From assembly GCA_021739645.1 (NCBI GenBank), contig JAIPBL010000046.1:1-50641 (forward strand): a stretch of 50,641 nucleotides of DNA. Direction: 5' to 3'. The position numbers and the translations under genes were made by a program. The notes beneath the pieces are model-generated. The model made no database searches. It saw only the letters and a program-made list of their open reading frames with translations, and had not been told where the DNA came from. Source of the DNA: Saprospiraceae bacterium (GTDB lineage Bacteria; Bacteroidota; Bacteroidia; Chitinophagales; Saprospiraceae). Below are positions 1 to 50,641 of the stretch, one piece after another; within the stretch, counting starts at the first letter, position 1; each line of letters begins with the position of its first letter.

Positions 1-64
1 AATTTGGAACAAAGTCGGGGCGCAACGAAGCAGTTGGCCATTAACCGTCAAAAACAAACGACCC

Positions 65-310
65 ATGCAAATCCTCAACGAAGAAGAAGCCAAGGACCTC
101 ATCCCGCTGACCAAGGGCCGGGAAACGCTCGTGTCCGCACAACTGAAGCAGTTGAAGGTCGGGCAGGCGCTCGTCGTGACGACGAAGGATTGGAACACGA
201 AGTCCTCGCCCTACCGGGTGGCGAACAACATCGCCAAGCGCCACGGCTGGCAGTTCGAGCAGGGAAGGATGCCGGATGGGACGGGGTGGGTGTTTAAAAG
301 GGTGGGATGA
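65..310 (+). CDS. Small conserved-looking hypothetical protein, 81 aa
   Basis: I do not recognise a characterised family. The product is short, basic and soluble, with no signal peptide or membrane segment. It has a charged N-terminal part (a run of Glu near residue 6, then a Lys/Arg-Gly-Arg stretch) and a C-terminal part rich in aromatic and basic residues (YRVANNIAKRHGWQFEQGRM, residues 49-68) ending in a Gly-Trp-Val-Phe-Lys pattern. The alternating charged and hydrophobic pattern looks like a genuine folded domain. The competing reading frame at 4-297 is low-complexity, rich in Arg/Gln/Gly, and gives no sensible protein, so I prefer this frame. Followed by a CAGT-rich repeat region and then a convergent sulfatase gene. 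Function unknown. Confidence 0.6.
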   Translation: MQILNEEEAKDLIPLTKGRETLVSAQLKQLKVGQALVVTTKDWNTKSSPYRVANNIAKRHGWQFEQGRMPDGTGWVFKRVG

Positions 311-326
311 AGCAAGTTTGCCGTTC

Positions 327-432
327 GACAGTTGGCAGTGTGCAGTCTTGCAGTCCTGAAGTCTCTTGCTGTTCACTACGGCACTGACTGAACAACTGCA
401 TGCTTGACTGCCCACTGCCGAACTGCCAACTT
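327..432. repeat. CAGT/CTTG-rich intergenic inverted-repeat region
   Basis: Repeated GTTGGCAGT, TGCAGTCTTGCAGTC and complementary GACTGCC and CTGCCAAC words. The left edge (gttggcagtg) and right edge (cactgccgaactgccaac) are mutually complementary, so the RNA could fold into an imperfect hairpin between two convergent genes. The same word family recurs at 10653-10731, so this is a dispersed repeat that may also serve as a terminator. Confidence 0.5.
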
Positions 433-434
433 TC

Positions 435-2426
435 TCACTGAGGAGCTTGCTTCCCATTGTGCCGCAGCCACTGCGTCGTCTGGAAAACACTTTCCCCGTA
501 AAGTTTCATTTGCTCCGTCAGTTCGGGCAGGGCCTTGGAGTAGTCCTTCACATCGCCGGTGCGGTAACGGTAGAGGCTGGTGACGCCGTTGTCACGGGCC
601 ACGTACATGTACTCCGAGTTCAGCACCGCCCATTTGTCGTCGGCGTAGGCACAGGCGAAGGGCCGTTTTTCCTTCAGGAGGTCAATGCCGAACGTGTTGT
701 TGACGTATGGTAGCTTGAGCATGCCCATGATAGTTGGGAATACGTCCACCTGGCTGCCGAGCTGGTGGAGGTGTTGCGGAGCACCCAACAATTGCGGCGC
801 ATAAAAAATAAGCGGTGAGTGCAGGTAGCTGAGGGGCATGTCGTAGCGCTTGTCGAGCGAGGTGCCGTGGTCCGCCACAAAGACGAAGATGGTGTTGTCG
901 AACCAAGGCTTTTCGGAGGCCATCTTGAGGAATTTCCGCACCGACCAATCCACGTATTCCACCACACCGAGGACGGGGTCTTCGTGTTTTGGTTTGAAAT
1001 ATTTCGGGATGACGAAAGGCCCGTGGTCGCTGCCGGTCATGATGGCGGCGAAGAAGGGCTTCCCAGTGCCGTTCAGGCGGTCGAGGTCACCAACGGCATG
1101 TTCGTAGAGGTAGTCGTCCGGCACACCGAGGGCACTGAGAATTCGGTCGGGCGGGTAGTCGTCCTTGGACACGATTTGGTCGAAGTTGTTGGCCGTCAAG
1201 AAGGCATTGATATTGTCAAAACCCTTGTCGTGGGTAGTGAAGTAAATGGTTGAGTAATCGTATTTTTTCAGCGTTGTAGAGATGCCGGACATCGGCACCA
1301 CTTTGTCCAACGGGTGCTTGCGTTTCACTACTGGGTGCGAAAACAGCGTGGCGTACACCCCGGCAAACGTATGGATGCCAGCCGTGAAAATGCTGTCAAA
1401 AGCGATGCTCTGTATGGCGAGGCTGTCCATGAACGGAGTGAGGTGGTCGGGGTTGCCATAGCGGCCCATCTTGTTGGCGCTCATGCTTTCCATGATGACC
1501 AGCACGACGTTGGGCTTTTTAGCCAGCGAGTCTGTAAAAATGACCTGCCGGGCTATCGGCGAGTCGAATTCCTGCGCTGCGGGGATGTTGAGATAGCGCT
1601 GCATGTTGCGTACCGCCTCTCCGTCGCCCATGAGCCGAACGTTTTTGGCGTCGGTCTTGGAGTTGACGTAGCTTTTGGTGAAAGTATAGACTGGGTTCAG
1701 GCCGAGCATGTTGATGAACCCGTAATCGGAGGAGTAGGCAGTGCTGGCGGCCAGGTGCGACTGGAACGAGAACCGTCCCCAAATACCAAAAGCCATTAGT
1801 GCAGCGAAAACGGCGAACCACTTTACCCGGCTGCCCCTCGAACTTTCGTCTGTTTGATCCAAAGTGTTGCGAAGCACCTTTGCATTTCTTTTGTAAAAAA
1901 GCCCAAAAAGGACAAAGAACGGGATAAGGGGCCAGACGTAGCGCCACTCTTGGAATATCATACCGCTGAGCATGCTAGCTGAAGCATCGCCTTTGCCCGT
2001 CGAAATCATGACGGAGGTGCTAAGCCGGGTGTAGAAATGGTGGAAAAACGGCAGGTCTGCCGCATGCATGAACAGTGTGGCAGCCATGCCGAACAGCACC
2101 AATCCTGAAACTGTCCGATGGAGCAGTTTGCTGTTCCAGCCAGCAAGCGCGTCGAGGGCCAGCAGCAGAAACGGGACGGTGAGGAGGTAGCCCATCACCA
2201 CGGTATCGAAGCGGAGGCCCATGAGGAATGCCTTGAAAACCAGCCAAATACCTCGGTCGGTGGGCAAGAAATGGAGCTGGTGAAACTCCTGTAACAACAA
2301 AATAAGCCTGAAAATCGTGAAACCAAGCACACCCAAAAGGTACACCCGGAGCAGGTAGGTTAGTTGCTTGGGGAGTATGCTGGCTATCCCCCGTTCTTTG
2401 GTCAAATCCAATGTTGCGTCGTTCAT
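435..2426 (-). CDS. LTA synthase family protein (membrane-bound sulfatase/phosphotransferase superfamily)
   Basis: 663 aa. The N-terminal third (about residues 20-225) has four to five membrane segments. The C-terminal part is a periplasmic alkaline-phosphatase-superfamily domain of the LtaS/phosphoglycerol-transferase type. Visible catalytic elements are the metal-binding Glu in VLVIMESM (near 313), a likely nucleophilic Thr in GIHTFAG (near 353), and the metal-binding Asp-His in FVFVADHGTS (near 520). Family members move phosphoglycerol or phosphoethanolamine from a lipid to an envelope acceptor. In a Gram-negative bacterium the acceptor is unknown, possibly a glycan or lipid A-type lipid. 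The start ATG at 2426 is supported by the charged cytoplasmic lead before the first membrane segment and a candidate promoter about 85 nt upstream. Stands alone, convergent with the small gene at 65-310. Confidence 0.85.
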   Translation of the reverse strand: MNDATLDLTKERGIASILPKQLTYLLRVYLLGVLGFTIFRLILLLQEFHQLHFLPTDRGIWLVFKAFLMGLRFDTVVMGYLLTVPFLLLALDALAGWNSKLLHRTVSGLVLFGMAATLFMHAADLPFFHHFYTRLSTSVMISTGKGDASASMLSGMIFQEWRYVWPLIPFFVLFGLFYKRNAKVLRNTLDQTDESSRGSRVKWFAVFAALMAFGIWGRFSFQSHLAASTAYSSDYGFINMLGLNPVYTFTKSYVNSKTDAKNVRLMGDGEAVRNMQRYLNIPAAQEFDSPIARQVIFTDSLAKKPNVVLVIMESMSANKMGRYGNPDHLTPFMDSLAIQSIAFDSIFTAGIHTFAGVYATLFSHPVVKRKHPLDKVVPMSGISTTLKKYDYSTIYFTTHDKGFDNINAFLTANNFDQIVSKDDYPPDRILSALGVPDDYLYEHAVGDLDRLNGTGKPFFAAIMTGSDHGPFVIPKYFKPKHEDPVLGVVEYVDWSVRKFLKMASEKPWFDNTIFVFVADHGTSLDKRYDMPLSYLHSPLIFYAPQLLGAPQHLHQLGSQVDVFPTIMGMLKLPYVNNTFGIDLLKEKRPFACAYADDKWAVLNSEYMYVARDNGVTSLYRYRTGDVKDYSKALPELTEQMKLYGESVFQTTQWLRHNGKQAPQ

Positions 2427-2510
2427 TTTATTGAAAATGCTAATCGCTAGTACTAAAAAATGGTAGTCGCTTCACCTTATCTATCAAGTCGAATGGTCGT
2501 TATTTTTTTG

Positions 2511-2538
2511 CAAAATTAATTAAAACCATTTTGCCAAA
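2511..2538 (-). promoter_or_regulatory. Candidate Bacteroidota promoter for the sulfatase gene
   Basis: On the minus strand TTTG (2538-2535) precedes TAATTTTG (2518-2511), which fits the Bacteroidota -7 consensus TAnnTTTG. The 16-nt spacer is slightly shorter than the usual range. It lies about 85 nt before the start codon. Confidence 0.4.
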
Positions 2539-2727
2539 ATGCATAGTTCTTGATTTCAAGGGATGTTGGTGGACATATATCTTATCCCCAACTGCTGCAC
2601 TAAAGCGAGAAGGGCGAAATGGCGAAAAATTTCACCCTAAGCAGGTTAGTTATTTTGCGCCGGAAAATCAATTGGAACTAACTGGCAGGCAAGAGTTTGA
2701 AATGCCAATGAAATGGTCAGAATAATA

Positions 2728-2877
2728 TTACCCAACCCAGTTATTGATGGCGGCAACAATCTTGGCACCAAACACAATGGTGAGCGTCCATTTCGTAACG
2801 AAATAGACCAAAAAAATTATCAAAGCCTTTTTGCCGTGCTTGAGATAAAGCCTTTTGAGTCGGTATTTGATTCGCAT
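2728..2877 (-). CDS. Small single-span membrane protein, 49 aa
   Basis: Reading the minus strand from the ATG at 2877 to the TAA at 2728 gives a 49-residue protein. A strongly basic N-terminus (MRIKYRLKRLYLKHGKK, residues 1-17) is followed by one hydrophobic helix (ALIIFLVYFVTKWTLTIVFG, about 18-37) and a short tail ending in NNWVG. Positive charges before the helix predict N-in topology. It is too short for a usual ORF cut-off, but the basic lead, clean membrane helix and central Lys-Trp look like a real small protein rather than chance. The forward ORFs covering the same DNA have no plausible domain. Lies alone between the sulfatase and a DUF6438 lipoprotein. Function unknown; small proteins of this shape often bind larger membrane complexes. 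Confidence 0.6.
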   Translation of the reverse strand: MRIKYRLKRLYLKHGKKALIIFLVYFVTKWTLTIVFGAKIVAAINNWVG

Positions 2878-3071
2878 TTTAAAACATTAGTTCAATGATG
2901 GTTAAACGCCTTTGACCACTGATAGTTTAGCAAACAAAGGTCGTTGAACTTTTAGCGGGTTGCACCGTGGGAAAAAGTATGCTCAAACCGTGCTACCTGT
3001 CTTTTTTGCGAGTTCAAATATGGTCGTTTTTGAGCAACCAGATTGAAATTTAACACTTCTTTACCAAAAAA

Positions 3072-3608
3072 TCACTTGCCCTGCTTGGGCTGCCATCTCA
3101 GTCCATTAATTACGCCTTCAAGATAATTTTCAAAAGCCTCCAGTTCTTCAGGGCCCTGGTAGGTATTTACCACTGTCTTTTCCATGTCGCCAGTCCGGAT
3201 AAAAGTGACCGTGCTGGGTAGGTCGGCCACTTTTTGGTCTGTTGGGTACACACCTGCAAAATCCCAGTAATTGGCAGCGTGAGCCTTGTCACGGATGTCT
3301 TTTAACACGGCATCGGTCGCTTGTGCCTCAAACCAACCCATGCGCTCGACGTTGTGTTGGCCATACCAAGTCACTTTTCTATCGGAGTAAAACTTCACCT
3401 GATACACCGGGCATTTGCCAAAACAGGCCGTTTTTTGGTAGCCTGCCACTTGGTAAACTTCCTTTTCAGGCTCGCTTTCCGGGCGGTCATTACCGGGTTT
3501 GGGCGTCACGATGGGCGGCGGTGCGGTGGGTGGTGTTGCCTTGCGATTGCAAGCAATGATGGAAACCGCAACCAATGCGCAAAGGGGAAGGAGTATTTGA
3601 AGTTTCAT
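3072..3608 (-). CDS. DUF6438 lipoprotein, 178 aa
   Basis: The start is placed at the ATG at 3608 (MKLQILLPLCALVAVSIIAC). An upstream in-frame Met at 3680 would only add residues encoded by the ATTG-rich repeat. The N-terminus is a lipoprotein signal with lipobox SIIAC, Cys being about residue 20, so the protein is probably anchored in the outer or inner membrane facing the periplasm. A Pro-rich linker follows (APPPIVTPKPGNDRPESE). The remaining region has the DUF6438 signature, a CFGKCPVY motif followed by a tyrosine-glycine (WYGQHNVERMGWF) strand pair. The two Cys of CFGKC may form a disulphide or bind metal. The domain's function is unknown. Separated from the downstream yidC gene by an inverted repeat. 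Confidence 0.75.
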   Translation of the reverse strand: MKLQILLPLCALVAVSIIACNRKATPPTAPPPIVTPKPGNDRPESEPEKEVYQVAGYQKTACFGKCPVYQVKFYSDRKVTWYGQHNVERMGWFEAQATDAVLKDIRDKAHAANYWDFAGVYPTDQKVADLPSTVTFIRTGDMEKTVVNTYQGPEELEAFENYLEGVINGLRWQPKQGK

Positions 3609-3623
3609 CTTAAATGGATTGTT

Positions 3624-3691
3624 GGATTGCTGGATTGTTGGATTGTTTATGTTCCAAATAACATTAAAACAATCCAGCAATTCAGCAATCC
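3624..3691. repeat. GGATTGCTGGATTGTTGG-type inverted repeat upstream of the lipoprotein gene
   Basis: The left arm at 3624-3648 and right arm at 3667-3691 are 25 nt each and complementary with two mismatches, giving a hairpin with an 18-nt loop. The left arm is embedded in a longer run of GGATTGTTGGATTG words beginning near 3616. It lies between yidC and the lipoprotein gene, both on the minus strand, so it may be a terminator/attenuator for yidC messages or simply a dispersed palindromic repeat. Confidence 0.65.
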
Positions 3692-3696
3692 ATTCC

Positions 3697-5598
3697 TTAT
3701 TTCTTCTTTTTCGAAGCCGCTTCCCGCTGGTCGGCGAGTGCCTTTTGTTGTTTCATGGCTTCTTCCAGCCTGGACTGAATACCGCCTTTCTTTTTGGGCT
3801 TGTTCTTGTTGGCTTCGAGCTTTAGTTTTATTTTTTCGTGGTCAATAATCCAGTTTTTCGTCACCAAGGTCTGTGCGATGTTCAATACGTTGCTGAACAC
3901 GAGGTAAAGTGTGAGGCCCGATGCGAAATTGTTGAAGAAAAACAGGAAGAAAACGGGCATCAGGTACTGCATCCACTTCATCATCTTGGCATTGGCGCCG
4001 CCGCCCATGCCGCCCATGTCCATGTTTTGCATGTTGTAATAGGTGTACATGATGGTGGTGATGACCCATAGCAACGTGAAAAGGCTCACATGCTGCCCAT
4101 AGAATGGAATTTCAATAGGCAACCAGAATGCCACATCAAAGCTGGAAAGGTCGGTAGCCCAAAGGAAACTGGCTTGCCGGAACTCAATGCTGGCAGGGAA
4201 AAACCGGTAAAGCGCCAACCAAACGGGCATTTGCAGCGCAATTGGAAAACAGCCACCGAGCGGGTTCACCCCAAACTCCCGATAGATTTTCATAGTTTCC
4301 ATCTGCAAAGTTGAGGCGTCATCCTTGTACTTCTCCCGGATACCCGTCAACTGCGGCTTGAGCGCCGCCATTTTCGCTTGCGAATGGAGCATTTTGTAGG
4401 TCAATGGGTACAGCAGCAATTTCACGATGAACGTCAGCAATAGAATCGCAATGCCTTGTGACCCAATCAAACCCATCAACCCGTTGAACAGCGGACGGAT
4501 AACCCAGCGGTTGAAAGTGCCCATGATGCTCTGTCCGAACGGCACGATTTCCTCCAAATCAGCACCGTAGGTGCGCAGCGTCTCAAAATCCTTTGGCCCA
4601 AGGTACATTTCCATGGCAAAAGACTGGGCATCGGTGGGCAAGGTCAGTTCACTCCTCACAACTTTTAAGTTGGTGGTGCTGGGGTCAGTCACTAATTCCG
4701 TGGACATGGTACCGCCTGCAAACGGGGCATTCTTGGCCATCAGCACACTCGCAAAAAACTGGTTGGAGTGGGCTACCCACTTCATTTTTTCCTTCGATTT
4801 ATCAATTTGGTCGTCCTTGGTACAGGAACAATAATCGTAGTCATCATCGGCGGGCTTGAAGTAAACGGAGGAATAGTTCACCTCGTATTTGTAGTTCTCT
4901 TCGAGGCGATCGAGGTAGTCCAGCCAATTCAGGCGGATGGGCGTCACAACGTTCAGGCCCTGGTGTCGGATGTCGTAGCTTACACCGTAGCCGTCTTTGG
5001 AATCGAGGGAATAGGTCTGCTCAAAGGCAGCGCCGTTGGCGCCAGTTGCGGTGAAAACGATACCGTTATCTCCCTTTTTTGTTGCTTGAAAAAATAAGCT
5101 GCTAGTATTCACAAACCCGGACGGCACGTTGGCCATCGGAATCAGGTACTCAAACTTGTTGTTCTCGTCCTCCAGCAATTTGAGCGGAAGTTTCGTGATT
5201 TTGTGCAAGGAATCTAGGTGTACCTTGAAGTGCTTTTTCAACTCCACTTCTTTGATTCGGCCACCCTTGTTCGTAAAAAGGATGCGCACCACGTCGTTTT
5301 CCAGCACCTCCATTTTTTCTGTACCAGCAGCTGCTGGTCCAAAAGCACCAAACTGCCCCGCCAATTTGCCCTGCTGCTCGGCCACCGCCTGTGAGTCTTG
5401 AACCGGGACATCATTGCCAATTGGAATCGTCTCCAATTTGGCGAGGCTGTCCGCACGGCGCTGTTCTATCTGCCGAAGCGAGTCCAAGCGGTGCTCCGTA
5501 ATTTCCTTTATTTTCTTTTGTTCCGGCCCAATCACCAACTGCATGGTGATAAGCAAACCGAAAATCAAAACAAATCCAATAACCGTATTTCTGTCCAT
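3697..5598 (-). CDS. yidC: Membrane protein insertase YidC
   Basis: 633 aa from the ATG at 5598 (MDRNTVIGFVLIFGLLITMQ); the upstream in-frame start would add MRQQKTIL before a complete N-terminal helix and is less likely. Architecture is standard for Gram-negative YidC: N-terminal anchor (about 5-20), charged coiled stretch (EQKKIKEITEHRLDSLRQIE), large periplasmic beta domain (about 95-350), then the conserved Oxa1/YidC membrane core. The core includes YPLTYKMLHSQAKMAALKPQ and GVNPLGGCFPIALQMPVW, the hydrophilic-groove region and amphipathic hairpin. The tail is Lys-rich (KNKPKKKGG, KKKK), typical of ribosome-binding extensions. It inserts and folds inner-membrane proteins alone or with SecYEG. 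Divergent from the glycosylase gene at 5801. Confidence 0.96.
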   Translation of the reverse strand: MDRNTVIGFVLIFGLLITMQLVIGPEQKKIKEITEHRLDSLRQIEQRRADSLAKLETIPIGNDVPVQDSQAVAEQQGKLAGQFGAFGPAAAGTEKMEVLENDVVRILFTNKGGRIKEVELKKHFKVHLDSLHKITKLPLKLLEDENNKFEYLIPMANVPSGFVNTSSLFFQATKKGDNGIVFTATGANGAAFEQTYSLDSKDGYGVSYDIRHQGLNVVTPIRLNWLDYLDRLEENYKYEVNYSSVYFKPADDDYDYCSCTKDDQIDKSKEKMKWVAHSNQFFASVLMAKNAPFAGGTMSTELVTDPSTTNLKVVRSELTLPTDAQSFAMEMYLGPKDFETLRTYGADLEEIVPFGQSIMGTFNRWVIRPLFNGLMGLIGSQGIAILLLTFIVKLLLYPLTYKMLHSQAKMAALKPQLTGIREKYKDDASTLQMETMKIYREFGVNPLGGCFPIALQMPVWLALYRFFPASIEFRQASFLWATDLSSFDVAFWLPIEIPFYGQHVSLFTLLWVITTIMYTYYNMQNMDMGGMGGGANAKMMKWMQYLMPVFFLFFFNNFASGLTLYLVFSNVLNIAQTLVTKNWIIDHEKIKLKLEANKNKPKKKGGIQSRLEEAMKQQKALADQREAASKKKK

Positions 5599-5705
5599 CA
5601 ATATTGTTTTTTGCTGGCGCAATGTGGGGTTTCAGGTTTTGGGTTTCGGGTTTCAGGTAGCCCGTAGCTTCAAACCAAAATAACTGCCTTGCGCCAAAAT
5701 GCGTG

Positions 5706-5713
5706 CAAAGGTA
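5706..5713 (-). promoter_or_regulatory. Candidate -7 promoter element for yidC
   Basis: The minus strand reads TTTTACCTTTGCAC, an exact TAnnTTTG (TACCTTTG) about 105 nt upstream of the yidC start. No convincing -33 TTG is visible at the normal spacing, so confidence is moderate. The intervening DNA carries a GGGTTTCAGG-type simple repeat (5627-5660). Confidence 0.4.
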
Positions 5714-5800
5714 AAATTTTCCGGTTTGTGGTAGTACAGCTCTGGACGATTCGAGGCTTTTATTGGAAGAACGTGCCTAACTTGCCTCCAAAACGACGAG

Positions 5801-6481
5801 ATGGACACCCTAGCGAAGCGACTCCAACACCATTTTACCGACCTATCCAACCACTTGCCGCCAGTTCCATCGGAGGTGGAGTGGCTGCTGCCCCTATCCA
5901 ATTTGCCCGAATCCCTCCGTGTTTTTGAAGCTTTTCTGGAAAAATACTACGCCGATAACCGTCCAAGAACCCTAATTCTCGGCATCAATCCGGGACGGTT
6001 CGGGGCGGGCGTGACGAACGTGGCATTCACAGACCCAGTGCGGCTCGTCCAAGATTGCGGCATTGAAAACAGTTTTGAAAAAAAGGAAGAACTCTCGGCA
6101 CAGTTCGTGTACAAAGTCGTTCATGCCTACGGTGGGGTGTCCGCTTTTTACGAGCATTTCTTCGTCAACTCCGTCGTGCCATTTGGTTTTGTAAAAAATG
6201 GCGTGAACTACAATTACTACGATGAAAAGCCCATGCAGGAAGCGATGAAGCCGCTCATCCGGCACCACCTTCGCAGCTTGTTGACACTTGGCATGAACTC
6301 CAAGGTTTGTTTTTGCCTCGGCGAGGGAAAGAATTTCAAGTTTCTTTCAAAATTCAACGAAAATGAGGGCTTTTTTGAAAAAATAGTGCCCCTCTCCCAC
6401 CCCCGGTTCATCATGCAGTACCGCCGGAAACGGGTAGAGGAGTTTGTCGAAACTTACCTTTCGGCATTGAAAAATGGCTAG
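5801..6481 (+). CDS. SMUG2-type uracil-DNA glycosylase family protein
   Basis: 226 aa, soluble. The motif GINPGRFGAGVTNVAF (about residues 65-80) corresponds to the uracil-DNA glycosylase superfamily water-activating loop of the SMUG branch. The second motif, HPRFIMQYRRK (about 205-215), corresponds to the C-terminal DNA-intercalation loop. Between them is an aromatic-rich segment (NSVVPFGFVKNGVNYNYYDE). These enzymes excise uracil or oxidised pyrimidines from DNA in base-excision repair. This subfamily is common in Bacteroidota but its substrate range is less studied, so specificity is inferred. The gene ends convergently with the rRNA methyltransferase gene, and the two stop codons overlap by four bases (6478-6481). 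Confidence 0.8.
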   Translation: MDTLAKRLQHHFTDLSNHLPPVPSEVEWLLPLSNLPESLRVFEAFLEKYYADNRPRTLILGINPGRFGAGVTNVAFTDPVRLVQDCGIENSFEKKEELSAQFVYKVVHAYGGVSAFYEHFFVNSVVPFGFVKNGVNYNYYDEKPMQEAMKPLIRHHLRSLLTLGMNSKVCFCLGEGKNFKFLSKFNENEGFFEKIVPLSHPRFIMQYRRKRVEEFVETYLSALKNG

Positions 6482-7719
6482 GGCTTCACCAATTCCAGCC
6501 TCGCCATGTAAAACCCATCAAACCCATGTTCCGATGGCAAGATTTTACGCTCTTCCAACATTTTGAATCCCGCATTTTCTGCTAAAAACTGCTCCACCTG
6601 CCGCTCGTTTTCCGAAGGAAAAATGCTGCACGTGGCATAAACCAACTGCCCGCCAGGGCGCAGTATTTTTGAGTAGCTCCGCAAAATTTCCGCCTGCGTT
6701 CCCCGCACTTTTTCCAAGAATTCGGGTGACAATTTCCACTTCGCATCGGGGTTTCGGCGAAGGGTGCCGAGGCCAGAACAAGGCACATCGAGCAACAAGC
6801 GGTCGGCTGTGCCATGCAGCCGCTTGATGGTTTTGGTGGACTCAATCGGGCGGCCCTGGATGATGTGAGCGCCATTCCGACGGGCACGTTTGCGCAGCTC
6901 CAACAATTTGAACGCCTCGGTGTCCAGTGCGATGATGCTGCCCTTGTTCTCCATCAAGGCGGCGAGGTGCAGCGTTTTGCCGCCAGCACCAGCGCAGGCG
7001 TCCACCACCCGCATGCCCGGTTCTGCTTGCAGAAATGGTGCGATACATTGCGACCCGGCATCTTGTACTTCAAAGAATCCTTTTAGAAAAACTTGGTTCT
7101 GGAAAATATTGCCCCGCTTTTTCAGCACCAATGCATCGGGAGCAAGGGGTGTTTCATCAGCATCCCAGCCTTCATTGAACATCATTCTTTTTAAATCCGA
7201 CCGACTGGTTTTCAGCGTATTGGCCCTGATTACCACCGAGGCAGGGAAGTTTAGCGTCGAAATCTCAGCATCCCATTTTTCACCCAGCTCAGCTACCCCT
7301 TGTTCGTCGAGCCAATCGGGAATGGACTGGGTGGTCTTGCGGTCGGTGACCCATGAATCCCGTTGTTCCTGCACGTCCTTTTGGTTCAGGCCGGCGAACT
7401 CTGGAAAGTCGGGCAACTCAAATCCGAAGGTGGGAGAATGGAGGTTTTTGAGCAAAAGGTTCACCCCAACCAACCGGATAAAATTGGATTCCGTCAATTT
7501 TTCAATTTCCCATTTCCCCAATCCTCCAATCTCTTTTACCAGCCGCCACCAACGCACTATTTCATAGGTGTTTTCGGCAATGAAGGCACGGTCACGGCTG
7601 CCCCAGCGGGGGTCGGATTTGAGCAGGCGTTCGATGGCCTTATCGGCATACCAGCCGCTTTGGAATATCCCGGAAAGTGCGTTAGCCACGGCTTCGACGA
7701 GGGTGCGATGAATTTTCAT
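6478..7719 (-). CDS. RsmB/NOP2/Sun family rRNA cytosine-C5 methyltransferase
   Basis: 413 aa from the ATG at 7719 (MKIHRTLVEAVANALSGIFQ); residues upstream of this Met do not resemble the family N-terminus. The N-terminal part is an RsmB-like helical RNA-binding region. The C-terminal class I methyltransferase domain has SAM motif I RVVDACAGAGGKTLHL, the motif IV catalytic Cys in DVPCSGLGTLRRNPD, and the motif VI Cys in YATCSIFPSENERQV. Both cysteines needed for C5 methylation and product release are present. The likely substrate is 16S rRNA cytosine (position 967 or a neighbouring site), made in the cytoplasm with S-adenosylmethionine. Overlaps the glycosylase gene tail-to-tail by 4 bp. Confidence 0.9.
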   Translation of the reverse strand: MKIHRTLVEAVANALSGIFQSGWYADKAIERLLKSDPRWGSRDRAFIAENTYEIVRWWRLVKEIGGLGKWEIEKLTESNFIRLVGVNLLLKNLHSPTFGFELPDFPEFAGLNQKDVQEQRDSWVTDRKTTQSIPDWLDEQGVAELGEKWDAEISTLNFPASVVIRANTLKTSRSDLKRMMFNEGWDADETPLAPDALVLKKRGNIFQNQVFLKGFFEVQDAGSQCIAPFLQAEPGMRVVDACAGAGGKTLHLAALMENKGSIIALDTEAFKLLELRKRARRNGAHIIQGRPIESTKTIKRLHGTADRLLLDVPCSGLGTLRRNPDAKWKLSPEFLEKVRGTQAEILRSYSKILRPGGQLVYATCSIFPSENERQVEQFLAENAGFKMLEERKILPSEHGFDGFYMARLELVKP

Positions 7720-7787
7720 GGGGCGAAGGTAAGCAGCAACGGTACGAGATGTTGCAGGAAGGCTGATTTTGACCAAAAACGTTTTTT

Positions 7788-8900
7788 TTAAAAATACCGA
7801 ATATGCACCGCCTTTTCTACTTGTTGGTTGAAATCGTAGCCAAGCATTAGCTCAAAAGAGCCGCTGGTGGCCGATTTGAGTTTGCCGATTGGGTAGTCGT
7901 AAGACATGCCAATGCGGAGGCCGTTGTGGAAGTGGAGCGTCGTCCAAAGGTCAAAAGAATCAGGGCTGCTCTGCTTTGGGCCTTGGGTGTTGAAGGCAGC
8001 GAAGGCCGAGCGGAAGGATAGGCCCAGCCACAGTTTTTTCTGGAAAAACAACGAGGCATCCAGGTCGAAACTGGCTGGGGCGCCAATTTCCCGAACCAGG
8101 TTGCCCTGTCGGAAAAAATTATTGAAAAGCCCGACACTTTTCAGCAAAAAGGAAGGCCGGAAAACGAGGTTGTCGCCGTTGAGCGGAATGGCGCCACCTG
8201 TGGTCAGGTAGAAATGCCGTTGCACCCTCGCCCATTTCCGTATTTCGTCCCGTTCGGCGGCAGAGACCTGGCGGAGCGGGAAGTTGGCGAGGTGGGGCAT
8301 GGAGGCACCAGCGTAAAAATGTGGGGTATAAAAAAACAGTCCTGCCCCAAAATCAGGCAAAAAAAGGCTGGGTGTCAAGGTGCCAAAAGCGTTGTCAAGT
8401 TCCTGTGGCTGCTGGAATTCCAGCTTGTTCCAATCAGCCTTCCAGTTCATCACTCCGGCTTGAAGACCGATGGAAAGCGTGCCTTTTCCAAAGTTTATCC
8501 GATAGGCATAAATCCCGTTCAGGTAAGTCGTTTTACGAGCGCCAGCACTGGCGTTTACGACATTGAGGCCGAGGCCCACCCGCTTGTTGAGGGTGCTGTG
8601 GATGGAAAAAGTCTGCGTCAAGGGCCGGCCCTGCCAGCCTGTTTTGTCGCCAAGAGCCGCCCATTGGTCACGGTACACAGCCACCGCCGACAGGTATTCT
8701 TTGCTGCCTGCATAGCCGGGATTGTACACTAGCGTGTTGAACATATAGTGGGTAAACTGCGGCTCCTGCTGTGCGTAAGTACGAGACTGGAACAGAAAAA
8801 CCAACAGCATCACTCCCAGCAATTTACCAATCCGGCCAGCCACTGGTGGGTACAGCGGCAGCAAATTACCGAAAAAGGAAAATTTTCTGATTGGCTTCAT
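7788..8900 (-). CDS. PorP/SprF family type IX secretion membrane protein
   Basis: 370 aa with an N-terminal signal (hydrophobic about 27-42, cleavage near TYAQQ). The mature start has the PorP/SprF hallmark EPQFTHYMFNTLVYNPGYAG. The remainder is a predicted outer-membrane beta-barrel with alternating aromatic strands and a terminal aromatic (HIRYF). In Bacteroidota, PorP/SprF paralogues act with the type IX secretion system, and individual copies help secrete or attach particular cargo such as adhesins. This copy is not next to a giant adhesin gene; its nearest neighbours are an rRNA methyltransferase and a PhoD phosphatase. It is consistent with the type IX sorting tails on proteins encoded at 12441, 15469, 16289 and 21470. 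Confidence 0.88.
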   Translation of the reverse strand: MKPIRKFSFFGNLLPLYPPVAGRIGKLLGVMLLVFLFQSRTYAQQEPQFTHYMFNTLVYNPGYAGSKEYLSAVAVYRDQWAALGDKTGWQGRPLTQTFSIHSTLNKRVGLGLNVVNASAGARKTTYLNGIYAYRINFGKGTLSIGLQAGVMNWKADWNKLEFQQPQELDNAFGTLTPSLFLPDFGAGLFFYTPHFYAGASMPHLANFPLRQVSAAERDEIRKWARVQRHFYLTTGGAIPLNGDNLVFRPSFLLKSVGLFNNFFRQGNLVREIGAPASFDLDASLFFQKKLWLGLSFRSAFAAFNTQGPKQSSPDSFDLWTTLHFHNGLRIGMSYDYPIGKLKSATSGSFELMLGYDFNQQVEKAVHIRYF

Positions 8901-9193
8901 TCAGCGGTCAGCATTTTGGAGGAATACGTTGGGTTCTCGCTTGTTACCTAGTTAGTGAGGGGAAATCTGTGCCGATATTTCGCAGCAGGGAATTAAGAAA
9001 TGATGGATGGCCATTCCTCTATCCGAATTCAAAGTTGCCTTTGGCAAAAATGATGCCTTGCCGCCGCAATAGTTGTCAACTGCAAATAAGAAAGCTGGAA
9101 TGCCGCCAAAAATGAATTGAGCGTTAATTTTCGGAACACAGCAGTTGAACAACAAGCAATTCCAACTTCATCTCCTATTTTTACCAAAAAAAA
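8901..9193. other. Divergent intergenic region without a gene
   Basis: 293 nt between the porP-like and phoD-like genes. I see no convincing ORF, tRNA or hairpin. A TTGCCTTTGGC word near 9034 and T-rich stretch just before the phoD start (CTATTTTTACC) may be promoter parts, but spacing does not fit well. Confidence 0.5.
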
Positions 9194-10519
9194 ATGATGA
9201 ATCAAATACGACATACCTCCTTACTTCTGATTTTTAGCCTTGCTGTTTTTCAAGTCCTTGCACAAAAAAACTTTCTCCAATCAGGCCCCATGCTCGGCTA
9301 CACGGACATGTTCGAGACCATGATTTGGGCACAAACGACGACCGAGGCGAAGGTGCAAGTGGCCTACTGGCCAAAAGGCAAGCCCACCGAAAGGCACCTG
9401 ACGAAAGTTTACAAAACACAAAAAGAGGACGGGTTCACTGCCCATTTAATCGCAGACGAGGTGCAGCCCGGCAATTGGTATGGGTATGAGCTACGCATCA
9501 ACGACTTCCCGATAAAGCTGGATTATCCGACCGAATTCCAGACGCAAACACTTTGGCAATGGCGCTCCGACCCGCCTAGTTTCCGGTTGGCAGTAGGCAG
9601 TTGCGCCTATGTGAACGAGGAAGCTTACGACCGCCCCGGCACCCCTTATGGCGGTGATTATCAGATATTTACCTCCATCCATCGGCAGCGGCCAGACCTC
9701 ATGCTCTGGCTCGGCGACAATACCTACTTGCGGGAACCGGACTGGAACACCCGTACCGGCTTTCTGCATCGAAATACCCATACCCGCTCGCTGCCAGAAA
9801 TGCAGGCACTGCTCGCCAGCACGCACCATTACGCCATCTGGGACGACCACGACTACGGCCCCAACGACAGTGACCGTAGCTTCATCCACAAAGAAATGTC
9901 AACTGAAATCTTCAAGCTGTTTTGGGGAAACCCCACCTACGGCCTGCCCAACCAGGGGGGCATCACCAGCTTTTTCCAGTGGGCCGACGTGGACTTTTTC
10001 TTGCTCGACGACCGCTACTTCCGCACGCCGAACAACCGAAAATCGGGTAAAAAAACACTGCTGGGCGAGGTTCAAATGGAGTGGCTAATTGATGCGCTGA
10101 GCAAGAGCAACGCCCCTTTCAAAATAATTGCTGTGGGTGGGCAGGTGTTGACCACCTTCGTTGGGCACGAAACCTACGCCAATATTTGCCCGGAGGAACG
10201 GCTGGAATTGCTCCGCAAAATTGAGGAAGAAGGCATCAAAAACGTCGTTTTCCTGAGTGGTGACCGCCACCACACGGAGTTGAGTACGGTAAAAAATGGG
10301 GCAGGCAACATGATGTACGACCTCACTGTTTCGCCGCTGACTTCTGGCGTACACACCGGAGAAGAACGAAACCAACTCCGGGTGGATGGCACCTTGGTGC
10401 AGCAGAAAAACTTCGCAATCCTGGAATTCTCCGGTCCAAAGCAGGCAAGGGTTATGAAAATCAATATTTACGACTCCAACGGGAAGCAACTTTGGACACA
10501 AAGCCTTGTATCTGAATGA
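9194..10519 (+). CDS. Secreted PhoD-like alkaline phosphatase/phosphodiesterase
   Basis: 441 aa with a signal peptide (about residues 1-24, cleavage near VLAQK). A short Fn3-like N-terminal domain leads into the PhoD metallophosphatase domain. Visible metal and active-site motifs are LAVGSCAYVNEEAY (PhoD 'GSC'), LMLWLGDNTYL (GDN), IWDDHDYGPND (W-DDHDYG-ND) and FLSGDRHHTEL (SGD-H). These are the conserved Asp/Asn/His ligands of the Ca/Fe centre. Family enzymes hydrolyse phosphomonoesters or phosphodiesters, including teichoic-acid or phospholipid-derived ones, in the periplasm or outside. No type IX sorting tail is evident; the C-terminus is a short beta strand domain. Upstream is a 293-nt gap divergent from porP. 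Confidence 0.9.
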   Translation: MMNQIRHTSLLLIFSLAVFQVLAQKNFLQSGPMLGYTDMFETMIWAQTTTEAKVQVAYWPKGKPTERHLTKVYKTQKEDGFTAHLIADEVQPGNWYGYELRINDFPIKLDYPTEFQTQTLWQWRSDPPSFRLAVGSCAYVNEEAYDRPGTPYGGDYQIFTSIHRQRPDLMLWLGDNTYLREPDWNTRTGFLHRNTHTRSLPEMQALLASTHHYAIWDDHDYGPNDSDRSFIHKEMSTEIFKLFWGNPTYGLPNQGGITSFFQWADVDFFLLDDRYFRTPNNRKSGKKTLLGEVQMEWLIDALSKSNAPFKIIAVGGQVLTTFVGHETYANICPEERLELLRKIEEEGIKNVVFLSGDRHHTELSTVKNGAGNMMYDLTVSPLTSGVHTGEERNQLRVDGTLVQQKNFAILEFSGPKQARVMKINIYDSNGKQLWTQSLVSE

Positions 10520-10652
10520 AACAATGCCGTATCCAACCGCAACCAAAAAAGAACTCCCGTACCTTCTTGCAAGGCCGGGAGCACAGAACTTATAAAAACA
10601 GCAGGATAATTCCATGCAAGGATGCATGGCAATGAGAAATGACTTTTTAGTT

Positions 10653-10731
10653 GGCAGTTCGTCAGTTGGCAGTTGGCAGTCAGGGCCGTGGTAGCAGTCC
10701 CTGAATGCAAACTGCCAACTGACGAACTGCC
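10653..10731. repeat. 22-bp-arm inverted repeat of the CAGTTGGCAGT family
   Basis: The left arm at 10653-10674 and right arm at 10710-10731 are perfect 22-nt complements (ggcagttcgtcagttggcag and its complement). A further inner pairing runs around CAGGG/CCCTG. It sits between the convergent phoD-like and S24 genes and would form a strong hairpin in either transcript, so it may terminate both. The same words occur at 327-432. Confidence 0.7.
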
Positions 10732-10791
10732 CGTCCTTGTTCAAACAAGTTTGTTTGAAAACAAACCCCTTCAAACGGCCAGATTTTTCCC

Positions 10792-11523
10792 TTAAAAATC
10801 ACTGATTTTTCGCACGACCTTGTACAGCCGTGAGTGCACGTTTACCTCTTCGATGAAGGGGTCGTGCTCCAAGTGATTGGCGGAGATGAGCTTGAGGTGA
10901 GTGATGCGCCCACCATGATAAATCCGCTGGACATGCTTGACCCACATGGAGCCATTGTTCTTCACTGCGTAGATTTCATTGTCCTTCAATTGGTCCAGCC
11001 GCTCTACTTCCCGGCAAACGACGATGTCGTTGTCCATGATAACTGGCTCCATGGAGTTACCGTTGATTTGGAAGGCAACGAGGCCGCCGCCCTGCAAACC
11101 TGGCAAGGAAAACCAAGCACTTTCCTCCGTTGCAAAGCTACTCGTATCCACGGAACTACCAGCAAAAGCTGCCACTGTGGTGAATAGGATGTTCCCTTTG
11201 GCGGTAATAAACCCGGTCTCAGTGGTGCGCTTGGGCAGGTCAACACCGAAAGGCGTGCCAGTGCCGTCGAGCAGGAAGTCTTCATTGACGCCGTAGTCCC
11301 GGCAGAATTTTCGGGCTTGGGAGTAGCTGATGACCCGTTTGTCATCGCCAGTGAGGAAGGCACGGATGATGTGGCCGTAGCCCTTGTTCCCAAGAATCTT
11401 TTCGGCTACGTCTCCGATGCCCTTTCCGCTGCGGTCGTTCTTGACGATGGCACCACGGTCTTCGAGCATTTGAAAGACCCGGATAAAGCGGTCATTGAGT
11501 TCGAGGCGGTCTTCTCCTATCAT
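10792..11523 (-). CDS. LexA/cI-like transcriptional regulator with S24 peptidase domain
   Basis: 243 aa. The N-terminal about 75 residues look like a helix-turn-helix DNA-binding region (HIIRAFLTGDDKRVISYSQA followed by a DYGVNEDFLLDGTG segment, where the last part resembles the XRE-type 'vs.~~WLL.G.G' end). The C-terminal half is an S24/LexA peptidase-like beta domain with the nucleophilic Ser in INGNSMEPVIMDND and the general-base Lys in SMWVKHVQRI. Such proteins repress DNA-damage or prophage genes and inactivate themselves on RecA activation, or act as repressors without cleavage. An Ala-Gly-type cleavage site is plausible in VAAFAGSSV (residues 116-124). No prophage genes surround it, so it may be a host stress regulator. 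Confidence 0.75.
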   Translation of the reverse strand: MIGEDRLELNDRFIRVFQMLEDRGAIVKNDRSGKGIGDVAEKILGNKGYGHIIRAFLTGDDKRVISYSQARKFCRDYGVNEDFLLDGTGTPFGVDLPKRTTETGFITAKGNILFTTVAAFAGSSVDTSSFATEESAWFSLPGLQGGGLVAFQINGNSMEPVIMDNDIVVCREVERLDQLKDNEIYAVKNNGSMWVKHVQRIYHGGRITHLKLISANHLEHDPFIEEVNVHSRLYKVVRKISDF

Positions 11524-11627
11524 GGCTTTCTAATTTTGAAGTTGAAACAATTAATCATTGATACAAAGGCAAAATTAAAACAATTTATTTTATCTCAAAA
11601 CTTTTGTTTAAATATTTTGATTCTTTT

Positions 11628-12185
11628 TTAAAAAATTTTGCCCTCAATCCAATCCGCTTTCAACAGGCCGAAAACTTCCACATCATGGAAGCTGCCGTAC
11701 ATCTGGAGTGCTTTTCGGAGAATCCCTTCAGGGCTAAACCCAAGTCGAAGTGGCACTGCCCGACTCTTCTCGTTGGCTGGCAGTACCAGTATTTCCAACC
11801 GGTTCATGTTCTTTTTTTTGAACAAAAACTCAATGAATGCTGCGCAAGCGAGGGTCATGATGCCCTGTCCTTGGAGGTCTTCCCGAAGCCAGTAGCCGAT
11901 TTCGCAGCGTCGGTGGTCTTTGTTGAAATGCACCACGCCCAGCGAGCCTGCCAGTTGCCCATTTAGCATAATAAAAGTAGTGAGGCGGCTGCCATCACTG
12001 TTTTGTTGCATACTTTCTTTGATAAACGTTTTTGTGTCGCTCAAAGAACGGGTTTCATCCACCCAAGGCAACCACTGCCGGAGATAGGCCCTGTTTTCCT
12101 CAATAGCCTGAAAAACGGCATTAGCCAATTCGTGTCGGGCGAGGTGGAGGCTCAGGCTGTCGTTTATTTGGATAAATGGCTTCAT
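11628..12185 (-). CDS. GNAT family N-acetyltransferase, RimJ/RimL-like
   Basis: 185 aa, cytoplasmic. The acetyl-CoA-binding motif A is seen as YWLREDLQGQGIMTLACAAF (R/Q-x-x-G-x-G/A form), preceded by the beta-bulge region AGSLGVVHFN. The N-terminal segment YLRQWLPWVDETRS is typical of the RimJ/RimL/YdaF subgroup, which acetylates ribosomal-protein N-termini or small amines. The actual substrate cannot be read from sequence. Transcribed in the same direction as, and downstream of nothing obvious; the S24 gene lies 104 nt beyond its 3' end. The C-terminal residues (ADWIEGKIF) run into an A/T-rich stretch. Confidence 0.85.
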   Translation of the reverse strand: MKPFIQINDSLSLHLARHELANAVFQAIEENRAYLRQWLPWVDETRSLSDTKTFIKESMQQNSDGSRLTTFIMLNGQLAGSLGVVHFNKDHRRCEIGYWLREDLQGQGIMTLACAAFIEFLFKKKNMNRLEILVLPANEKSRAVPLRLGFSPEGILRKALQMYGSFHDVEVFGLLKADWIEGKIF

Positions 12186-12306
12186 CTGAGATAAATATTT
12201 GAAAAATTTGAAGCAAAAAAATGACCGCTAATCTACAAATACACCTTTTCCATGCTTAAAATTTGAGAATTAAGGGGATTTTAAGGTACAAAATTGCACC
12301 ACATTA

Positions 12307-12314
12307 TACCTTTG
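12307..12314 (+). promoter_or_regulatory. Candidate -7 promoter element for the haloperoxidase-like gene
   Basis: TACCTTTG, an exact TAnnTTTG, about 127 nt upstream of the ATG at 12441. A TTG lies only 10 nt upstream, too close to be a good -33 box, so support is partial. The rest of the 255-nt gap (12186-12440) shows no gene. Confidence 0.35.
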
Positions 12315-12440
12315 CCCGTACCACTTTCCGAAAGCCTTTCATTCGCCAGCCTTGTTTCATACTACAACCACTAAGAATTCAACACGTAGGTCGTTATAGT
12401 TTAATGAACATGTCAGATTACTGGCATTTAAATCCTTTTT

Positions 12441-15383
12441 ATGAAATTTAGAATCATTACATCCGCATTCCTGCTTCTGGCCAGCTTCGGAGTAGCACAA
12501 TCCCAGCACTCCGTAGCGAAGCAGTGGAACGAAAAACTCCTAAAAGCCATCCAAGGCGACTTCGGCCGGCCTACCGTTCATGCCCGGAACCTCTTTCATA
12601 CCTCGGTTGCGATGTACGATGCCTGGGCGGCTTATGACACCATCGCCACACCTTATTTATTAGGTAAAACAGTGGGAGACTTCACCTGCCCATTTGATGG
12701 AATTCCGGTGCCCGCTGATATTCAAGCCGCCCGCGATATGGCCGTTAGCTATGCGGCCTACCGGGTCATCAAGCACAGGTTCCAGAATTCACCTGGCAAC
12801 AACAACCCAGCCTATTTCACCTCTCTGCAATTGGATTTCAAGATGCTTGAATTGGGCTACGACATCAACAACACTTCGACTGATTATTCGAACGGCGACC
12901 CAGCAGCACTGGGCAATTATATTGCGAGCCAAGTTATAGGCTTCGGCTTTCAGGATGGTGCCAACGAACCGTTCAACTATGCCAACTTATATTACCAACC
13001 CGTAAACCCACCACTGGTAACCAATAACCTTGGCAACCCCGACCTACTTGATTTCAACCGCTGGCAGCCGCTTACACTTGACATATTTATTGACCAAAAC
13101 GGAATTCCAATTCCGTACAATACCCCACCCGCATTGTCGCCAGAATGGGGAGAAGTGGTGCCTTTTTCGATGGACGCCGACGATATGATCGTAAAACAAC
13201 GGGATGGCCATGACTGGAAAATTTACCATGACCCCGGTGCGCCTCCTCACCTCGACATCAACGATTCGCTGTCCTCAGCGGAATACAAATGGAATTTCGA
13301 ACTGGTATCCGCCTGGTCAAGCCACCTTACACCGGACGACAATGTTGTCTGGGACATCTCACCAGGGTCCATTGGCAACATCCAAAACTACCCGACCAAT
13401 TTTGACGAATACCAAACTTTCTATGATTTCCAAAACGGCGGTTCGCCCAACCCTGGCTATGCCATGAACCCAAAAACTGGCCAACCCTACGACCCGCAGT
13501 ACGTCACACTTGGTGACTACGCCCGGGTACTGGCCGAGTTTTGGGCTGATGGCCCGAACTCAAACACCCCTCCCGGCCATTGGAACGAAATACTGAACTA
13601 CGTGACCAGTCGCCCCGATTTTGTGAGAAAGTTCCGTGGAGTAGGAGAGGAAATGGATCCGTTAAAATTTGACGTGATGGCTTATTTCATGCTGAATGGT
13701 GCGCTGCACGATGCAGCAGTTACGGCTTGGGGCATCAAGGGATTTTACGATGGCATCCGCCCAATCTCGGCCATTCGGGGCATGGCCGAAAAAGGCCAGA
13801 GCAGTGACCCCAACCTGCCCAACTACAACCCACTGGGCTTGCAACTCGTACCCGGCCTCATTGAAATGGTGGAGATGGGCGACCCCCTCGCTGGCATGAG
13901 CAACGAGTATGTGGGTGAAGTGAAAATTTTGGCATGGCGCGGCCCCGATTACATTGGTGACCCCGCTACCACTGATGCCGGAGTGGATTGGATATTGGCA
14001 AAAAACTGGTGGCCCTACCAGCGCCCGACCTTCGTTTCCCCACCATTTCAGGGGTATATTTCTGGCCACTCCACTTACTCCCGCACAGCAGCTGAAGTAA
14101 TGACCGCACTCACTGGCGACCCGTATTTCCCTGGCGGAATGGGCGAATTCCAGTGCCCAAAGAACGAGTTCCTTGTTTTCGAAGATGGCCCAAGCCAAAG
14201 CCTAACACTCCAGTGGGCTACCTACCGTGACGCCTCCGACCAGTGCAGCCTCTCCCGTATCTGGGGCGGTATCCACCCACCTTTCGACGATATTCCAGGC
14301 CGATTGATTGGGATGGAAATTGCCGCCAAAGCGGTGCCCTTTGCCGAATCTTTCTTCTTCAAGGACGAAGACGGTGATGGTTTTCTCAACTATGTGGACT
14401 GCAATGACCATGACGCATCCATCAACCCAGATGCCACCGAAATCTGCGATGGGGTGGACAACGAATGCAACGGCTTGGTTGATGATGGACTGGTTTTTAT
14501 CTACTACTACCTGGACAGCGATGGGGACGGGTTTGGTGATGCCACCTCCCTTTTAAGCTCCTGCGCGGCAAGCACCCCAACCGATTATGTGACTGACAAC
14601 ACCGATTGCGACGACACCAATGCCGCCATCAACCCTGCCACCGCCGAAATCTGCGACGGCATCGACAACGACTGCACTGGCCTTGCTGATGATGGCCTGG
14701 TATTTTATCCTTACTTCCTCGATAATGACAACGATGGCTATGGTGACACAGCTACTTATGTCATCGTTTGTGAGGCAACGCCGCCAACTGGTTACGCAAT
14801 TCTCAACGGTGACTGTGACGAAAACAATGCCGCCATCAACCCAGGTGCAGCTGAGGTCTGCGACAATATTGATAACGACTGTGATGGGCTATTAAACAAT
14901 GGCCTCCTATTATTTCCATATTTTTTAGATAGCGACGGCGACGGATTTGGTGATGTGAATAATACAACTACCATAGTGACATGTGAAACATCGCCACCGA
15001 GCGGTTATGTAACAAACAATGGGGATTGCGACGACACAAACGCCGCCGTAAATCCAGACGCCACTGAAATCATGGACGGCATTGACAACGACTGCGACGG
15101 TGAGGTGGACGAGGTAAGTGCGACCACTGATGTTGCGAAGAAAAACTGGAAACTCTTTCCGAACCCGACTACTGGGAGCCTGAACATTCAGTTTGAATTC
15201 GTTGGCCAACTCAATGTCCAGATATTCCGCACCGATGGGGGCCGCCAACTTTCTCAAACCCTCGACTTCACCGGAGGCACAGCCAATCTAAGCATTGCTG
15301 ACATGCCACAAGGTGTGTACCTGCTGATGGCAACCGACGCACAGGGCAACCGCCGAATCATGGAGCGGGTGGTGAAGATGTAA
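12441..15383 (+). CDS. Secreted vanadium haloperoxidase-like protein with MopE-type repeats and type IX sorting tail
   Basis: 980 aa with a signal peptide (about 1-20, VAQSQ). Residues about 25-630 form a PAP2/vanadium-dependent haloperoxidase domain. All three vanadate/phosphate-binding signatures are visible: K-x6-R-P in KGFYDGIRP (about 433-441), SGH in YISGHSTYSR (about 540), and S-R-x5-H in SRIWGGIH (about 605-612). Four repeats of about 60 residues follow (about 640-890). They carry DxDGDGFGD calcium-type loops and CDGIDNDCDG motifs, the Cu-binding_MopE/'putative metal-binding' repeat. The tail (WKLFPNPTTGSLNIQFEF to the end) is a type IX C-terminal sorting domain, so the enzyme should be exported to the surface or medium. 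Activity (halogenation versus acid phosphatase) is not decidable here. Confidence 0.9.
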   Translation: MKFRIITSAFLLLASFGVAQSQHSVAKQWNEKLLKAIQGDFGRPTVHARNLFHTSVAMYDAWAAYDTIATPYLLGKTVGDFTCPFDGIPVPADIQAARDMAVSYAAYRVIKHRFQNSPGNNNPAYFTSLQLDFKMLELGYDINNTSTDYSNGDPAALGNYIASQVIGFGFQDGANEPFNYANLYYQPVNPPLVTNNLGNPDLLDFNRWQPLTLDIFIDQNGIPIPYNTPPALSPEWGEVVPFSMDADDMIVKQRDGHDWKIYHDPGAPPHLDINDSLSSAEYKWNFELVSAWSSHLTPDDNVVWDISPGSIGNIQNYPTNFDEYQTFYDFQNGGSPNPGYAMNPKTGQPYDPQYVTLGDYARVLAEFWADGPNSNTPPGHWNEILNYVTSRPDFVRKFRGVGEEMDPLKFDVMAYFMLNGALHDAAVTAWGIKGFYDGIRPISAIRGMAEKGQSSDPNLPNYNPLGLQLVPGLIEMVEMGDPLAGMSNEYVGEVKILAWRGPDYIGDPATTDAGVDWILAKNWWPYQRPTFVSPPFQGYISGHSTYSRTAAEVMTALTGDPYFPGGMGEFQCPKNEFLVFEDGPSQSLTLQWATYRDASDQCSLSRIWGGIHPPFDDIPGRLIGMEIAAKAVPFAESFFFKDEDGDGFLNYVDCNDHDASINPDATEICDGVDNECNGLVDDGLVFIYYYLDSDGDGFGDATSLLSSCAASTPTDYVTDNTDCDDTNAAINPATAEICDGIDNDCTGLADDGLVFYPYFLDNDNDGYGDTATYVIVCEATPPTGYAILNGDCDENNAAINPGAAEVCDNIDNDCDGLLNNGLLLFPYFLDSDGDGFGDVNNTTTIVTCETSPPSGYVTNNGDCDDTNAAVNPDATEIMDGIDNDCDGEVDEVSATTDVAKKNWKLFPNPTTGSLNIQFEFVGQLNVQIFRTDGGRQLSQTLDFTGGTANLSIADMPQGVYLLMATDAQGNRRIMERVVKM

Positions 15384-15407
15384 CCCTTAGCTTCGCAATT
15401 TTGAGCA

Positions 15408-15448
15408 TAAAAAAACGGGAGGTGGCAATTACCGCTTCCCGTTTTTAT
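15408..15448. terminator. Bidirectional intrinsic terminator
   Basis: AAAAAAACGGGAGGTGGC, a short AATTA loop, then CCGCTTCCCGTTTTT: a GC-rich stem flanked by A and T runs, between the convergent haloperoxidase-like gene and the gene at 15469-16230. It would work on both strands. Confidence 0.85.
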
Positions 15449-15468
15449 TTGAATTCATTGCTTTTTTC

Positions 15469-16230
15469 CTACCCAACTTTCACCAACCTTACCACAGTAT
15501 CTATTTTGCCCGCCGTAAGGTGTAGGATATAGACACCTGAACCCCACAGTTTTATATCAACCTTGGCGGGTGTGTAATAGCCAAAATCGGGATAGTTCTG
15601 CGCAAAGACCAACCTGCCTGCAGCATCGTAAACTACCAGTTTTAATTCGGTTGGCTGAGCCCAGAATGTTTGGTTAGCCTTAACAGTGACAATACCAGTG
15701 GCCAATGTAGGCATCACAATTAGCCTATCCTTCTCGTCTGGTGAAAATACTCCTACCGAAGTCAAATCGCCGCAGTTGGCAATATTGGGAAAATCGTCAA
15801 GCGAAACCTCCGAGACGCCGGGAGCAATGGCGCCCTTCACCAAGCCATTTTCGATGGCCAAAAAAGAAACAGCGCATTCTGACAAGGCGAGGGTATCGCC
15901 AGTTTTATATGCTGCGATGATGTATTCCTTGTCAACGCTCAAGTAGGCACTAGCAAAAAGCACACAATTCGCCCCATTTCCGTCCTCGATAAATAGGGAA
16001 TGGCCAATCATGTTTTCGCCCGAATAGGTTTGGCTTACAAACACTTGCAAGCCGTTGCCCAAGTTGGCAGTAACTTTTACCCGGTAAACGGACAGATAGT
16101 CCAACACTTGTCCATTGTTCTGATAGGTGATTGCTTCGCAAAAAGTCGGGATAAAATCGCAATCACAAGCTTGGGCTTTTTGTGAAAAGCCAAAGAGCAG
16201 AAGGAAGGCGGTGGTAACGATTGTTTTCAT
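15469..16230 (-). CDS. Secreted protein with type IX sorting tail, unknown function
   Basis: 253 aa. Signal peptide about 1-21 (cleavage near KAQAC). The mature N-terminus begins with a Cys-rich segment (CDCDFIPTFCEAI) reminiscent of small secreted disulphide domains, in some ways like the CDC start of NTR/TIMP-like proteins: it is followed by VYRVKVTANLGNGLQVFVSQTY, an OB-fold-like beta run, then NCVLFASAYLSVDKEYIIAAY. This resembles Bacteroidota proteins of TIMP-like layout, but I would not assign function. The last about 80 residues (VMPTLATGIVTVKANQTFW to VVRLVKVG) match a type IX sorting domain. Convergent with the haloperoxidase gene; 58 nt downstream of the copper monooxygenase-like gene, so both may be one transcript. 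Confidence 0.7.
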   Translation of the reverse strand: MKTIVTTAFLLLFGFSQKAQACDCDFIPTFCEAITYQNNGQVLDYLSVYRVKVTANLGNGLQVFVSQTYSGENMIGHSLFIEDGNGANCVLFASAYLSVDKEYIIAAYKTGDTLALSECAVSFLAIENGLVKGAIAPGVSEVSLDDFPNIANCGDLTSVGVFSPDEKDRLIVMPTLATGIVTVKANQTFWAQPTELKLVVYDAAGRLVFAQNYPDFGYYTPAKVDIKLWGSGVYILHLTAGKIDTVVRLVKVG

Positions 16231-16288
16231 AAAAATTCATTTGCCTCATAGACAGCAGGATGGCTGGATAAAGTTGGGTCAAATTGTT

Positions 16289-17863
16289 TTAGCGCAAAAT
16301 CAGCACCCGCTGGCTGCCCACCAACTGCCCATTTTCCAAAAACAAACTAACAGCGTACATGCCTTGCGGTAGGGCGGTGAGACTGATTTTTTCCGAAGGG
16401 AAAGCCAGTGTTTTATCCAAAATAACCCGCCCAGAGAAATCCGTTAACCGTAGCCGAGTGGCATCAGGGAACGATTTTTCGATGGTAACAAAATCGCCAG
16501 TCGGATTCGGAAACACCTGAAAATCAAGCGATTGAGTTGGGTCTGTTACGAATGAAACAAACGTATGCGTTTCACAATCCAAGTAATGCTCCGTATGGCT
16601 GGCCGTATCAATGACCATGTTTTCATCGCCCGCTTGGTAACCGGTATAGGAAAAATAGAACAGCATCATTTCGTCCGTGGTGGCTTCGCCAACGCTCACG
16701 GTTTGGGGCGGCGAGTTGGGGTTGTCAGGGTTGTTGGCCGTATTGTCGTAGGTGGCAAAGCCGTAGAGCTTGGTCAGCGCCGGGATTTTAATTGGTTTTT
16801 GAAAACGGTAGCTGCCCTGCCAATGGAAATCCCAATCCGGGATATCAATCATCGGAATGGTATCGCCTTGGAAGGTGACGCCAAACGCCTTCATGCTGGT
16901 GCAAATCAAGTGGGCGTGCGGCGCAATGGCCAGCAGCGTTACCGGCACAAGTATGGTGTATTGTTCCTGAAAGGTTTTTACCTGATTGGCGGGGATGGTG
17001 AGCGGCCCATTGGTCATCGAAATCGCATGGTTGAGCACTGGCGCAATTGACACTTCCCGCAGACTTCCATCTGAAAGCTGGAAATTGATGCGGGTGCTGT
17101 CAACCTCGCCTGCCCCATCCACCGGGTAGTGGATTTGCACAACAATTGCGGTGTTTTGGGGCAAATGCAGCCCCATGTTCGTCGGGTAAAACTCGGCCTT
17201 GCTCCCCGGCACCCAAGCCCCGATGAGCTTTGCTCCGAATACGCCAACGCCGCCAAAAGCCGTGTAGCCGGGCAGTGGGTCGGCGGCGTCCTGTGCCAGT
17301 GCTTGGCCGGTGCTGTCCTGGTAAACGAGCACGTGGTGTACCACGCTGCGGTTGCCGGGGATGACTTCCAGGCCTGTGATGTAGCGGCTGCCAGGCAAGG
17401 TGGCCGGAATGGCAAAGACCCGGTAGAGGTCGTTTTGCAAAACATCGGGAATATGATAAGTAGGGATTTGCACGCTGAGGTCAGGGTTTTGGATTTCCTC
17501 GATTCCGTTGTAAACGGGCGGTGGAGGTGCATTGCCCGCGAAACCCTCCGGTGCGCCGTTGTTCACCCAAGCATTAATCAGGAGTACCTCCTCGTCGGTG
17601 AGCAGTCGTTTGCCTGCATGTTCGCCGAAGCCAGGTTCGGCCTTCCAAGGTGGCATTTCCCGGCTTGTGACAGCGCCCTGGATGCCGTAACGGGCATCAT
17701 AAGCCTCAGCGTAGTTCATCAATGAGAACGGGGCGATGTTACCGGGACTGTGACAATTGGAACAGTGGGAATAGACGATACAGGCCACATCGTCGGCCCA
17801 GGTTTGGGAAAAGAGATTGGCGCTTAGCAATAATAAGGATGGTAGTAACAGTCTTTTTAACAT
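16289..17863 (-). CDS. Secreted copper type II monooxygenase-like protein with cytochrome c-like N-terminus and type IX tail
   Basis: 524 aa with a signal peptide (about 1-19). The N-terminal domain (about 20-115) has one haem motif, CSNCH, in VACIVYSHCSNCHSPGNIAP and a distal MPPWK segment, a mono-haem planctomycete/Bacteroidota cytochrome c form. The middle (about 130-430) is a PHM/DBH-like two-domain copper fold. Candidate CuH ligands are His-His in VVHHVLVY and the His of QIHYP; candidate CuM ligands are HxH in APHAHLIC and the Met of TTDEMMLFYF. Thus a full two-copper site is visible. The last about 75 residues form a type IX sorting domain (DFQVFPNPTGDFVTIEKSF). Likely an extracellular oxidoreductase; hydroxylation substrate unknown. 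Confidence 0.85.
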   Translation of the reverse strand: MLKRLLLPSLLLLSANLFSQTWADDVACIVYSHCSNCHSPGNIAPFSLMNYAEAYDARYGIQGAVTSREMPPWKAEPGFGEHAGKRLLTDEEVLLINAWVNNGAPEGFAGNAPPPPVYNGIEEIQNPDLSVQIPTYHIPDVLQNDLYRVFAIPATLPGSRYITGLEVIPGNRSVVHHVLVYQDSTGQALAQDAADPLPGYTAFGGVGVFGAKLIGAWVPGSKAEFYPTNMGLHLPQNTAIVVQIHYPVDGAGEVDSTRINFQLSDGSLREVSIAPVLNHAISMTNGPLTIPANQVKTFQEQYTILVPVTLLAIAPHAHLICTSMKAFGVTFQGDTIPMIDIPDWDFHWQGSYRFQKPIKIPALTKLYGFATYDNTANNPDNPNSPPQTVSVGEATTDEMMLFYFSYTGYQAGDENMVIDTASHTEHYLDCETHTFVSFVTDPTQSLDFQVFPNPTGDFVTIEKSFPDATRLRLTDFSGRVILDKTLAFPSEKISLTALPQGMYAVSLFLENGQLVGSQRVLILR

Positions 17864-18012
17864 ACAAAGGTTGTTTGATTTTGAAAAGTGGGACGTGCCT
17901 TCTAATGGAAGGTTTAATCAAAGAAACGAAAGAAAGTTCGGGGAGGCAAGGCTTTTCAACGAATGGTGGGTGGTGGCGCACGAACTGCTTGTTGGGAAAA
18001 TGTTCACCTTTT

Positions 18013-18039
18013 TTGTATTGAGAGAAATAATTAGATTTG
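18013..18039 (+). promoter_or_regulatory. Candidate promoter for the toxin-antitoxin pair
   Basis: TTG at 18013-18015, a 16-nt spacer, then TAGATTTG at 18032-18039, matching TAnnTTTG. It ends 17 nt before the antitoxin ATG, implying a very short leader. Spacing is one base shorter than the normal range. Confidence 0.45.
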
Positions 18040-18056
18040 TGGAAAATTCAATCGAT

Positions 18057-18296
18057 ATGAGTGCATTGGAAATCAGGGGCGCATTTATCAGCCTCTTGGC
18101 AGAAGTGGAAGACGAGGCATTGCTCCGAAAAATGCTGGAGAAATGCGTGGAATTGGTGAAGAAAGTAGACCCACTTGACGACCTGCCGTCGGCCGTAATC
18201 GCAGCCTTGGAAGTGGCCGAACTGGATGACGACTTGAGCGACGTAATCCCCAATGAAGAAGCTTTCAAAACCTTCCGGGCATGGCGAAAACAGTAG
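18057..18296 (+). CDS. Putative antitoxin of a ParE-type module, 79 aa
   Basis: Start placed at the ATG at 18057 (MSALEIRGAFISLLAEVEDE); the frame is open much further upstream but that part is intergenic and not protein-like. The sequence is acidic and helical (LLRKMLEKCVELVKKVDPLD, then LSDVIPNEEAFKTFRAWRKQ), typical of Bacteroidota antitoxins that precede a RelE/ParE toxin. The C-terminal amphipathic part would wrap the toxin. The antitoxin overlaps the toxin gene by 16 nt, consistent with translational coupling. No classical DNA-binding motif is certain, so autoregulation is inferred from the family pattern. Confidence 0.75.
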   Translation: MSALEIRGAFISLLAEVEDEALLRKMLEKCVELVKKVDPLDDLPSAVIAALEVAELDDDLSDVIPNEEAFKTFRAWRKQ

Positions 18297-18577
18297 TTTG
18301 GAAACGGATAGCCAACCAACAAATTCTCGAAATAGAAGCCTACCTGCTTGAAAACTTCTCCGCCCAAGCGGTAGATAAATTCTTGGGCAAACTTTACCAA
18401 AAATTGGAAATGCTGGAGCGTTTTCCTGAAAGTGGCCAGCGCACCCGCCTCACTACCATCAGAAGGCTTCGCATCAACCGCTTAATCAGCTTGTTTTACC
18501 GGATTCAAGGGGATTATATCGTCATACACTTTGTTTGGAACAACCGCCAAGACCCGGCGAAGAACCCATATTTATAA
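18281..18577 (+). CDS. RelE/ParE family toxin
   Basis: 98 aa. The motif series VVWKRIANQQILEIEAYLLE, KFLGKLYQKLEMLERFPESG and RRLRINRLISLFYRIQGDYI, ending VWNNRQDPAKNPYL, is the ParE/RelE toxin fold with a helical hairpin and four-stranded sheet. The FPESGQ turn and the terminal NRQDP element are typical of the ParE branch, which poisons DNA gyrase; RelE-like mRNA cleavage cannot be ruled out. Directly overlaps the antitoxin gene. A strong terminator follows at 18610-18644. Confidence 0.88.
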   Translation: MAKTVVWKRIANQQILEIEAYLLENFSAQAVDKFLGKLYQKLEMLERFPESGQRTRLTTIRRLRINRLISLFYRIQGDYIVIHFVWNNRQDPAKNPYL

Positions 18578-18609
18578 AGCATTCATCATTTGACCATTAA
18601 GTAAGGGTT

Positions 18610-18644
18610 GGTAATGCCTCTAATTTCCAATTTGAGGCATTACC
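18610..18644. terminator. Intrinsic terminator between parE-type toxin and Roco gene
   Basis: Perfect 11-bp stem GGTAATGCCTC (18610-18620) with GAGGCATTACC (18634-18644), 13-nt loop, followed by TTTT on the plus strand. It separates convergent transcripts. Confidence 0.8.
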
Positions 18645-18647
18645 TTT

Positions 18648-20393
18648 TCACAGTCTCCACCTTCTCCCCTCCTCCAACAAGCTCAACAGCCCATCGCTGA
18701 TAGCGTTGCGCTCCCTAGTATAGTTTTCAGGTGATGATATACTTTTACGCCTATCTTCCTCCAACTTGTTCAGCCGCCCACTGAAATGCACCGCCTCGTT
18801 CCGTACCTCCTCCACACCCAGCAGCACGTCAATGGCGCTCCGCAAATCGCCATCTTCAATGAATTTCTTTGTCGCAGACACATGGCTCGACAGCGTATCG
18901 AACACCCCTTCCAGCAGTTGGTGGACGGACACGAGTTCCAGTTCATCGCCTTTCAGGCATTGGGCGGGCGCATTAGAGCGGGCCAGTGTTTCCATGTCTT
19001 TTACCCTAAATAAAGAAGGTTTGTCGCTCCCCGAACACCGCTTGCAATTGCATGGTATCTTCTCTTTCAGTTTGGGCTTGAGGCCTCTAAACCACTCGTG
19101 TACTGCCCCCAGTTCGTCCCGAATGTCGAGCAGGCGGCGCTTGCGGTCGGGGCCGTGCAGCCGGATGTTAATGGCGTGCTCCACCTGGCTTTCCGTCACC
19201 TCGGCCACCGTGTCGCCCCACTGAAGGGTGACGCCGCTGCGCCAAACATAGTCGCCCTTCACATGGCTGCCCATGCGGGCGATGAAGCGGGTGAGGATGC
19301 CCCTCGGCATGAACTGGTACTCGTACCGGTAGCGCAGCAGTTCGGCCTTGGGGAAATGGGGGTCTTCGTTGCGCTCCACGGGCAGCATCTGCGGCGCCAC
19401 GTACTCCTCGCTGCCCCGCACCCGGTAGCAAAGCTCGAACTCCGTCATCAGTTCCCGCAGTTGCAGCAGCTTGCCCTTGTACTTGGGGTCGCCCCATACC
19501 AGCGCCAGTTCCTCCTTCGTGAAGCGCCCCTTCCTGTGGCGCACGGCATCGGCGTCCAGCACCTTGTACACAGCATCGAGGCACCAGTTGGGGTTGAGGA
19601 TGACGAGGTCTTCCAGCCCCGGCAGTTCTGGATAAAACAGCAGGACGCCGAGGTTGTGCAGGGTTTTGCAGACGACCTTGGCGCTGTCCTCGCCCTGTAC
19701 ATCGTGGCGCTCGCAGATTTCCCGGAAGCGGTCGAAGGAGATGGTGTTCTTCGACTGCTCGGCCTTTAGGTCTTGGCGCACTTTCAGCCAATTGCTCAGA
19801 ATGGGCTTGCCCATCGCCTCCAAGTTGCAAAAATGCCGCTCGATGGTGCTGCGCATGAGCCGTAGCCGGTCGAGGTTGCCGTCGGCAAAGTCAACATCCA
19901 AGGGCGTCTTGACGATTTGCGGGAAGTTCCCGAACAGTTCCTCGTCCGGCGAAATCTGCCGCAGCGCCCCGTTTTTCTCATTGAAAACCAGCAGGATAGG
20001 ACAGCCGCTTCCCGCCCGGATGGCGATGACGTTGAGCCAATAATAAAAATCGGTGTCGCCCTTCCGGTTGTCGTTCAGCAGCACATAGAGCGTATCCGGC
20101 GAAAGGAAAAACTGGTGGGTGTCCTTGTAGATTTCTTGGCCGCCGAAGTCCCAGACATGCGCAGTGACGGCTTGCTGTTCGGCCTTCACCTTGCCCTCGA
20201 AGGGCCATTGCCAGACTTCGATGCCTTCGGTCCTTGTGTTTTTGTCTGGCACCGGGTAGTCTTCGTTTTTCAGCTTGTTGATAAGAGTGGTCTTGCCCGA
20301 TTCACCTGCGCCTACGATGACGATTTTGGCTTCGAGGAGGCGGTCGCTTCGCTGTTTTTTGGCTTCCCGGAACCAGGTGCGGGTGGCTTCCAT
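18648..20393 (-). CDS. Roco protein, Roc-COR part with C-terminal effector-associated domain (EAD11-like)
   Basis: 581 aa from the ATG at 20393. The Roc GTPase has P-loop GAGESGKT (about 28-35) and switch II DFGGQE (about 82-87); the G4 site is FNEKNG rather than NKxD, so guanine specificity may be weak. COR follows (about 200-420), then CNCKRCSG, a Cys cluster seen in bacterial Roco proteins. The last about 75 residues (FIEDGDLRSAIDVLLGVEEV, NEAVHFSGRLNKLEEDRRKS, ERNAISDGLLSLLEE) strongly resemble effector-associated domain 11, a death-like adaptor described in Bacteroidota NTP-dependent conflict systems. In-frame with the LRR gene upstream and separated by one TAG and 23 codons that encode the usual LRR-Roc linker. 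Either an interrupted gene, a readthrough pair or two cooperating proteins. Confidence 0.85.
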   Translation of the reverse strand: MEATRTWFREAKKQRSDRLLEAKIVIVGAGESGKTTLINKLKNEDYPVPDKNTRTEGIEVWQWPFEGKVKAEQQAVTAHVWDFGGQEIYKDTHQFFLSPDTLYVLLNDNRKGDTDFYYWLNVIAIRAGSGCPILLVFNEKNGALRQISPDEELFGNFPQIVKTPLDVDFADGNLDRLRLMRSTIERHFCNLEAMGKPILSNWLKVRQDLKAEQSKNTISFDRFREICERHDVQGEDSAKVVCKTLHNLGVLLFYPELPGLEDLVILNPNWCLDAVYKVLDADAVRHRKGRFTKEELALVWGDPKYKGKLLQLRELMTEFELCYRVRGSEEYVAPQMLPVERNEDPHFPKAELLRYRYEYQFMPRGILTRFIARMGSHVKGDYVWRSGVTLQWGDTVAEVTESQVEHAINIRLHGPDRKRRLLDIRDELGAVHEWFRGLKPKLKEKIPCNCKRCSGSDKPSLFRVKDMETLARSNAPAQCLKGDELELVSVHQLLEGVFDTLSSHVSATKKFIEDGDLRSAIDVLLGVEEVRNEAVHFSGRLNKLEEDRRKSISSPENYTRERNAISDGLLSLLEEGRRWRL

Positions 20394-20462
20394 GCCTTGG
20401 GAGAGTATGGTGAGGGGCGGGGATTGGATGGGGTTGTCGGTGAGCCAAATGGTATTGTCGGA

Positions 20463-21050
20463 CTACCCTTCATATTTAATATCAATCCGACTGATATCTT
20501 CAAAATCGAAAAGCCATTCCGGCAGGGCGTCTAGTTGGTTGCTGGACAAATTTAGCGTTTGCAGGTTTTTCAATTCCCGCAAACCTTCCGGCAGGGCGCT
20601 CAGGTGGTTGCCTGTCAAATCAAGCCATTCCAGGTTTTTCAATTCCCGCAACCATTCCGGCAGAGTGCTCAACTTGACATAGGACAAATAAAGTACATGC
20701 AGGTTTTTCAGTTCTCGCAACCAGTCCGGCAGGGTGCTCAACTTGATAAAGGACAAATGCAGTTCATGCAGGTTTTTTAGTTCCTGCAACCAGTCCGGCA
20801 GGGCGCTCAGTTGGTTGTTGGACAAAATCAGCGTTTGCAGGTTTTTAAGTTCCTGCAACCAGTCCGGCAGGGTGTTTAGTTGGTTGTTGTACAACAACAG
20901 CGTTTGCAGGTTTTTCAATTCCCTGATTTCTGCTGGCACGGTCGTGAGGCCCAGGCCAGAGAGGTCTAAGCTTTCTTTTTCTTTTGAGAAAACCCCTCCT
21001 TTCGCATCCTTTATTCTGTTAAGTGCTTCTTGATAATTTTTGTCCATCAT
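20463..21050 (-). CDS. Leucine-rich repeat protein, N-terminal half of an interrupted Roco gene
   Basis: 195 aa. After a short helical cap (about 1-22) come about seven leucine-rich repeats of 23 residues, e.g. LKNLQTLILSNNQLSALPDW, of the bacterial plant-like/internalin type. The DNA shows the same 69-bp period. The final repeat is incomplete (SRIDIKYEG), and translation stops at TAG (20463-20465). Directly after the stop, in the same frame, the DNA encodes SDNTIWLTDNPIQSPPLTIL then SQG before the Met of the Roc gene. This is the standard 'NP..spP..i..qG..a' ending of an LRR array in Roco proteins, so the two ORFs descend from one. Probably senses a partner through the LRR surface. Confidence 0.85.
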   Translation of the reverse strand: MMDKNYQEALNRIKDAKGGVFSKEKESLDLSGLGLTTVPAEIRELKNLQTLLLYNNQLNTLPDWLQELKNLQTLILSNNQLSALPDWLQELKNLHELHLSFIKLSTLPDWLRELKNLHVLYLSYVKLSTLPEWLRELKNLEWLDLTGNHLSALPEGLRELKNLQTLNLSSNQLDALPEWLFDFEDISRIDIKYEG

Positions 21051-21205
21051 GATTTGGTATTTGGTATGACAACTGCCACAAATCTCTAAAAATCCTATAA
21101 ACTACCAGCATCAAAACAAGCTGCCAGCACCAAGCAGCAGCAGGAGGTTACGCAGCCCCAGGCTATCGCCTCGAAATGGCGGCCTGAGCGTCAGGGTTTT
21201 TCCCA

Positions 21206-21316
21206 CGAGGAGGATGGAACACGGATTAGACTGATTGGACTGATTTACACGGATTAAAACTGATTAAACCCGTGTAAACCAGTCCAATCATTCTAATCCG
21301 TGTTCCATCCTCCTCG
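21206..21316. repeat. 47-bp-arm inverted repeat (CACGGATTAGACTGATTGG family)
   Basis: The left arm at 21206-21252 and right arm at 21270-21316 are complementary with two mismatches, and the 17-nt loop reads attaaaactgattaaac. A 111-bp hairpin unit. It lies in the 419-nt gap (21051-21469) between the LRR gene and the start of the large secreted protein gene. No gene is seen elsewhere in that gap. The element looks like a dispersed intergenic palindrome of Bacteroidota rather than a terminator, given its size. Confidence 0.8.
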
Positions 21317-21469
21317 CGTGTTATGCAAAGTTGGCGACCGTCGAAACGCTGGGCTTTTCAATCCCTTCGGGCTTAGAAATCCCGCTGGCACGAGAACTCG
21401 CAAAACTGTCGGGAAGATATTGCGTCCACACCGCCCACACTCCTTACCTTCGCCCCAAACAACCACCAC

Positions 21470-24400
21470 ATGCACAAACTTACCGTCACCTTCATATTTT
21501 GTCTTTTCGCTGCCGCAACATTTGCGCAGCAAAAACCAACCCCCATCCACTTCGAAGCCGATGCTCCCGCCTGGGCGCAAATGCTCCTCGAAGAACACCC
21601 CAACGTCCGGGAAATCCAGGCCGCCTACACCGCCTATTACGACGAGCACGCTTTTGTAAAAAACAGCTACACCCAGTTCTACAAGCGCTGGATGCAGTGG
21701 GCAAGGCCGTTTGCACAGGCAGATGGGACGATTGCTGATTCAGGATTGCGGAATGCGGATTCCGAGCGCAGCACGGCCCCCAATCGTAAATCGTCAATCG
21801 TAAATCGTCAATCAACATGGTCTTTCAACGGCCCCAAAGTCCACTTCTTCCCCGACGCCTCCGCACAGTCCGTTGACCACACCAATATTTACAGCTTCGA
21901 CATCTACGCCGCCGACCCGAATATCCTCTACGCTGGCGGCGAAGCGGGCGGCATGTGGAAGACCACCGACAAGGGCCTGAACTGGACGCTGCTCACCGCC
22001 GACGTGCTGCACGGCGCATTCGGTGCGGTGAAAATCAATCCGCAAAACTCGGAGGTGGTCTATGCCGGCACACATGGCAAGCTGATAAAAACCACCGACA
22101 GCGGTGCAACTTGGGCCACTGTTTACACGGAAACCAGCTTTTGGGCAAACGAGATTTACGTCCATGAGGGCAACCCCGACATCGTGCTTTGCGCCAGCGA
22201 AAAAGGCCTGCTTCGCAGTGTGGACGCTGGGGCAACCTGGGTGAAACTTTGGAACACCAACACCTGGGGCGTGAAGCCCAAGCCCAACGACCCGAACACC
22301 GCCTGGGCCATCCGTGACAACGGCGCAAGCTCCGATTTCATGATTTCCACCGACGGCGGCGGCAGCTTCACCGCCTCCAACAACGGCTGGTGGCAGCCCA
22401 CCGGAAACCGCCAAGTAACGGGCGCCATTATCGCCCCATGCCCCTCGAACCCGACCAAGATTTACGCCTTCCTCAGCGGCGAGGGCGACGGGCTGGGCGG
22501 CTACATTGGCGTTTACAAAAGCACGGACGGCGGCGCTACTTGGGCAAACACCCACCCCAACAATTCCATCGGGATGCCCTATTCCATCCCCAACCACACG
22601 AACTTGATGGACGCCAACGGCGTGGACTGGTTTCACCAAGGTTTCTACGACCAGGCCATCGTGGTCAACCCGCTGAACGACAACCAAATCATCACAGGCG
22701 GCTGCTCCTGGTTCCGCAGCAACGACGGTGGGGCGACATGGGGCGGCTACGGCGGCTATGTGGGCGGCACGGGCATCACCGGCGACCGCCACCCCGACAT
22801 CCAGTGGGCGGCTGCCGTCGGCAACGAACTTTGGATTGCCTCGGACGGTGGCTTGGTTTACTCCACCAATTTTGGGCAGAGCGTGGAGGGGCGAAACAAC
22901 GGCATCAGCGGGGCGGCGCTCTGGGGCTTCGACAGCGGCTGGAACGAGGACATCCTCGTGGGCGGGCGCTACCACAACGGCAACATGGCTTACCACGAAA
23001 GTTTTCCCGCAGGGAGCTACTACGCCATCGGCGGAGCGGAGGCAGCAACTGGCTACGTGAACCCCGGCCCGGAACGCAAAATTTACCACTCCGACATCGG
23101 CGGCGACATCATCAAACCGGGCTTCGGAAACGGGCTGGGCGGCTTCCCCGTGGGCACGTGGCCCAACGAAAGCTATGCCTACTACGCCAATTCCGAGATG
23201 GAGTGGCACCCGAACTGCTGGAACATCGTTTACCTCGGAAAGGAAGACAAACTCTGGAAAAGCACCGATGGCGGAACGACCTTCACCGTCCTCTACGACT
23301 TCCCCGGCGGCGATACCCGCAAGGTTTACGAAATTGAAATCTACCGGAACGACCCGAACCGTATGTACGTCTCGCAGTTCAATGGCACGGACGACGTGGT
23401 GTTCCGCAGCTACGACGCCGGGGAGACCTGGCAGATTTGCGCAGCACTCCCGCTGCCCAACAACAACGACCGCATCAAAATGGCTGTCAGTGCCGAAAAC
23501 CCCGATGTGCTCTGGATTTCCTTGAGCTACGGCTCCAACGGGAAGAAGGTTTACAAGACCACGGACGCCGGGATTTCTTGGCAAAACATGACGACGAGCG
23601 CCCTCGACAACGCCACCGTAACTTGCATCCTGGCACAGTACGGCACGGACGGCGGCGTCTATGTTGGGACAACAAAAGGCATTTTTTACCGCAACAATTC
23701 GATGAGTGACTGGCAGGCGTACACCGATGGCCTGCCCATCAGTTTGGAACCAAACAAGATGAAGCCGTTTTACAAAAAAAGCCTGATTCGCATGGCTGCC
23801 TGGAACGGCGGCGTCTGGGAAGCACCGCTTTTCGAGCCGAGCGCCACGGAGCCGCTGGCGATGGTGGACAAGCTGACAAGCTTCTGCCCGACCGATACTT
23901 TTTACTTCGATGACCACTCCGTGGTCATGCACGACAATGTTTCTTGGAGTTGGCAATTCGCTGACGCTCAAGCGGTTATTGGTGAAAACACGAGGACGCC
24001 ACGGGTCGTGTTCAACTCGGCTGGCGACAAATTGGCCGTGATGACGATGACCACGCCACAGGGCGTTTTCACCGACAGCCTCACGGTCCATGTCGGCGAC
24101 GAATGCACCAGCCTGCTGCCGGAGGCACTGCCCGGCAACGCCCTCAGCCTCGACGGCAGCGGCGACTACGCCACCTTGAGCCAACCGTTCAACCTGAACT
24201 CGAACACCGCCACCATCACAGCCTGGATAAAGCCCATTGGCGACCAAAGCGATTGGGCGGGTGTGGCGCTGGTGCGGGGAGGAAGCACCACGGCGGGCCT
24301 CCATTTCGGAGAAAACAACCAGCTGCGCTACATGTGGAACGACCAAAACTGGTGGTGGAACACGGGCGTTTTCCCGCCGCTGGGCGAGTGGAGCCACGTG

Positions 24401-25459
24401 GCGCTGGTCATCGAGCCGAGCAAGGCGACCATTTACCTGAACGGAATGCCAACCTCCCTGAACACCACCCACGGCATCGAGGAATTCGACTCGCCGTTGG
24501 TGCTCGGCACCGACCCGAATTACAACAACCGCTATTTCAAGGGCGACATGGACGAGGTCTGTTTTTACGATAAAGCATTGACACAGAACCAGATACGGGA
24601 AGAAATGCACCTGACCCGCACCCACACGGACACCGATGGTTTGCGCAGCTACCTACAGTTCAACGAGGCGGACGGGCCAGCATTCGACCGGGTAGGGCTG
24701 GGCTTTGCCAGCTTCGGCGGGGATGCGCACCGCATCGTTTCGACGGTGGCGGTGGGGCCTGGCGTGAGCAGCCGCAAGTTTGTAACGGCCAGCGGACTGC
24801 TTGTTTTTGGGGAAACAGGCGTGACGACCACTTTCCCCGTCAACGGAAGTGTACCAGAGGGAGAAGTCGTGGTAACCCGAATCGACATTGCTCCCGACCA
24901 ATCCCCTGCGGCGGACAGCATCAGCCGCTCGTATTGGGTGCTACACAATTTTGACGAAAACTTTTACTTCGATGAATTGGATGCCATCCAGTTTGACAAA
25001 ATCGGCGAGGTGCCTGTGGGCAATGTTGCGCAGCAATACCAACTGTACGCCCGCCCCCCACGTGGGGAAGGCGATACTTGGCAGCCACTTGATTTGGGGG
25101 ACGGCCTGACGCCGGGCACAGACGGCTCCGTTGTTTTCAGCGATGGAAACGGTGTGGGGGAGCCTGCCCAGTTCATCATCGCTCGTCCGATGGGGACGGC
25201 GGCGCAACAGCCCGCCACGTTGCAATCGATGGTCAATGTTTCGCCGAATCCGGTGGCATCAAATGGTGTTTTGAACATCAGCACCAACCTCGTTGGCAAG
25301 GTGAAATTTAAACTATTTGACGAAAAAGGCCGGGGCGTCCGGGTGACAGTTTTTGAACGGAATGGGACGCTGTCGCTCAATGGACTGGCCGCTGGCATTT
25401 ACGCTTATTCCATTGAAAACGAGACGATTATGAAATTTGGGAAGGTGGTGGTGCAGTAG
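21470..25459 (+). CDS. Large secreted BNR/Asp-box and LamG protein with type IX sorting tail
   Basis: 1329 aa with signal peptide (about 1-18, TFAQQ). Residues about 130-780 form a sortilin/xyloglucanase-like beta-propeller region with at least eight Asp boxes (TTDKGLNW, TTDSGATW, SVDAGATW, STDGGATW, SNDGGATW, SYDAGETW, TTDAGISW). A short PKD-like stretch follows (about 800-870). Then a LamG/concanavalin-like domain (about 890-1040; LSLDGSGDYATLSQPFNLNS). The C-terminus has a type IX sorting domain (VNVSPNPVASNGVLNIST to KFGKVVVQ). Exported to the surface or medium; likely binds or degrades a glycan, but no catalytic pair can be named. Residues about 87-118 are encoded by repeat DNA (21730-21815). 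The 3' 51 nt are copied at 26231-26281. Confidence 0.85.
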   Translation: MHKLTVTFIFCLFAAATFAQQKPTPIHFEADAPAWAQMLLEEHPNVREIQAAYTAYYDEHAFVKNSYTQFYKRWMQWARPFAQADGTIADSGLRNADSERSTAPNRKSSIVNRQSTWSFNGPKVHFFPDASAQSVDHTNIYSFDIYAADPNILYAGGEAGGMWKTTDKGLNWTLLTADVLHGAFGAVKINPQNSEVVYAGTHGKLIKTTDSGATWATVYTETSFWANEIYVHEGNPDIVLCASEKGLLRSVDAGATWVKLWNTNTWGVKPKPNDPNTAWAIRDNGASSDFMISTDGGGSFTASNNGWWQPTGNRQVTGAIIAPCPSNPTKIYAFLSGEGDGLGGYIGVYKSTDGGATWANTHPNNSIGMPYSIPNHTNLMDANGVDWFHQGFYDQAIVVNPLNDNQIITGGCSWFRSNDGGATWGGYGGYVGGTGITGDRHPDIQWAAAVGNELWIASDGGLVYSTNFGQSVEGRNNGISGAALWGFDSGWNEDILVGGRYHNGNMAYHESFPAGSYYAIGGAEAATGYVNPGPERKIYHSDIGGDIIKPGFGNGLGGFPVGTWPNESYAYYANSEMEWHPNCWNIVYLGKEDKLWKSTDGGTTFTVLYDFPGGDTRKVYEIEIYRNDPNRMYVSQFNGTDDVVFRSYDAGETWQICAALPLPNNNDRIKMAVSAENPDVLWISLSYGSNGKKVYKTTDAGISWQNMTTSALDNATVTCILAQYGTDGGVYVGTTKGIFYRNNSMSDWQAYTDGLPISLEPNKMKPFYKKSLIRMAAWNGGVWEAPLFEPSATEPLAMVDKLTSFCPTDTFYFDDHSVVMHDNVSWSWQFADAQAVIGENTRTPRVVFNSAGDKLAVMTMTTPQGVFTDSLTVHVGDECTSLLPEALPGNALSLDGSGDYATLSQPFNLNSNTATITAWIKPIGDQSDWAGVALVRGGSTTAGLHFGENNQLRYMWNDQNWWWNTGVFPPLGEWSHVALVIEPSKATIYLNGMPTSLNTTHGIEEFDSPLVLGTDPNYNNRYFKGDMDEVCFYDKALTQNQIREEMHLTRTHTDTDGLRSYLQFNEADGPAFDRVGLGFASFGGDAHRIVSTVAVGPGVSSRKFVTASGLLVFGETGVTTTFPVNGSVPEGEVVVTRIDIAPDQSPAADSISRSYWVLHNFDENFYFDELDAIQFDKIGEVPVGNVAQQYQLYARPPRGEGDTWQPLDLGDGLTPGTDGSVVFSDGNGVGEPAQFIIARPMGTAAQQPATLQSMVNVSPNPVASNGVLNISTNLVGKVKFKLFDEKGRGVRVTVFERNGTLSLNGLAAGIYAYSIENETIMKFGKVVVQ
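21730..21815. repeat. Repeat insertion inside the secreted-protein gene (AATCGTAAATCGTCAATC family)
   Basis: Words such as attgctgattcaggattgcg, aatcgtaaatcgtcaatcgt and aaatcgtcaatcaac sit in frame, encoding a low-complexity segment (ADSGLRNADSERSTA, then RKSSIVNRQST). Related ATTTACGATT words occur at 27951-27985 between genes. Confidence 0.6.
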
Positions 25460-25463
25460 GCAT
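25413..25463 (+). repeat. Direct repeat copy 1 (3' end of secreted-protein gene)
   Basis: 51 nt covering the final codons (IENETIMKFGKVVVQ stop) and four bases beyond. Copy 2 is at 26231-26281. The last 36 nt (25428-25463) are identical in both copies. Confidence 0.9.
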
Positions 25464-25478
25464 CTAAACATCGTCTTT

Positions 25479-25509
25479 TTGTAAAAACCAGTTTAACAGA
25501 CTACATTTG
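25479..25509 (+). promoter_or_regulatory. Promoter matching the Bacteroidota consensus, upstream of the two-gene cassette
   Basis: TTG at 25479-25481, 20-nt spacer, TACATTTG at 25502-25509. Both elements and spacing fit the Bacteroidota consensus (TTG, 17-23 nt, TAnnTTTG). It would start a transcript about 25 nt before the ATG at 25542. Confidence 0.6.
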
Positions 25510-25541
25510 TTGACACTTGAACAAACCAAGAACTGCAAGCA

Positions 25542-25844
25542 ATGAAACTTTTCAGGGCAATCAGCCTGGCAGAATACCATGATTTATTTTCATCCGAAGC
25601 ATTTCGGGCTGGAAAAAACTCAATGGAAGGAAAATGGTTTGCAGAACGATTGGAAGATGCCATCGCTTGGGGCAAGTTGTTGGAGCCTGATGCCCATTTT
25701 TATCTAGTTGAAGTGGAAGTGGATTCAGCAATTTCTGATGGATTCTTTAGAATTGAACATTTGGACGGCATCGGCCCGGCGAGGTATGCAGATTGCATTG
25801 ACCTATCTTCATCAACGATTATCAGCTTCTCAAAAATTACTTGA
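25542..25844 (+). CDS. Cassette gene A: unknown, possible toxin-like, 100 aa
   Basis: I do not recognise a characterised family with confidence. 100 aa, acidic, cytoplasmic. It starts MKLFRAISLAEYHDLF, contains EGKWFAERLEDAIAWGKLLE (about 29-48), then a beta-rich half (HFYLVEVEVDSAISDG). The pattern 'Arg in first strand, KWFA then EDA..WG' is reminiscent of small ADP-ribosyltransferase-like proteins, where an Arg and a later Ser/Glu make the NAD site, but this is a weak analogy. It has its own consensus promoter, and the next gene begins 2 nt after its stop, so the two are translated from one message. Could be one half of a toxin-antitoxin-like pair; order and function unproven. Confidence 0.6.
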   Translation: MKLFRAISLAEYHDLFSSEAFRAGKNSMEGKWFAERLEDAIAWGKLLEPDAHFYLVEVEVDSAISDGFFRIEHLDGIGPARYADCIDLSSSTIISFSKIT

Positions 25845-25846
25845 CC

Positions 25847-26194
25847 ATGAAAAAGGTTTTTGTAAAAATAACATGGAAATCTGCGGAATTAGGTGGCAGG
25901 AGAGCCGCCCCGGAAGGTGCGTCGTATGTTGCAGTCATTCGATTCAAAGGACAGTCAGAAGCCGATTGGAAAAAAAATGCCTGGAGCCTGCGCCTTGAAT
26001 TCCTTGACACGGAAGAAAATAAGCGAAGTAATACTTGCTACGCATTTGCAGGGTTTTTATCAGATACTGCACCAAGTGAACTGCTGACTCCTGATGCTGA
26101 GTTCGAGTTGTATGAAGGTAATCGGTCTGTAGCCGAAGTGCAGGTTCTCCTCTCCAATCGCCTAATTGACCAGTTGGTAGCCCATGCTGCATAA
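25847..26194 (+). CDS. Cassette gene B: unknown, 115 aa
   Basis: The ATG at 25847 is preferred over an upstream TTG at 25841 that overlaps gene A's stop. The product has a beta-rich look: KKVFVKITWKSAELGGRRA, ASYVAVIRFKGQSEADWKKN, WSLRLEFLDTEENKRSN, then AEFELYEGNRSVAEVQVL. This alternation fits an elongation-factor- or barrel-like beta fold of unknown family. Start-to-stop spacing of two bases from gene A indicates coupled expression. No signal peptide, membrane segment or known motif. Codon and base composition are not obviously different from neighbours. The partner relationship with gene A is inferred only from adjacency and the shared flanking repeats. Confidence 0.6.
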   Translation: MKKVFVKITWKSAELGGRRAAPEGASYVAVIRFKGQSEADWKKNAWSLRLEFLDTEENKRSNTCYAFAGFLSDTAPSELLTPDAEFELYEGNRSVAEVQVLLSNRLIDQLVAHAA

Positions 26195-26230
26195 TTCCAG
26201 CATCAAGGCAATTTACCGTTCACCATTCAA

Positions 26231-26281
26231 TTGAAAACGAGTCACTTATGAAATTTGGGAAGGTGGTGGTGCAGTAGGCAT
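26231..26281 (+). repeat. Direct repeat copy 2 (orphan 3' end of a type IX gene)
   Basis: 51 nt matching 25413-25463 with four substitutions, all in the first 15 nt. In the coding frame it still reads IENESLMKFGKVVVQ stop, against IENETIMKFGKVVVQ in copy 1, so it looks like the end of a related sorting-domain gene. It also supplies, on the other strand, the last codons of the DUF2062 gene. Confidence 0.85.
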
Positions 26282-26728
26282 TCTATTCAATGCCAATCGA
26301 AAAACGGGCATCAGGCCGATGTAAATAAGCACACCAACAGGCAGTGCCAATAAGCTCCATCCCAACACTGCGACCAAATTAGAGGTGCCAAGGTCCACCA
26401 GCGCCGCCGTAAAGTTTTTTGCGAACGCATCGGCCATGGCATCCAGCGAGAAATTGGCGGGGGCAACGCCCGTCAGCCACTCCCCTACCCGCACGAATGG
26501 GACGAGCAGCACGATTTGCAGGGGATAAATCAGGTAGCTCACGGCCAGCATCAGCGGCAGGTTCAGCTTCCAGCGGACGGAGATAGCGCCCATCATCAGT
26601 GTGGTAACACCCAGCATGGGAAACACGCCAAGTATCAGCCCTACGGAGGAACTGGCAGCAAGTGCTTTGGGAGTGGCTCCTTGCTTGAGGAAACCTTTGA
26701 ATTTTTCTAAAAATGACATTCGACGCAT
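26246..26728 (-). CDS. DUF2062 membrane protein, 160 aa
   Basis: 160 aa from the ATG at 26728, or 157 aa from the ATG at 26719 (MSFLEKFKG). Three to four membrane segments: SSSVGLILGVFPMLGVTTLM (about 26-45), a segment around LPLMLAVSYLIYPLQIVLLV (54-73), and a C-terminal segment around NLVAVLGWSLLALPVGVLIY. The motif GVFPMLGVTT with an adjacent Gly-rich helix is typical of DUF2062, a small inner-membrane family often near glycosyltransferases or lipid genes; function unknown. The last 11 residues (MPTAPPPSQIS) are encoded by the antisense strand of direct repeat copy 2, so the natural C-terminus may have been altered. Confidence 0.8.
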   Translation of the reverse strand: MRRMSFLEKFKGFLKQGATPKALAASSSVGLILGVFPMLGVTTLMMGAISVRWKLNLPLMLAVSYLIYPLQIVLLVPFVRVGEWLTGVAPANFSLDAMADAFAKNFTAALVDLGTSNLVAVLGWSLLALPVGVLIYIGLMPVFRLALNRMPTAPPPSQIS

Positions 26729-27082
26729 GGAAGTGGTTGGTACAGGGGATAGGGTACAGCAAAGAACTTTAGTGGGCTACAAAAGTTGTCCAACTGGCAA
26801 ATTAAACTCCAAACTCTGCGGGAAACTGAATCCTTATCCTTTACCCGGCGCAAAAATAGACTTGTCTGCGCTTTGTGCAAGCCATTATTAAAATTCAATT
26901 ATCAGGCAACCTTCGTTCGGAGTTCAACGAATTACCACTTGAGTTTGCTATAATTCCCCGAAGCGTACAATAAACCTTTCTCGTTCAGGGAGAATATCTT
27001 CCAGTTTGATAAAAATCAACCACTAAACCCAAATGATAAGTATTTAAAAAATGTATTTTTCGGCTCGAAATATTATCTGGAT
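26729..27082. other. 354-nt divergent gap without a recognisable gene
   Basis: Between the DUF2062 gene and the cytochrome b-like gene. Reading frames here are short and without protein-like character. An A/T-rich stretch before 27083 probably contains the promoter of the electron-transfer locus, but no consensus TAnnTTTG is visible at good spacing. Confidence 0.5.
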
Positions 27083-27952
27083 ATGTCCCAACTGGCTCAC
27101 AGAATCTACATTACCACGCTATCAAGTATTGTCATCCTGACGTTTTTTATCCTCTTGTTCAAGGGGGTTCCCTATTACAGCACCTCCATCGAGGAGCGGT
27201 TTTACCACCCCGACCATAATCTTTTCAAGCCGAGCGGCATGTTCGGCCACGGGCTGGGCATCGTCGGTACGCTGCTGATTATTATTGGCGTTTTTGGCTA
27301 TCAAGCCCGTAAAAAATTCAAATCCTGGGCACGGTTGGGGCGGTTGAAATACTGGCTGGAGTTCCATATTTTCCTGTGCAGCTTGGGGCCTGTGATGATT
27401 CTTTTTCACACGGCGTTCAAGTTTGGTGGCATCGTGTCCATCAGTTTTTGGAGCATGGTGGCGGTAGTGGCGAGCGGCATCATCGGGCGGTTTATTTATG
27501 TGCAAATTCCCCGGACAATTAGTGGGCGAGAACTGAGTATGAACGAGGTGAAAGCCATGAAAGCCGACCTCGGTGAACTGCTGAAGGGGCAATACCGTTT
27601 GAATGAAGAAAGCTACAAGTTGGTGTTGGAGGCAGTTGACGTCAACCGCCAAAAATTTGGGACAAACCTGTTTTCGAGTATGTTCAACAAATATTTGGAA
27701 GACAAAAAGACCCTCCGCCAAGTAAAAACCACCCTTCGGAAAAACGGCGTGGCCGGTTCTGATGTGCGTAAAGTATCCAAGCTGGTGAACAACGAACTGA
27801 CCCTCAACAACCGCATCGAACGACTGGCAACCATGCAAAAACTGTTCAAATACTGGCACGTGGCGCATCTGCCTTTTGCCCTGATAATGTTGGTCATCAT
27901 GGTCATCCACGTTGGCATCACCCTAGCGATGGGAGCAAGGTGGGTGTTTTGA
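27083..27952 (+). CDS. Di-haem cytochrome b-like inner-membrane protein
   Basis: 289 aa with about five membrane helices (about 10-27, 55-73, 92-112, 117-138, 262-283). Helix His spacing is diagnostic: H95 with H109, and H262 with H276, are both separated by 13 residues. This is the H-x13-H arrangement of cytochrome b, in which two haems are bound between two helices. H56 and H259 are further histidines. A basic cytoplasmic or periplasmic loop of about 120 residues (142-258) separates the helix sets. It likely takes quinol electrons and passes them to periplasmic c-type cytochromes, or the reverse. First gene of the electron-transfer locus, 86 nt before the ferredoxin-flavin oxidoreductase. 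Its stop codon abuts a dispersed repeat (27951-27985). Confidence 0.75.
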   Translation: MSQLAHRIYITTLSSIVILTFFILLFKGVPYYSTSIEERFYHPDHNLFKPSGMFGHGLGIVGTLLIIIGVFGYQARKKFKSWARLGRLKYWLEFHIFLCSLGPVMILFHTAFKFGGIVSISFWSMVAVVASGIIGRFIYVQIPRTISGRELSMNEVKAMKADLGELLKGQYRLNEESYKLVLEAVDVNRQKFGTNLFSSMFNKYLEDKKTLRQVKTTLRKNGVAGSDVRKVSKLVNNELTLNNRIERLATMQKLFKYWHVAHLPFALIMLVIMVIHVGITLAMGARWVF

Positions 27953-27985
27953 TTTACGATTGCAGGATTTACGATTTACGATTAA
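27951..27985. repeat. ATTTACGATT simple repeat between genes
   Basis: Three copies of the word gatttacgatt or ttacgatt. Same family as the in-gene repeat at 21730-21815. Confidence 0.55.
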
Positions 27986-28038
27986 AGTCACGGTAGTAAG
28001 ACATGGGAAATGACTAGCCCATTCAAAGTATCTAAAAG

Positions 28039-29376
28039 ATGTTGTTCGAAGAAATCATCATATACGGTTCGGTACTGCTGCTGGTCTTGGTAGTCCTCTG
28101 GTTTTATATCAGGCTCCAAAAAAAGACCTCGAAAAAAACTGCCGAAAAGATTGAAATCGCCAAGCAGGTCGGCCTTCACGAGCCAGTCTCGCTGCACCCT
28201 GTCATTGACCTGGGCACTTGCATCAAAAGCGGTGCCTGCGTGGAAGCCTGCCCGGAAAAGGACATCATCGGCATCGTGCATGGTCGGGCCAGTTTGGTGA
28301 ATGCGGCAGAGTGCGTGGGCCATGGTGCTTGTTTTCACGCCTGCCCGGTGGAGGCAATTTCATTGGTCATCGGCACGGAGAAGCGGGGCGTGGACTTGCC
28401 GCACGTCAGCGAAAACTTCGAGACGAATGTTCCGGGCATTTATATCGCCGGGGAGTTGGGCGGCATGGGTTTGATAAAAAACAGCGTGGAGCAGGGCGAG
28501 CAGGCCATGAACAGCATTGCCCAAACTTTGACCAAAAAAGGCGGCGACCCCACAGGGGCAGTCACTTACGATGTGGTCATCATCGGTGCAGGCCCGGCGG
28601 GCATTTCCGCTTCGTTGACGGCAAAGCGGCATGGCCTGAACTTCCTCACCGTGGAGCAGGATTCGCTGGGTGGAACGGTGTTCAATTTCCCCCGTTCCAA
28701 AATCGTGATGACGGCGCCCGTGGAGTTGCCGCTGCACGGCAAAGTAAAACTGTTTGATACCAGCAAAAAGGAACTGCTCGATTTGTGGAACGAGGCATTG
28801 TCGAAAAACGGCATTACCATCCGGGAGCACACGAAGGTGGAAGGCATCCAGATGGATGGTGATATTTTCAGAGTGATGACGGCCAAAGGCGAGGAGTTCA
28901 AGACCAAAAACGTGCTGCTCGCCATCGGTCGCAGGGGCAGTCCACGTAAGCTCGGCGTACCCGGCGAGGGGCTGGAGAAAGTGGCATACCGCCTGCTCGA
29001 ACCGGAGTTGGTCATCGGCAAAAACGTGGTGGTGGTGGGCGGCGGCGACTCGGCCATCGAGGCGGCGCTATCACTGGTGGTGCAAAACAGCGTGGTGCTC
29101 AGTTACCGCAGCGATGCTTTCAGCCGGGTGAAACCGAAGAACCGGGAGAAGCTGGAAGCCGCCATTGCCGCTGGCAAAATAGACGTAAAACTGAAGTCGA
29201 ACGTCGTGAAAATAGACAAGGAACTGGTGGAACTGGCGGAAACCGGTGGCACACAGGCACTAAAAAACGACCTGGTGTACATCTTCGCCGGGGGCGAACT
29301 GCCGACACAGTTTTTGCAAAAGACGGGAGTGGAGATTAAGAAACGGTTTGGATATACGGTGAAGAAGCACCGGTGA
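28039..29376 (+). CDS. Membrane-anchored ferredoxin/FAD-NAD(P) oxidoreductase
   Basis: 445 aa. An N-terminal anchor (about 6-25) is followed by a two-cluster ferredoxin region (about 58-110) and a thioredoxin-reductase-like domain. The latter has two dinucleotide-binding sites: GAGPAG (183-188, FAD) and GGGDSAIEAAL (about 335-345, NAD(P)). The cluster motifs are unusual: C61-x5-C67-x3-C71-P and C92-x5-C98-x3-C102-P. In each the second Cys of the classical C-x2-C-x2-C-x3-C-P is replaced (Ser64, His95). So each cluster has three Cys, and may be 3Fe-4S or use another ligand. The TrxR-type C-x-x-C redox pair is not evident. It probably links NAD(P)H or ferredoxin to the cytochrome b-like protein encoded just upstream. 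Confidence 0.82.
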   Translation: MLFEEIIIYGSVLLLVLVVLWFYIRLQKKTSKKTAEKIEIAKQVGLHEPVSLHPVIDLGTCIKSGACVEACPEKDIIGIVHGRASLVNAAECVGHGACFHACPVEAISLVIGTEKRGVDLPHVSENFETNVPGIYIAGELGGMGLIKNSVEQGEQAMNSIAQTLTKKGGDPTGAVTYDVVIIGAGPAGISASLTAKRHGLNFLTVEQDSLGGTVFNFPRSKIVMTAPVELPLHGKVKLFDTSKKELLDLWNEALSKNGITIREHTKVEGIQMDGDIFRVMTAKGEEFKTKNVLLAIGRRGSPRKLGVPGEGLEKVAYRLLEPELVIGKNVVVVGGGDSAIEAALSLVVQNSVVLSYRSDAFSRVKPKNREKLEAAIAAGKIDVKLKSNVVKIDKELVELAETGGTQALKNDLVYIFAGGELPTQFLQKTGVEIKKRFGYTVKKHR

Positions 29377-29380
29377 GGGC

Positions 29381-29423
29381 GCCACCCCCTGCCCCCACAA
29401 GGGGGTTTGTGGGGTGCTGGGGG
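29381..29423. repeat. C/G-run palindromic repeat
   Basis: CCCCCTGCCCCCACAAGGGGGTTTGTGGGGTGCTGGGGGC, starting five bases after the oxidoreductase stop; belongs to the CCCCC...GGGGG family also seen at 29514-29544, 31162-31190 and 49135-49254. It could act as a terminator. Confidence 0.65.
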
Positions 29424-29513
29424 CAAATTTCGTTCATTGAAGCTTGCGACTTGATATTTTTGGAACATGAAAAATTTCGTTCAAAGTCAAAAATTTCAAT
29501 CCCAAGCACACTC

Positions 29514-29544
29514 TCACCCCCCTTGAGGGGGGCAGGGGGGTGCC
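29514..29544. repeat. Palindromic repeat forming the 3' end of the DUF559 gene
   Basis: tcaccccccttgaggggggc followed by aggggggtgcc: a near-perfect palindrome of the same family as 29381-29423. The DUF559 stop codon lies inside it. Confidence 0.7.
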
Positions 29545-29921
29545 TCCCGCCCCCGCACCCAGTTCCCTATCGTCTTTGACACCATATTGAGGTCGTGCAG
29601 CACCTCCTCATTTGTAAAGCGAAGCACGGTAAAGCCCAGTTCTTCCAGCCGTTGCTGGCGGGCGAGGTCTTTCTGGCGGACAGCTTCCTCCAAGTGGTAG
29701 CCGCCGTCCACTTCGATGATGAGCCAGAGGTCTTTACACATGAAATCGGCGATGAAGCGGTCAACGGAACGCTGCCGATAAAAACGGTAACCGTGCATTT
29801 GTCGGTTGTTCAAAAGCTGGTACCATAAATGGTTTTCGGCCTTGGTGGGAGCGTTGCGGTTCTCACGTGCGTAAGGTCTCAACGCCTTGTTGTAGTGGTG
29901 GTAGCCATGGTTTTCGCTCAT
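29514..29921 (-). CDS. DUF559 endonuclease-like protein, 135 aa
   Basis: Start chosen at the ATG at 29921 (MSENHGYHHYNKALRPYARE); the longer frame to 29990 adds non-conserved residues over the next gene's upstream region. DUF559 is a VSR/PD-(D/E)xK-type nuclease fold. Visible features: LRPYARENRNAPTKAENHLW, YRFYRQRSVDRFIADFMCKD (the DF of the fold) and the core WLIIEVDGGYHLE (E-V-D-G-x-H), then LGFTVLRFTNEEVL. Actual nuclease activity is not established for most members. The final residues (EAPPCPPQGG) are encoded by a CCCCCTTGAGGGGGG-type repeat that also supplies the stop codon. Antisense to the electron-transfer genes and probably an insertion between them. Confidence 0.85.
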   Translation of the reverse strand: MSENHGYHHYNKALRPYARENRNAPTKAENHLWYQLLNNRQMHGYRFYRQRSVDRFIADFMCKDLWLIIEVDGGYHLEEAVRQKDLARQQRLEELGFTVLRFTNEEVLHDLNMVSKTIGNWVRGREAPPCPPQGG

Positions 29922-29954
29922 AGTATTTGTGTTGAAAAAGTCGTGTGAATATAA

Positions 29955-31844
29955 TTGTTTTTGAAAAAAAACAACCACATTTCGAACCAATCAAAAGATT
30001 TGAAACATAGATTCCTACATATCCTCCTCCTCGCCCTGCTCACTAGCAGGGCCGTCGCCCAGCTATCCCCCGGCGACCTCTCCAACGCACACGCCAAGCT
30101 GGAGGGCATTTCCAACTGCACCCAGTGCCACGTGCTCGGCAGCAAGGTCTCCAACGACCTGTGCCTCGACTGCCACAAGGAAATCAAAAGCCTGATGGAC
30201 AAGCGGGCGGGCTACCACATCTCCAAAGACGTGAAGGGGAAGGACTGCGCCACCTGCCACAGCGACCACCACGGGCGCAATTTCGACATGGTCCGTTTTG
30301 ATGAAAAAAACTTCAATCACTCGCTGGCGGGGTACAAATTGGAGGGCGCTCACGCAAAAGTGGACTGCCGGGACTGCCACAAGCCGGACAACGTGGACAA
30401 TTATGATTTGAAAAAACGCAAGGACACCTACCTCGGCATGGGGGTGATATGCCTCGATTGCCACGACGATTACCACCAAAAGACCCTCGCCAACGACTGC
30501 ACCAAGTGCCACGGCATGGACGATTTCAAGCCCGCCACCAAGTTCAACCACGACAAAACGGACTTCGCCCTGGCGGGCAAACACAAAACCGTGGACTGCA
30601 AGGAATGTCATAAAATGGAGGTGAAAAATGGCAAGGACTTCCAGCATTTCGCCGGTGTACCATCCAAAAACTGCAACGCCTGCCACGATGACCCACACCG
30701 CAACCAACTCGGCTCCGACTGCAAGCAATGCCACAACGAGCAGTCCTTCGGAAGCACCAGCAGCCTGGGCCGCTTCAACCACAACCAGACAAATTTCACC
30801 TTAAAAGGAAGCCATAGAAAAGTGGACTGCCGGGACTGCCATAAGATGGACGCTGCCACGCCGACCTCCGTTTTTCAGGACCGATTGGGGGTAAAAACCA
30901 GCGAATGCGCCACCTGCCACAAGGACGTACACGAGGGCAAATTCGGGGCGGACTGCGCTGGCTGCCACAACGAGGATTCGTTCCGGAAAATCTCGGTCAA
31001 CAAACTGGAGAATTTCAACCACGCCCTAACGGGCTTCGAGCTGGCGGGCAAACACGCTGCCGTTGACTGCAAAAAATGCCATACTGCAGACAGCTTCACC
31101 GAGCCGATGCCGCACAACACCTGCGCAGTCTGCCACTCGGACTACCACGAGGGGCAGTTCACCCCCCAGCCCCCTAAAGGGGGTGTCCCGCCGGACTGTG
31201 CCGAGTGCCATGTGGAGGACGGCTTTGAGACCACCACGTTCGGCATGGCGAAGCACGAAAAGACCAAGTTTCCGCTGGATGGGGCGCACGTGGCGACGCC
31301 TTGTTTTGCGTGTCATTTGCAGGAGGAAAAATGGCGCTTCCGCAACATCGGCGAGCGGTGCGTGGACTGCCATGAGGACGTTCACAAAAAGGGGAATGAA
31401 CTCGATGAAAAATGGTATCCAGCGCAAGATTGCAAAACTTGCCACTTGACCGAAAGCTGGGCAGCGTCGGGCAGTTTTGACCACGCCAAAACGAATTTCC
31501 AACTGAAAGGCAAACACACCCAGGTGGACTGCCGGGCCTGCCACGTCAGTGAAGATGCGCCGCCGAAACGAACCTTCACCGGGTTGCCCGCCGATTGCGC
31601 AAGCTGCCATGAAGATGAACACCGGGGGCAGTTTGAAAAAGCTGGTGTGACCGACTGCGCCCGCTGCCACAGCTTCGAGGGGTGGGCGATGACGGATTTT
31701 GACCACGACAAAACGAGGTTCAAGCTGGAAGGTAAACATGTGGAGGTGGCTTGCGAGAAGTGCCACGTGCCGAAGGAGATGGATGGCGTGGTGATGGTGC
31801 AGTACCGGATGGAGGGGTTTGAGTGCGTGGTGTGTCATAAATAG
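29955..31844 (+). CDS. Multihaem c-type cytochrome, 23 CxxCH motifs
   Basis: 629 aa from a TTG codon at 29955, three bases after an in-frame TAA (29952-29954); other TTGs (29961, 30000) are possible and no ATG precedes the signal peptide. Signal sequence HRFLHILLLALLTSRAVAQ (about residues 18-36). I count 23 CxxCH haem motifs, from CTQCH to CVVCH, about one per 26 residues, with extra His (e.g. FNHSLAGY, FDHAKTNF) as distal ligands, suggesting bis-His low-potential haems. Repeating sub-structure: F-x-L-x-G-K-H-x-x-V-D-C-x-x-CH. Probably a periplasmic or outer-membrane electron carrier. One palindromic repeat is read in frame (QPPKGGVPPDC, 31162-31190). Its 3' end is partly duplicated at 32652-32766. 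Confidence 0.9.
   Translation: MFLKKNNHISNQSKDLKHRFLHILLLALLTSRAVAQLSPGDLSNAHAKLEGISNCTQCHVLGSKVSNDLCLDCHKEIKSLMDKRAGYHISKDVKGKDCATCHSDHHGRNFDMVRFDEKNFNHSLAGYKLEGAHAKVDCRDCHKPDNVDNYDLKKRKDTYLGMGVICLDCHDDYHQKTLANDCTKCHGMDDFKPATKFNHDKTDFALAGKHKTVDCKECHKMEVKNGKDFQHFAGVPSKNCNACHDDPHRNQLGSDCKQCHNEQSFGSTSSLGRFNHNQTNFTLKGSHRKVDCRDCHKMDAATPTSVFQDRLGVKTSECATCHKDVHEGKFGADCAGCHNEDSFRKISVNKLENFNHALTGFELAGKHAAVDCKKCHTADSFTEPMPHNTCAVCHSDYHEGQFTPQPPKGGVPPDCAECHVEDGFETTTFGMAKHEKTKFPLDGAHVATPCFACHLQEEKWRFRNIGERCVDCHEDVHKKGNELDEKWYPAQDCKTCHLTESWAASGSFDHAKTNFQLKGKHTQVDCRACHVSEDAPPKRTFTGLPADCASCHEDEHRGQFEKAGVTDCARCHSFEGWAMTDFDHDKTRFKLEGKHVEVACEKCHVPKEMDGVVMVQYRMEGFECVVCHK
31162..31190. repeat. In-frame palindromic repeat within the 23-haem cytochrome gene
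   Basis: ccccccagccccctaaaggg followed by ggtgtcccg; core CCCCCTAAAGGGGG at 31170-31183. Adds a Pro-rich QPPKGG segment between two haem motifs (14th and 15th) without breaking the frame. Confidence 0.75.
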
Positions 31845-31908
31845 ATGTGATACCATTTGGACAAACAATTTTTGTATTTTTACCAAGGTTAAAAACCACA
31901 ATTGGCAA

Positions 31909-32325
31909 ATGGCAAGAAGAGACATATACCACAACTCCGTCAGAAATGCCCTTGAAAAAGAGGGTTGGACAATAACGGACGACCCGCTGGATTTGACCGT
32001 TGGTGAAGTTGAACTTTTTGCAGATTTGGGTGCGGAAAGAGTGATAGCGGCAGAACGAGGCAACGAAAAAATTGCGGTAGAAATCAAATCGTTTGTTGGG
32101 CAGTCGCCTGTTTCAGATTTCCATAAAGCGATTGGTCAATATGAAAATTACCGCCTGTCGCTGGAAGAGCTTGACCCCGTGCGGGAAATATGGCTGGCTG
32201 TGCCGGGGGAAGTTTGGAACGACTTTTTTCAACGACCATTCATCCAAAAAGCCATAAACCGTTACGATATCAAAATCATTGTTTTCAATCCTGAAAAAGA
32301 AAACGTCGAATCATGGATAAAGTAA
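31909..32325 (+). CDS. xisH: XisH family protein (fdxN element excision controlling factor homologue)
   Basis: 138 aa; start at the ATG at 31909 (MARRDIYHNSVRNALEKEGW). This opening and the core VGEVELFADLGAERVIAAER then NEKIAVEIKSFVGQSPVSDF match the XisH family. It has a PD-(D/E)xK-nuclease-like fold; the conserved Asp-Leu-Gly-Ala-Glu and E-I-K-S-F are the candidate catalytic residues. XisH and XisI were found in Anabaena as factors required with the XisF recombinase for fdxN element excision. They are frequent in cyanobacteria and rare elsewhere, so a Bacteroidota copy inside a cytochrome locus suggests transfer. It overlaps xisI by 13 nt. No XisF-type recombinase is in the window. Confidence 0.9.
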   Translation: MARRDIYHNSVRNALEKEGWTITDDPLDLTVGEVELFADLGAERVIAAERGNEKIAVEIKSFVGQSPVSDFHKAIGQYENYRLSLEELDPVREIWLAVPGEVWNDFFQRPFIQKAINRYDIKIIVFNPEKENVESWIK

Positions 32326-32651
32326 AAAAATACGAACAAATCATCGTCGCCCTCTTGAACGACTATGCCGGCATCAAGAAATCCCTGACGCCGAACATCA
32401 AATCACAGGTAGTAATTGACAAGGACAATCACCATTACCAACTGCTGTCCATTGGCTGGAACAATGGCAAGTTCGTCTATACGATGGCCTTTCATTTCAG
32501 CATCATCAATGACAAAATATGGATTCAGCAAAACAATACCGACTCGATGATTGCGGACGAACTGATGGAAAAGGGCGTCCCGAAGTCCGATATTGTCTTG
32601 GGCTTTGTGCCGGAAAAAGTAAGGGGAAGTGAGGGGTTTGCGGTGGCGTGA
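32313..32651 (+). CDS. xisI: XisI family protein
   Basis: 112 aa; begins MDKVKKYEQIIVALLNDYAG, then YQLLSIGWNNGKFVYTMAFH, IWIQQNNTDSMIADELMEKG and VPKSDIVLGFVPEKVRGSEG, ending FAVA. These are standard XisI features (IWIQ..NTD, ELVE.GVPK.DIVLGF, terminal EFAVA-like). XisI forms a beta-rich fold and works with XisH. Translation is coupled to xisH by a 13-nt overlap. The base after its stop codon begins a decayed copy of the 3' end of the upstream cytochrome gene (32652-32766), so the xisHI unit ends exactly where homology to the neighbour resumes. The function outside Anabaena is unproven; defence- or addiction-like behaviour is speculative. Confidence 0.9.
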   Translation: MDKVKKYEQIIVALLNDYAGIKKSLTPNIKSQVVIDKDNHHYQLLSIGWNNGKFVYTMAFHFSIINDKIWIQQNNTDSMIADELMEKGVPKSDIVLGFVPEKVRGSEGFAVA

Positions 32652-32766
32652 GGTGAAAAACACGCCGAGGTGGCCTGCGAGAAATGCCATGTGCCGAAGG
32701 ACGTGGAGGGGGGTGATGGTGGAATATCGGATGGAGGGGTTTGAGTGTGTGGTTTGTCATAAGTAA
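32652..32766 (+). pseudogene. Frameshifted remnant of the multihaem cytochrome 3' end
   Basis: 115 nt homologous to 31731-31844. It reads GEKHAEVACEKCHVPKDVEG, then after a 2-nt loss VMVEYRMEGFECVVCHK stop, against GKHVEVACEKCHVPKEMDGV and YRMEGFECVVCHK in the intact gene. It retains two CxxCH motifs but no start. Its N-terminal part is absent, so it is an orphan tail. Confidence 0.9.
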
Positions 32767-32827
32767 TCAAACAAGTCAGGATTAAACCTAAAATTGCGCC
32801 CTAACTTTTCAGAAAAACTAGTTTGAA

Positions 32828-33631
32828 ATGAAAAAAGAAAAATCACAAAAACAAATCTTAGAGGAAAGATTTTCTGAAAACAGAAATCATTTTGAAACTA
32901 TAATGGACTTTATTTCAGAAAACGAATATCTGAAAACGCATGTTCAAAGTTACTTTAGATTAGATACCTTTTATCACAAGACAGCAATAGGTAAAATTCG
33001 GTCTTTATATATTGACGCTATCAATGCTGCAGGTGGAAATAATTTAGGGCGCAATGGCAAATCCTGTAGATTTTTTTTGAACGAATACTTAAATCGCCTT
33101 CCTCTGAATGCAGCAACTATTGACCTGTACCAGTTTTTTCACATCTTCTCCGATGAAGTAAATGATTTTGATGCTCTATTTAATTTTTTAGTTCATGATA
33201 AAGGGTTAATCAATTTGGGTAAAAAGAAAACCGCCTTATTTCTGAGAAATATTGACTGGGTGCAAGAGTTTTCTAGTGAAAGTGAAAGGTTATTCACTAA
33301 TTATCAAATTGATAAATTGGATTTACGGATACCCGTTGATGTTGTAATTGTAACGCTACTTAATGCAATTTTAAAAATACCTAGCCAAAATTATTTAAAG
33401 CCGGATAGGGATTTTGACCTAATAAATTCATTTGCGAGAGAAATTTTGAAAGAGAAATTCATGCAAATTGAAGATTTGTGGTTCTGGGGATTTTTTAATT
33501 TGAGAAACAATGAGAAAGTCAGAGATATTGGCTTTAACGAAGAGAAATATTATGCGTCAAAATTTATTTTTCCAAATGTTGAGCTTGAAAAAAAATTGAA
33601 ATGCTTTGCCAAACTATTGCTAAAAGTATGA
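32828..33631 (+). CDS. Putative HhH-GPD-like DNA glycosylase-related protein, A/T-rich
   Basis: 267 aa, cytoplasmic. The gene is visibly richer in A/T than all cytochrome genes around it. Weak similarity to the HhH-GPD fold: LINLGKKKTALFLRNIDW (a K-K-T-A helix followed by FLR.I), then the downstream LRIPVDVVIVTLL, where P-V-D would be the catalytic Asp of the GPD region, and LWFWGFFNLRNNEKVRD. In OGG/AGOG-type enzymes a Lys in the hairpin and the Asp are catalytic; here Lys and Asp are at consistent places, but the overall match is uncertain. Compositional bias suggests recent acquisition. It sits between the xisHI cassette and the 13-haem gene, whose start is about 50 nt downstream. Function is not proven. 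Confidence 0.55.
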   Translation: MKKEKSQKQILEERFSENRNHFETIMDFISENEYLKTHVQSYFRLDTFYHKTAIGKIRSLYIDAINAAGGNNLGRNGKSCRFFLNEYLNRLPLNAATIDLYQFFHIFSDEVNDFDALFNFLVHDKGLINLGKKKTALFLRNIDWVQEFSSESERLFTNYQIDKLDLRIPVDVVIVTLLNAILKIPSQNYLKPDRDFDLINSFAREILKEKFMQIEDLWFWGFFNLRNNEKVRDIGFNEEKYYASKFIFPNVELEKKLKCFAKLLLKV

Positions 33632-33682
33632 CAGGTGCTATTCACTTCGTCAACTATTAGTTGCAAAGTCTATCTGTTTAAA

Positions 33683-34741
33683 ATGCGCCATTTAACATCC
33701 ATATTCCTCCTCGCCATCACCGCAACCCTCCTTGCGCAGAACCCCCACGGCCCAGCCCTGAAAATAGACTGCGCCACCTGCCACTCCCCAGAAGGTTGGG
33801 CGATAGCTGCGGAGGCGTGGCGGCAGGAAGAACGGGTCGTCCCCGGCGAAGCCCAGCGCTTCAGCCATACCCAAACAGACTTTCCGCTGACCGGAAAACA
33901 CGGCATCGTGGACTGCCGGGACTGCCATAGCTCGCTGGTGTTCGAGGAGGCGCAAACCGGCTGCATCAACTGCCACACCGACCTGCACCAGCAGACGGTG
34001 GGCACGGACTGCGCTCGATGCCACAGCACGGAACATTGGTTGGTGGATGGCATCTCGGAACTGCATTTTGAAAACGGCTTCCCATTGCTCGGCAATCATG
34101 CGGTGGCGGACTGCCGGGACTGCCACACTTCTGAGACCTCGGTTCGCTTCGACCGCATCGGCAACGACTGCATCAACTGCCACTTCGATGCGTACCAGGC
34201 GACGACGATGCCTGACCACGAAGCGGCGGGTTATTCGACCGATTGCTGGATTTGCCACGACGTGGCAAGTCCGGGCTGGTTGTGGACAGGCGGGGCGGGC
34301 ACCCACAGTTTTTTCCCCTTGACCAAAGGCCATGCAATCAACGAATGTACGGCCTGCCATATCGGCGGGGATTTTACAAACACACCGAACGATTGTTTTG
34401 CCTGCCACCAGGCCGACTTTCAGGCGACGACCAGCCCCGACCACGAGGCGGGAGGCTTCCCAACGGACTGCACCGTCTGTCACAATACCGACCCTGGCTG
34501 GCCCGCCACGGATTTCACGCAGCACGACGATTTGTATTTCCCCATTTTCAGCGGGAAACACAACGGGGAATGGAACGAATGCACCGATTGCCACACGACG
34601 GCAGGGGATTTCAAGGCGTTCAGCTGCATTGACTGCCACGAACACGATGACCCCGGCGACCTCGCAGATGAACATAACGAGGTTTCAGACTATACTTATT
34701 CGAGTCAGGCTTGTTATGCCTGCCACCCGAAAGGAAATTAA
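33683..34741 (+). CDS. Multihaem c-type cytochrome, 13 CxxCH motifs
   Basis: 352 aa from the ATG at 33683 (MRHLTSIFLLAITATLLAQN); the 16 upstream in-frame codons are not part of the signal peptide. Signal peptide about 1-18. I count 13 CxxCH motifs. The whole mature protein is collinear with the first 13 motifs of the giant cytochrome next to it: starts QNPHG..K.DCA.CHSP.GW, then SLVFE, LHQQTVG.DCARCH, LRFDRIGN-like, SFFPLTKGH, NDCFACHQ and YFPI.SGKH. It ends CIDCHEHDDPGDLADEHNEV and CYACHPKGN, which matches the C-terminus of the giant. So it has both ends of the giant with none of the inner repeats. Likely a periplasmic or surface electron carrier; 174-nt gap to the next gene. Confidence 0.92.
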   Translation: MRHLTSIFLLAITATLLAQNPHGPALKIDCATCHSPEGWAIAAEAWRQEERVVPGEAQRFSHTQTDFPLTGKHGIVDCRDCHSSLVFEEAQTGCINCHTDLHQQTVGTDCARCHSTEHWLVDGISELHFENGFPLLGNHAVADCRDCHTSETSVRFDRIGNDCINCHFDAYQATTMPDHEAAGYSTDCWICHDVASPGWLWTGGAGTHSFFPLTKGHAINECTACHIGGDFTNTPNDCFACHQADFQATTSPDHEAGGFPTDCTVCHNTDPGWPATDFTQHDDLYFPIFSGKHNGEWNECTDCHTTAGDFKAFSCIDCHEHDDPGDLADEHNEVSDYTYSSQACYACHPKGN

Positions 34742-34915
34742 GAATGCTTGGCAACCCCGGCGATATATTTTACGAATGCAAAATAGACACGCCCGTTCAA
34801 CACAAACAATACCCTGTTCGGGAAATTTCTCCGCCTCCATTGAGGAATGTCACCGAGTGAACACCTTACTTGGTCATAGATTTGTCAAAACCACTCCGCA
34901 TAGATTATAATAAAA
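34742..34915. other. 174-nt gap between the 13-haem and giant cytochrome genes
   Basis: No gene or clear hairpin. One open frame runs on from the 13-haem gene without protein-like features. The stretch directly before the GTG start (attataataaaagtg) is A/T-rich and may contain a promoter. Confidence 0.4.
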
Positions 34916-37900
34916 GTGTACAAATTAACATCCGGCATCTTTCTACTGGGCTTTGCGACTTGCCTATTTTCGCAAAACCCACACGGCACAACCATGAAAA
35001 TGGACTGTGCAGCCTGCCATTCACCGGCGGGCTGGGAGATAGCGGCGGAGCACTGGAAGAATATCGAACTGCAAAAGCCGAAAAAGTCGAGGACCACCGG
35101 GATGCCAATGCCTGTTGACACATCCCTATTCCACCACAATAAAACGGAGTTTCCACTTTCAGGTCGCCACGCCAATGTGAACTGCAAGGATTGCCATACC
35201 AGTTTGGTTTTTGAAAAAACCAGCAGTGACTGCATCTCCTGCCATGCCGACATGCACCAGCAAACCGTCGGAAACGACTGCGCTCGCTGCCACACGCCCA
35301 ACAACTGGCTCGTGGACGACATCCAAAATATCCACTTCGAAAATGGTTTTCCGCTCACGGGCGTTCACAAAACGGTGAGCTGCACCGAGTGCCACGTGAG
35401 CGAAACTGCATTGCGGTTTGACCGGATCGGCAATACCTGCGTGGACTGCCACCTCGCCGATTTCAACAATACCACCAACCCAAACCACCCACAGGCGGGA
35501 TTCTCCACCAACTGCCTCGAATGTCACGACATTAACACGGCGGACTGGAACACAGACAAAGTGGACCATTCGTTTTTCCCGCTGACGAAAGGCCACGAAA
35601 CCAATGATTGTGCGAAATGCCACGTCGGCGGTGACTTTGCGAACACACCAACCAACTGCTTCGCCTGCCACCAACCGGACTTCGAGGGGTCAACAAACCC
35701 AAACCACATCAACGCCAACTTCCCGAACGACTGCGCCCAGTGCCACACCACAGACCTTGACTGGATGCCCGCACAGTTTTTAGCACACGATGGACAGTAT
35801 TTCCCGATTTACAGCGGCAAACACGCTGGCGTCTGGAACAGTTGCACGGAGTGCCATACCGACCCGAACAACTACGCCACCAACAGTTGCACCATCTGCC
35901 ACATAAACCCCGAAACGGACGATGGGCACACGAACGTGGTGGGCTATGTGTATGAAAATTCGGCCTGCCTAACCTGTCACCCGACGGGCGAAACGGATGG
36001 CGCATTCAACCACAATTCGACCGCCTTCCCGCTGACGGGGGCGCACCTCACGACGGACTGCATCGAATGCCACGCCAATGGCTATGCTGGCACACCAACG
36101 GAATGTGCGGCCTGCCACACCCCAGATTTTGACCAAACGACCAACCCGAACCACGTAAGTTTGAATCTGTCGAACGATTGTGCAAGCTGCCACACGACTG
36201 ACCCAGGCTGGGCGCCAGCGACTTTTGCCGAACACAATGACCACTATGTATTGAACGGCGCTCACGCAACGATTGCGAATGATTGCGCTGCCTGCCACAA
36301 CGGCAATTACACAAACACACCGAACACCTGTGCGGGCTGTCACACACCCGATTTCAACACAGCGGTTGACCCAAACCACGTGACGAACCAATTCCCGATG
36401 GACTGCGCGACCTGCCACTCGGAGGATGCTTGGGTGCCTTCGACCTTTGACCACAACGGGGTTTGGCCATTCACCGGGGCACATATTGCGGTAGCAAATG
36501 AATGTGCGCAATGCCACATCAACGGGAACTACTCGAACACACCGACGGACTGTGCGGGTTGTCACACGCCCGATTTCAACGGCTCGACAAACCCGAACCA
36601 CACGGCACTGAACCTGCCGAACGACTGTGCGATGTGCCACACCACGGCGCCTGATTGGCAGCCTGCGGCCTTCCCGATTCACGATGATTTTTATATTTTA
36701 AATGGCGCTCACGCAAACATGGCAAACGACTGCGCCGCTTGTCACAACGGGGATTACAACAACACGCCAAACACCTGCTTCGGCTGCCACTCGGCGGACT
36801 ACAACGCCACGACAAACCCGAACCACGGCGCTTTGATGTTCTCACAAGATTGTACAGAGTGCCACTCCGAAACGGCTTGGACGCCTTCGACTTTTGACCA
36901 CGATGGGCAGTATTTTCCAATTTATAGCGGAGCGCACAACGGCGAGTGGAATTCGTGCGTTGACTGCCACACCAATCCCGGCGATTACACGCAATTCTCT
37001 TGTACGACCTGTCACGCAAACCCCGAAACCAACGACCAGCACAACGGCGTGGGCGGTTATGTTTACCAAAGTGACGCCTGCTTCGCTTGCCACCCGACGG
37101 GCGATGCAAGCAATATTTTTGACCACAACACGACGGCCTTCCCACTAACGGGAGCGCACCTCACGGCAGAGTGCTTGGACTGCCACTCAGCGGGATTCCA
37201 GGGTACGCCAACGGACTGCGCAGCTTGTCACACGACCGATTTCAACCAAAGCCAAAACCCGCCGCACGTGGCGCTGAACGTCCCGACGGATTGCGCAAGC
37301 TGCCACACAACCGATCCGGGTTGGGCACCTGCGACCTTTGCCATCCACAATGATTACTATGTATTGAACGGCGCTCACGCAACGATTGCGAACGACTGCA
37401 CCACCTGCCACAACGGCAATTACACCAACACGCCGAACACCTGTGCTGGCTGCCACACGCCCGATTTCAATGGGGTGAGCGACCCGAACCACGTGGCGAA
37501 CCAGTTCCCGATGGACTGTGCCACCTGCCACTCAGAAACGGCTTGGGCACCTTCGACTTTTGACCACAACGCTACTTGGCCGTTCACCGGGGCGCACGTT
37601 GCGGTAGCAAACGAATGTGCGCAATGCCATGTCGGTGGCAACTACACGACCACGCCAACGGACTGCGCTGGCTGCCACACGCCCGATTTTAACCAAAGTC
37701 AGAACCCGAATCACACGGCGCTGAACCTGCCGAATGACTGTGCGATATGCCACACGACTGCACCAGACTGGCAGCCTGCGGCCTTCCCGATTCACGATGA
37801 TTTTTATGTATTGAACGGCGCTCACGCAAACATCGCCAACGACTGCGCAGCCTGTCACAACGGGGATTACAACAACACGCCAAACACCTGCTTTGGCTGC

Positions 37901-40900
37901 CATGCTGCGGATTACAATGGCACGACGAACCCGAACCACGCTTCGGCGCAGTTCCCGACGGACTGTGCAAGCTGCCATAGCGAGAGCACTTGGGTGCCTG
38001 CGAACTTCGACCACGACGGGCAGTACTTCCCGATTTACAGCGGGGCGCACAACGGCGAGTGGAACGCCTGCATTGACTGCCACTCGAACCCGGCAAATTA
38101 CGCCGAGGTGAGCTGCACAACCTGCCACGTGAACCCGGAGACGAACGACCAGCACAACGGCGTCGGCGGGTATTCTTACAGCAGTCCAGCCTGCCTCGCC
38201 TGCCACCCGACGGGGGATGCGCAGGACATTTTTGACCACAACTCGACCATGTTCTCATTGACGGGAGCGCACCTCTCGGCGGAGTGTATGGACTGCCACT
38301 CAGCGGGATTCCAGGGCACGCCCACGGATTGTGCGGCTTGCCACACCACTAATTTCAATGGCTCGACGAACCCGGACCATGTGGCGCTCGGCCTCCCGAC
38401 GGATTGCGCAAGCTGCCACACCACGCAGCCAGATTGGGCGCCAGCGAGCTTTGCGATTCACAACCAGTTTTATCAACTGAATGGCGCTCACGCAACGATT
38501 GCAAACGACTGCGCCACCTGCCACAACGGCAACTACAACAATACCCCGAACACTTGCATCGGTTGCCACACCGCAGATTTCAATGGCACAACTGACCCCG
38601 ACCACGAGGCCAACCAGTTCCCGACCGACTGTCAGGAATGCCACACGGAGTCGGCTTGGGTACCTTCCACTTTTGACCACAACGGGGTTTGGCCGTTCAC
38701 CGGGGCACATATTGCGGTAGCAAACGAATGTGCGCAATGCCATGTCGGCGGAAACTATTCGACGACGCCGAATACCTGCAACGGCTGCCACACGCCAGAT
38801 TTCAACGGCTCGACTAACCCGAACCACGTGTCGCTCGGCCTACCGAACGACTGTGCGATGTGCCATACGACTGCACCTGACTGGACACCTGCACAGTTCC
38901 CAATTCACGATGATTTTTATGTATTGAATGGCGCTCACGCAAACATTGCGAACGACTGCGCCGCCTGCCACAACGGCAACTACAACAATACGCCGAACAC
39001 CTGCATCGGTTGCCATTCGGCGGACTACAATGGCACGACGAACCCAGACCATGCTGCTGCGCAATTCTCGACGGACTGTGCGACTTGCCACTCGGAGACG
39101 GCCTGGATACCTGCTAATTTTGACCACGATGCACAGTATTTTCCGATTTACAGTGGAACCCACAACGGGGAGTGGAGCGCCTGTGTGGACTGCCACAACA
39201 ACCCGAACAATTTTGCTGAATTCACTTGTACTACCTGCCATGCAAACCCGGAGACGGACAACCAACACAACGGCGTGGGGGGCTACCAATACAACAGCAA
39301 CGCTTGTTTTGCCTGCCACCCGACGGGGGAGGGGCAGGGCGGTTTTGACCACAACACCATTTGGCCATTGACCGGAGGTCACTTAAACGCTGACTGTGTG
39401 GATTGCCATGCCAACGGCTATCAGGGCACACCTACCAATTGCGATGCCTGCCATATTGCCGATTTCAACAGTAGCCAAAACCCGAACCACGTGGCACTGA
39501 ACATTCCGACGGATTGCGCAAGCTGCCACACGACCGACCCGGGATGGGCACCTGCTACGTTTGCCATTCACGACGATTACTACCCGCTGACGGGGGCGCA
39601 CGTACCGGTCGCCAACGACTGTGCGGCCTGTCACAACGGGAACTACAACAACACGCCGAACACCTGCGCTGGCTGTCACACACCGGATTACAACGGCAGC
39701 ACGAACCCGAACCACCAAGCACTGAACCTGCCGACGGATTGTGAAACTTGCCACACGACGGCCCCGGATTGGCAGCCTGCAAGCTTCCCGATTCACGACC
39801 AGTTTTACCAATTGAACGGCGCTCACGCAAACATCCAGAACGACTGCGCCACCTGCCACAACGGCAATTACAACAACACACCAAACACCTGCGTGGGCTG
39901 CCACTTGGCGGACTACAACGGCACGACGAACCCCGACCACGAAGCAGCGCAGTTCCCGACGACCTGTGACGATTGCCACACGGAGACGGCTTGGGTACCT
40001 GCCAATTTTGACCATAACCAGTTTTGGCCGTTGACGGGAGCGCATATTCCGATTCAAAATGATTGTGCATCCTGCCACATTGGGGGGAATTACAACAACA
40101 CACCGAACACTTGCGACGGCTGCCACATGCCCGACTACAACGGCGCCACCGACCCGAACCACGTGGCCAACCAGTTCCCAGTGACTTGTGAGGATTGCCA
40201 CACGACGGGGGCTTGGGTGCCTTCCAGTTTTGACCACAATACTATCTGGCCGTTGACGGGGGCGCACATTCCGATTCAAAATGAATGTGTCCAATGCCAT
40301 GTTGCCGGCAATTACTCGACCACGCCGAACACCTGCGCCGGCTGTCACACACCAGATTACAACAGCAGCACGAACCCAAATCACGTGGCACTGAATCTGC
40401 CGACGGATTGCGAAAGCTGCCACACCACGGCACCAGATTGGGAGCCTGCAACCTTTGCCATTCACAACCAATTTTATCAATTGAATGGTGCTCACGCAAA
40501 CATCCAAAACGACTGTGCCGCCTGCCACAACGGCAATTACAACAATACACCAAATACTTGTGCGGGCTGCCACTTGGCGGACTACAATGGCACGACGAAC
40601 CCGAACCACGCTGCCAACCAGTTTCCGACAACCTGTGAAGACTGCCACACGGAGACGGCTTGGGTGCCCTCGACGTTTGACCACAACCAGTTTTATCCGT
40701 TCACGGGGGCGCACGTGCCGATTCAAAACGACTGTGCGGCTTGTCACAATGGCAATTACAACAACACGCCGAACACCTGCGAGGGCTGTCACCTGCCCGA
40801 CTACAACGGCAGCACCAACCCGAACCACGTGGCGCTTGCCCTACCAACTGACTGTGTGATGTGCCATACCACCGACCCTGACTGGAACCCGGCACTTTTC

Positions 40901-41347
40901 CCGATTCACAACCAGTTTTGGCCATTTGAAGGGGCGCACGTGGCTATCCAAAACGACTGCGCAACCTGTCACAACGGCAATTACAACAACACGCCAAACA
41001 CCTGCTACGGCTGCCACGCATCGGACTACAACGGAGCGAACAACCCGAATCACCAATCGGCGGGCTTCCCGACCACCTGCGAAAGTTGTCACTCGCAATC
41101 TGCTTGGACTCCAGCCAATTGGGACCACGACAACATGTACTTCCCGATTTACAGCGGTAAGCATGAGGATGAATGGAACCAGTGTATTGAGTGCCACACG
41201 ACACCGAACAACTACTCAATGTTCAGTTGTATTGACTGCCATGAGCATGATGACCCAGCAGATATGGCTGACAAGCACCAGGGGGTGAATGGGTATCAGT
41301 ACAGTAGCCCAGCTTGTTATGCTTGCCATCCGACTGGGGAGGATTAG
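34916..41347 (+). CDS. Giant multihaem c-type cytochrome, 85 CxxCH motifs, modular
   Basis: 2143 aa from a GTG start at 34916 with signal peptide (MYKLTSGIFLLGFATCLFSQ). By manual count it has 85 CxxCH motifs and no other Cys except one in the signal peptide. Motifs 1-13 match the neighbouring 13-haem protein. Then come three super-repeats of exactly 1113 nt (371 aa, 15 motifs each; 35966-37078, 37079-38191, 38192-39304), and a final 670 aa with 27 motifs. The basic unit is about 74 residues with three haems (e.g. ANDCAACHNGNYNNTPNTC, GCHTPDFNGSTNPNH, then DCASCHTT). Conserved non-motif His (TNPNH, AIHDDFY, FDHN, TGAH) suit distal ligands, so bis-His haems in a closely spaced chain are likely. 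Inferred role: long-range electron transfer in or outside the outer membrane. Confidence 0.93.
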   Translation: MYKLTSGIFLLGFATCLFSQNPHGTTMKMDCAACHSPAGWEIAAEHWKNIELQKPKKSRTTGMPMPVDTSLFHHNKTEFPLSGRHANVNCKDCHTSLVFEKTSSDCISCHADMHQQTVGNDCARCHTPNNWLVDDIQNIHFENGFPLTGVHKTVSCTECHVSETALRFDRIGNTCVDCHLADFNNTTNPNHPQAGFSTNCLECHDINTADWNTDKVDHSFFPLTKGHETNDCAKCHVGGDFANTPTNCFACHQPDFEGSTNPNHINANFPNDCAQCHTTDLDWMPAQFLAHDGQYFPIYSGKHAGVWNSCTECHTDPNNYATNSCTICHINPETDDGHTNVVGYVYENSACLTCHPTGETDGAFNHNSTAFPLTGAHLTTDCIECHANGYAGTPTECAACHTPDFDQTTNPNHVSLNLSNDCASCHTTDPGWAPATFAEHNDHYVLNGAHATIANDCAACHNGNYTNTPNTCAGCHTPDFNTAVDPNHVTNQFPMDCATCHSEDAWVPSTFDHNGVWPFTGAHIAVANECAQCHINGNYSNTPTDCAGCHTPDFNGSTNPNHTALNLPNDCAMCHTTAPDWQPAAFPIHDDFYILNGAHANMANDCAACHNGDYNNTPNTCFGCHSADYNATTNPNHGALMFSQDCTECHSETAWTPSTFDHDGQYFPIYSGAHNGEWNSCVDCHTNPGDYTQFSCTTCHANPETNDQHNGVGGYVYQSDACFACHPTGDASNIFDHNTTAFPLTGAHLTAECLDCHSAGFQGTPTDCAACHTTDFNQSQNPPHVALNVPTDCASCHTTDPGWAPATFAIHNDYYVLNGAHATIANDCTTCHNGNYTNTPNTCAGCHTPDFNGVSDPNHVANQFPMDCATCHSETAWAPSTFDHNATWPFTGAHVAVANECAQCHVGGNYTTTPTDCAGCHTPDFNQSQNPNHTALNLPNDCAICHTTAPDWQPAAFPIHDDFYVLNGAHANIANDCAACHNGDYNNTPNTCFGCHAADYNGTTNPNHASAQFPTDCASCHSESTWVPANFDHDGQYFPIYSGAHNGEWNACIDCHSNPANYAEVSCTTCHVNPETNDQHNGVGGYSYSSPACLACHPTGDAQDIFDHNSTMFSLTGAHLSAECMDCHSAGFQGTPTDCAACHTTNFNGSTNPDHVALGLPTDCASCHTTQPDWAPASFAIHNQFYQLNGAHATIANDCATCHNGNYNNTPNTCIGCHTADFNGTTDPDHEANQFPTDCQECHTESAWVPSTFDHNGVWPFTGAHIAVANECAQCHVGGNYSTTPNTCNGCHTPDFNGSTNPNHVSLGLPNDCAMCHTTAPDWTPAQFPIHDDFYVLNGAHANIANDCAACHNGNYNNTPNTCIGCHSADYNGTTNPDHAAAQFSTDCATCHSETAWIPANFDHDAQYFPIYSGTHNGEWSACVDCHNNPNNFAEFTCTTCHANPETDNQHNGVGGYQYNSNACFACHPTGEGQGGFDHNTIWPLTGGHLNADCVDCHANGYQGTPTNCDACHIADFNSSQNPNHVALNIPTDCASCHTTDPGWAPATFAIHDDYYPLTGAHVPVANDCAACHNGNYNNTPNTCAGCHTPDYNGSTNPNHQALNLPTDCETCHTTAPDWQPASFPIHDQFYQLNGAHANIQNDCATCHNGNYNNTPNTCVGCHLADYNGTTNPDHEAAQFPTTCDDCHTETAWVPANFDHNQFWPLTGAHIPIQNDCASCHIGGNYNNTPNTCDGCHMPDYNGATDPNHVANQFPVTCEDCHTTGAWVPSSFDHNTIWPLTGAHIPIQNECVQCHVAGNYSTTPNTCAGCHTPDYNSSTNPNHVALNLPTDCESCHTTAPDWEPATFAIHNQFYQLNGAHANIQNDCAACHNGNYNNTPNTCAGCHLADYNGTTNPNHAANQFPTTCEDCHTETAWVPSTFDHNQFYPFTGAHVPIQNDCAACHNGNYNNTPNTCEGCHLPDYNGSTNPNHVALALPTDCVMCHTTDPDWNPALFPIHNQFWPFEGAHVAIQNDCATCHNGNYNNTPNTCYGCHASDYNGANNPNHQSAGFPTTCESCHSQSAWTPANWDHDNMYFPIYSGKHEDEWNQCIECHTTPNNYSMFSCIDCHEHDDPADMADKHQGVNGYQYSSPACYACHPTGED
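35966..39304 (+). repeat. Three tandem 1113-bp coding super-repeats
   Basis: Boundaries taken at the first Cys codon of the C-x-x-C-H-P-T-G motif: 35966, 37079, 38192, 39305, each spaced exactly 1113 nt. Each unit encodes five three-haem modules, one carrying the variant spacer with YFPIYSG and CTTCH-type NPET(N/D) text. The strict length conservation with sequence divergence points to ancient unequal duplications under structural constraint. Confidence 0.85.
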
Positions 41348-41371
41348 GGGGAATTTAGAATTGAGAAATTT

Positions 41372-42997
41372 GTGAAAAACTTACTTGCCATATTGCTTTT
41401 CGTTTTGTGCTCACTGCCCTTGATTGGGCAGGACGGGACGGCGCTCCTACAGGGCACGGCATCGTATGTTTCCTCGCAAAACGTTTATGTAAAATTTGCC
41501 ATCACGGACGGCATTGCCAAAGGCGATACGCTTTATGCCCAAAAAGACAGCGTACTGACGGCATGTTTGGTGGTGAAGGACAAATCCTCCACTTCTTGTG
41601 TTTGCAGTTCCCTTTTGGAGGAGAAAGTGGGTGTGGGTGATGTGTTTTTTGCAAGGGTTCTAAAAAAGCAGGAGCCTAAAAAAGCAGGAAAAGCGAAGAA
41701 AAATGACCTACCTGAAACTACGGTTGACAGCCTTGCCGGGCCTGCTCCGGTGGTCATTACGCCGGAGGCCGACGAGAAAACTCCATTGGATTTTAAGCAA
41801 AAAATAAGGGGGCGGGTTTCAGCGGCTTCGTACAGCAATATTTATAACGGCGATGAAACCCACCGGATGCGGTACGCCTTTACGATGCAGGGCAACAACA
41901 TCAAAAACAGCCGTTTTTCGACGGACAATTATATCACTTTCCGGCACACGGTGGGCGAGTGGCAGGAGGTAAAGGGCAACCTCAGCGATGCACTGAAAGT
42001 GTATTCGCTGGCAGTGAAATATGACTTGGACAAAACATCGAGCATCAGCTTGGGCCGGAAAATCAACCAGCGGATTTCGAGCATGGGGGCGATAGACGGA
42101 TTGCAGGTGGAAAAGGGGCTGGGCAAATTCCTGGTCGGTGGCATCTTGGGTTCGAGGCCGAATTACGCCAATTATGGCCTCGATCTTGGGCTGCTTCAGG
42201 CGGGGGCATACGTGGGCTACAACACTCTCAAGGATTTCAAGCAGAGCCAAACAACACTGGCCGTCATCGAACAGCGGAATGGTGGGGCGACCGACCGTCG
42301 CTTCATGTACTTCCAACACTCGAACACGCTGCTGAAAAGCCTCAGCTTCTTTGGTTCGATGGAAGTGGATTTGTATGAAAACATTAATAGCGAAGCTAAA
42401 ACCACGGCGAGCTTGACCAACATGTACCTGTCGTTGCGCCAGAAGATTTCGAAAAAAACAAGCCTGTCCCTGTCTTACGACAACCGGAAAAACATCATTT
42501 ACTACGAATCTTACAAGAGCAATATTGACCAGCTCATTGACGACGAAACCCGGCAGGGACTTCGTGCCAACCTCAACTACCGCCCGTTCAAATGGGTAAC
42601 TTGGGGCGCCAACGTAAGCTGGCGTTTTCAGAAAAGCGATGCCAATCTCTCCAAGAACGGGAACAGCTACTTGAATTTCAGCCGGATCCCGTGGATAAAA
42701 GCAAGTGCTTCGCTCACCGCGAATTTTCTTCAGACCAATTACCTCGACAGCAGGATGTTCGGCCTCAGAATGACGAAGGATATTATCCCCGGAAAACTCA
42801 GCAGCGATGCCTATTTCAGAATCGTAAACTATAACTACACGACAAGTGACCTCACGGTGCAACAGCAGCTTTTAGGGCTGAATTTATCCTACAACCTGAC
42901 CCGAAAACTGGCGTTCTATGTTTATTATGAAGGCTCTTTTGACAAAAAAGCACAGACCCTGCATCGGGTAAACATGAAAATTGTACAGCGGTTTTGA
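41372..42997 (+). CDS. Predicted outer-membrane beta-barrel partner of the multihaem cytochromes
   Basis: 541 aa from the GTG at 41372 (MKNLLAILLFVLCSLPLIGQ, signal peptide about 1-19), 24 nt after the giant cytochrome gene. Residues about 20-100 form a small beta domain with VGVGDVFFAR; 100-140 is a Lys- and Pro-rich linker. From about 145 to the end the sequence alternates aromatic and polar residues in long strands (YSLAVKYDLDKTSSISLGRK, LRANLNYRPFKWVTWGANVS, LLGLNLSYNLTRKLAFYVYY), ending in VQRF, an aromatic final residue as in outer-membrane barrels. No TonB plug. By analogy to MtrB/PioB-type porin-cytochrome systems it could be the sheath through which a multihaem cytochrome passes electrons over the outer membrane; this is inference from order and topology, not homology. 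Confidence 0.7.
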   Translation: MKNLLAILLFVLCSLPLIGQDGTALLQGTASYVSSQNVYVKFAITDGIAKGDTLYAQKDSVLTACLVVKDKSSTSCVCSSLLEEKVGVGDVFFARVLKKQEPKKAGKAKKNDLPETTVDSLAGPAPVVITPEADEKTPLDFKQKIRGRVSAASYSNIYNGDETHRMRYAFTMQGNNIKNSRFSTDNYITFRHTVGEWQEVKGNLSDALKVYSLAVKYDLDKTSSISLGRKINQRISSMGAIDGLQVEKGLGKFLVGGILGSRPNYANYGLDLGLLQAGAYVGYNTLKDFKQSQTTLAVIEQRNGGATDRRFMYFQHSNTLLKSLSFFGSMEVDLYENINSEAKTTASLTNMYLSLRQKISKKTSLSLSYDNRKNIIYYESYKSNIDQLIDDETRQGLRANLNYRPFKWVTWGANVSWRFQKSDANLSKNGNSYLNFSRIPWIKASASLTANFLQTNYLDSRMFGLRMTKDIIPGKLSSDAYFRIVNYNYTTSDLTVQQQLLGLNLSYNLTRKLAFYVYYEGSFDKKAQTLHRVNMKIVQRF

Positions 42998-43031
42998 ACG
43001 GGAAGGTTTAACTTTGGGGAAAATATAGAAT

Positions 43032-43274
43032 ATGGCAGCAACCGTTTCAGCGCAAGATCAAATCGCCAGCTTCATAGCCGATGCGATGCCGGAGCGCATC
43101 CTTTCCTTTAAGTTTTCCTCCAGTGTGCAAAAGCGGATCGAACTGCTCGTCAATCGCAAAAAAGAGGGCTTTATTGACAATCAAGAGCAAGAAGAGCTGG
43201 AACGCTACCTACTTTACGACAACCTGATTGGCTTGGCAAAAGCCAGGGCTAGCATGAAGATAGCTGGAAAATGA
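43032..43274 (+). CDS. Small helical protein paired with HNH nuclease, 80 aa
   Basis: 80 aa, charged and helical (DQIASFIADAMPERILSFKF then RIELLVNRKKEGFIDNQEQE and LERYLLYDNLIGLAKARASM). The gene overlaps the HNH gene by four bases (ATGA at 43271-43274), which ties their translation. I do not know a characterised family; pairs of such a small protein with an HNH protein recur in Bacteroidota and cyanobacteria from memory, so it may be an immunity or specificity partner. It has no DNA-binding motif that I can name. It lies 34 nt after the barrel gene and thus within the electron-transfer transcription unit. Confidence 0.7.
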   Translation: MAATVSAQDQIASFIADAMPERILSFKFSSSVQKRIELLVNRKKEGFIDNQEQEELERYLLYDNLIGLAKARASMKIAGK

Positions 43275-43681
43275 GCCAAAAAATCCCCAACCACATTCGA
43301 TTGCTCGTGGCAGATAGAGCTGGGTATCGCTGCGAATACTGCCGTGTCCCTGAATTGTTCCTTGCCACAACCTATCATATTGACCATATTGTAAGTTTAA
43401 AACATGGTGGCCAAACGGTATTGGACAACCTCTCATTTTCGTGCCCGCATTGTAACCAATACAAAGGAACCGATGTTGCTGCTTTTGTGGATTTGAAAAG
43501 CAAAAAGACCATCCGCTTTTATCATCCAAGGCAAGATAAATGGGACGAACATTTTGAAATCAAAGAAGGCGAAACATTGTCAAAAACAAACATTGGTGAG
43601 GCCACCGTTAGGGTCTTCAATTTTAACTTGCCGGAAAGGGTAATGTTGAGAATGGAACTCAAGCGGATTGGATATTTCTAA
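43271..43681 (+). CDS. HNH endonuclease, 136 aa
   Basis: 136 aa with a clear HNH/McrA-type core: CEYCRVPELF (first CxxC), THIDHI-like TYHIDHIVSLKHGGQTVLDN (D-H and downstream N), and LSFSCPHCNQYKGTD (second CxxC followed by N-x-x-K). Zn-binding Cys pairs and the catalytic His are present, so a metal-dependent nuclease is expected. The C-terminal half (FNFNLPERVMLRMELKRIGY) is typical of this small group of stand-alone HNH proteins. Overlaps the upstream small gene by 4 bp. Physiological substrate unknown. It is the last of several nuclease- or repair-fold genes that interrupt the locus (DUF559, XisH, HhH-like, HNH). Confidence 0.9.
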   Translation: MSQKIPNHIRLLVADRAGYRCEYCRVPELFLATTYHIDHIVSLKHGGQTVLDNLSFSCPHCNQYKGTDVAAFVDLKSKKTIRFYHPRQDKWDEHFEIKEGETLSKTNIGEATVRVFNFNLPERVMLRMELKRIGYF

Positions 43682-43695
43682 AATCAAATTGCATC

Positions 43696-44511
43696 ATGAA
43701 TCAGATAAATCGTATCCTTTCATTTTTCTTCGTAAAAACACTTGGTTCAATCACTTTATTGATGGCCATTTTATTGGGAGCATGCAACTCAGGCCCAGAA
43801 GTGGTTCAAGCAGACCCCGCTAGCGAGACTGCCCCATCCCTCTTCCAAGACCCAGGCGCAGCATCCCCAAACATCAATACTTCACCCTCCCAGCAGGACC
43901 TCGACGCCACGGAGCACAAGGTAGTGGTGGATGAAAAGCTGGACACCGACAAATACTCCTACTTGCGGGTAAAAGAAAACGGTCAGGAATTTTGGGTAGC
44001 CGTGCTGAAGCAGGACGTAAAAATCGGCAACAGTTACCTGTTTAGAGGTGGTTTGATGAAAAAGAACTTCCAAAGCAAGGAATACAATCGGGTATTCGAG
44101 ACGCTGTACCTCGTCTCAGATTTTAGGCCGGCAGGCGCTGCTACGAGCGAGGCCACACCGGCAGAAGCCCATGCCAATGCAAAGGACAACTCAACGGTCG
44201 AACCGCCAAAAAGCATAATCGTTGCCCCGGGCGCTGTCAAAATCGCTGACCTCGTGGCCAACCTCGCCAAGTACGATGGCAAATCCGTAAAAGTGACCGG
44301 GAAAGTGATGAAGCTAAACCCCATGATTATGGGCCGGAACTGGCTGCACCTTCAAGATGGCTCTGGCAAAGGCGTGGACCTGACAGTAACGACAGTGGAA
44401 CAAGTGACACTTGGTTCGACAGTTACACTGGAGGGCGTACTTGCACTCAACAAAGACTTTGGGGCAGGGTACAAATACGATTATATTTTGGAGGGTGCAG
44501 TGTCAAAATGA
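43696..44511 (+). CDS. Lipoprotein with C-terminal OB-fold-like domain
   Basis: 271 aa. Signal of lipoprotein type (long N-terminal region, lipobox LLGAC about residue 30). Two parts: a middle beta domain (about 65-140) with YLRVKENGQEFWVAVLKQDV and GNSYLFRGGLMKKNFQSKEY, similar to the GW-like or 'nucleotide-binding-like' domain often fused in Bacteroidota; then a linker; then a C-terminal OB-fold-like domain (about 175-271) with VKIADLVANLAKYDGKSVKV and NWLHLQDGSGKGVDLTVTTV. The D-G-S/T-G pattern resembles OB-fold proteins near cytochrome genes. Probably in the envelope and connected to the multihaem system by position (14 nt after the HNH gene). Function unknown. Confidence 0.7.
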   Translation: MNQINRILSFFFVKTLGSITLLMAILLGACNSGPEVVQADPASETAPSLFQDPGAASPNINTSPSQQDLDATEHKVVVDEKLDTDKYSYLRVKENGQEFWVAVLKQDVKIGNSYLFRGGLMKKNFQSKEYNRVFETLYLVSDFRPAGAATSEATPAEAHANAKDNSTVEPPKSIIVAPGAVKIADLVANLAKYDGKSVKVTGKVMKLNPMIMGRNWLHLQDGSGKGVDLTVTTVEQVTLGSTVTLEGVLALNKDFGAGYKYDYILEGAVSK

Positions 44512-44521
44512 AGACACCGAT

Positions 44522-44564
44522 TGTTCCGCTATGCCTCAGTCCAACACGGAGGCATAGCGGAACA
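44522..44564. terminator. Convergent terminator hairpin
   Basis: Perfect 16-bp stem: tgttccgctatgcctc (44522-44537) with gaggcatagcggaaca (44549-44564), 11-nt loop, between the OB-fold lipoprotein gene and the ResB-CcsA gene. Very likely ends both transcripts. Confidence 0.8.
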
Positions 44565-44581
44565 TAGCTTTCACTGAGGAG

Positions 44582-47500
44582 TCATACATTTTTTAAGCCT
44601 TTTTGATAAGCCCGGTGCCGCCACCACGCCACCAAACTCAGCACCGTCAGCGCACCCACCGTCCAGTGCACCCAAGCTGGAATTGGCACGGGGTCGCCCG
44701 CCGCATACGAGTGCAAGCCGGAGAGGTAATAGTTTACCCCAAAATAAGTCATCATCACCGTCGCCCAACCGAATAGCGTGGACACGTTGAATGCGTAAAC
44801 CCCTCGAAAACCGGGGATGAAACGCATGTGCAGAATAAAAGCATAGACAAGAATGGTGACCAAAGCCCAGGTTTCCTTGGCATCCCAGCCCCAGTAACGG
44901 CCCCATGATTCATTGGCCCAAATCCCACCGAGGTACGTGCCGATGCTGACCATGAACAAGCCACCGATGAGTGTCATTTCGCTGGTATAGGTCAGTTCCT
45001 TGACGATTCGATAGACCCTTTCCCCATTTTTTTGGTTGCCAAATATCATGAAAACCAGGTTGAGCACCCCGATGATGGCACCCAATGCGAGAAAGCCATA
45101 ACTGCCCGCTTCCAACGATACGTGAATCATCAACCAATAGGATTTCAGCACGGGAACGAGGGGCGTGATTTCCGGGTCGAGCCAGTTCATGCCAGCCACC
45201 ATGAGGATGACGGCGGCCAGCACGGTCGTCGCAGCCAAACCACCGTTTGCCTTTCTGGCGAAAATCAGCCCTGCCAGCGTGGTCGTCCAGCCGATATAAA
45301 CCATGGACTCGTAGCCATTGCTCCACGGGGCACGACCGCCCACGTACCAGCGCAAACCAAGTCCGAGGGTGTGCATAAAAAAACCAAAGACAAGAATGCC
45401 AAAAGCTATTTTATTCAGTGCTTTTAAATTAATGTTTGGATTAAAAACGCCCGTAAACAATAGCCCTAAAAATAACAGCGACAATAACCCATATACCCCA
45501 CTCAAACGGTTAAAAATATTGAGTTTATTGAGTATAAGCTCTGCTTTTATCTTGCCTTTGGATGGTAAGACATCCCCACCATAGCGATGTTGGTATTTGT
45601 CCAACTCCGACAACATCCGGTTCGCCAGGGCCCAGTCCTTGCTCTGCATTGAGCTTTTCAAGACAGGCACATAAGCTGGGTAAAAAGTTTCGATGATGCT
45701 GCCCGCAAACTTTGAGTCGAGCATTCCGCTCGGGTCGTCGGGCACAGCAGCCTGCCAGGTATGGGTCGTATCGTTTGGCACCGGAAACACCTTCATGAAC
45801 CGCCCTGAAAAAACCATGCTGCAGATGTTCAGTTTTTCGTCCAGCTTCATCACTTCTTTATCAAAAACACTGCGGTCACGCTGCGGTGTGTTGTAAGCAG
45901 TTCGCACAACTTCCCGCATTTTATAGTCACCATTTTGGTCAAAAAAGTCCCCGAACTTTGCCATTTCACCATCGACACCCAGTATTTTTCGGATTTCCTC
46001 ATGCTTGCCCAGCTTAATAAGCGGCACATCGTACCATGCCTTTGGGTTGGCGGCCATGCCGAGTATTACCTGCTCCGCAGACTGCCCGTAAAGCGTTTCC
46101 TTTTTCGCCAATTTGCGGAGCACCTCCCCAGCAAATGTGTTCATTGGTTTGAACCTACCTTGGTAGTCCTGTATCAAAATACGCCCAAAGGCATCCGCAT
46201 GGGCCTTGTCCACAGCGGGCAAGGGGGCATTCTCGCAATTACTTGGCGTGGAAAAAGCCAAAAAGAGTCCCACCATCACGGCAGTCACCAATTTCTCTGG
46301 GGTATTTCTCATGTTTTTCAAATTCTTCGAAAGTTGAGCAAAACGGGTCTTTTTACTGAAAAACGTCCAAATCATACCCAGCGTAAGCAGTGCATAACCG
46401 ATGTAAGAAATCCAGGTACCAGGTGCATCAAAATTCACGCTGAGATAAGTGCCGAGTTCGTCCTTGTCAAACGACGACTGGAAGAACCGATAGCCGTCGT
46501 AGTCCAAAATATTGTTCATGAAGATGCGCTGGTCTTTAACGAGGTTTTTCCGCTGGTCCATCAGCGTCACCTCACTGGCATACGAGGAGGCGTTGTTCGT
46601 GCCGGGGTATCGCTCCATGATGAAGTCGTTGAGTTTGATGGAAAACGGCAGCGCCACCCTCCTTGCCCCGTAAGATACGCCCACACTTGAACTGCCAAAA
46701 GGTAAAATCTTGGGCTCGCCCTCCACGCCCTGAGCGCCTGCCACAAAGGCGGTTTTTTCTACACCATCGAAAGTGACACTCAGACCCACACCTCCCATGC
46801 TGTTGCTGTTCATCTTTTTGGAGGAAGAGGTCACCGCTGCCCGTGCATGTGGGCTGAAAGCACCGAACACGAAGCTGTGCATCCCATCAGAGTACATGCT
46901 GCGCAAGCGCAAAGGGTGGTACATGCCAGACGCCAGTGTATCCTTGGTTTGGGTGGCCATCACCATCTGAGAAAACGTGGTTGGTGCCATGAAATACAGG
47001 CTGTCATTTTGGTATTTGATATTGAATGCCTGCGGCAATTCGGTGCCTCCAAAATTGAACAAAGTACCGTAAATATTGGAATTTTGTCCCCGCTGCACGA
47101 GGTATTCCTCCCGGCCACCCCTTCCAGCGATTACGACTTTCAGTGTGGGCAAGCCGTTGTCATCGTCCACCATCGTTTCGGTAGGGTTGGGTATAAAATC
47201 CTTCACTTCCACCTTCAGTTCCTTGCCGCCCAGCAGGTAGGATTTTTTTATAGAATTGTCGCCCAAGCTGGCAAAAAGCACCGGCTCATCTATCCGAAAA
47301 TTCTTCCCCTCATTCATCACCTGAAACTGAAGGTAAGTCTCTGCCGACAAGAACGAGTTGGAAGCACTGCCCTCCCGGATGCCCATCATTCCCTCCTTCC
47401 CGAAATAACGGGTCACCCCAGCTCCAAAGATGATAATCACCATGGAGGCATGAAAGATTAGCAGTGGCCATTTCTTTTGTTGCACCATGCGAAAACGGAA

Positions 47501-47704
47501 GATATTGACAATCAAGGTGATAGAAAACATCACAAGCAAAAGTTCGAACCACCTTGCCTTGAAGATGACCTTCTGCGCTGCGCTAGTACCAAAGTCATTC
47601 TCAACAAAGGTGGCAACGCCGATGGATACTGCAAACAGTATAATATAAAGTCCTGCAGCGGAGGTAGAGAAAAGGCTGTCAAACAATTTTTTCAAGAGCT
47701 TCAT
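44582..47704 (-). CDS. Fused cytochrome c maturation protein ResB-CcsA (system II)
   Basis: 1040 aa from the ATG at 47704 (MKLLKKLFDSLFSTSAAGLY); earlier in-frame Met adds no ResB-like sequence. ResB part (about 1-500): three to four helices at the N-terminus, large periplasmic domain. CcsA part (about 700-1040): several helices with the haem-handling WWD motif WGRYWGWDAKETWA (about 935-948) and conserved His in GLGLRWYVGG-type and IHVSLEAGSYG segments. System II transports haem and attaches it to CxxCH motifs. A central hydrophilic region (about 510-690) with AFGRILIQDYQGRFKPMNTF is usual in Bacteroidota fusions. Its closeness to genes encoding about 120 haem motifs is functionally sensible. 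Convergent with the lipoprotein gene. Confidence 0.92.
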   Translation of the reverse strand: MKLLKKLFDSLFSTSAAGLYIILFAVSIGVATFVENDFGTSAAQKVIFKARWFELLLVMFSITLIVNIFRFRMVQQKKWPLLIFHASMVIIIFGAGVTRYFGKEGMMGIREGSASNSFLSAETYLQFQVMNEGKNFRIDEPVLFASLGDNSIKKSYLLGGKELKVEVKDFIPNPTETMVDDDNGLPTLKVVIAGRGGREEYLVQRGQNSNIYGTLFNFGGTELPQAFNIKYQNDSLYFMAPTTFSQMVMATQTKDTLASGMYHPLRLRSMYSDGMHSFVFGAFSPHARAAVTSSSKKMNSNSMGGVGLSVTFDGVEKTAFVAGAQGVEGEPKILPFGSSSVGVSYGARRVALPFSIKLNDFIMERYPGTNNASSYASEVTLMDQRKNLVKDQRIFMNNILDYDGYRFFQSSFDKDELGTYLSVNFDAPGTWISYIGYALLTLGMIWTFFSKKTRFAQLSKNLKNMRNTPEKLVTAVMVGLFLAFSTPSNCENAPLPAVDKAHADAFGRILIQDYQGRFKPMNTFAGEVLRKLAKKETLYGQSAEQVILGMAANPKAWYDVPLIKLGKHEEIRKILGVDGEMAKFGDFFDQNGDYKMREVVRTAYNTPQRDRSVFDKEVMKLDEKLNICSMVFSGRFMKVFPVPNDTTHTWQAAVPDDPSGMLDSKFAGSIIETFYPAYVPVLKSSMQSKDWALANRMLSELDKYQHRYGGDVLPSKGKIKAELILNKLNIFNRLSGVYGLLSLLFLGLLFTGVFNPNINLKALNKIAFGILVFGFFMHTLGLGLRWYVGGRAPWSNGYESMVYIGWTTTLAGLIFARKANGGLAATTVLAAVILMVAGMNWLDPEITPLVPVLKSYWLMIHVSLEAGSYGFLALGAIIGVLNLVFMIFGNQKNGERVYRIVKELTYTSEMTLIGGLFMVSIGTYLGGIWANESWGRYWGWDAKETWALVTILVYAFILHMRFIPGFRGVYAFNVSTLFGWATVMMTYFGVNYYLSGLHSYAAGDPVPIPAWVHWTVGALTVLSLVAWWRHRAYQKGLKNV

Positions 47705-47928
47705 GCATAATTTTTTGATTAAAATCGAAGTTGCGAAATTAGTCAATACAATCCGGTTCAAATAGGTTTTGCAGTGATTTCCGCAGTGTTAAACACCCGT
47801 TCGGCAGGCACAGCGTCACGAGGTACAAAACCAATAACACCGCCTATACTGCTTGGGGAATAACCTTTTTCAATAAATCTCAAATCGGAGGCGTTTATGG
47901 TTTAATACTTTCAAAAAAAAGCAAAACT
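47705..47928. other. 224-nt divergent gap, upstream of ResB-CcsA and CAP genes
   Basis: Probably contains both promoters, but I see no TAnnTTTG element at clear spacing, RNA gene or repeat. Confidence 0.4.
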
Positions 47929-48426
47929 ATGCTTGCATCAAAAATCGCCATCGCCGCCGCTTTTGTTTGCTCCACAATTTGGCCATCCACCAAAACAACG
48001 GCCCCAGCCCATTTCGACGAAAACGTTAAACAGGAAATGCTTGCCCAAATCAACCGCCTCCGCGCCAAAGGCTGCAAATGTGGCAACAAGTATATGCCTC
48101 CCGCTGAACCAATCGCCTGGAACGACCGCTTGGAAAAGGCCGCTCTTGGACATGCCAATGACATGCAACGCAAAAAATTTTTTGACCACAAAGGCTCCAA
48201 CGGCAGCACCTTCGGTGCACGGGTGAAAAAAGCTGGGTACGATTGGTGGTCAGTGGGCGAGAATATTTCGTGGGGCTACGACTCGTTCGAAGATACATTG
48301 GAGGGATGGAAAGAAAGCCCCGGCCACTGTCGAAACCTGATGTCCCGTGATTATTCAGAAATGGGGGTGGCAAAGGTTGGGGCATACTGGGTTCAAGATT
48401 TTGGGAGGCAAAGCTGGAAGCCTTGA
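47929..48426 (+). CDS. Secreted CAP/SCP domain protein
   Basis: 165 aa with signal peptide (about 1-24). The CAP (Cys-rich secretory/antigen 5/PR1) motifs are all present: NDRLEKAALGHANDM (first His), SVGENISWGY (Glu), and GWKESPGHCRNLMSRDYSEM (second conserved His and Arg/Asn). The C-terminus ends WVQDFGRQSWKP. Extra Cys pair in GCKCGNKYMP. Bacterial CAP proteins are exported and may bind lipids or be proteases; activity is unknown. The gene stands alone between the ResB-CcsA gene and the sigma factor gene, with no evident operon partner. Confidence 0.9.
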   Translation: MLASKIAIAAAFVCSTIWPSTKTTAPAHFDENVKQEMLAQINRLRAKGCKCGNKYMPPAEPIAWNDRLEKAALGHANDMQRKKFFDHKGSNGSTFGARVKKAGYDWWSVGENISWGYDSFEDTLEGWKESPGHCRNLMSRDYSEMGVAKVGAYWVQDFGRQSWKP

Positions 48427-48593
48427 ACTGCCCGTAGCGAATGATCATTCGTTGTTGCTATCTCAAATCCCCAAACCCTTAATTCCTCAAACGCTCACCC
48501 CCCGTGTGTAATCCGCCTTTCGTCAGGCATCTGCAAAAAGTTGTTCGTTTTTCCAACCAAATTTGGACGACGCCTCGTTGTCCTATTTACAAC

Positions 48594-49238
48594 ATGCAGA
48601 TGCAAAATAACCTTTACACCACTCAAAGCCCGGACGCCCTCCTCGTGGAGGGTTGCCGCCAACAGCACCGCATGGCGCAGGGATGCCTGTACCAGCGGTA
48701 CTTCGGTCGGTTATTGGGCATCTGTATGCGCTACACCGGCAGCCGCCCCGAAGCAGAGGACGTGCTGAACCGGGCGTTCCTGAAAATCTTCCAGAGCATC
48801 GGCGAGTACTCTGAACAGGGCAGCTTGTTCGGGTGGATGGCCACCATCACGCTGCGCACGGCGATTGACTTCGTGCGATCGCAGGTGAAAATGCGCAGTG
48901 TTTTTCGCCTCGGCGAGCCACCTGAAATGCCGCACGACAATGGCATCTTGGACCAACTCGCCGCTGAGGAAATCTACCGCCTCATCCAAAAGTTGCCACC
49001 TGACCAGCGGGCCGTCTTCTCGATGAACGTGGTGGAGGGCTACACCCACCGGGAGATTGCGGAGCTGCTCGGCATCAATGAAAACACGTCGAAATGGCGG
49101 CTGTCGGAGGCGAAAAAGCAGTTGAGGGAGAGACTTTTACCCCTGTCCCCTAAGGGGGAACCTAATCGGGGATGTGTCCAACTAAATCTAAAAAATGAAC
49201 CTCAACCACAACCTGAAAATCCGTGGGTTCCCCTTTAG
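48594..49238 (+). CDS. ECF-type RNA polymerase sigma-70 factor
   Basis: 214 aa; the ATG at 48594 (MQMQNNLYTTQSPDALLVEG) is chosen because the 30 codons upstream are unlike a sigma N-terminus. Region 2 covers LYQRYFGRLLGICMRYTGSR through FGWMATITLRTAIDFVRSQV. Region 4 is LPPDQRAVFSMNVVEGYTHR then EIAELLGINENTSKWRLSEA, a standard helix-turn-helix for -35 recognition. The last about 30 residues (LLPLSPKGEPNRGCVQLNLK and on to NPWVPL) are not sigma-like: they are read from a palindromic repeat pair (49135-49254) whose right arm provides the stop codon. The gene directly downstream starts with an anti-sigma-like region, so the two probably form a regulatory pair. Confidence 0.9.
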   Translation: MQMQNNLYTTQSPDALLVEGCRQQHRMAQGCLYQRYFGRLLGICMRYTGSRPEAEDVLNRAFLKIFQSIGEYSEQGSLFGWMATITLRTAIDFVRSQVKMRSVFRLGEPPEMPHDNGILDQLAAEEIYRLIQKLPPDQRAVFSMNVVEGYTHREIAELLGINENTSKWRLSEAKKQLRERLLPLSPKGEPNRGCVQLNLKNEPQPQPENPWVPL

Positions 49239-49254
49239 GGGACAGGGGTAAAAT
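49135..49254. repeat. Inverted repeat around the sigma-factor 3' end
   Basis: Left arm ttttacccctgtcccctaag followed by ggggaacc (49135-49162) and right arm ggttcccctttaggggacag followed by gggtaaaa (49227-49254) are almost perfect 28-nt complements enclosing 64 nt. Left and right arms each also hold a CCCCTAAGGGG-type palindrome. The sigma reading frame ends inside the right arm. Looks like a small non-autonomous repeat element. Confidence 0.75.
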
Positions 49255-49276
49255 GAGTGAAAATCCTGAGTGAAAA

Positions 49277-50641
49277 ATGGACAAGAATTCTAAAAATATA
49301 AAGCAAAAATTCGCCGAACACGAGTTCGACTACAACCCAGCGGCGTGGGAAAAAATGGAGCAAATCCTCGAAGACAGGACTCCGAATAGAAGCTATTTTT
49401 TAACTAAAATTATTTTAGCTATGACAACTTTACTGTTCATTTTGGCGCTCCTGCTCATGCAGCGGGAGACGCCCCAATCCAGCTGGGCCGCCAGTTTGCC
49501 CACCACTCCACAGGTTTCTTCGCAAGAAAAACCCACTGACAATCGAGCAGTTGCGCAAGCAACGAAGCCGACCACCAAAGACCGGACAGGTTTTAAAAAC
49601 CTGTCAGGTCTGCCCACCGCCGCCGCCAATCAGAAATCTGGTTTCTTAAAGCTGAAATCTGAAATCAAAACCACACAAGACAGTTCTTTTTACAAAAAAC
49701 TAGCCACCACCTTCTCCCTTTTCACCCAAGCCACCTCCCCCGAAAAGGTCTATCTTCAGTTCGACCGCCTGTTCTTCGAGCCGGGCGAGGCCATCTGGTT
49801 CAATGCCTATGTGCGGGACGCCAACACACTGAAGGCCAGTCCGAAAAGTGAAATCCTTTACGTCGAACTGCTCGGCCCGAACGGGAGTGTTTTGAAAAAA
49901 ATCACGCTGCTGGCGAAGGGTGGCACGGCGGCTGGCGACTTCCAATTGGACGCCGCTGCGGCTGGCGGCCGCTACAAAATCAGGGCCTACACCAACTGGA
50001 TGCGCAACGCCAACGACGCCTTCGAGCGGGACGTGCAGGTGCAGGCGACCGTGCTGCCACGGCTGCGCATGGAGTTGGATTTTATGAAAAAAGCCTACGG
50101 CCCTGGCGACGTGGTGGAGGCCAAATTGGACTTGAACACATTGGCCAATAGCCCACTCGCCGAACTGGAGTTCGGCGGCACAGTGAGCCTCGACGGGCAG
50201 CAGTTCACAACGGTTTCGGGTAAAACGGATGAGCGGGGCCACGCCAAAGTCAAGTTCGAACTGCCGAAGGGTTTGGAAACCAACGACGGCCTGCTCAACG
50301 TGCTCATCGGCTACAACGGCCAGACAGAAAGCATCAGCCGCAGCATCCCGATTGTGCTGAACAAAATTGACCTCCAGTTCATGCCGGAGGGCGGCGACAT
50401 GGTGGCTGGACTTCCCGCCGTTGTTGCATTCAAGGCACTGAACGAATGGGGCAAGCCTGCCGATGTCAGCGGTAAAATCGTCAACTCGAAGGGCGTGGAA
50501 GTGGCCAGTTTCGTGAGCTACCACCAGGGCATGGGAGCGTTCGATTTCACCCCGGCCAGTGGGGAGACGTACCACGCCGTTTTGACAAAACCTGTGTTGC
50601 CGAACTCCAGTTCGGCGGCAGACCAGTCGCCGAACTGGAGT
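49277..50641 (+). CDS. Membrane-anchored MG2-domain protein with anti-sigma-like N-terminus (partial)
   Basis: Open from the ATG at 49277 to the end of the window (455 codons, 3' end missing). Residues 1-45 have the 'EHEFDYNPAAWEKMEQILED' form seen at the N-termini of Bacteroidota anti-sigma proteins and outer-membrane regulators, followed by one membrane helix (about 46-63). A low-complexity part encoded by repeats follows (about 95-140), then EKVYLQFDRLFFEPGEAIWF NAYV, the start of an alpha-2-macroglobulin-type MG2 domain, and further beta domains (about 260-455). Such proteins in Bacteroidota usually continue into a carboxypeptidase-like/TonB-plug region. Because it follows an ECF sigma gene by 38 nt, it may link envelope sensing to transcription. 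Confidence 0.75.
   Translation, partial: MDKNSKNIKQKFAEHEFDYNPAAWEKMEQILEDRTPNRSYFLTKIILAMTTLLFILALLLMQRETPQSSWAASLPTTPQVSSQEKPTDNRAVAQATKPTTKDRTGFKNLSGLPTAAANQKSGFLKLKSEIKTTQDSSFYKKLATTFSLFTQATSPEKVYLQFDRLFFEPGEAIWFNAYVRDANTLKASPKSEILYVELLGPNGSVLKKITLLAKGGTAAGDFQLDAAAAGGRYKIRAYTNWMRNANDAFERDVQVQATVLPRLRMELDFMKKAYGPGDVVEAKLDLNTLANSPLAELEFGGTVSLDGQQFTTVSGKTDERGHAKVKFELPKGLETNDGLLNVLIGYNGQTESISRSIPIVLNKIDLQFMPEGGDMVAGLPAVVAFKALNEWGKPADVSGKIVNSKGVEVASFVSYHQGMGAFDFTPASGETYHAVLTKPVLPNSSSAADQSPNWS
49585..49605. repeat. GACAGGTTTTAAAAACCTGTC palindrome inside the MG2-protein gene
   Basis: Quasi-palindrome read in frame as DRTGFKNLSGL. A frequent palindromic repeat in Bacteroidota genomes from memory. 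A related A/T simple repeat (aatcagaaatctgg...aaatctgaaatc) follows at 49629-49668, so residues about 100-135 are repeat-derived. Confidence 0.65.
50159..50176. repeat. GCCGAACTGGAGTTCGGC palindrome, copy 1
   Basis: 18-nt near-palindrome in frame (AELEFG). Its exact reverse complement occurs at 50599-50616, and a copy cut by the window end is at 50629-50641. The first may simply be coding sequence that matches; the last two are in a Ser/Asn/Ala-rich segment that looks inserted. Confidence 0.55.
50599..50641. repeat. GCCGAACTCCAGTTCGGC inverted repeat, copies 2 and 3
   Basis: 50599-50616 is the reverse complement of copy 1. 50629-50641 begins another copy in the original orientation and is truncated by the window. 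Together they make a hairpin with a 12-nt loop. Confidence 0.6.

Follow-up and report, generated by a model that had tools for sequence, protein, structure and literature searches.

Our analysis of a stretch of 50,641 nucleotides from a Saprospiraceae bacterium (the window) points to a giant multihaem cytochrome that probably forms the outermost part of a trans-envelope electron conduit. The 85 haems of the giant would be covalently attached, bis-His and low-spin, and would make up a continuous chain. Our direct observations are a census of motifs, modules and histidines, the conservation of a gene set across genomes, the prediction of a beta-barrel, the signature of a membrane protein, and purifying selection on the giant.

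A cytochrome assembled from three-haem modules

The giant occupies an open frame from 34904 to 41347, with GTG at 34916 as the first start and a stop codon ending at 41347. As a preliminary description had counted, it contains 85 CxxCH motifs and a single cysteine outside them, the total of 171 being made up of 170 within motifs and C16 in the N-terminal leader. When longer spacings were allowed, none were added. The split of 13 + 15 + 15 + 15 + 27 motifs given in that description is real: every block closes with the same distinctive "cap" module, in the pattern mmmC mmmmC mmmmC mmmmC mmmmmmmmC, and the last 27 haems do occupy nine modules spanning 670 residues (1469 to 2138). The described three-haem module of about 74 residues also held (median of 75; 70 to 79 residues in 27 of the 28 modules), with the refinement that a lone haem stands beside the 28 modules, giving 1 + 28 x 3 haems and hence no multiple of three. 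The haem density is 25 residues per haem (2143/85). A positional distal histidine is available for each haem, 84 inside modules plus H23, and therefore all 85 can be bis-His. Among stop-free frames of at least 80 codons, only three in the window hold at least two CxxCH motifs (23, 13, and 85).

The giant matches PF14522 in Pfam (286.3 bits against a cut-off of 24.8) and TIGR04257, "nanowire_3heme", in NCBIfam (60.9 bits against a cut-off of 40), and it has the leader (judged by eye), axial histidines and CxxCH motifs of a c-type multihaem cytochrome. These sequence features support its reading as a putative cytochrome of this kind, with three-haem modules and a wire-like role. It is highly improbable that the CxxCH sites hold another metal or Fe-S clusters, for which we found nothing in favor and against which stand the cytochrome family matches, the leader, the positional histidine at every site, and ResB-CcsA nearby. 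A Pfam match to M60-like_N (27.7 bits, cut-off of 23) was taken as spurious.

With phmmer, the giant had no matches among PDB sequences, and Foldseek returned none for an AlphaFold model of haems 1 to 28, which was of low confidence (pLDDT of 58.6, pTM of 0.28). Besides the window's own sequence, the structure-prediction alignments A2 and A4 contained 66 and 38 others, selected because their reading frames were intact and, for A4, because their haem spacing matched as well. A search with a profile of the modules ranked MtrC and a sixteen-haem cytochrome (1e-4) ahead of PpcA entries (E of 0.04 to 0.08).

Tandem repeats are prone to misassembly and most relatives are titled as MAGs, so the exact module count may be off by one. 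Yet we give almost no weight to misassembly, a pseudogene or chance repetition as the source of the giant. An assembly artefact is unlikely because the three 15-haem blocks share just 79 to 81% identity in DNA and because complete frames with 82 to 94 haems occur in six same-genus genomes. Furthermore, the frame is open, and a same-genus relative has the same layout, with 85 haems and 84% identity across the whole chain; 24 of the 28 modules best match the module of the same index in that relative. By this comparison of sequences, the giant is under purifying selection (dN/dS of 0.08, with dS close to saturation). Finally, the strain-titled record of Phaeodactylibacter xiamenensis KD52 encodes 82 haems.

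Table 1. Features of the giant cytochrome and its neighbors (positions in the window)
Feature	Positions	Strand	Basis or remark
Cytochrome b-like membrane protein, 289 aa	27083..27952	+	five segments (hydropathy scan, by eye)
FAD / NAD(P)-type oxidoreductase	28039..29376	+	N-terminal hydrophobic segment, two ferredoxin-like Cys motifs
23-haem cytochrome	29955..31844	+	Cytochrome_C7 repeats
13-haem paralogue of giant	33635..34741	+	1 + 4 modules
Giant cytochrome, 2143 aa, 85 CxxCH, lone haem + 28 three-haem modules	34916..41347	+	census of motifs, modules and His
Segment 1: leader, lone haem 1 (NPHG His), modules 1-4 (haems 2-13)	34916..35980	+	layout as in 13-haem paralogue
Segment 2: haems 14-28, five modules, cap last	35981..37093	+	
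Segment 3: haems 29-43	37094..38206	+	80% aa / 81% nt identity to segment 2
Segment 4: haems 44-58	38207..39319	+	
Segment 5: haems 59-85, nine modules, terminal cap	39320..41329	+	
Predicted outer-membrane beta-barrel protein, 541 aa, C-terminal Phe	41372..42997	+	structure model
GW-domain protein, kept downstream of barrel	43696..44511	+	lipoprotein-like leader (by eye)
ResB-CcsA fusion, system II cytochrome c assembly	44582..47761	-	

A gene set conserved in Bacteroidota

The neighbors of the giant are suggestive of an electron transfer line. The membrane protein carries WLEFH-13-H on its third segment, SGIIG on the fourth, and WHVAH-13-H on the fifth. The oxidoreductase is probably a cytoplasmic electron gate and the 23-haem cytochrome a probable periplasmic link, the nearest solved sequence to the latter being 3OV0, which is GSU1996 (E of 3e-4). 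Lysine and arginine make up 0.9% of the giant (net charge of -195) versus 13% of the 23-haem protein, a contrast in composition consistent with different surroundings. The 13-haem paralogue, which had no NCBIfam match, is 55% identical to residues 6-313 of the giant and 64% identical to residues 2070-2142. The barrel model (pLDDT of 83.8, pTM of 0.64) has 22 strands, counted by eye, and a small N-terminal beta domain. The barrel had no match in Pfam or NCBIfam and no phmmer match among PDB sequences; the 50 best structural matches listed were generic outer-membrane barrels only (TM <0.5), with no cytochrome-sheathing porin among them.

The search for homologues that the preliminary description proposed recovered relatives in Saprospiraceae and beyond. 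The gene set kept in Bacteroidota comprises the cytochrome b-like protein, the FAD/Fe-S oxidoreductase, a 20/23-haem cytochrome, the giant, the barrel, and the GW-domain protein, with a 13/16-haem cytochrome as an optional member listed between the 20/23-haem cytochrome and the giant. ResB-CcsA is often included (inside the locus in 41 of 81). The genes for the cytochrome b-like protein, the FAD protein and the barrel were colinear in all 38 loci holding the three, and 34 of 38 membrane-protein frames had two copies of WX3HX13H with SGXXG between, the other four being cut by the locus edge with one copy each. In 78 of 80 loci, the frame immediately upstream of the barrel was a multihaem one (two of the 78 being of the 23-haem type), and the remaining two had merely 181 and 558 bases upstream of the barrel; loci were picked with the barrel as query, and the linkage of barrel and cytochrome is therefore conditional on that choice. 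We came across no published account of this gene set, nor of the rule behind its construction.

That rule is a count of 1 + 3k haems, seen in 64 of 74 complete family frames, which range from 13 to 94 haems. All 81 N-termini have a histidine before haem 1, and in each of the 74 complete frames the other histidines are at least as numerous as the haems. Several genomes entered the set twice; identical frames were counted a single time, and the 74 leave out seven N-termini whose frame runs off the locus. In a set of 52 loci, 12 were not 1 mod 3, including two with the 23-haem type instead of the giant beside the barrel (L074 and L104) and two whose cytochrome frames look truncated or frameshifted (L073 and L119). 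Of eight extra regions, two (L159 and L161) lacked a complete family frame. In L075, a 46-haem frame that may be broken has several shorter cytochrome frames next to it.

The barrel was present in 34 of 395 sampled Bacteroidota genomes, the window's own included. Strain-titled carriers include P. xiamenensis KD52, Labilibaculum, Draconibacterium aestuarii, and Emticicia oligotrophica DSM 17448, where the locus is on a plasmid. When a plasmid collection was searched with the giant, Emticicia was the only match, and the barrel likewise matched Emticicia only. Three plasmid regions, from Qipengyuania, Sphingobium, and Alteromonas, encode proteins related to the membrane protein. The cytochromes examined from Qipengyuania and Sphingobium contain no more than 10 CxxCH motifs, and the Alteromonas relative is weak (21% identity, E of 8e-3) and sits beside cytochrome and hydrogenase genes.

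Relationship to known cytochrome systems

The closest printed counterparts are the PCC3 clusters of Alpha-, Beta- and Gammaproteobacteria (He et al. 2017, PMC5566968). According to that source, PCC3 joins a barrel of up to 42 strands to a very large, repeat-bearing multihaem cytochrome (MHC) with 22 to 39 residues per haem and up to 85 sites, the latter in Agromonas, and to a second MHC with a median of 21 sites. The membrane protein of PCC3 and PCC4 has about 300 residues and five transmembrane (TM) segments, with SGXXG on TM4 and WX3HX13H on TM3 and TM5. The window's membrane protein fits this signature in its motifs and, by eye, its five segments; the window has a predicted outer-membrane barrel gene, and its 85-haem (25 residues per haem) and 23-haem cytochromes fit the large and second MHCs. 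The likeness of the barrel and giant rests on descriptions, that of the membrane protein on its motif signature. In contrast to PCC3, the barrel in the window has 22 strands, and the FAD/Fe-S oxidoreductase, GW-domain protein and ResB-CcsA go unnamed for PCC3 in the relevant portions of PMC5566968.

Other systems share individual traits. Like GSU1996 and the triheme "nanowire" cytochromes of Geobacter, with 12 haems and one His-Met haem per domain (PMC10138318), the giant has tandem three-haem domains on a single chain and matches TIGR04257, but all of its haems can be bis-His. Moreover, its haems are spaced in the order 15-25-35, whereas the c7-like 23-haem protein has about 25-16-36. MtrCAB and MtoAB, of which MtrA and MtrC are decahaem cytochromes, likewise combine a barrel with multihaem cytochromes crossing the outer membrane; we rejected an MtrB-type assignment for the window's barrel, which has no Pfam match and among whose 50 best fold matches listed no Mtr-type protein appears. 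In Burkholderiales, which are Betaproteobacteria, MHCs of 24 and 49 haems precede an OmbB-like porin and motif number varies among close relatives (PMC7399161), a likeness to the present locus by description.

The preliminary description considered the giant far larger than known cytochromes, a view that does not survive comparison with the literature. Apart from the 85 sites of Agromonas, 69 haem motifs in one chain are reported from Desulfuromonas soudanensis (PMC4914508), 86 from an ANME-2c MHC with S-layer and pectin lyase-like domains (PMC9012536), and 112 haem sites are in print for a Paludibaculum protein. Unlike the ANME-2c protein, the giant has no S-layer domain that Pfam or NCBIfam profiles could find. 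Saprospiraceae dominate a list of secreted high-haem proteins from activated sludge, and some Bacteroidota exceed 100 motifs (PMC11495043). These proteins likely belong to the family of the giant, but the relevant passages offer counts and speculation, and mention neither an operon or module rule nor a barrel or membrane protein. Giant haem proteins of Saprospiraceae are already counted in print.

Location and role of the giant

In the conduit that we propose, the FAD/Fe-S oxidoreductase would feed an inner-membrane di-haem cytochrome b, which would pass electrons through the 23-haem periplasmic cytochrome to the giant and its 13-haem paralogue. The neighboring barrel would hold the giant in or at the outer membrane, where it could hand electrons to, or take them from, something outside. 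ResB-CcsA would attach the haems. We infer the attachment and continuity of the haems, the direction of flow and an electron acceptor, which nothing in the data indicates. Likewise, we infer contact between barrel and cytochrome and the extracellular reach of the giant.

The preliminary description envisaged an electron wire on the cell surface. The wire-like role is supported by PF14522 and TIGR04257; the surface location is unsupported by any sorting signal that we saw. We rejected a lipoprotein, since the context of C16 shows no lipobox by eye and the leader cysteine is not conserved (3 of 20 related frames have a cysteine in the final eight residues of the leader, and its place differs among them). 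One same-genus giant (G006) shares C16. We also rejected a T9SS surface cargo: no C-terminal sorting domain was found at E of 0.001 with Pfam and NCBIfam profiles, which did find PF18962 in other window proteins, two above its cut-off.

Alternatively, the giant could be a periplasmic electron store, each molecule of which would buffer a maximum of 85 electrons when oxygen fluctuates, with the barrel serving otherwise. We regard this as rather unlikely, even though we saw no signal that would take the giant beyond the periplasm (leader by eye, Pfam, NCBIfam) and a capacitor role has been suggested for high-haem proteins of Saprospiraceae and others (PMC11495043, in the pertinent part). The host genome also has four haem-copper oxidase family matches above cut-off; with such oxidases extracellular respiration may not be needed, which counts against a conduit. 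A store, however, would make the barrel superfluous, the membrane protein suits a transfer line, and a multihaem frame almost always precedes the barrel, albeit in loci chosen by the barrel. Less probable still is an internal respiratory line to a soluble periplasmic acceptor, with the barrel as the pore admitting it. The barrel could be an open pore, and the Alteromonas relative suggests a cytochrome b type with other partners. Nevertheless, profile searches recognized no terminal reductase among the conserved genes of the set, and a short route poorly explains chains of 13 to 94 haems.

Under the conduit reading, the chain would grow by the copying of entire three-haem modules and capped segments, and its reach would therefore change in fixed steps. 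More tentatively, the evidence can be read jointly as a barrel-anchored, single-chain cable, mobile on plasmids, whose reach outside the cell evolution would adjust by duplicating capped three-haem segments. Short forms of about 13 haems would cross the envelope and forms of 61 to 94 haems might project tens of nanometres beyond, allowing Saprospiraceae and other Bacteroidota external respiration or cell-to-cell wiring with no need for a polymerised filament. Because strain-titled records carry the gene set, these ideas are testable, and chains of 13 to 94 haems on one plan offer a natural series for the effect of length on long-range electron flow. PCC3 of Proteobacteria and the Bacteroidota system would be linked by the signature that their membrane proteins share. 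If our reading is right, many Bacteroidota carry their own complete electron line across the envelope.

A giant cytochrome built from three-haem modules

The giant cytochrome comprises 2143 residues and begins at a GTG codon. A script count confirmed the 85 CxxCH motifs of the preliminary description and its single cysteine outside them (C16). Motif spacing repeats at 15/16, 25, and 33/35 residues, a rhythm to which the first modules and the caps are the chief exceptions. The architecture is one lone haem plus 28 three-haem modules, in which a cap module bearing FPIYSG ends each block (mmmC mmmmC mmmmC mmmmC mmmmmmmmC, where m is an ordinary module and C a cap). The earlier division of the haems into 13 + 15 + 15 + 15 + 27 matches these cap-closed blocks, and the module length of about 74 residues was upheld by a median of 75, with the final 27 haems occupying 670 residues.

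Histidines follow the same plan. Among 13 of the 28 modules, aligned with caps excluded, H11, H22, and H58 are invariant. Of the 89 histidines outside CxxCH motifs, 88 fall within the 28 modules, at three per module with four extras (modules 1, 6, and 28). Three per module gives 84 positional histidines, which together with H23 of an NPHG motif ahead of haem 1 makes 85, or one per haem. Furthermore, a histidine lies within 12 residues ahead of haem 1 in all 81 family frames, and nonmotif histidines equal or exceed the number of haems in 74/74 complete frames. On sequence grounds, one positional histidine per haem would fit low-spin electron carriers over catalytic haems.

Family membership and growth

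The giant matches Cytochrome_C7 (286 bits), MtrC/F domain II-IV (150 bits), and, above its cut-off, the NCBIfam domain nanowire_3heme. A phmmer search with the giant against solved structures matched none; a profile of the giant and 38 relatives with intact frames and matching haem spacing matched a sixteen-haem cytochrome (E 1.4e-5) and one further chain (0.005). Homologues occurred in 27 of the 100 genomes searched, its own included. In 20 fetched regions, complete relatives with at least 61 haems carried 61, 64, 76, 82, 82, 85, 88, 88, 91, and 94; the remaining family frames had 13 to 31 haems or ran past a contig end. The haem number was 1 mod 3 in 64 of 74 distinct complete frames, a set that takes in 13/16-haem paralogues and whose counts are not independent since the sequences are related. 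The ten exceptions have 12, 14, 23, 24, 27, 30, 30, 32, 33, and 39 haems. The rule also held in all of six extra complete frames (22, 43, 34, 28, 37, and 40 haems), five of which came from single-contig genomes.

The gene shows both conservation and selection. Compared with an 85-haem relative (G003), the giant has 84% identity along the chain, an unchanged layout, best matches at the same index for 24 of 28 modules, and a dN/dS of 0.08 at a near-saturated dS of 1.33. Its own three 15-haem blocks share 75-80% protein and 79-81% DNA identity. Close relatives have 27, 28, or 29 modules, with one-module differences in the last segment, although short-read assembly may conceal or fuse modules. In the 76-haem genome G025, an mmC unit occurs seven times after the first four modules. 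Mapped onto a tree of the barrel (45 proteins), the division between cytochromes with at least 61 haems and shorter ones takes six changes, at least five forced by well-supported branches, so that size jumped repeatedly, with the caveat that a few size labels (loci L075 and L087) may stem from broken frames.

Location and reach

The possible placement on the cell surface in the preliminary description was not borne out. The leader cysteine is not conserved, appearing near the leader end in 3 of 20 related frames at varying positions, and Pfam and NCBIfam searches found no T9SS domain at the C-terminus. A PorP/SprF protein and T9SS tails are encoded elsewhere in the window. Separately, we observed a protein with MopE copper-binding repeats, a T9SS tail, and a marginal haloperoxidase-like match, near a T9SS-tailed protein with sub-threshold copper monooxygenase matches. 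A Roc-COR GTPase with effector-associated domain 11 adjoins a protein resembling leucine-rich-repeat families, below their cut-offs.

Haems in a GSU1996-like chain are spaced about 1 nm apart, and the periplasm is 20-30 nm wide. By analogy, 85 haems at such spacing would reach about 80 nm, exceeding the periplasm, so the chain would have to curl, lie flat, or exit the cell. In GSU1996, haems are 3-5 Å apart edge to edge (PMC10138318).

A conserved gene set

Features of the window and of two other loci
Feature	Position	Remark
MopE-repeat protein and its T9SS-tailed neighbour	12441-17863	
Roc-COR GTPase	18648-21050	
Cytochrome b-like (membrane) protein	27083	
FAD/Fe-S oxidoreductase	28039-29376	
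23-haem cytochrome	29955	
XisH/XisI genes and small ORF	31819-33631	between 23-haem and 13-haem genes
13-haem paralogue	33635	
Giant cytochrome	34916-41347	+ strand
Outer-membrane beta-barrel protein (predicted)	41372	
HNH protein		between barrel and GW-domain protein
GW-domain protein	43696	
ResB-CcsA	44582	opposite strand
Second large cytochrome	11681-15996	locus L087
Membrane-protein relative and hydrogenase genes	11839-26527	locus L140

A barrel-alignment scan of a species-genome collection confirmed 386 of 465 stretches, and we used the best 80 of the 386. Titles of 79 named Bacteroidota or subgroups; the other (L084) is labelled Thermoanaerobaculia, possibly a binning error. At E 1e-10, the barrel occurred in 34/395 Bacteroidota genomes and 27/171 genera. 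A multihaem frame lies immediately 5' of the barrel in 78 of the 80 loci, the remaining two being cut. With an Emticicia plasmid added (81 loci, many cut by contig ends), the number of loci with a match was 38 for the membrane protein, 40 for the FAD protein, 53 for the GW protein (50 immediately after the barrel), and 41 for ResB-CcsA (37 downstream, 4 upstream). The 38 loci with matches to the membrane protein, the FAD protein, and the barrel all have the three colinear. On that plasmid (E. oligotrophica DSM 17448), ccsA, membrane protein, FAD protein, 23-haem and 40-haem cytochromes, barrel, and GW protein are consecutive. XisH had no match in the 20 fetched regions, some of which lack coverage of that site. 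In L087, a second large cytochrome lies 3' of the barrel in overlapping frames (39 + 18 haems), and is possibly frameshifted.

The predicted barrel model (pLDDT 83.8) has 22 strands, counted by eye, after a small beta domain. Foldseek returned many outer-membrane barrels, none close (best TM 0.49 among the best 50 matches listed). Lysine and arginine make up 0.9% of the giant, whose net charge is -195 before haem propionates, and 13% of the 23-haem protein. The FAD protein lacks the second cysteine of both ferredoxin-like motifs; in all 37 double-motif frames among the 81 loci, it is replaced by Ser/Thr in the first motif and by His in the other, possibly as unusual Fe-S ligands.

Relation to known porin-cytochrome systems

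Large haem numbers have precedents: 112 motifs in Paludibaculum and over 100 in some Bacteroidota (PMC11495043), 86 in an ANME-2c chain (PMC9012536), 69 in D. soudanensis (PMC4914508), and 49 in a Burkholderiales porin cluster (PMC7399161). Gene neighbourhoods with more than a hundred motifs appear in a survey that covered some 60,000 genomes (PMC11475568). PCC3, a porin-cytochrome gene cluster, is described as a porin, an extracellular multihaem cytochrome with up to 85 sites, a periplasmic one with a median of 21, and a 300-aa membrane protein; its hosts are Proteobacteria, and the word Bacteroidetes is absent from the paper's main text (PMC5566968). As late as 2025, PCC3 function was called unverified (PMC12442390). 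Searches of an open-access library gave no account of this set of Bacteroidota genes, of the barrel it includes, or of the rule of one haem plus three-haem modules.

The two systems share a membrane-protein signature. A hydropathy scan gave seven overlapping windows, read by eye as five segments, with WX3HX13H on segments three and five and SGXXG on segment four; 34 of 38 related frames keep this order, and a locus edge truncates the remaining four. He et al. give this signature for every membrane protein of PCC3 and PCC4, interpreting it as a probable di-haem cytochrome b (PMC5566968). A weak relative of the window's membrane protein on an Alteromonas plasmid (L140) accompanies a cytochrome c3 family protein and NiFe hydrogenase genes. 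We do not file the window's system as PCC3, because its barrel and giant were set beside PCC3 by description rather than by sequence. The giant is part of a porin-cytochrome-like system of Bacteroidota, so far uncharacterised, which, by analogy, looks to operate like PCC3.
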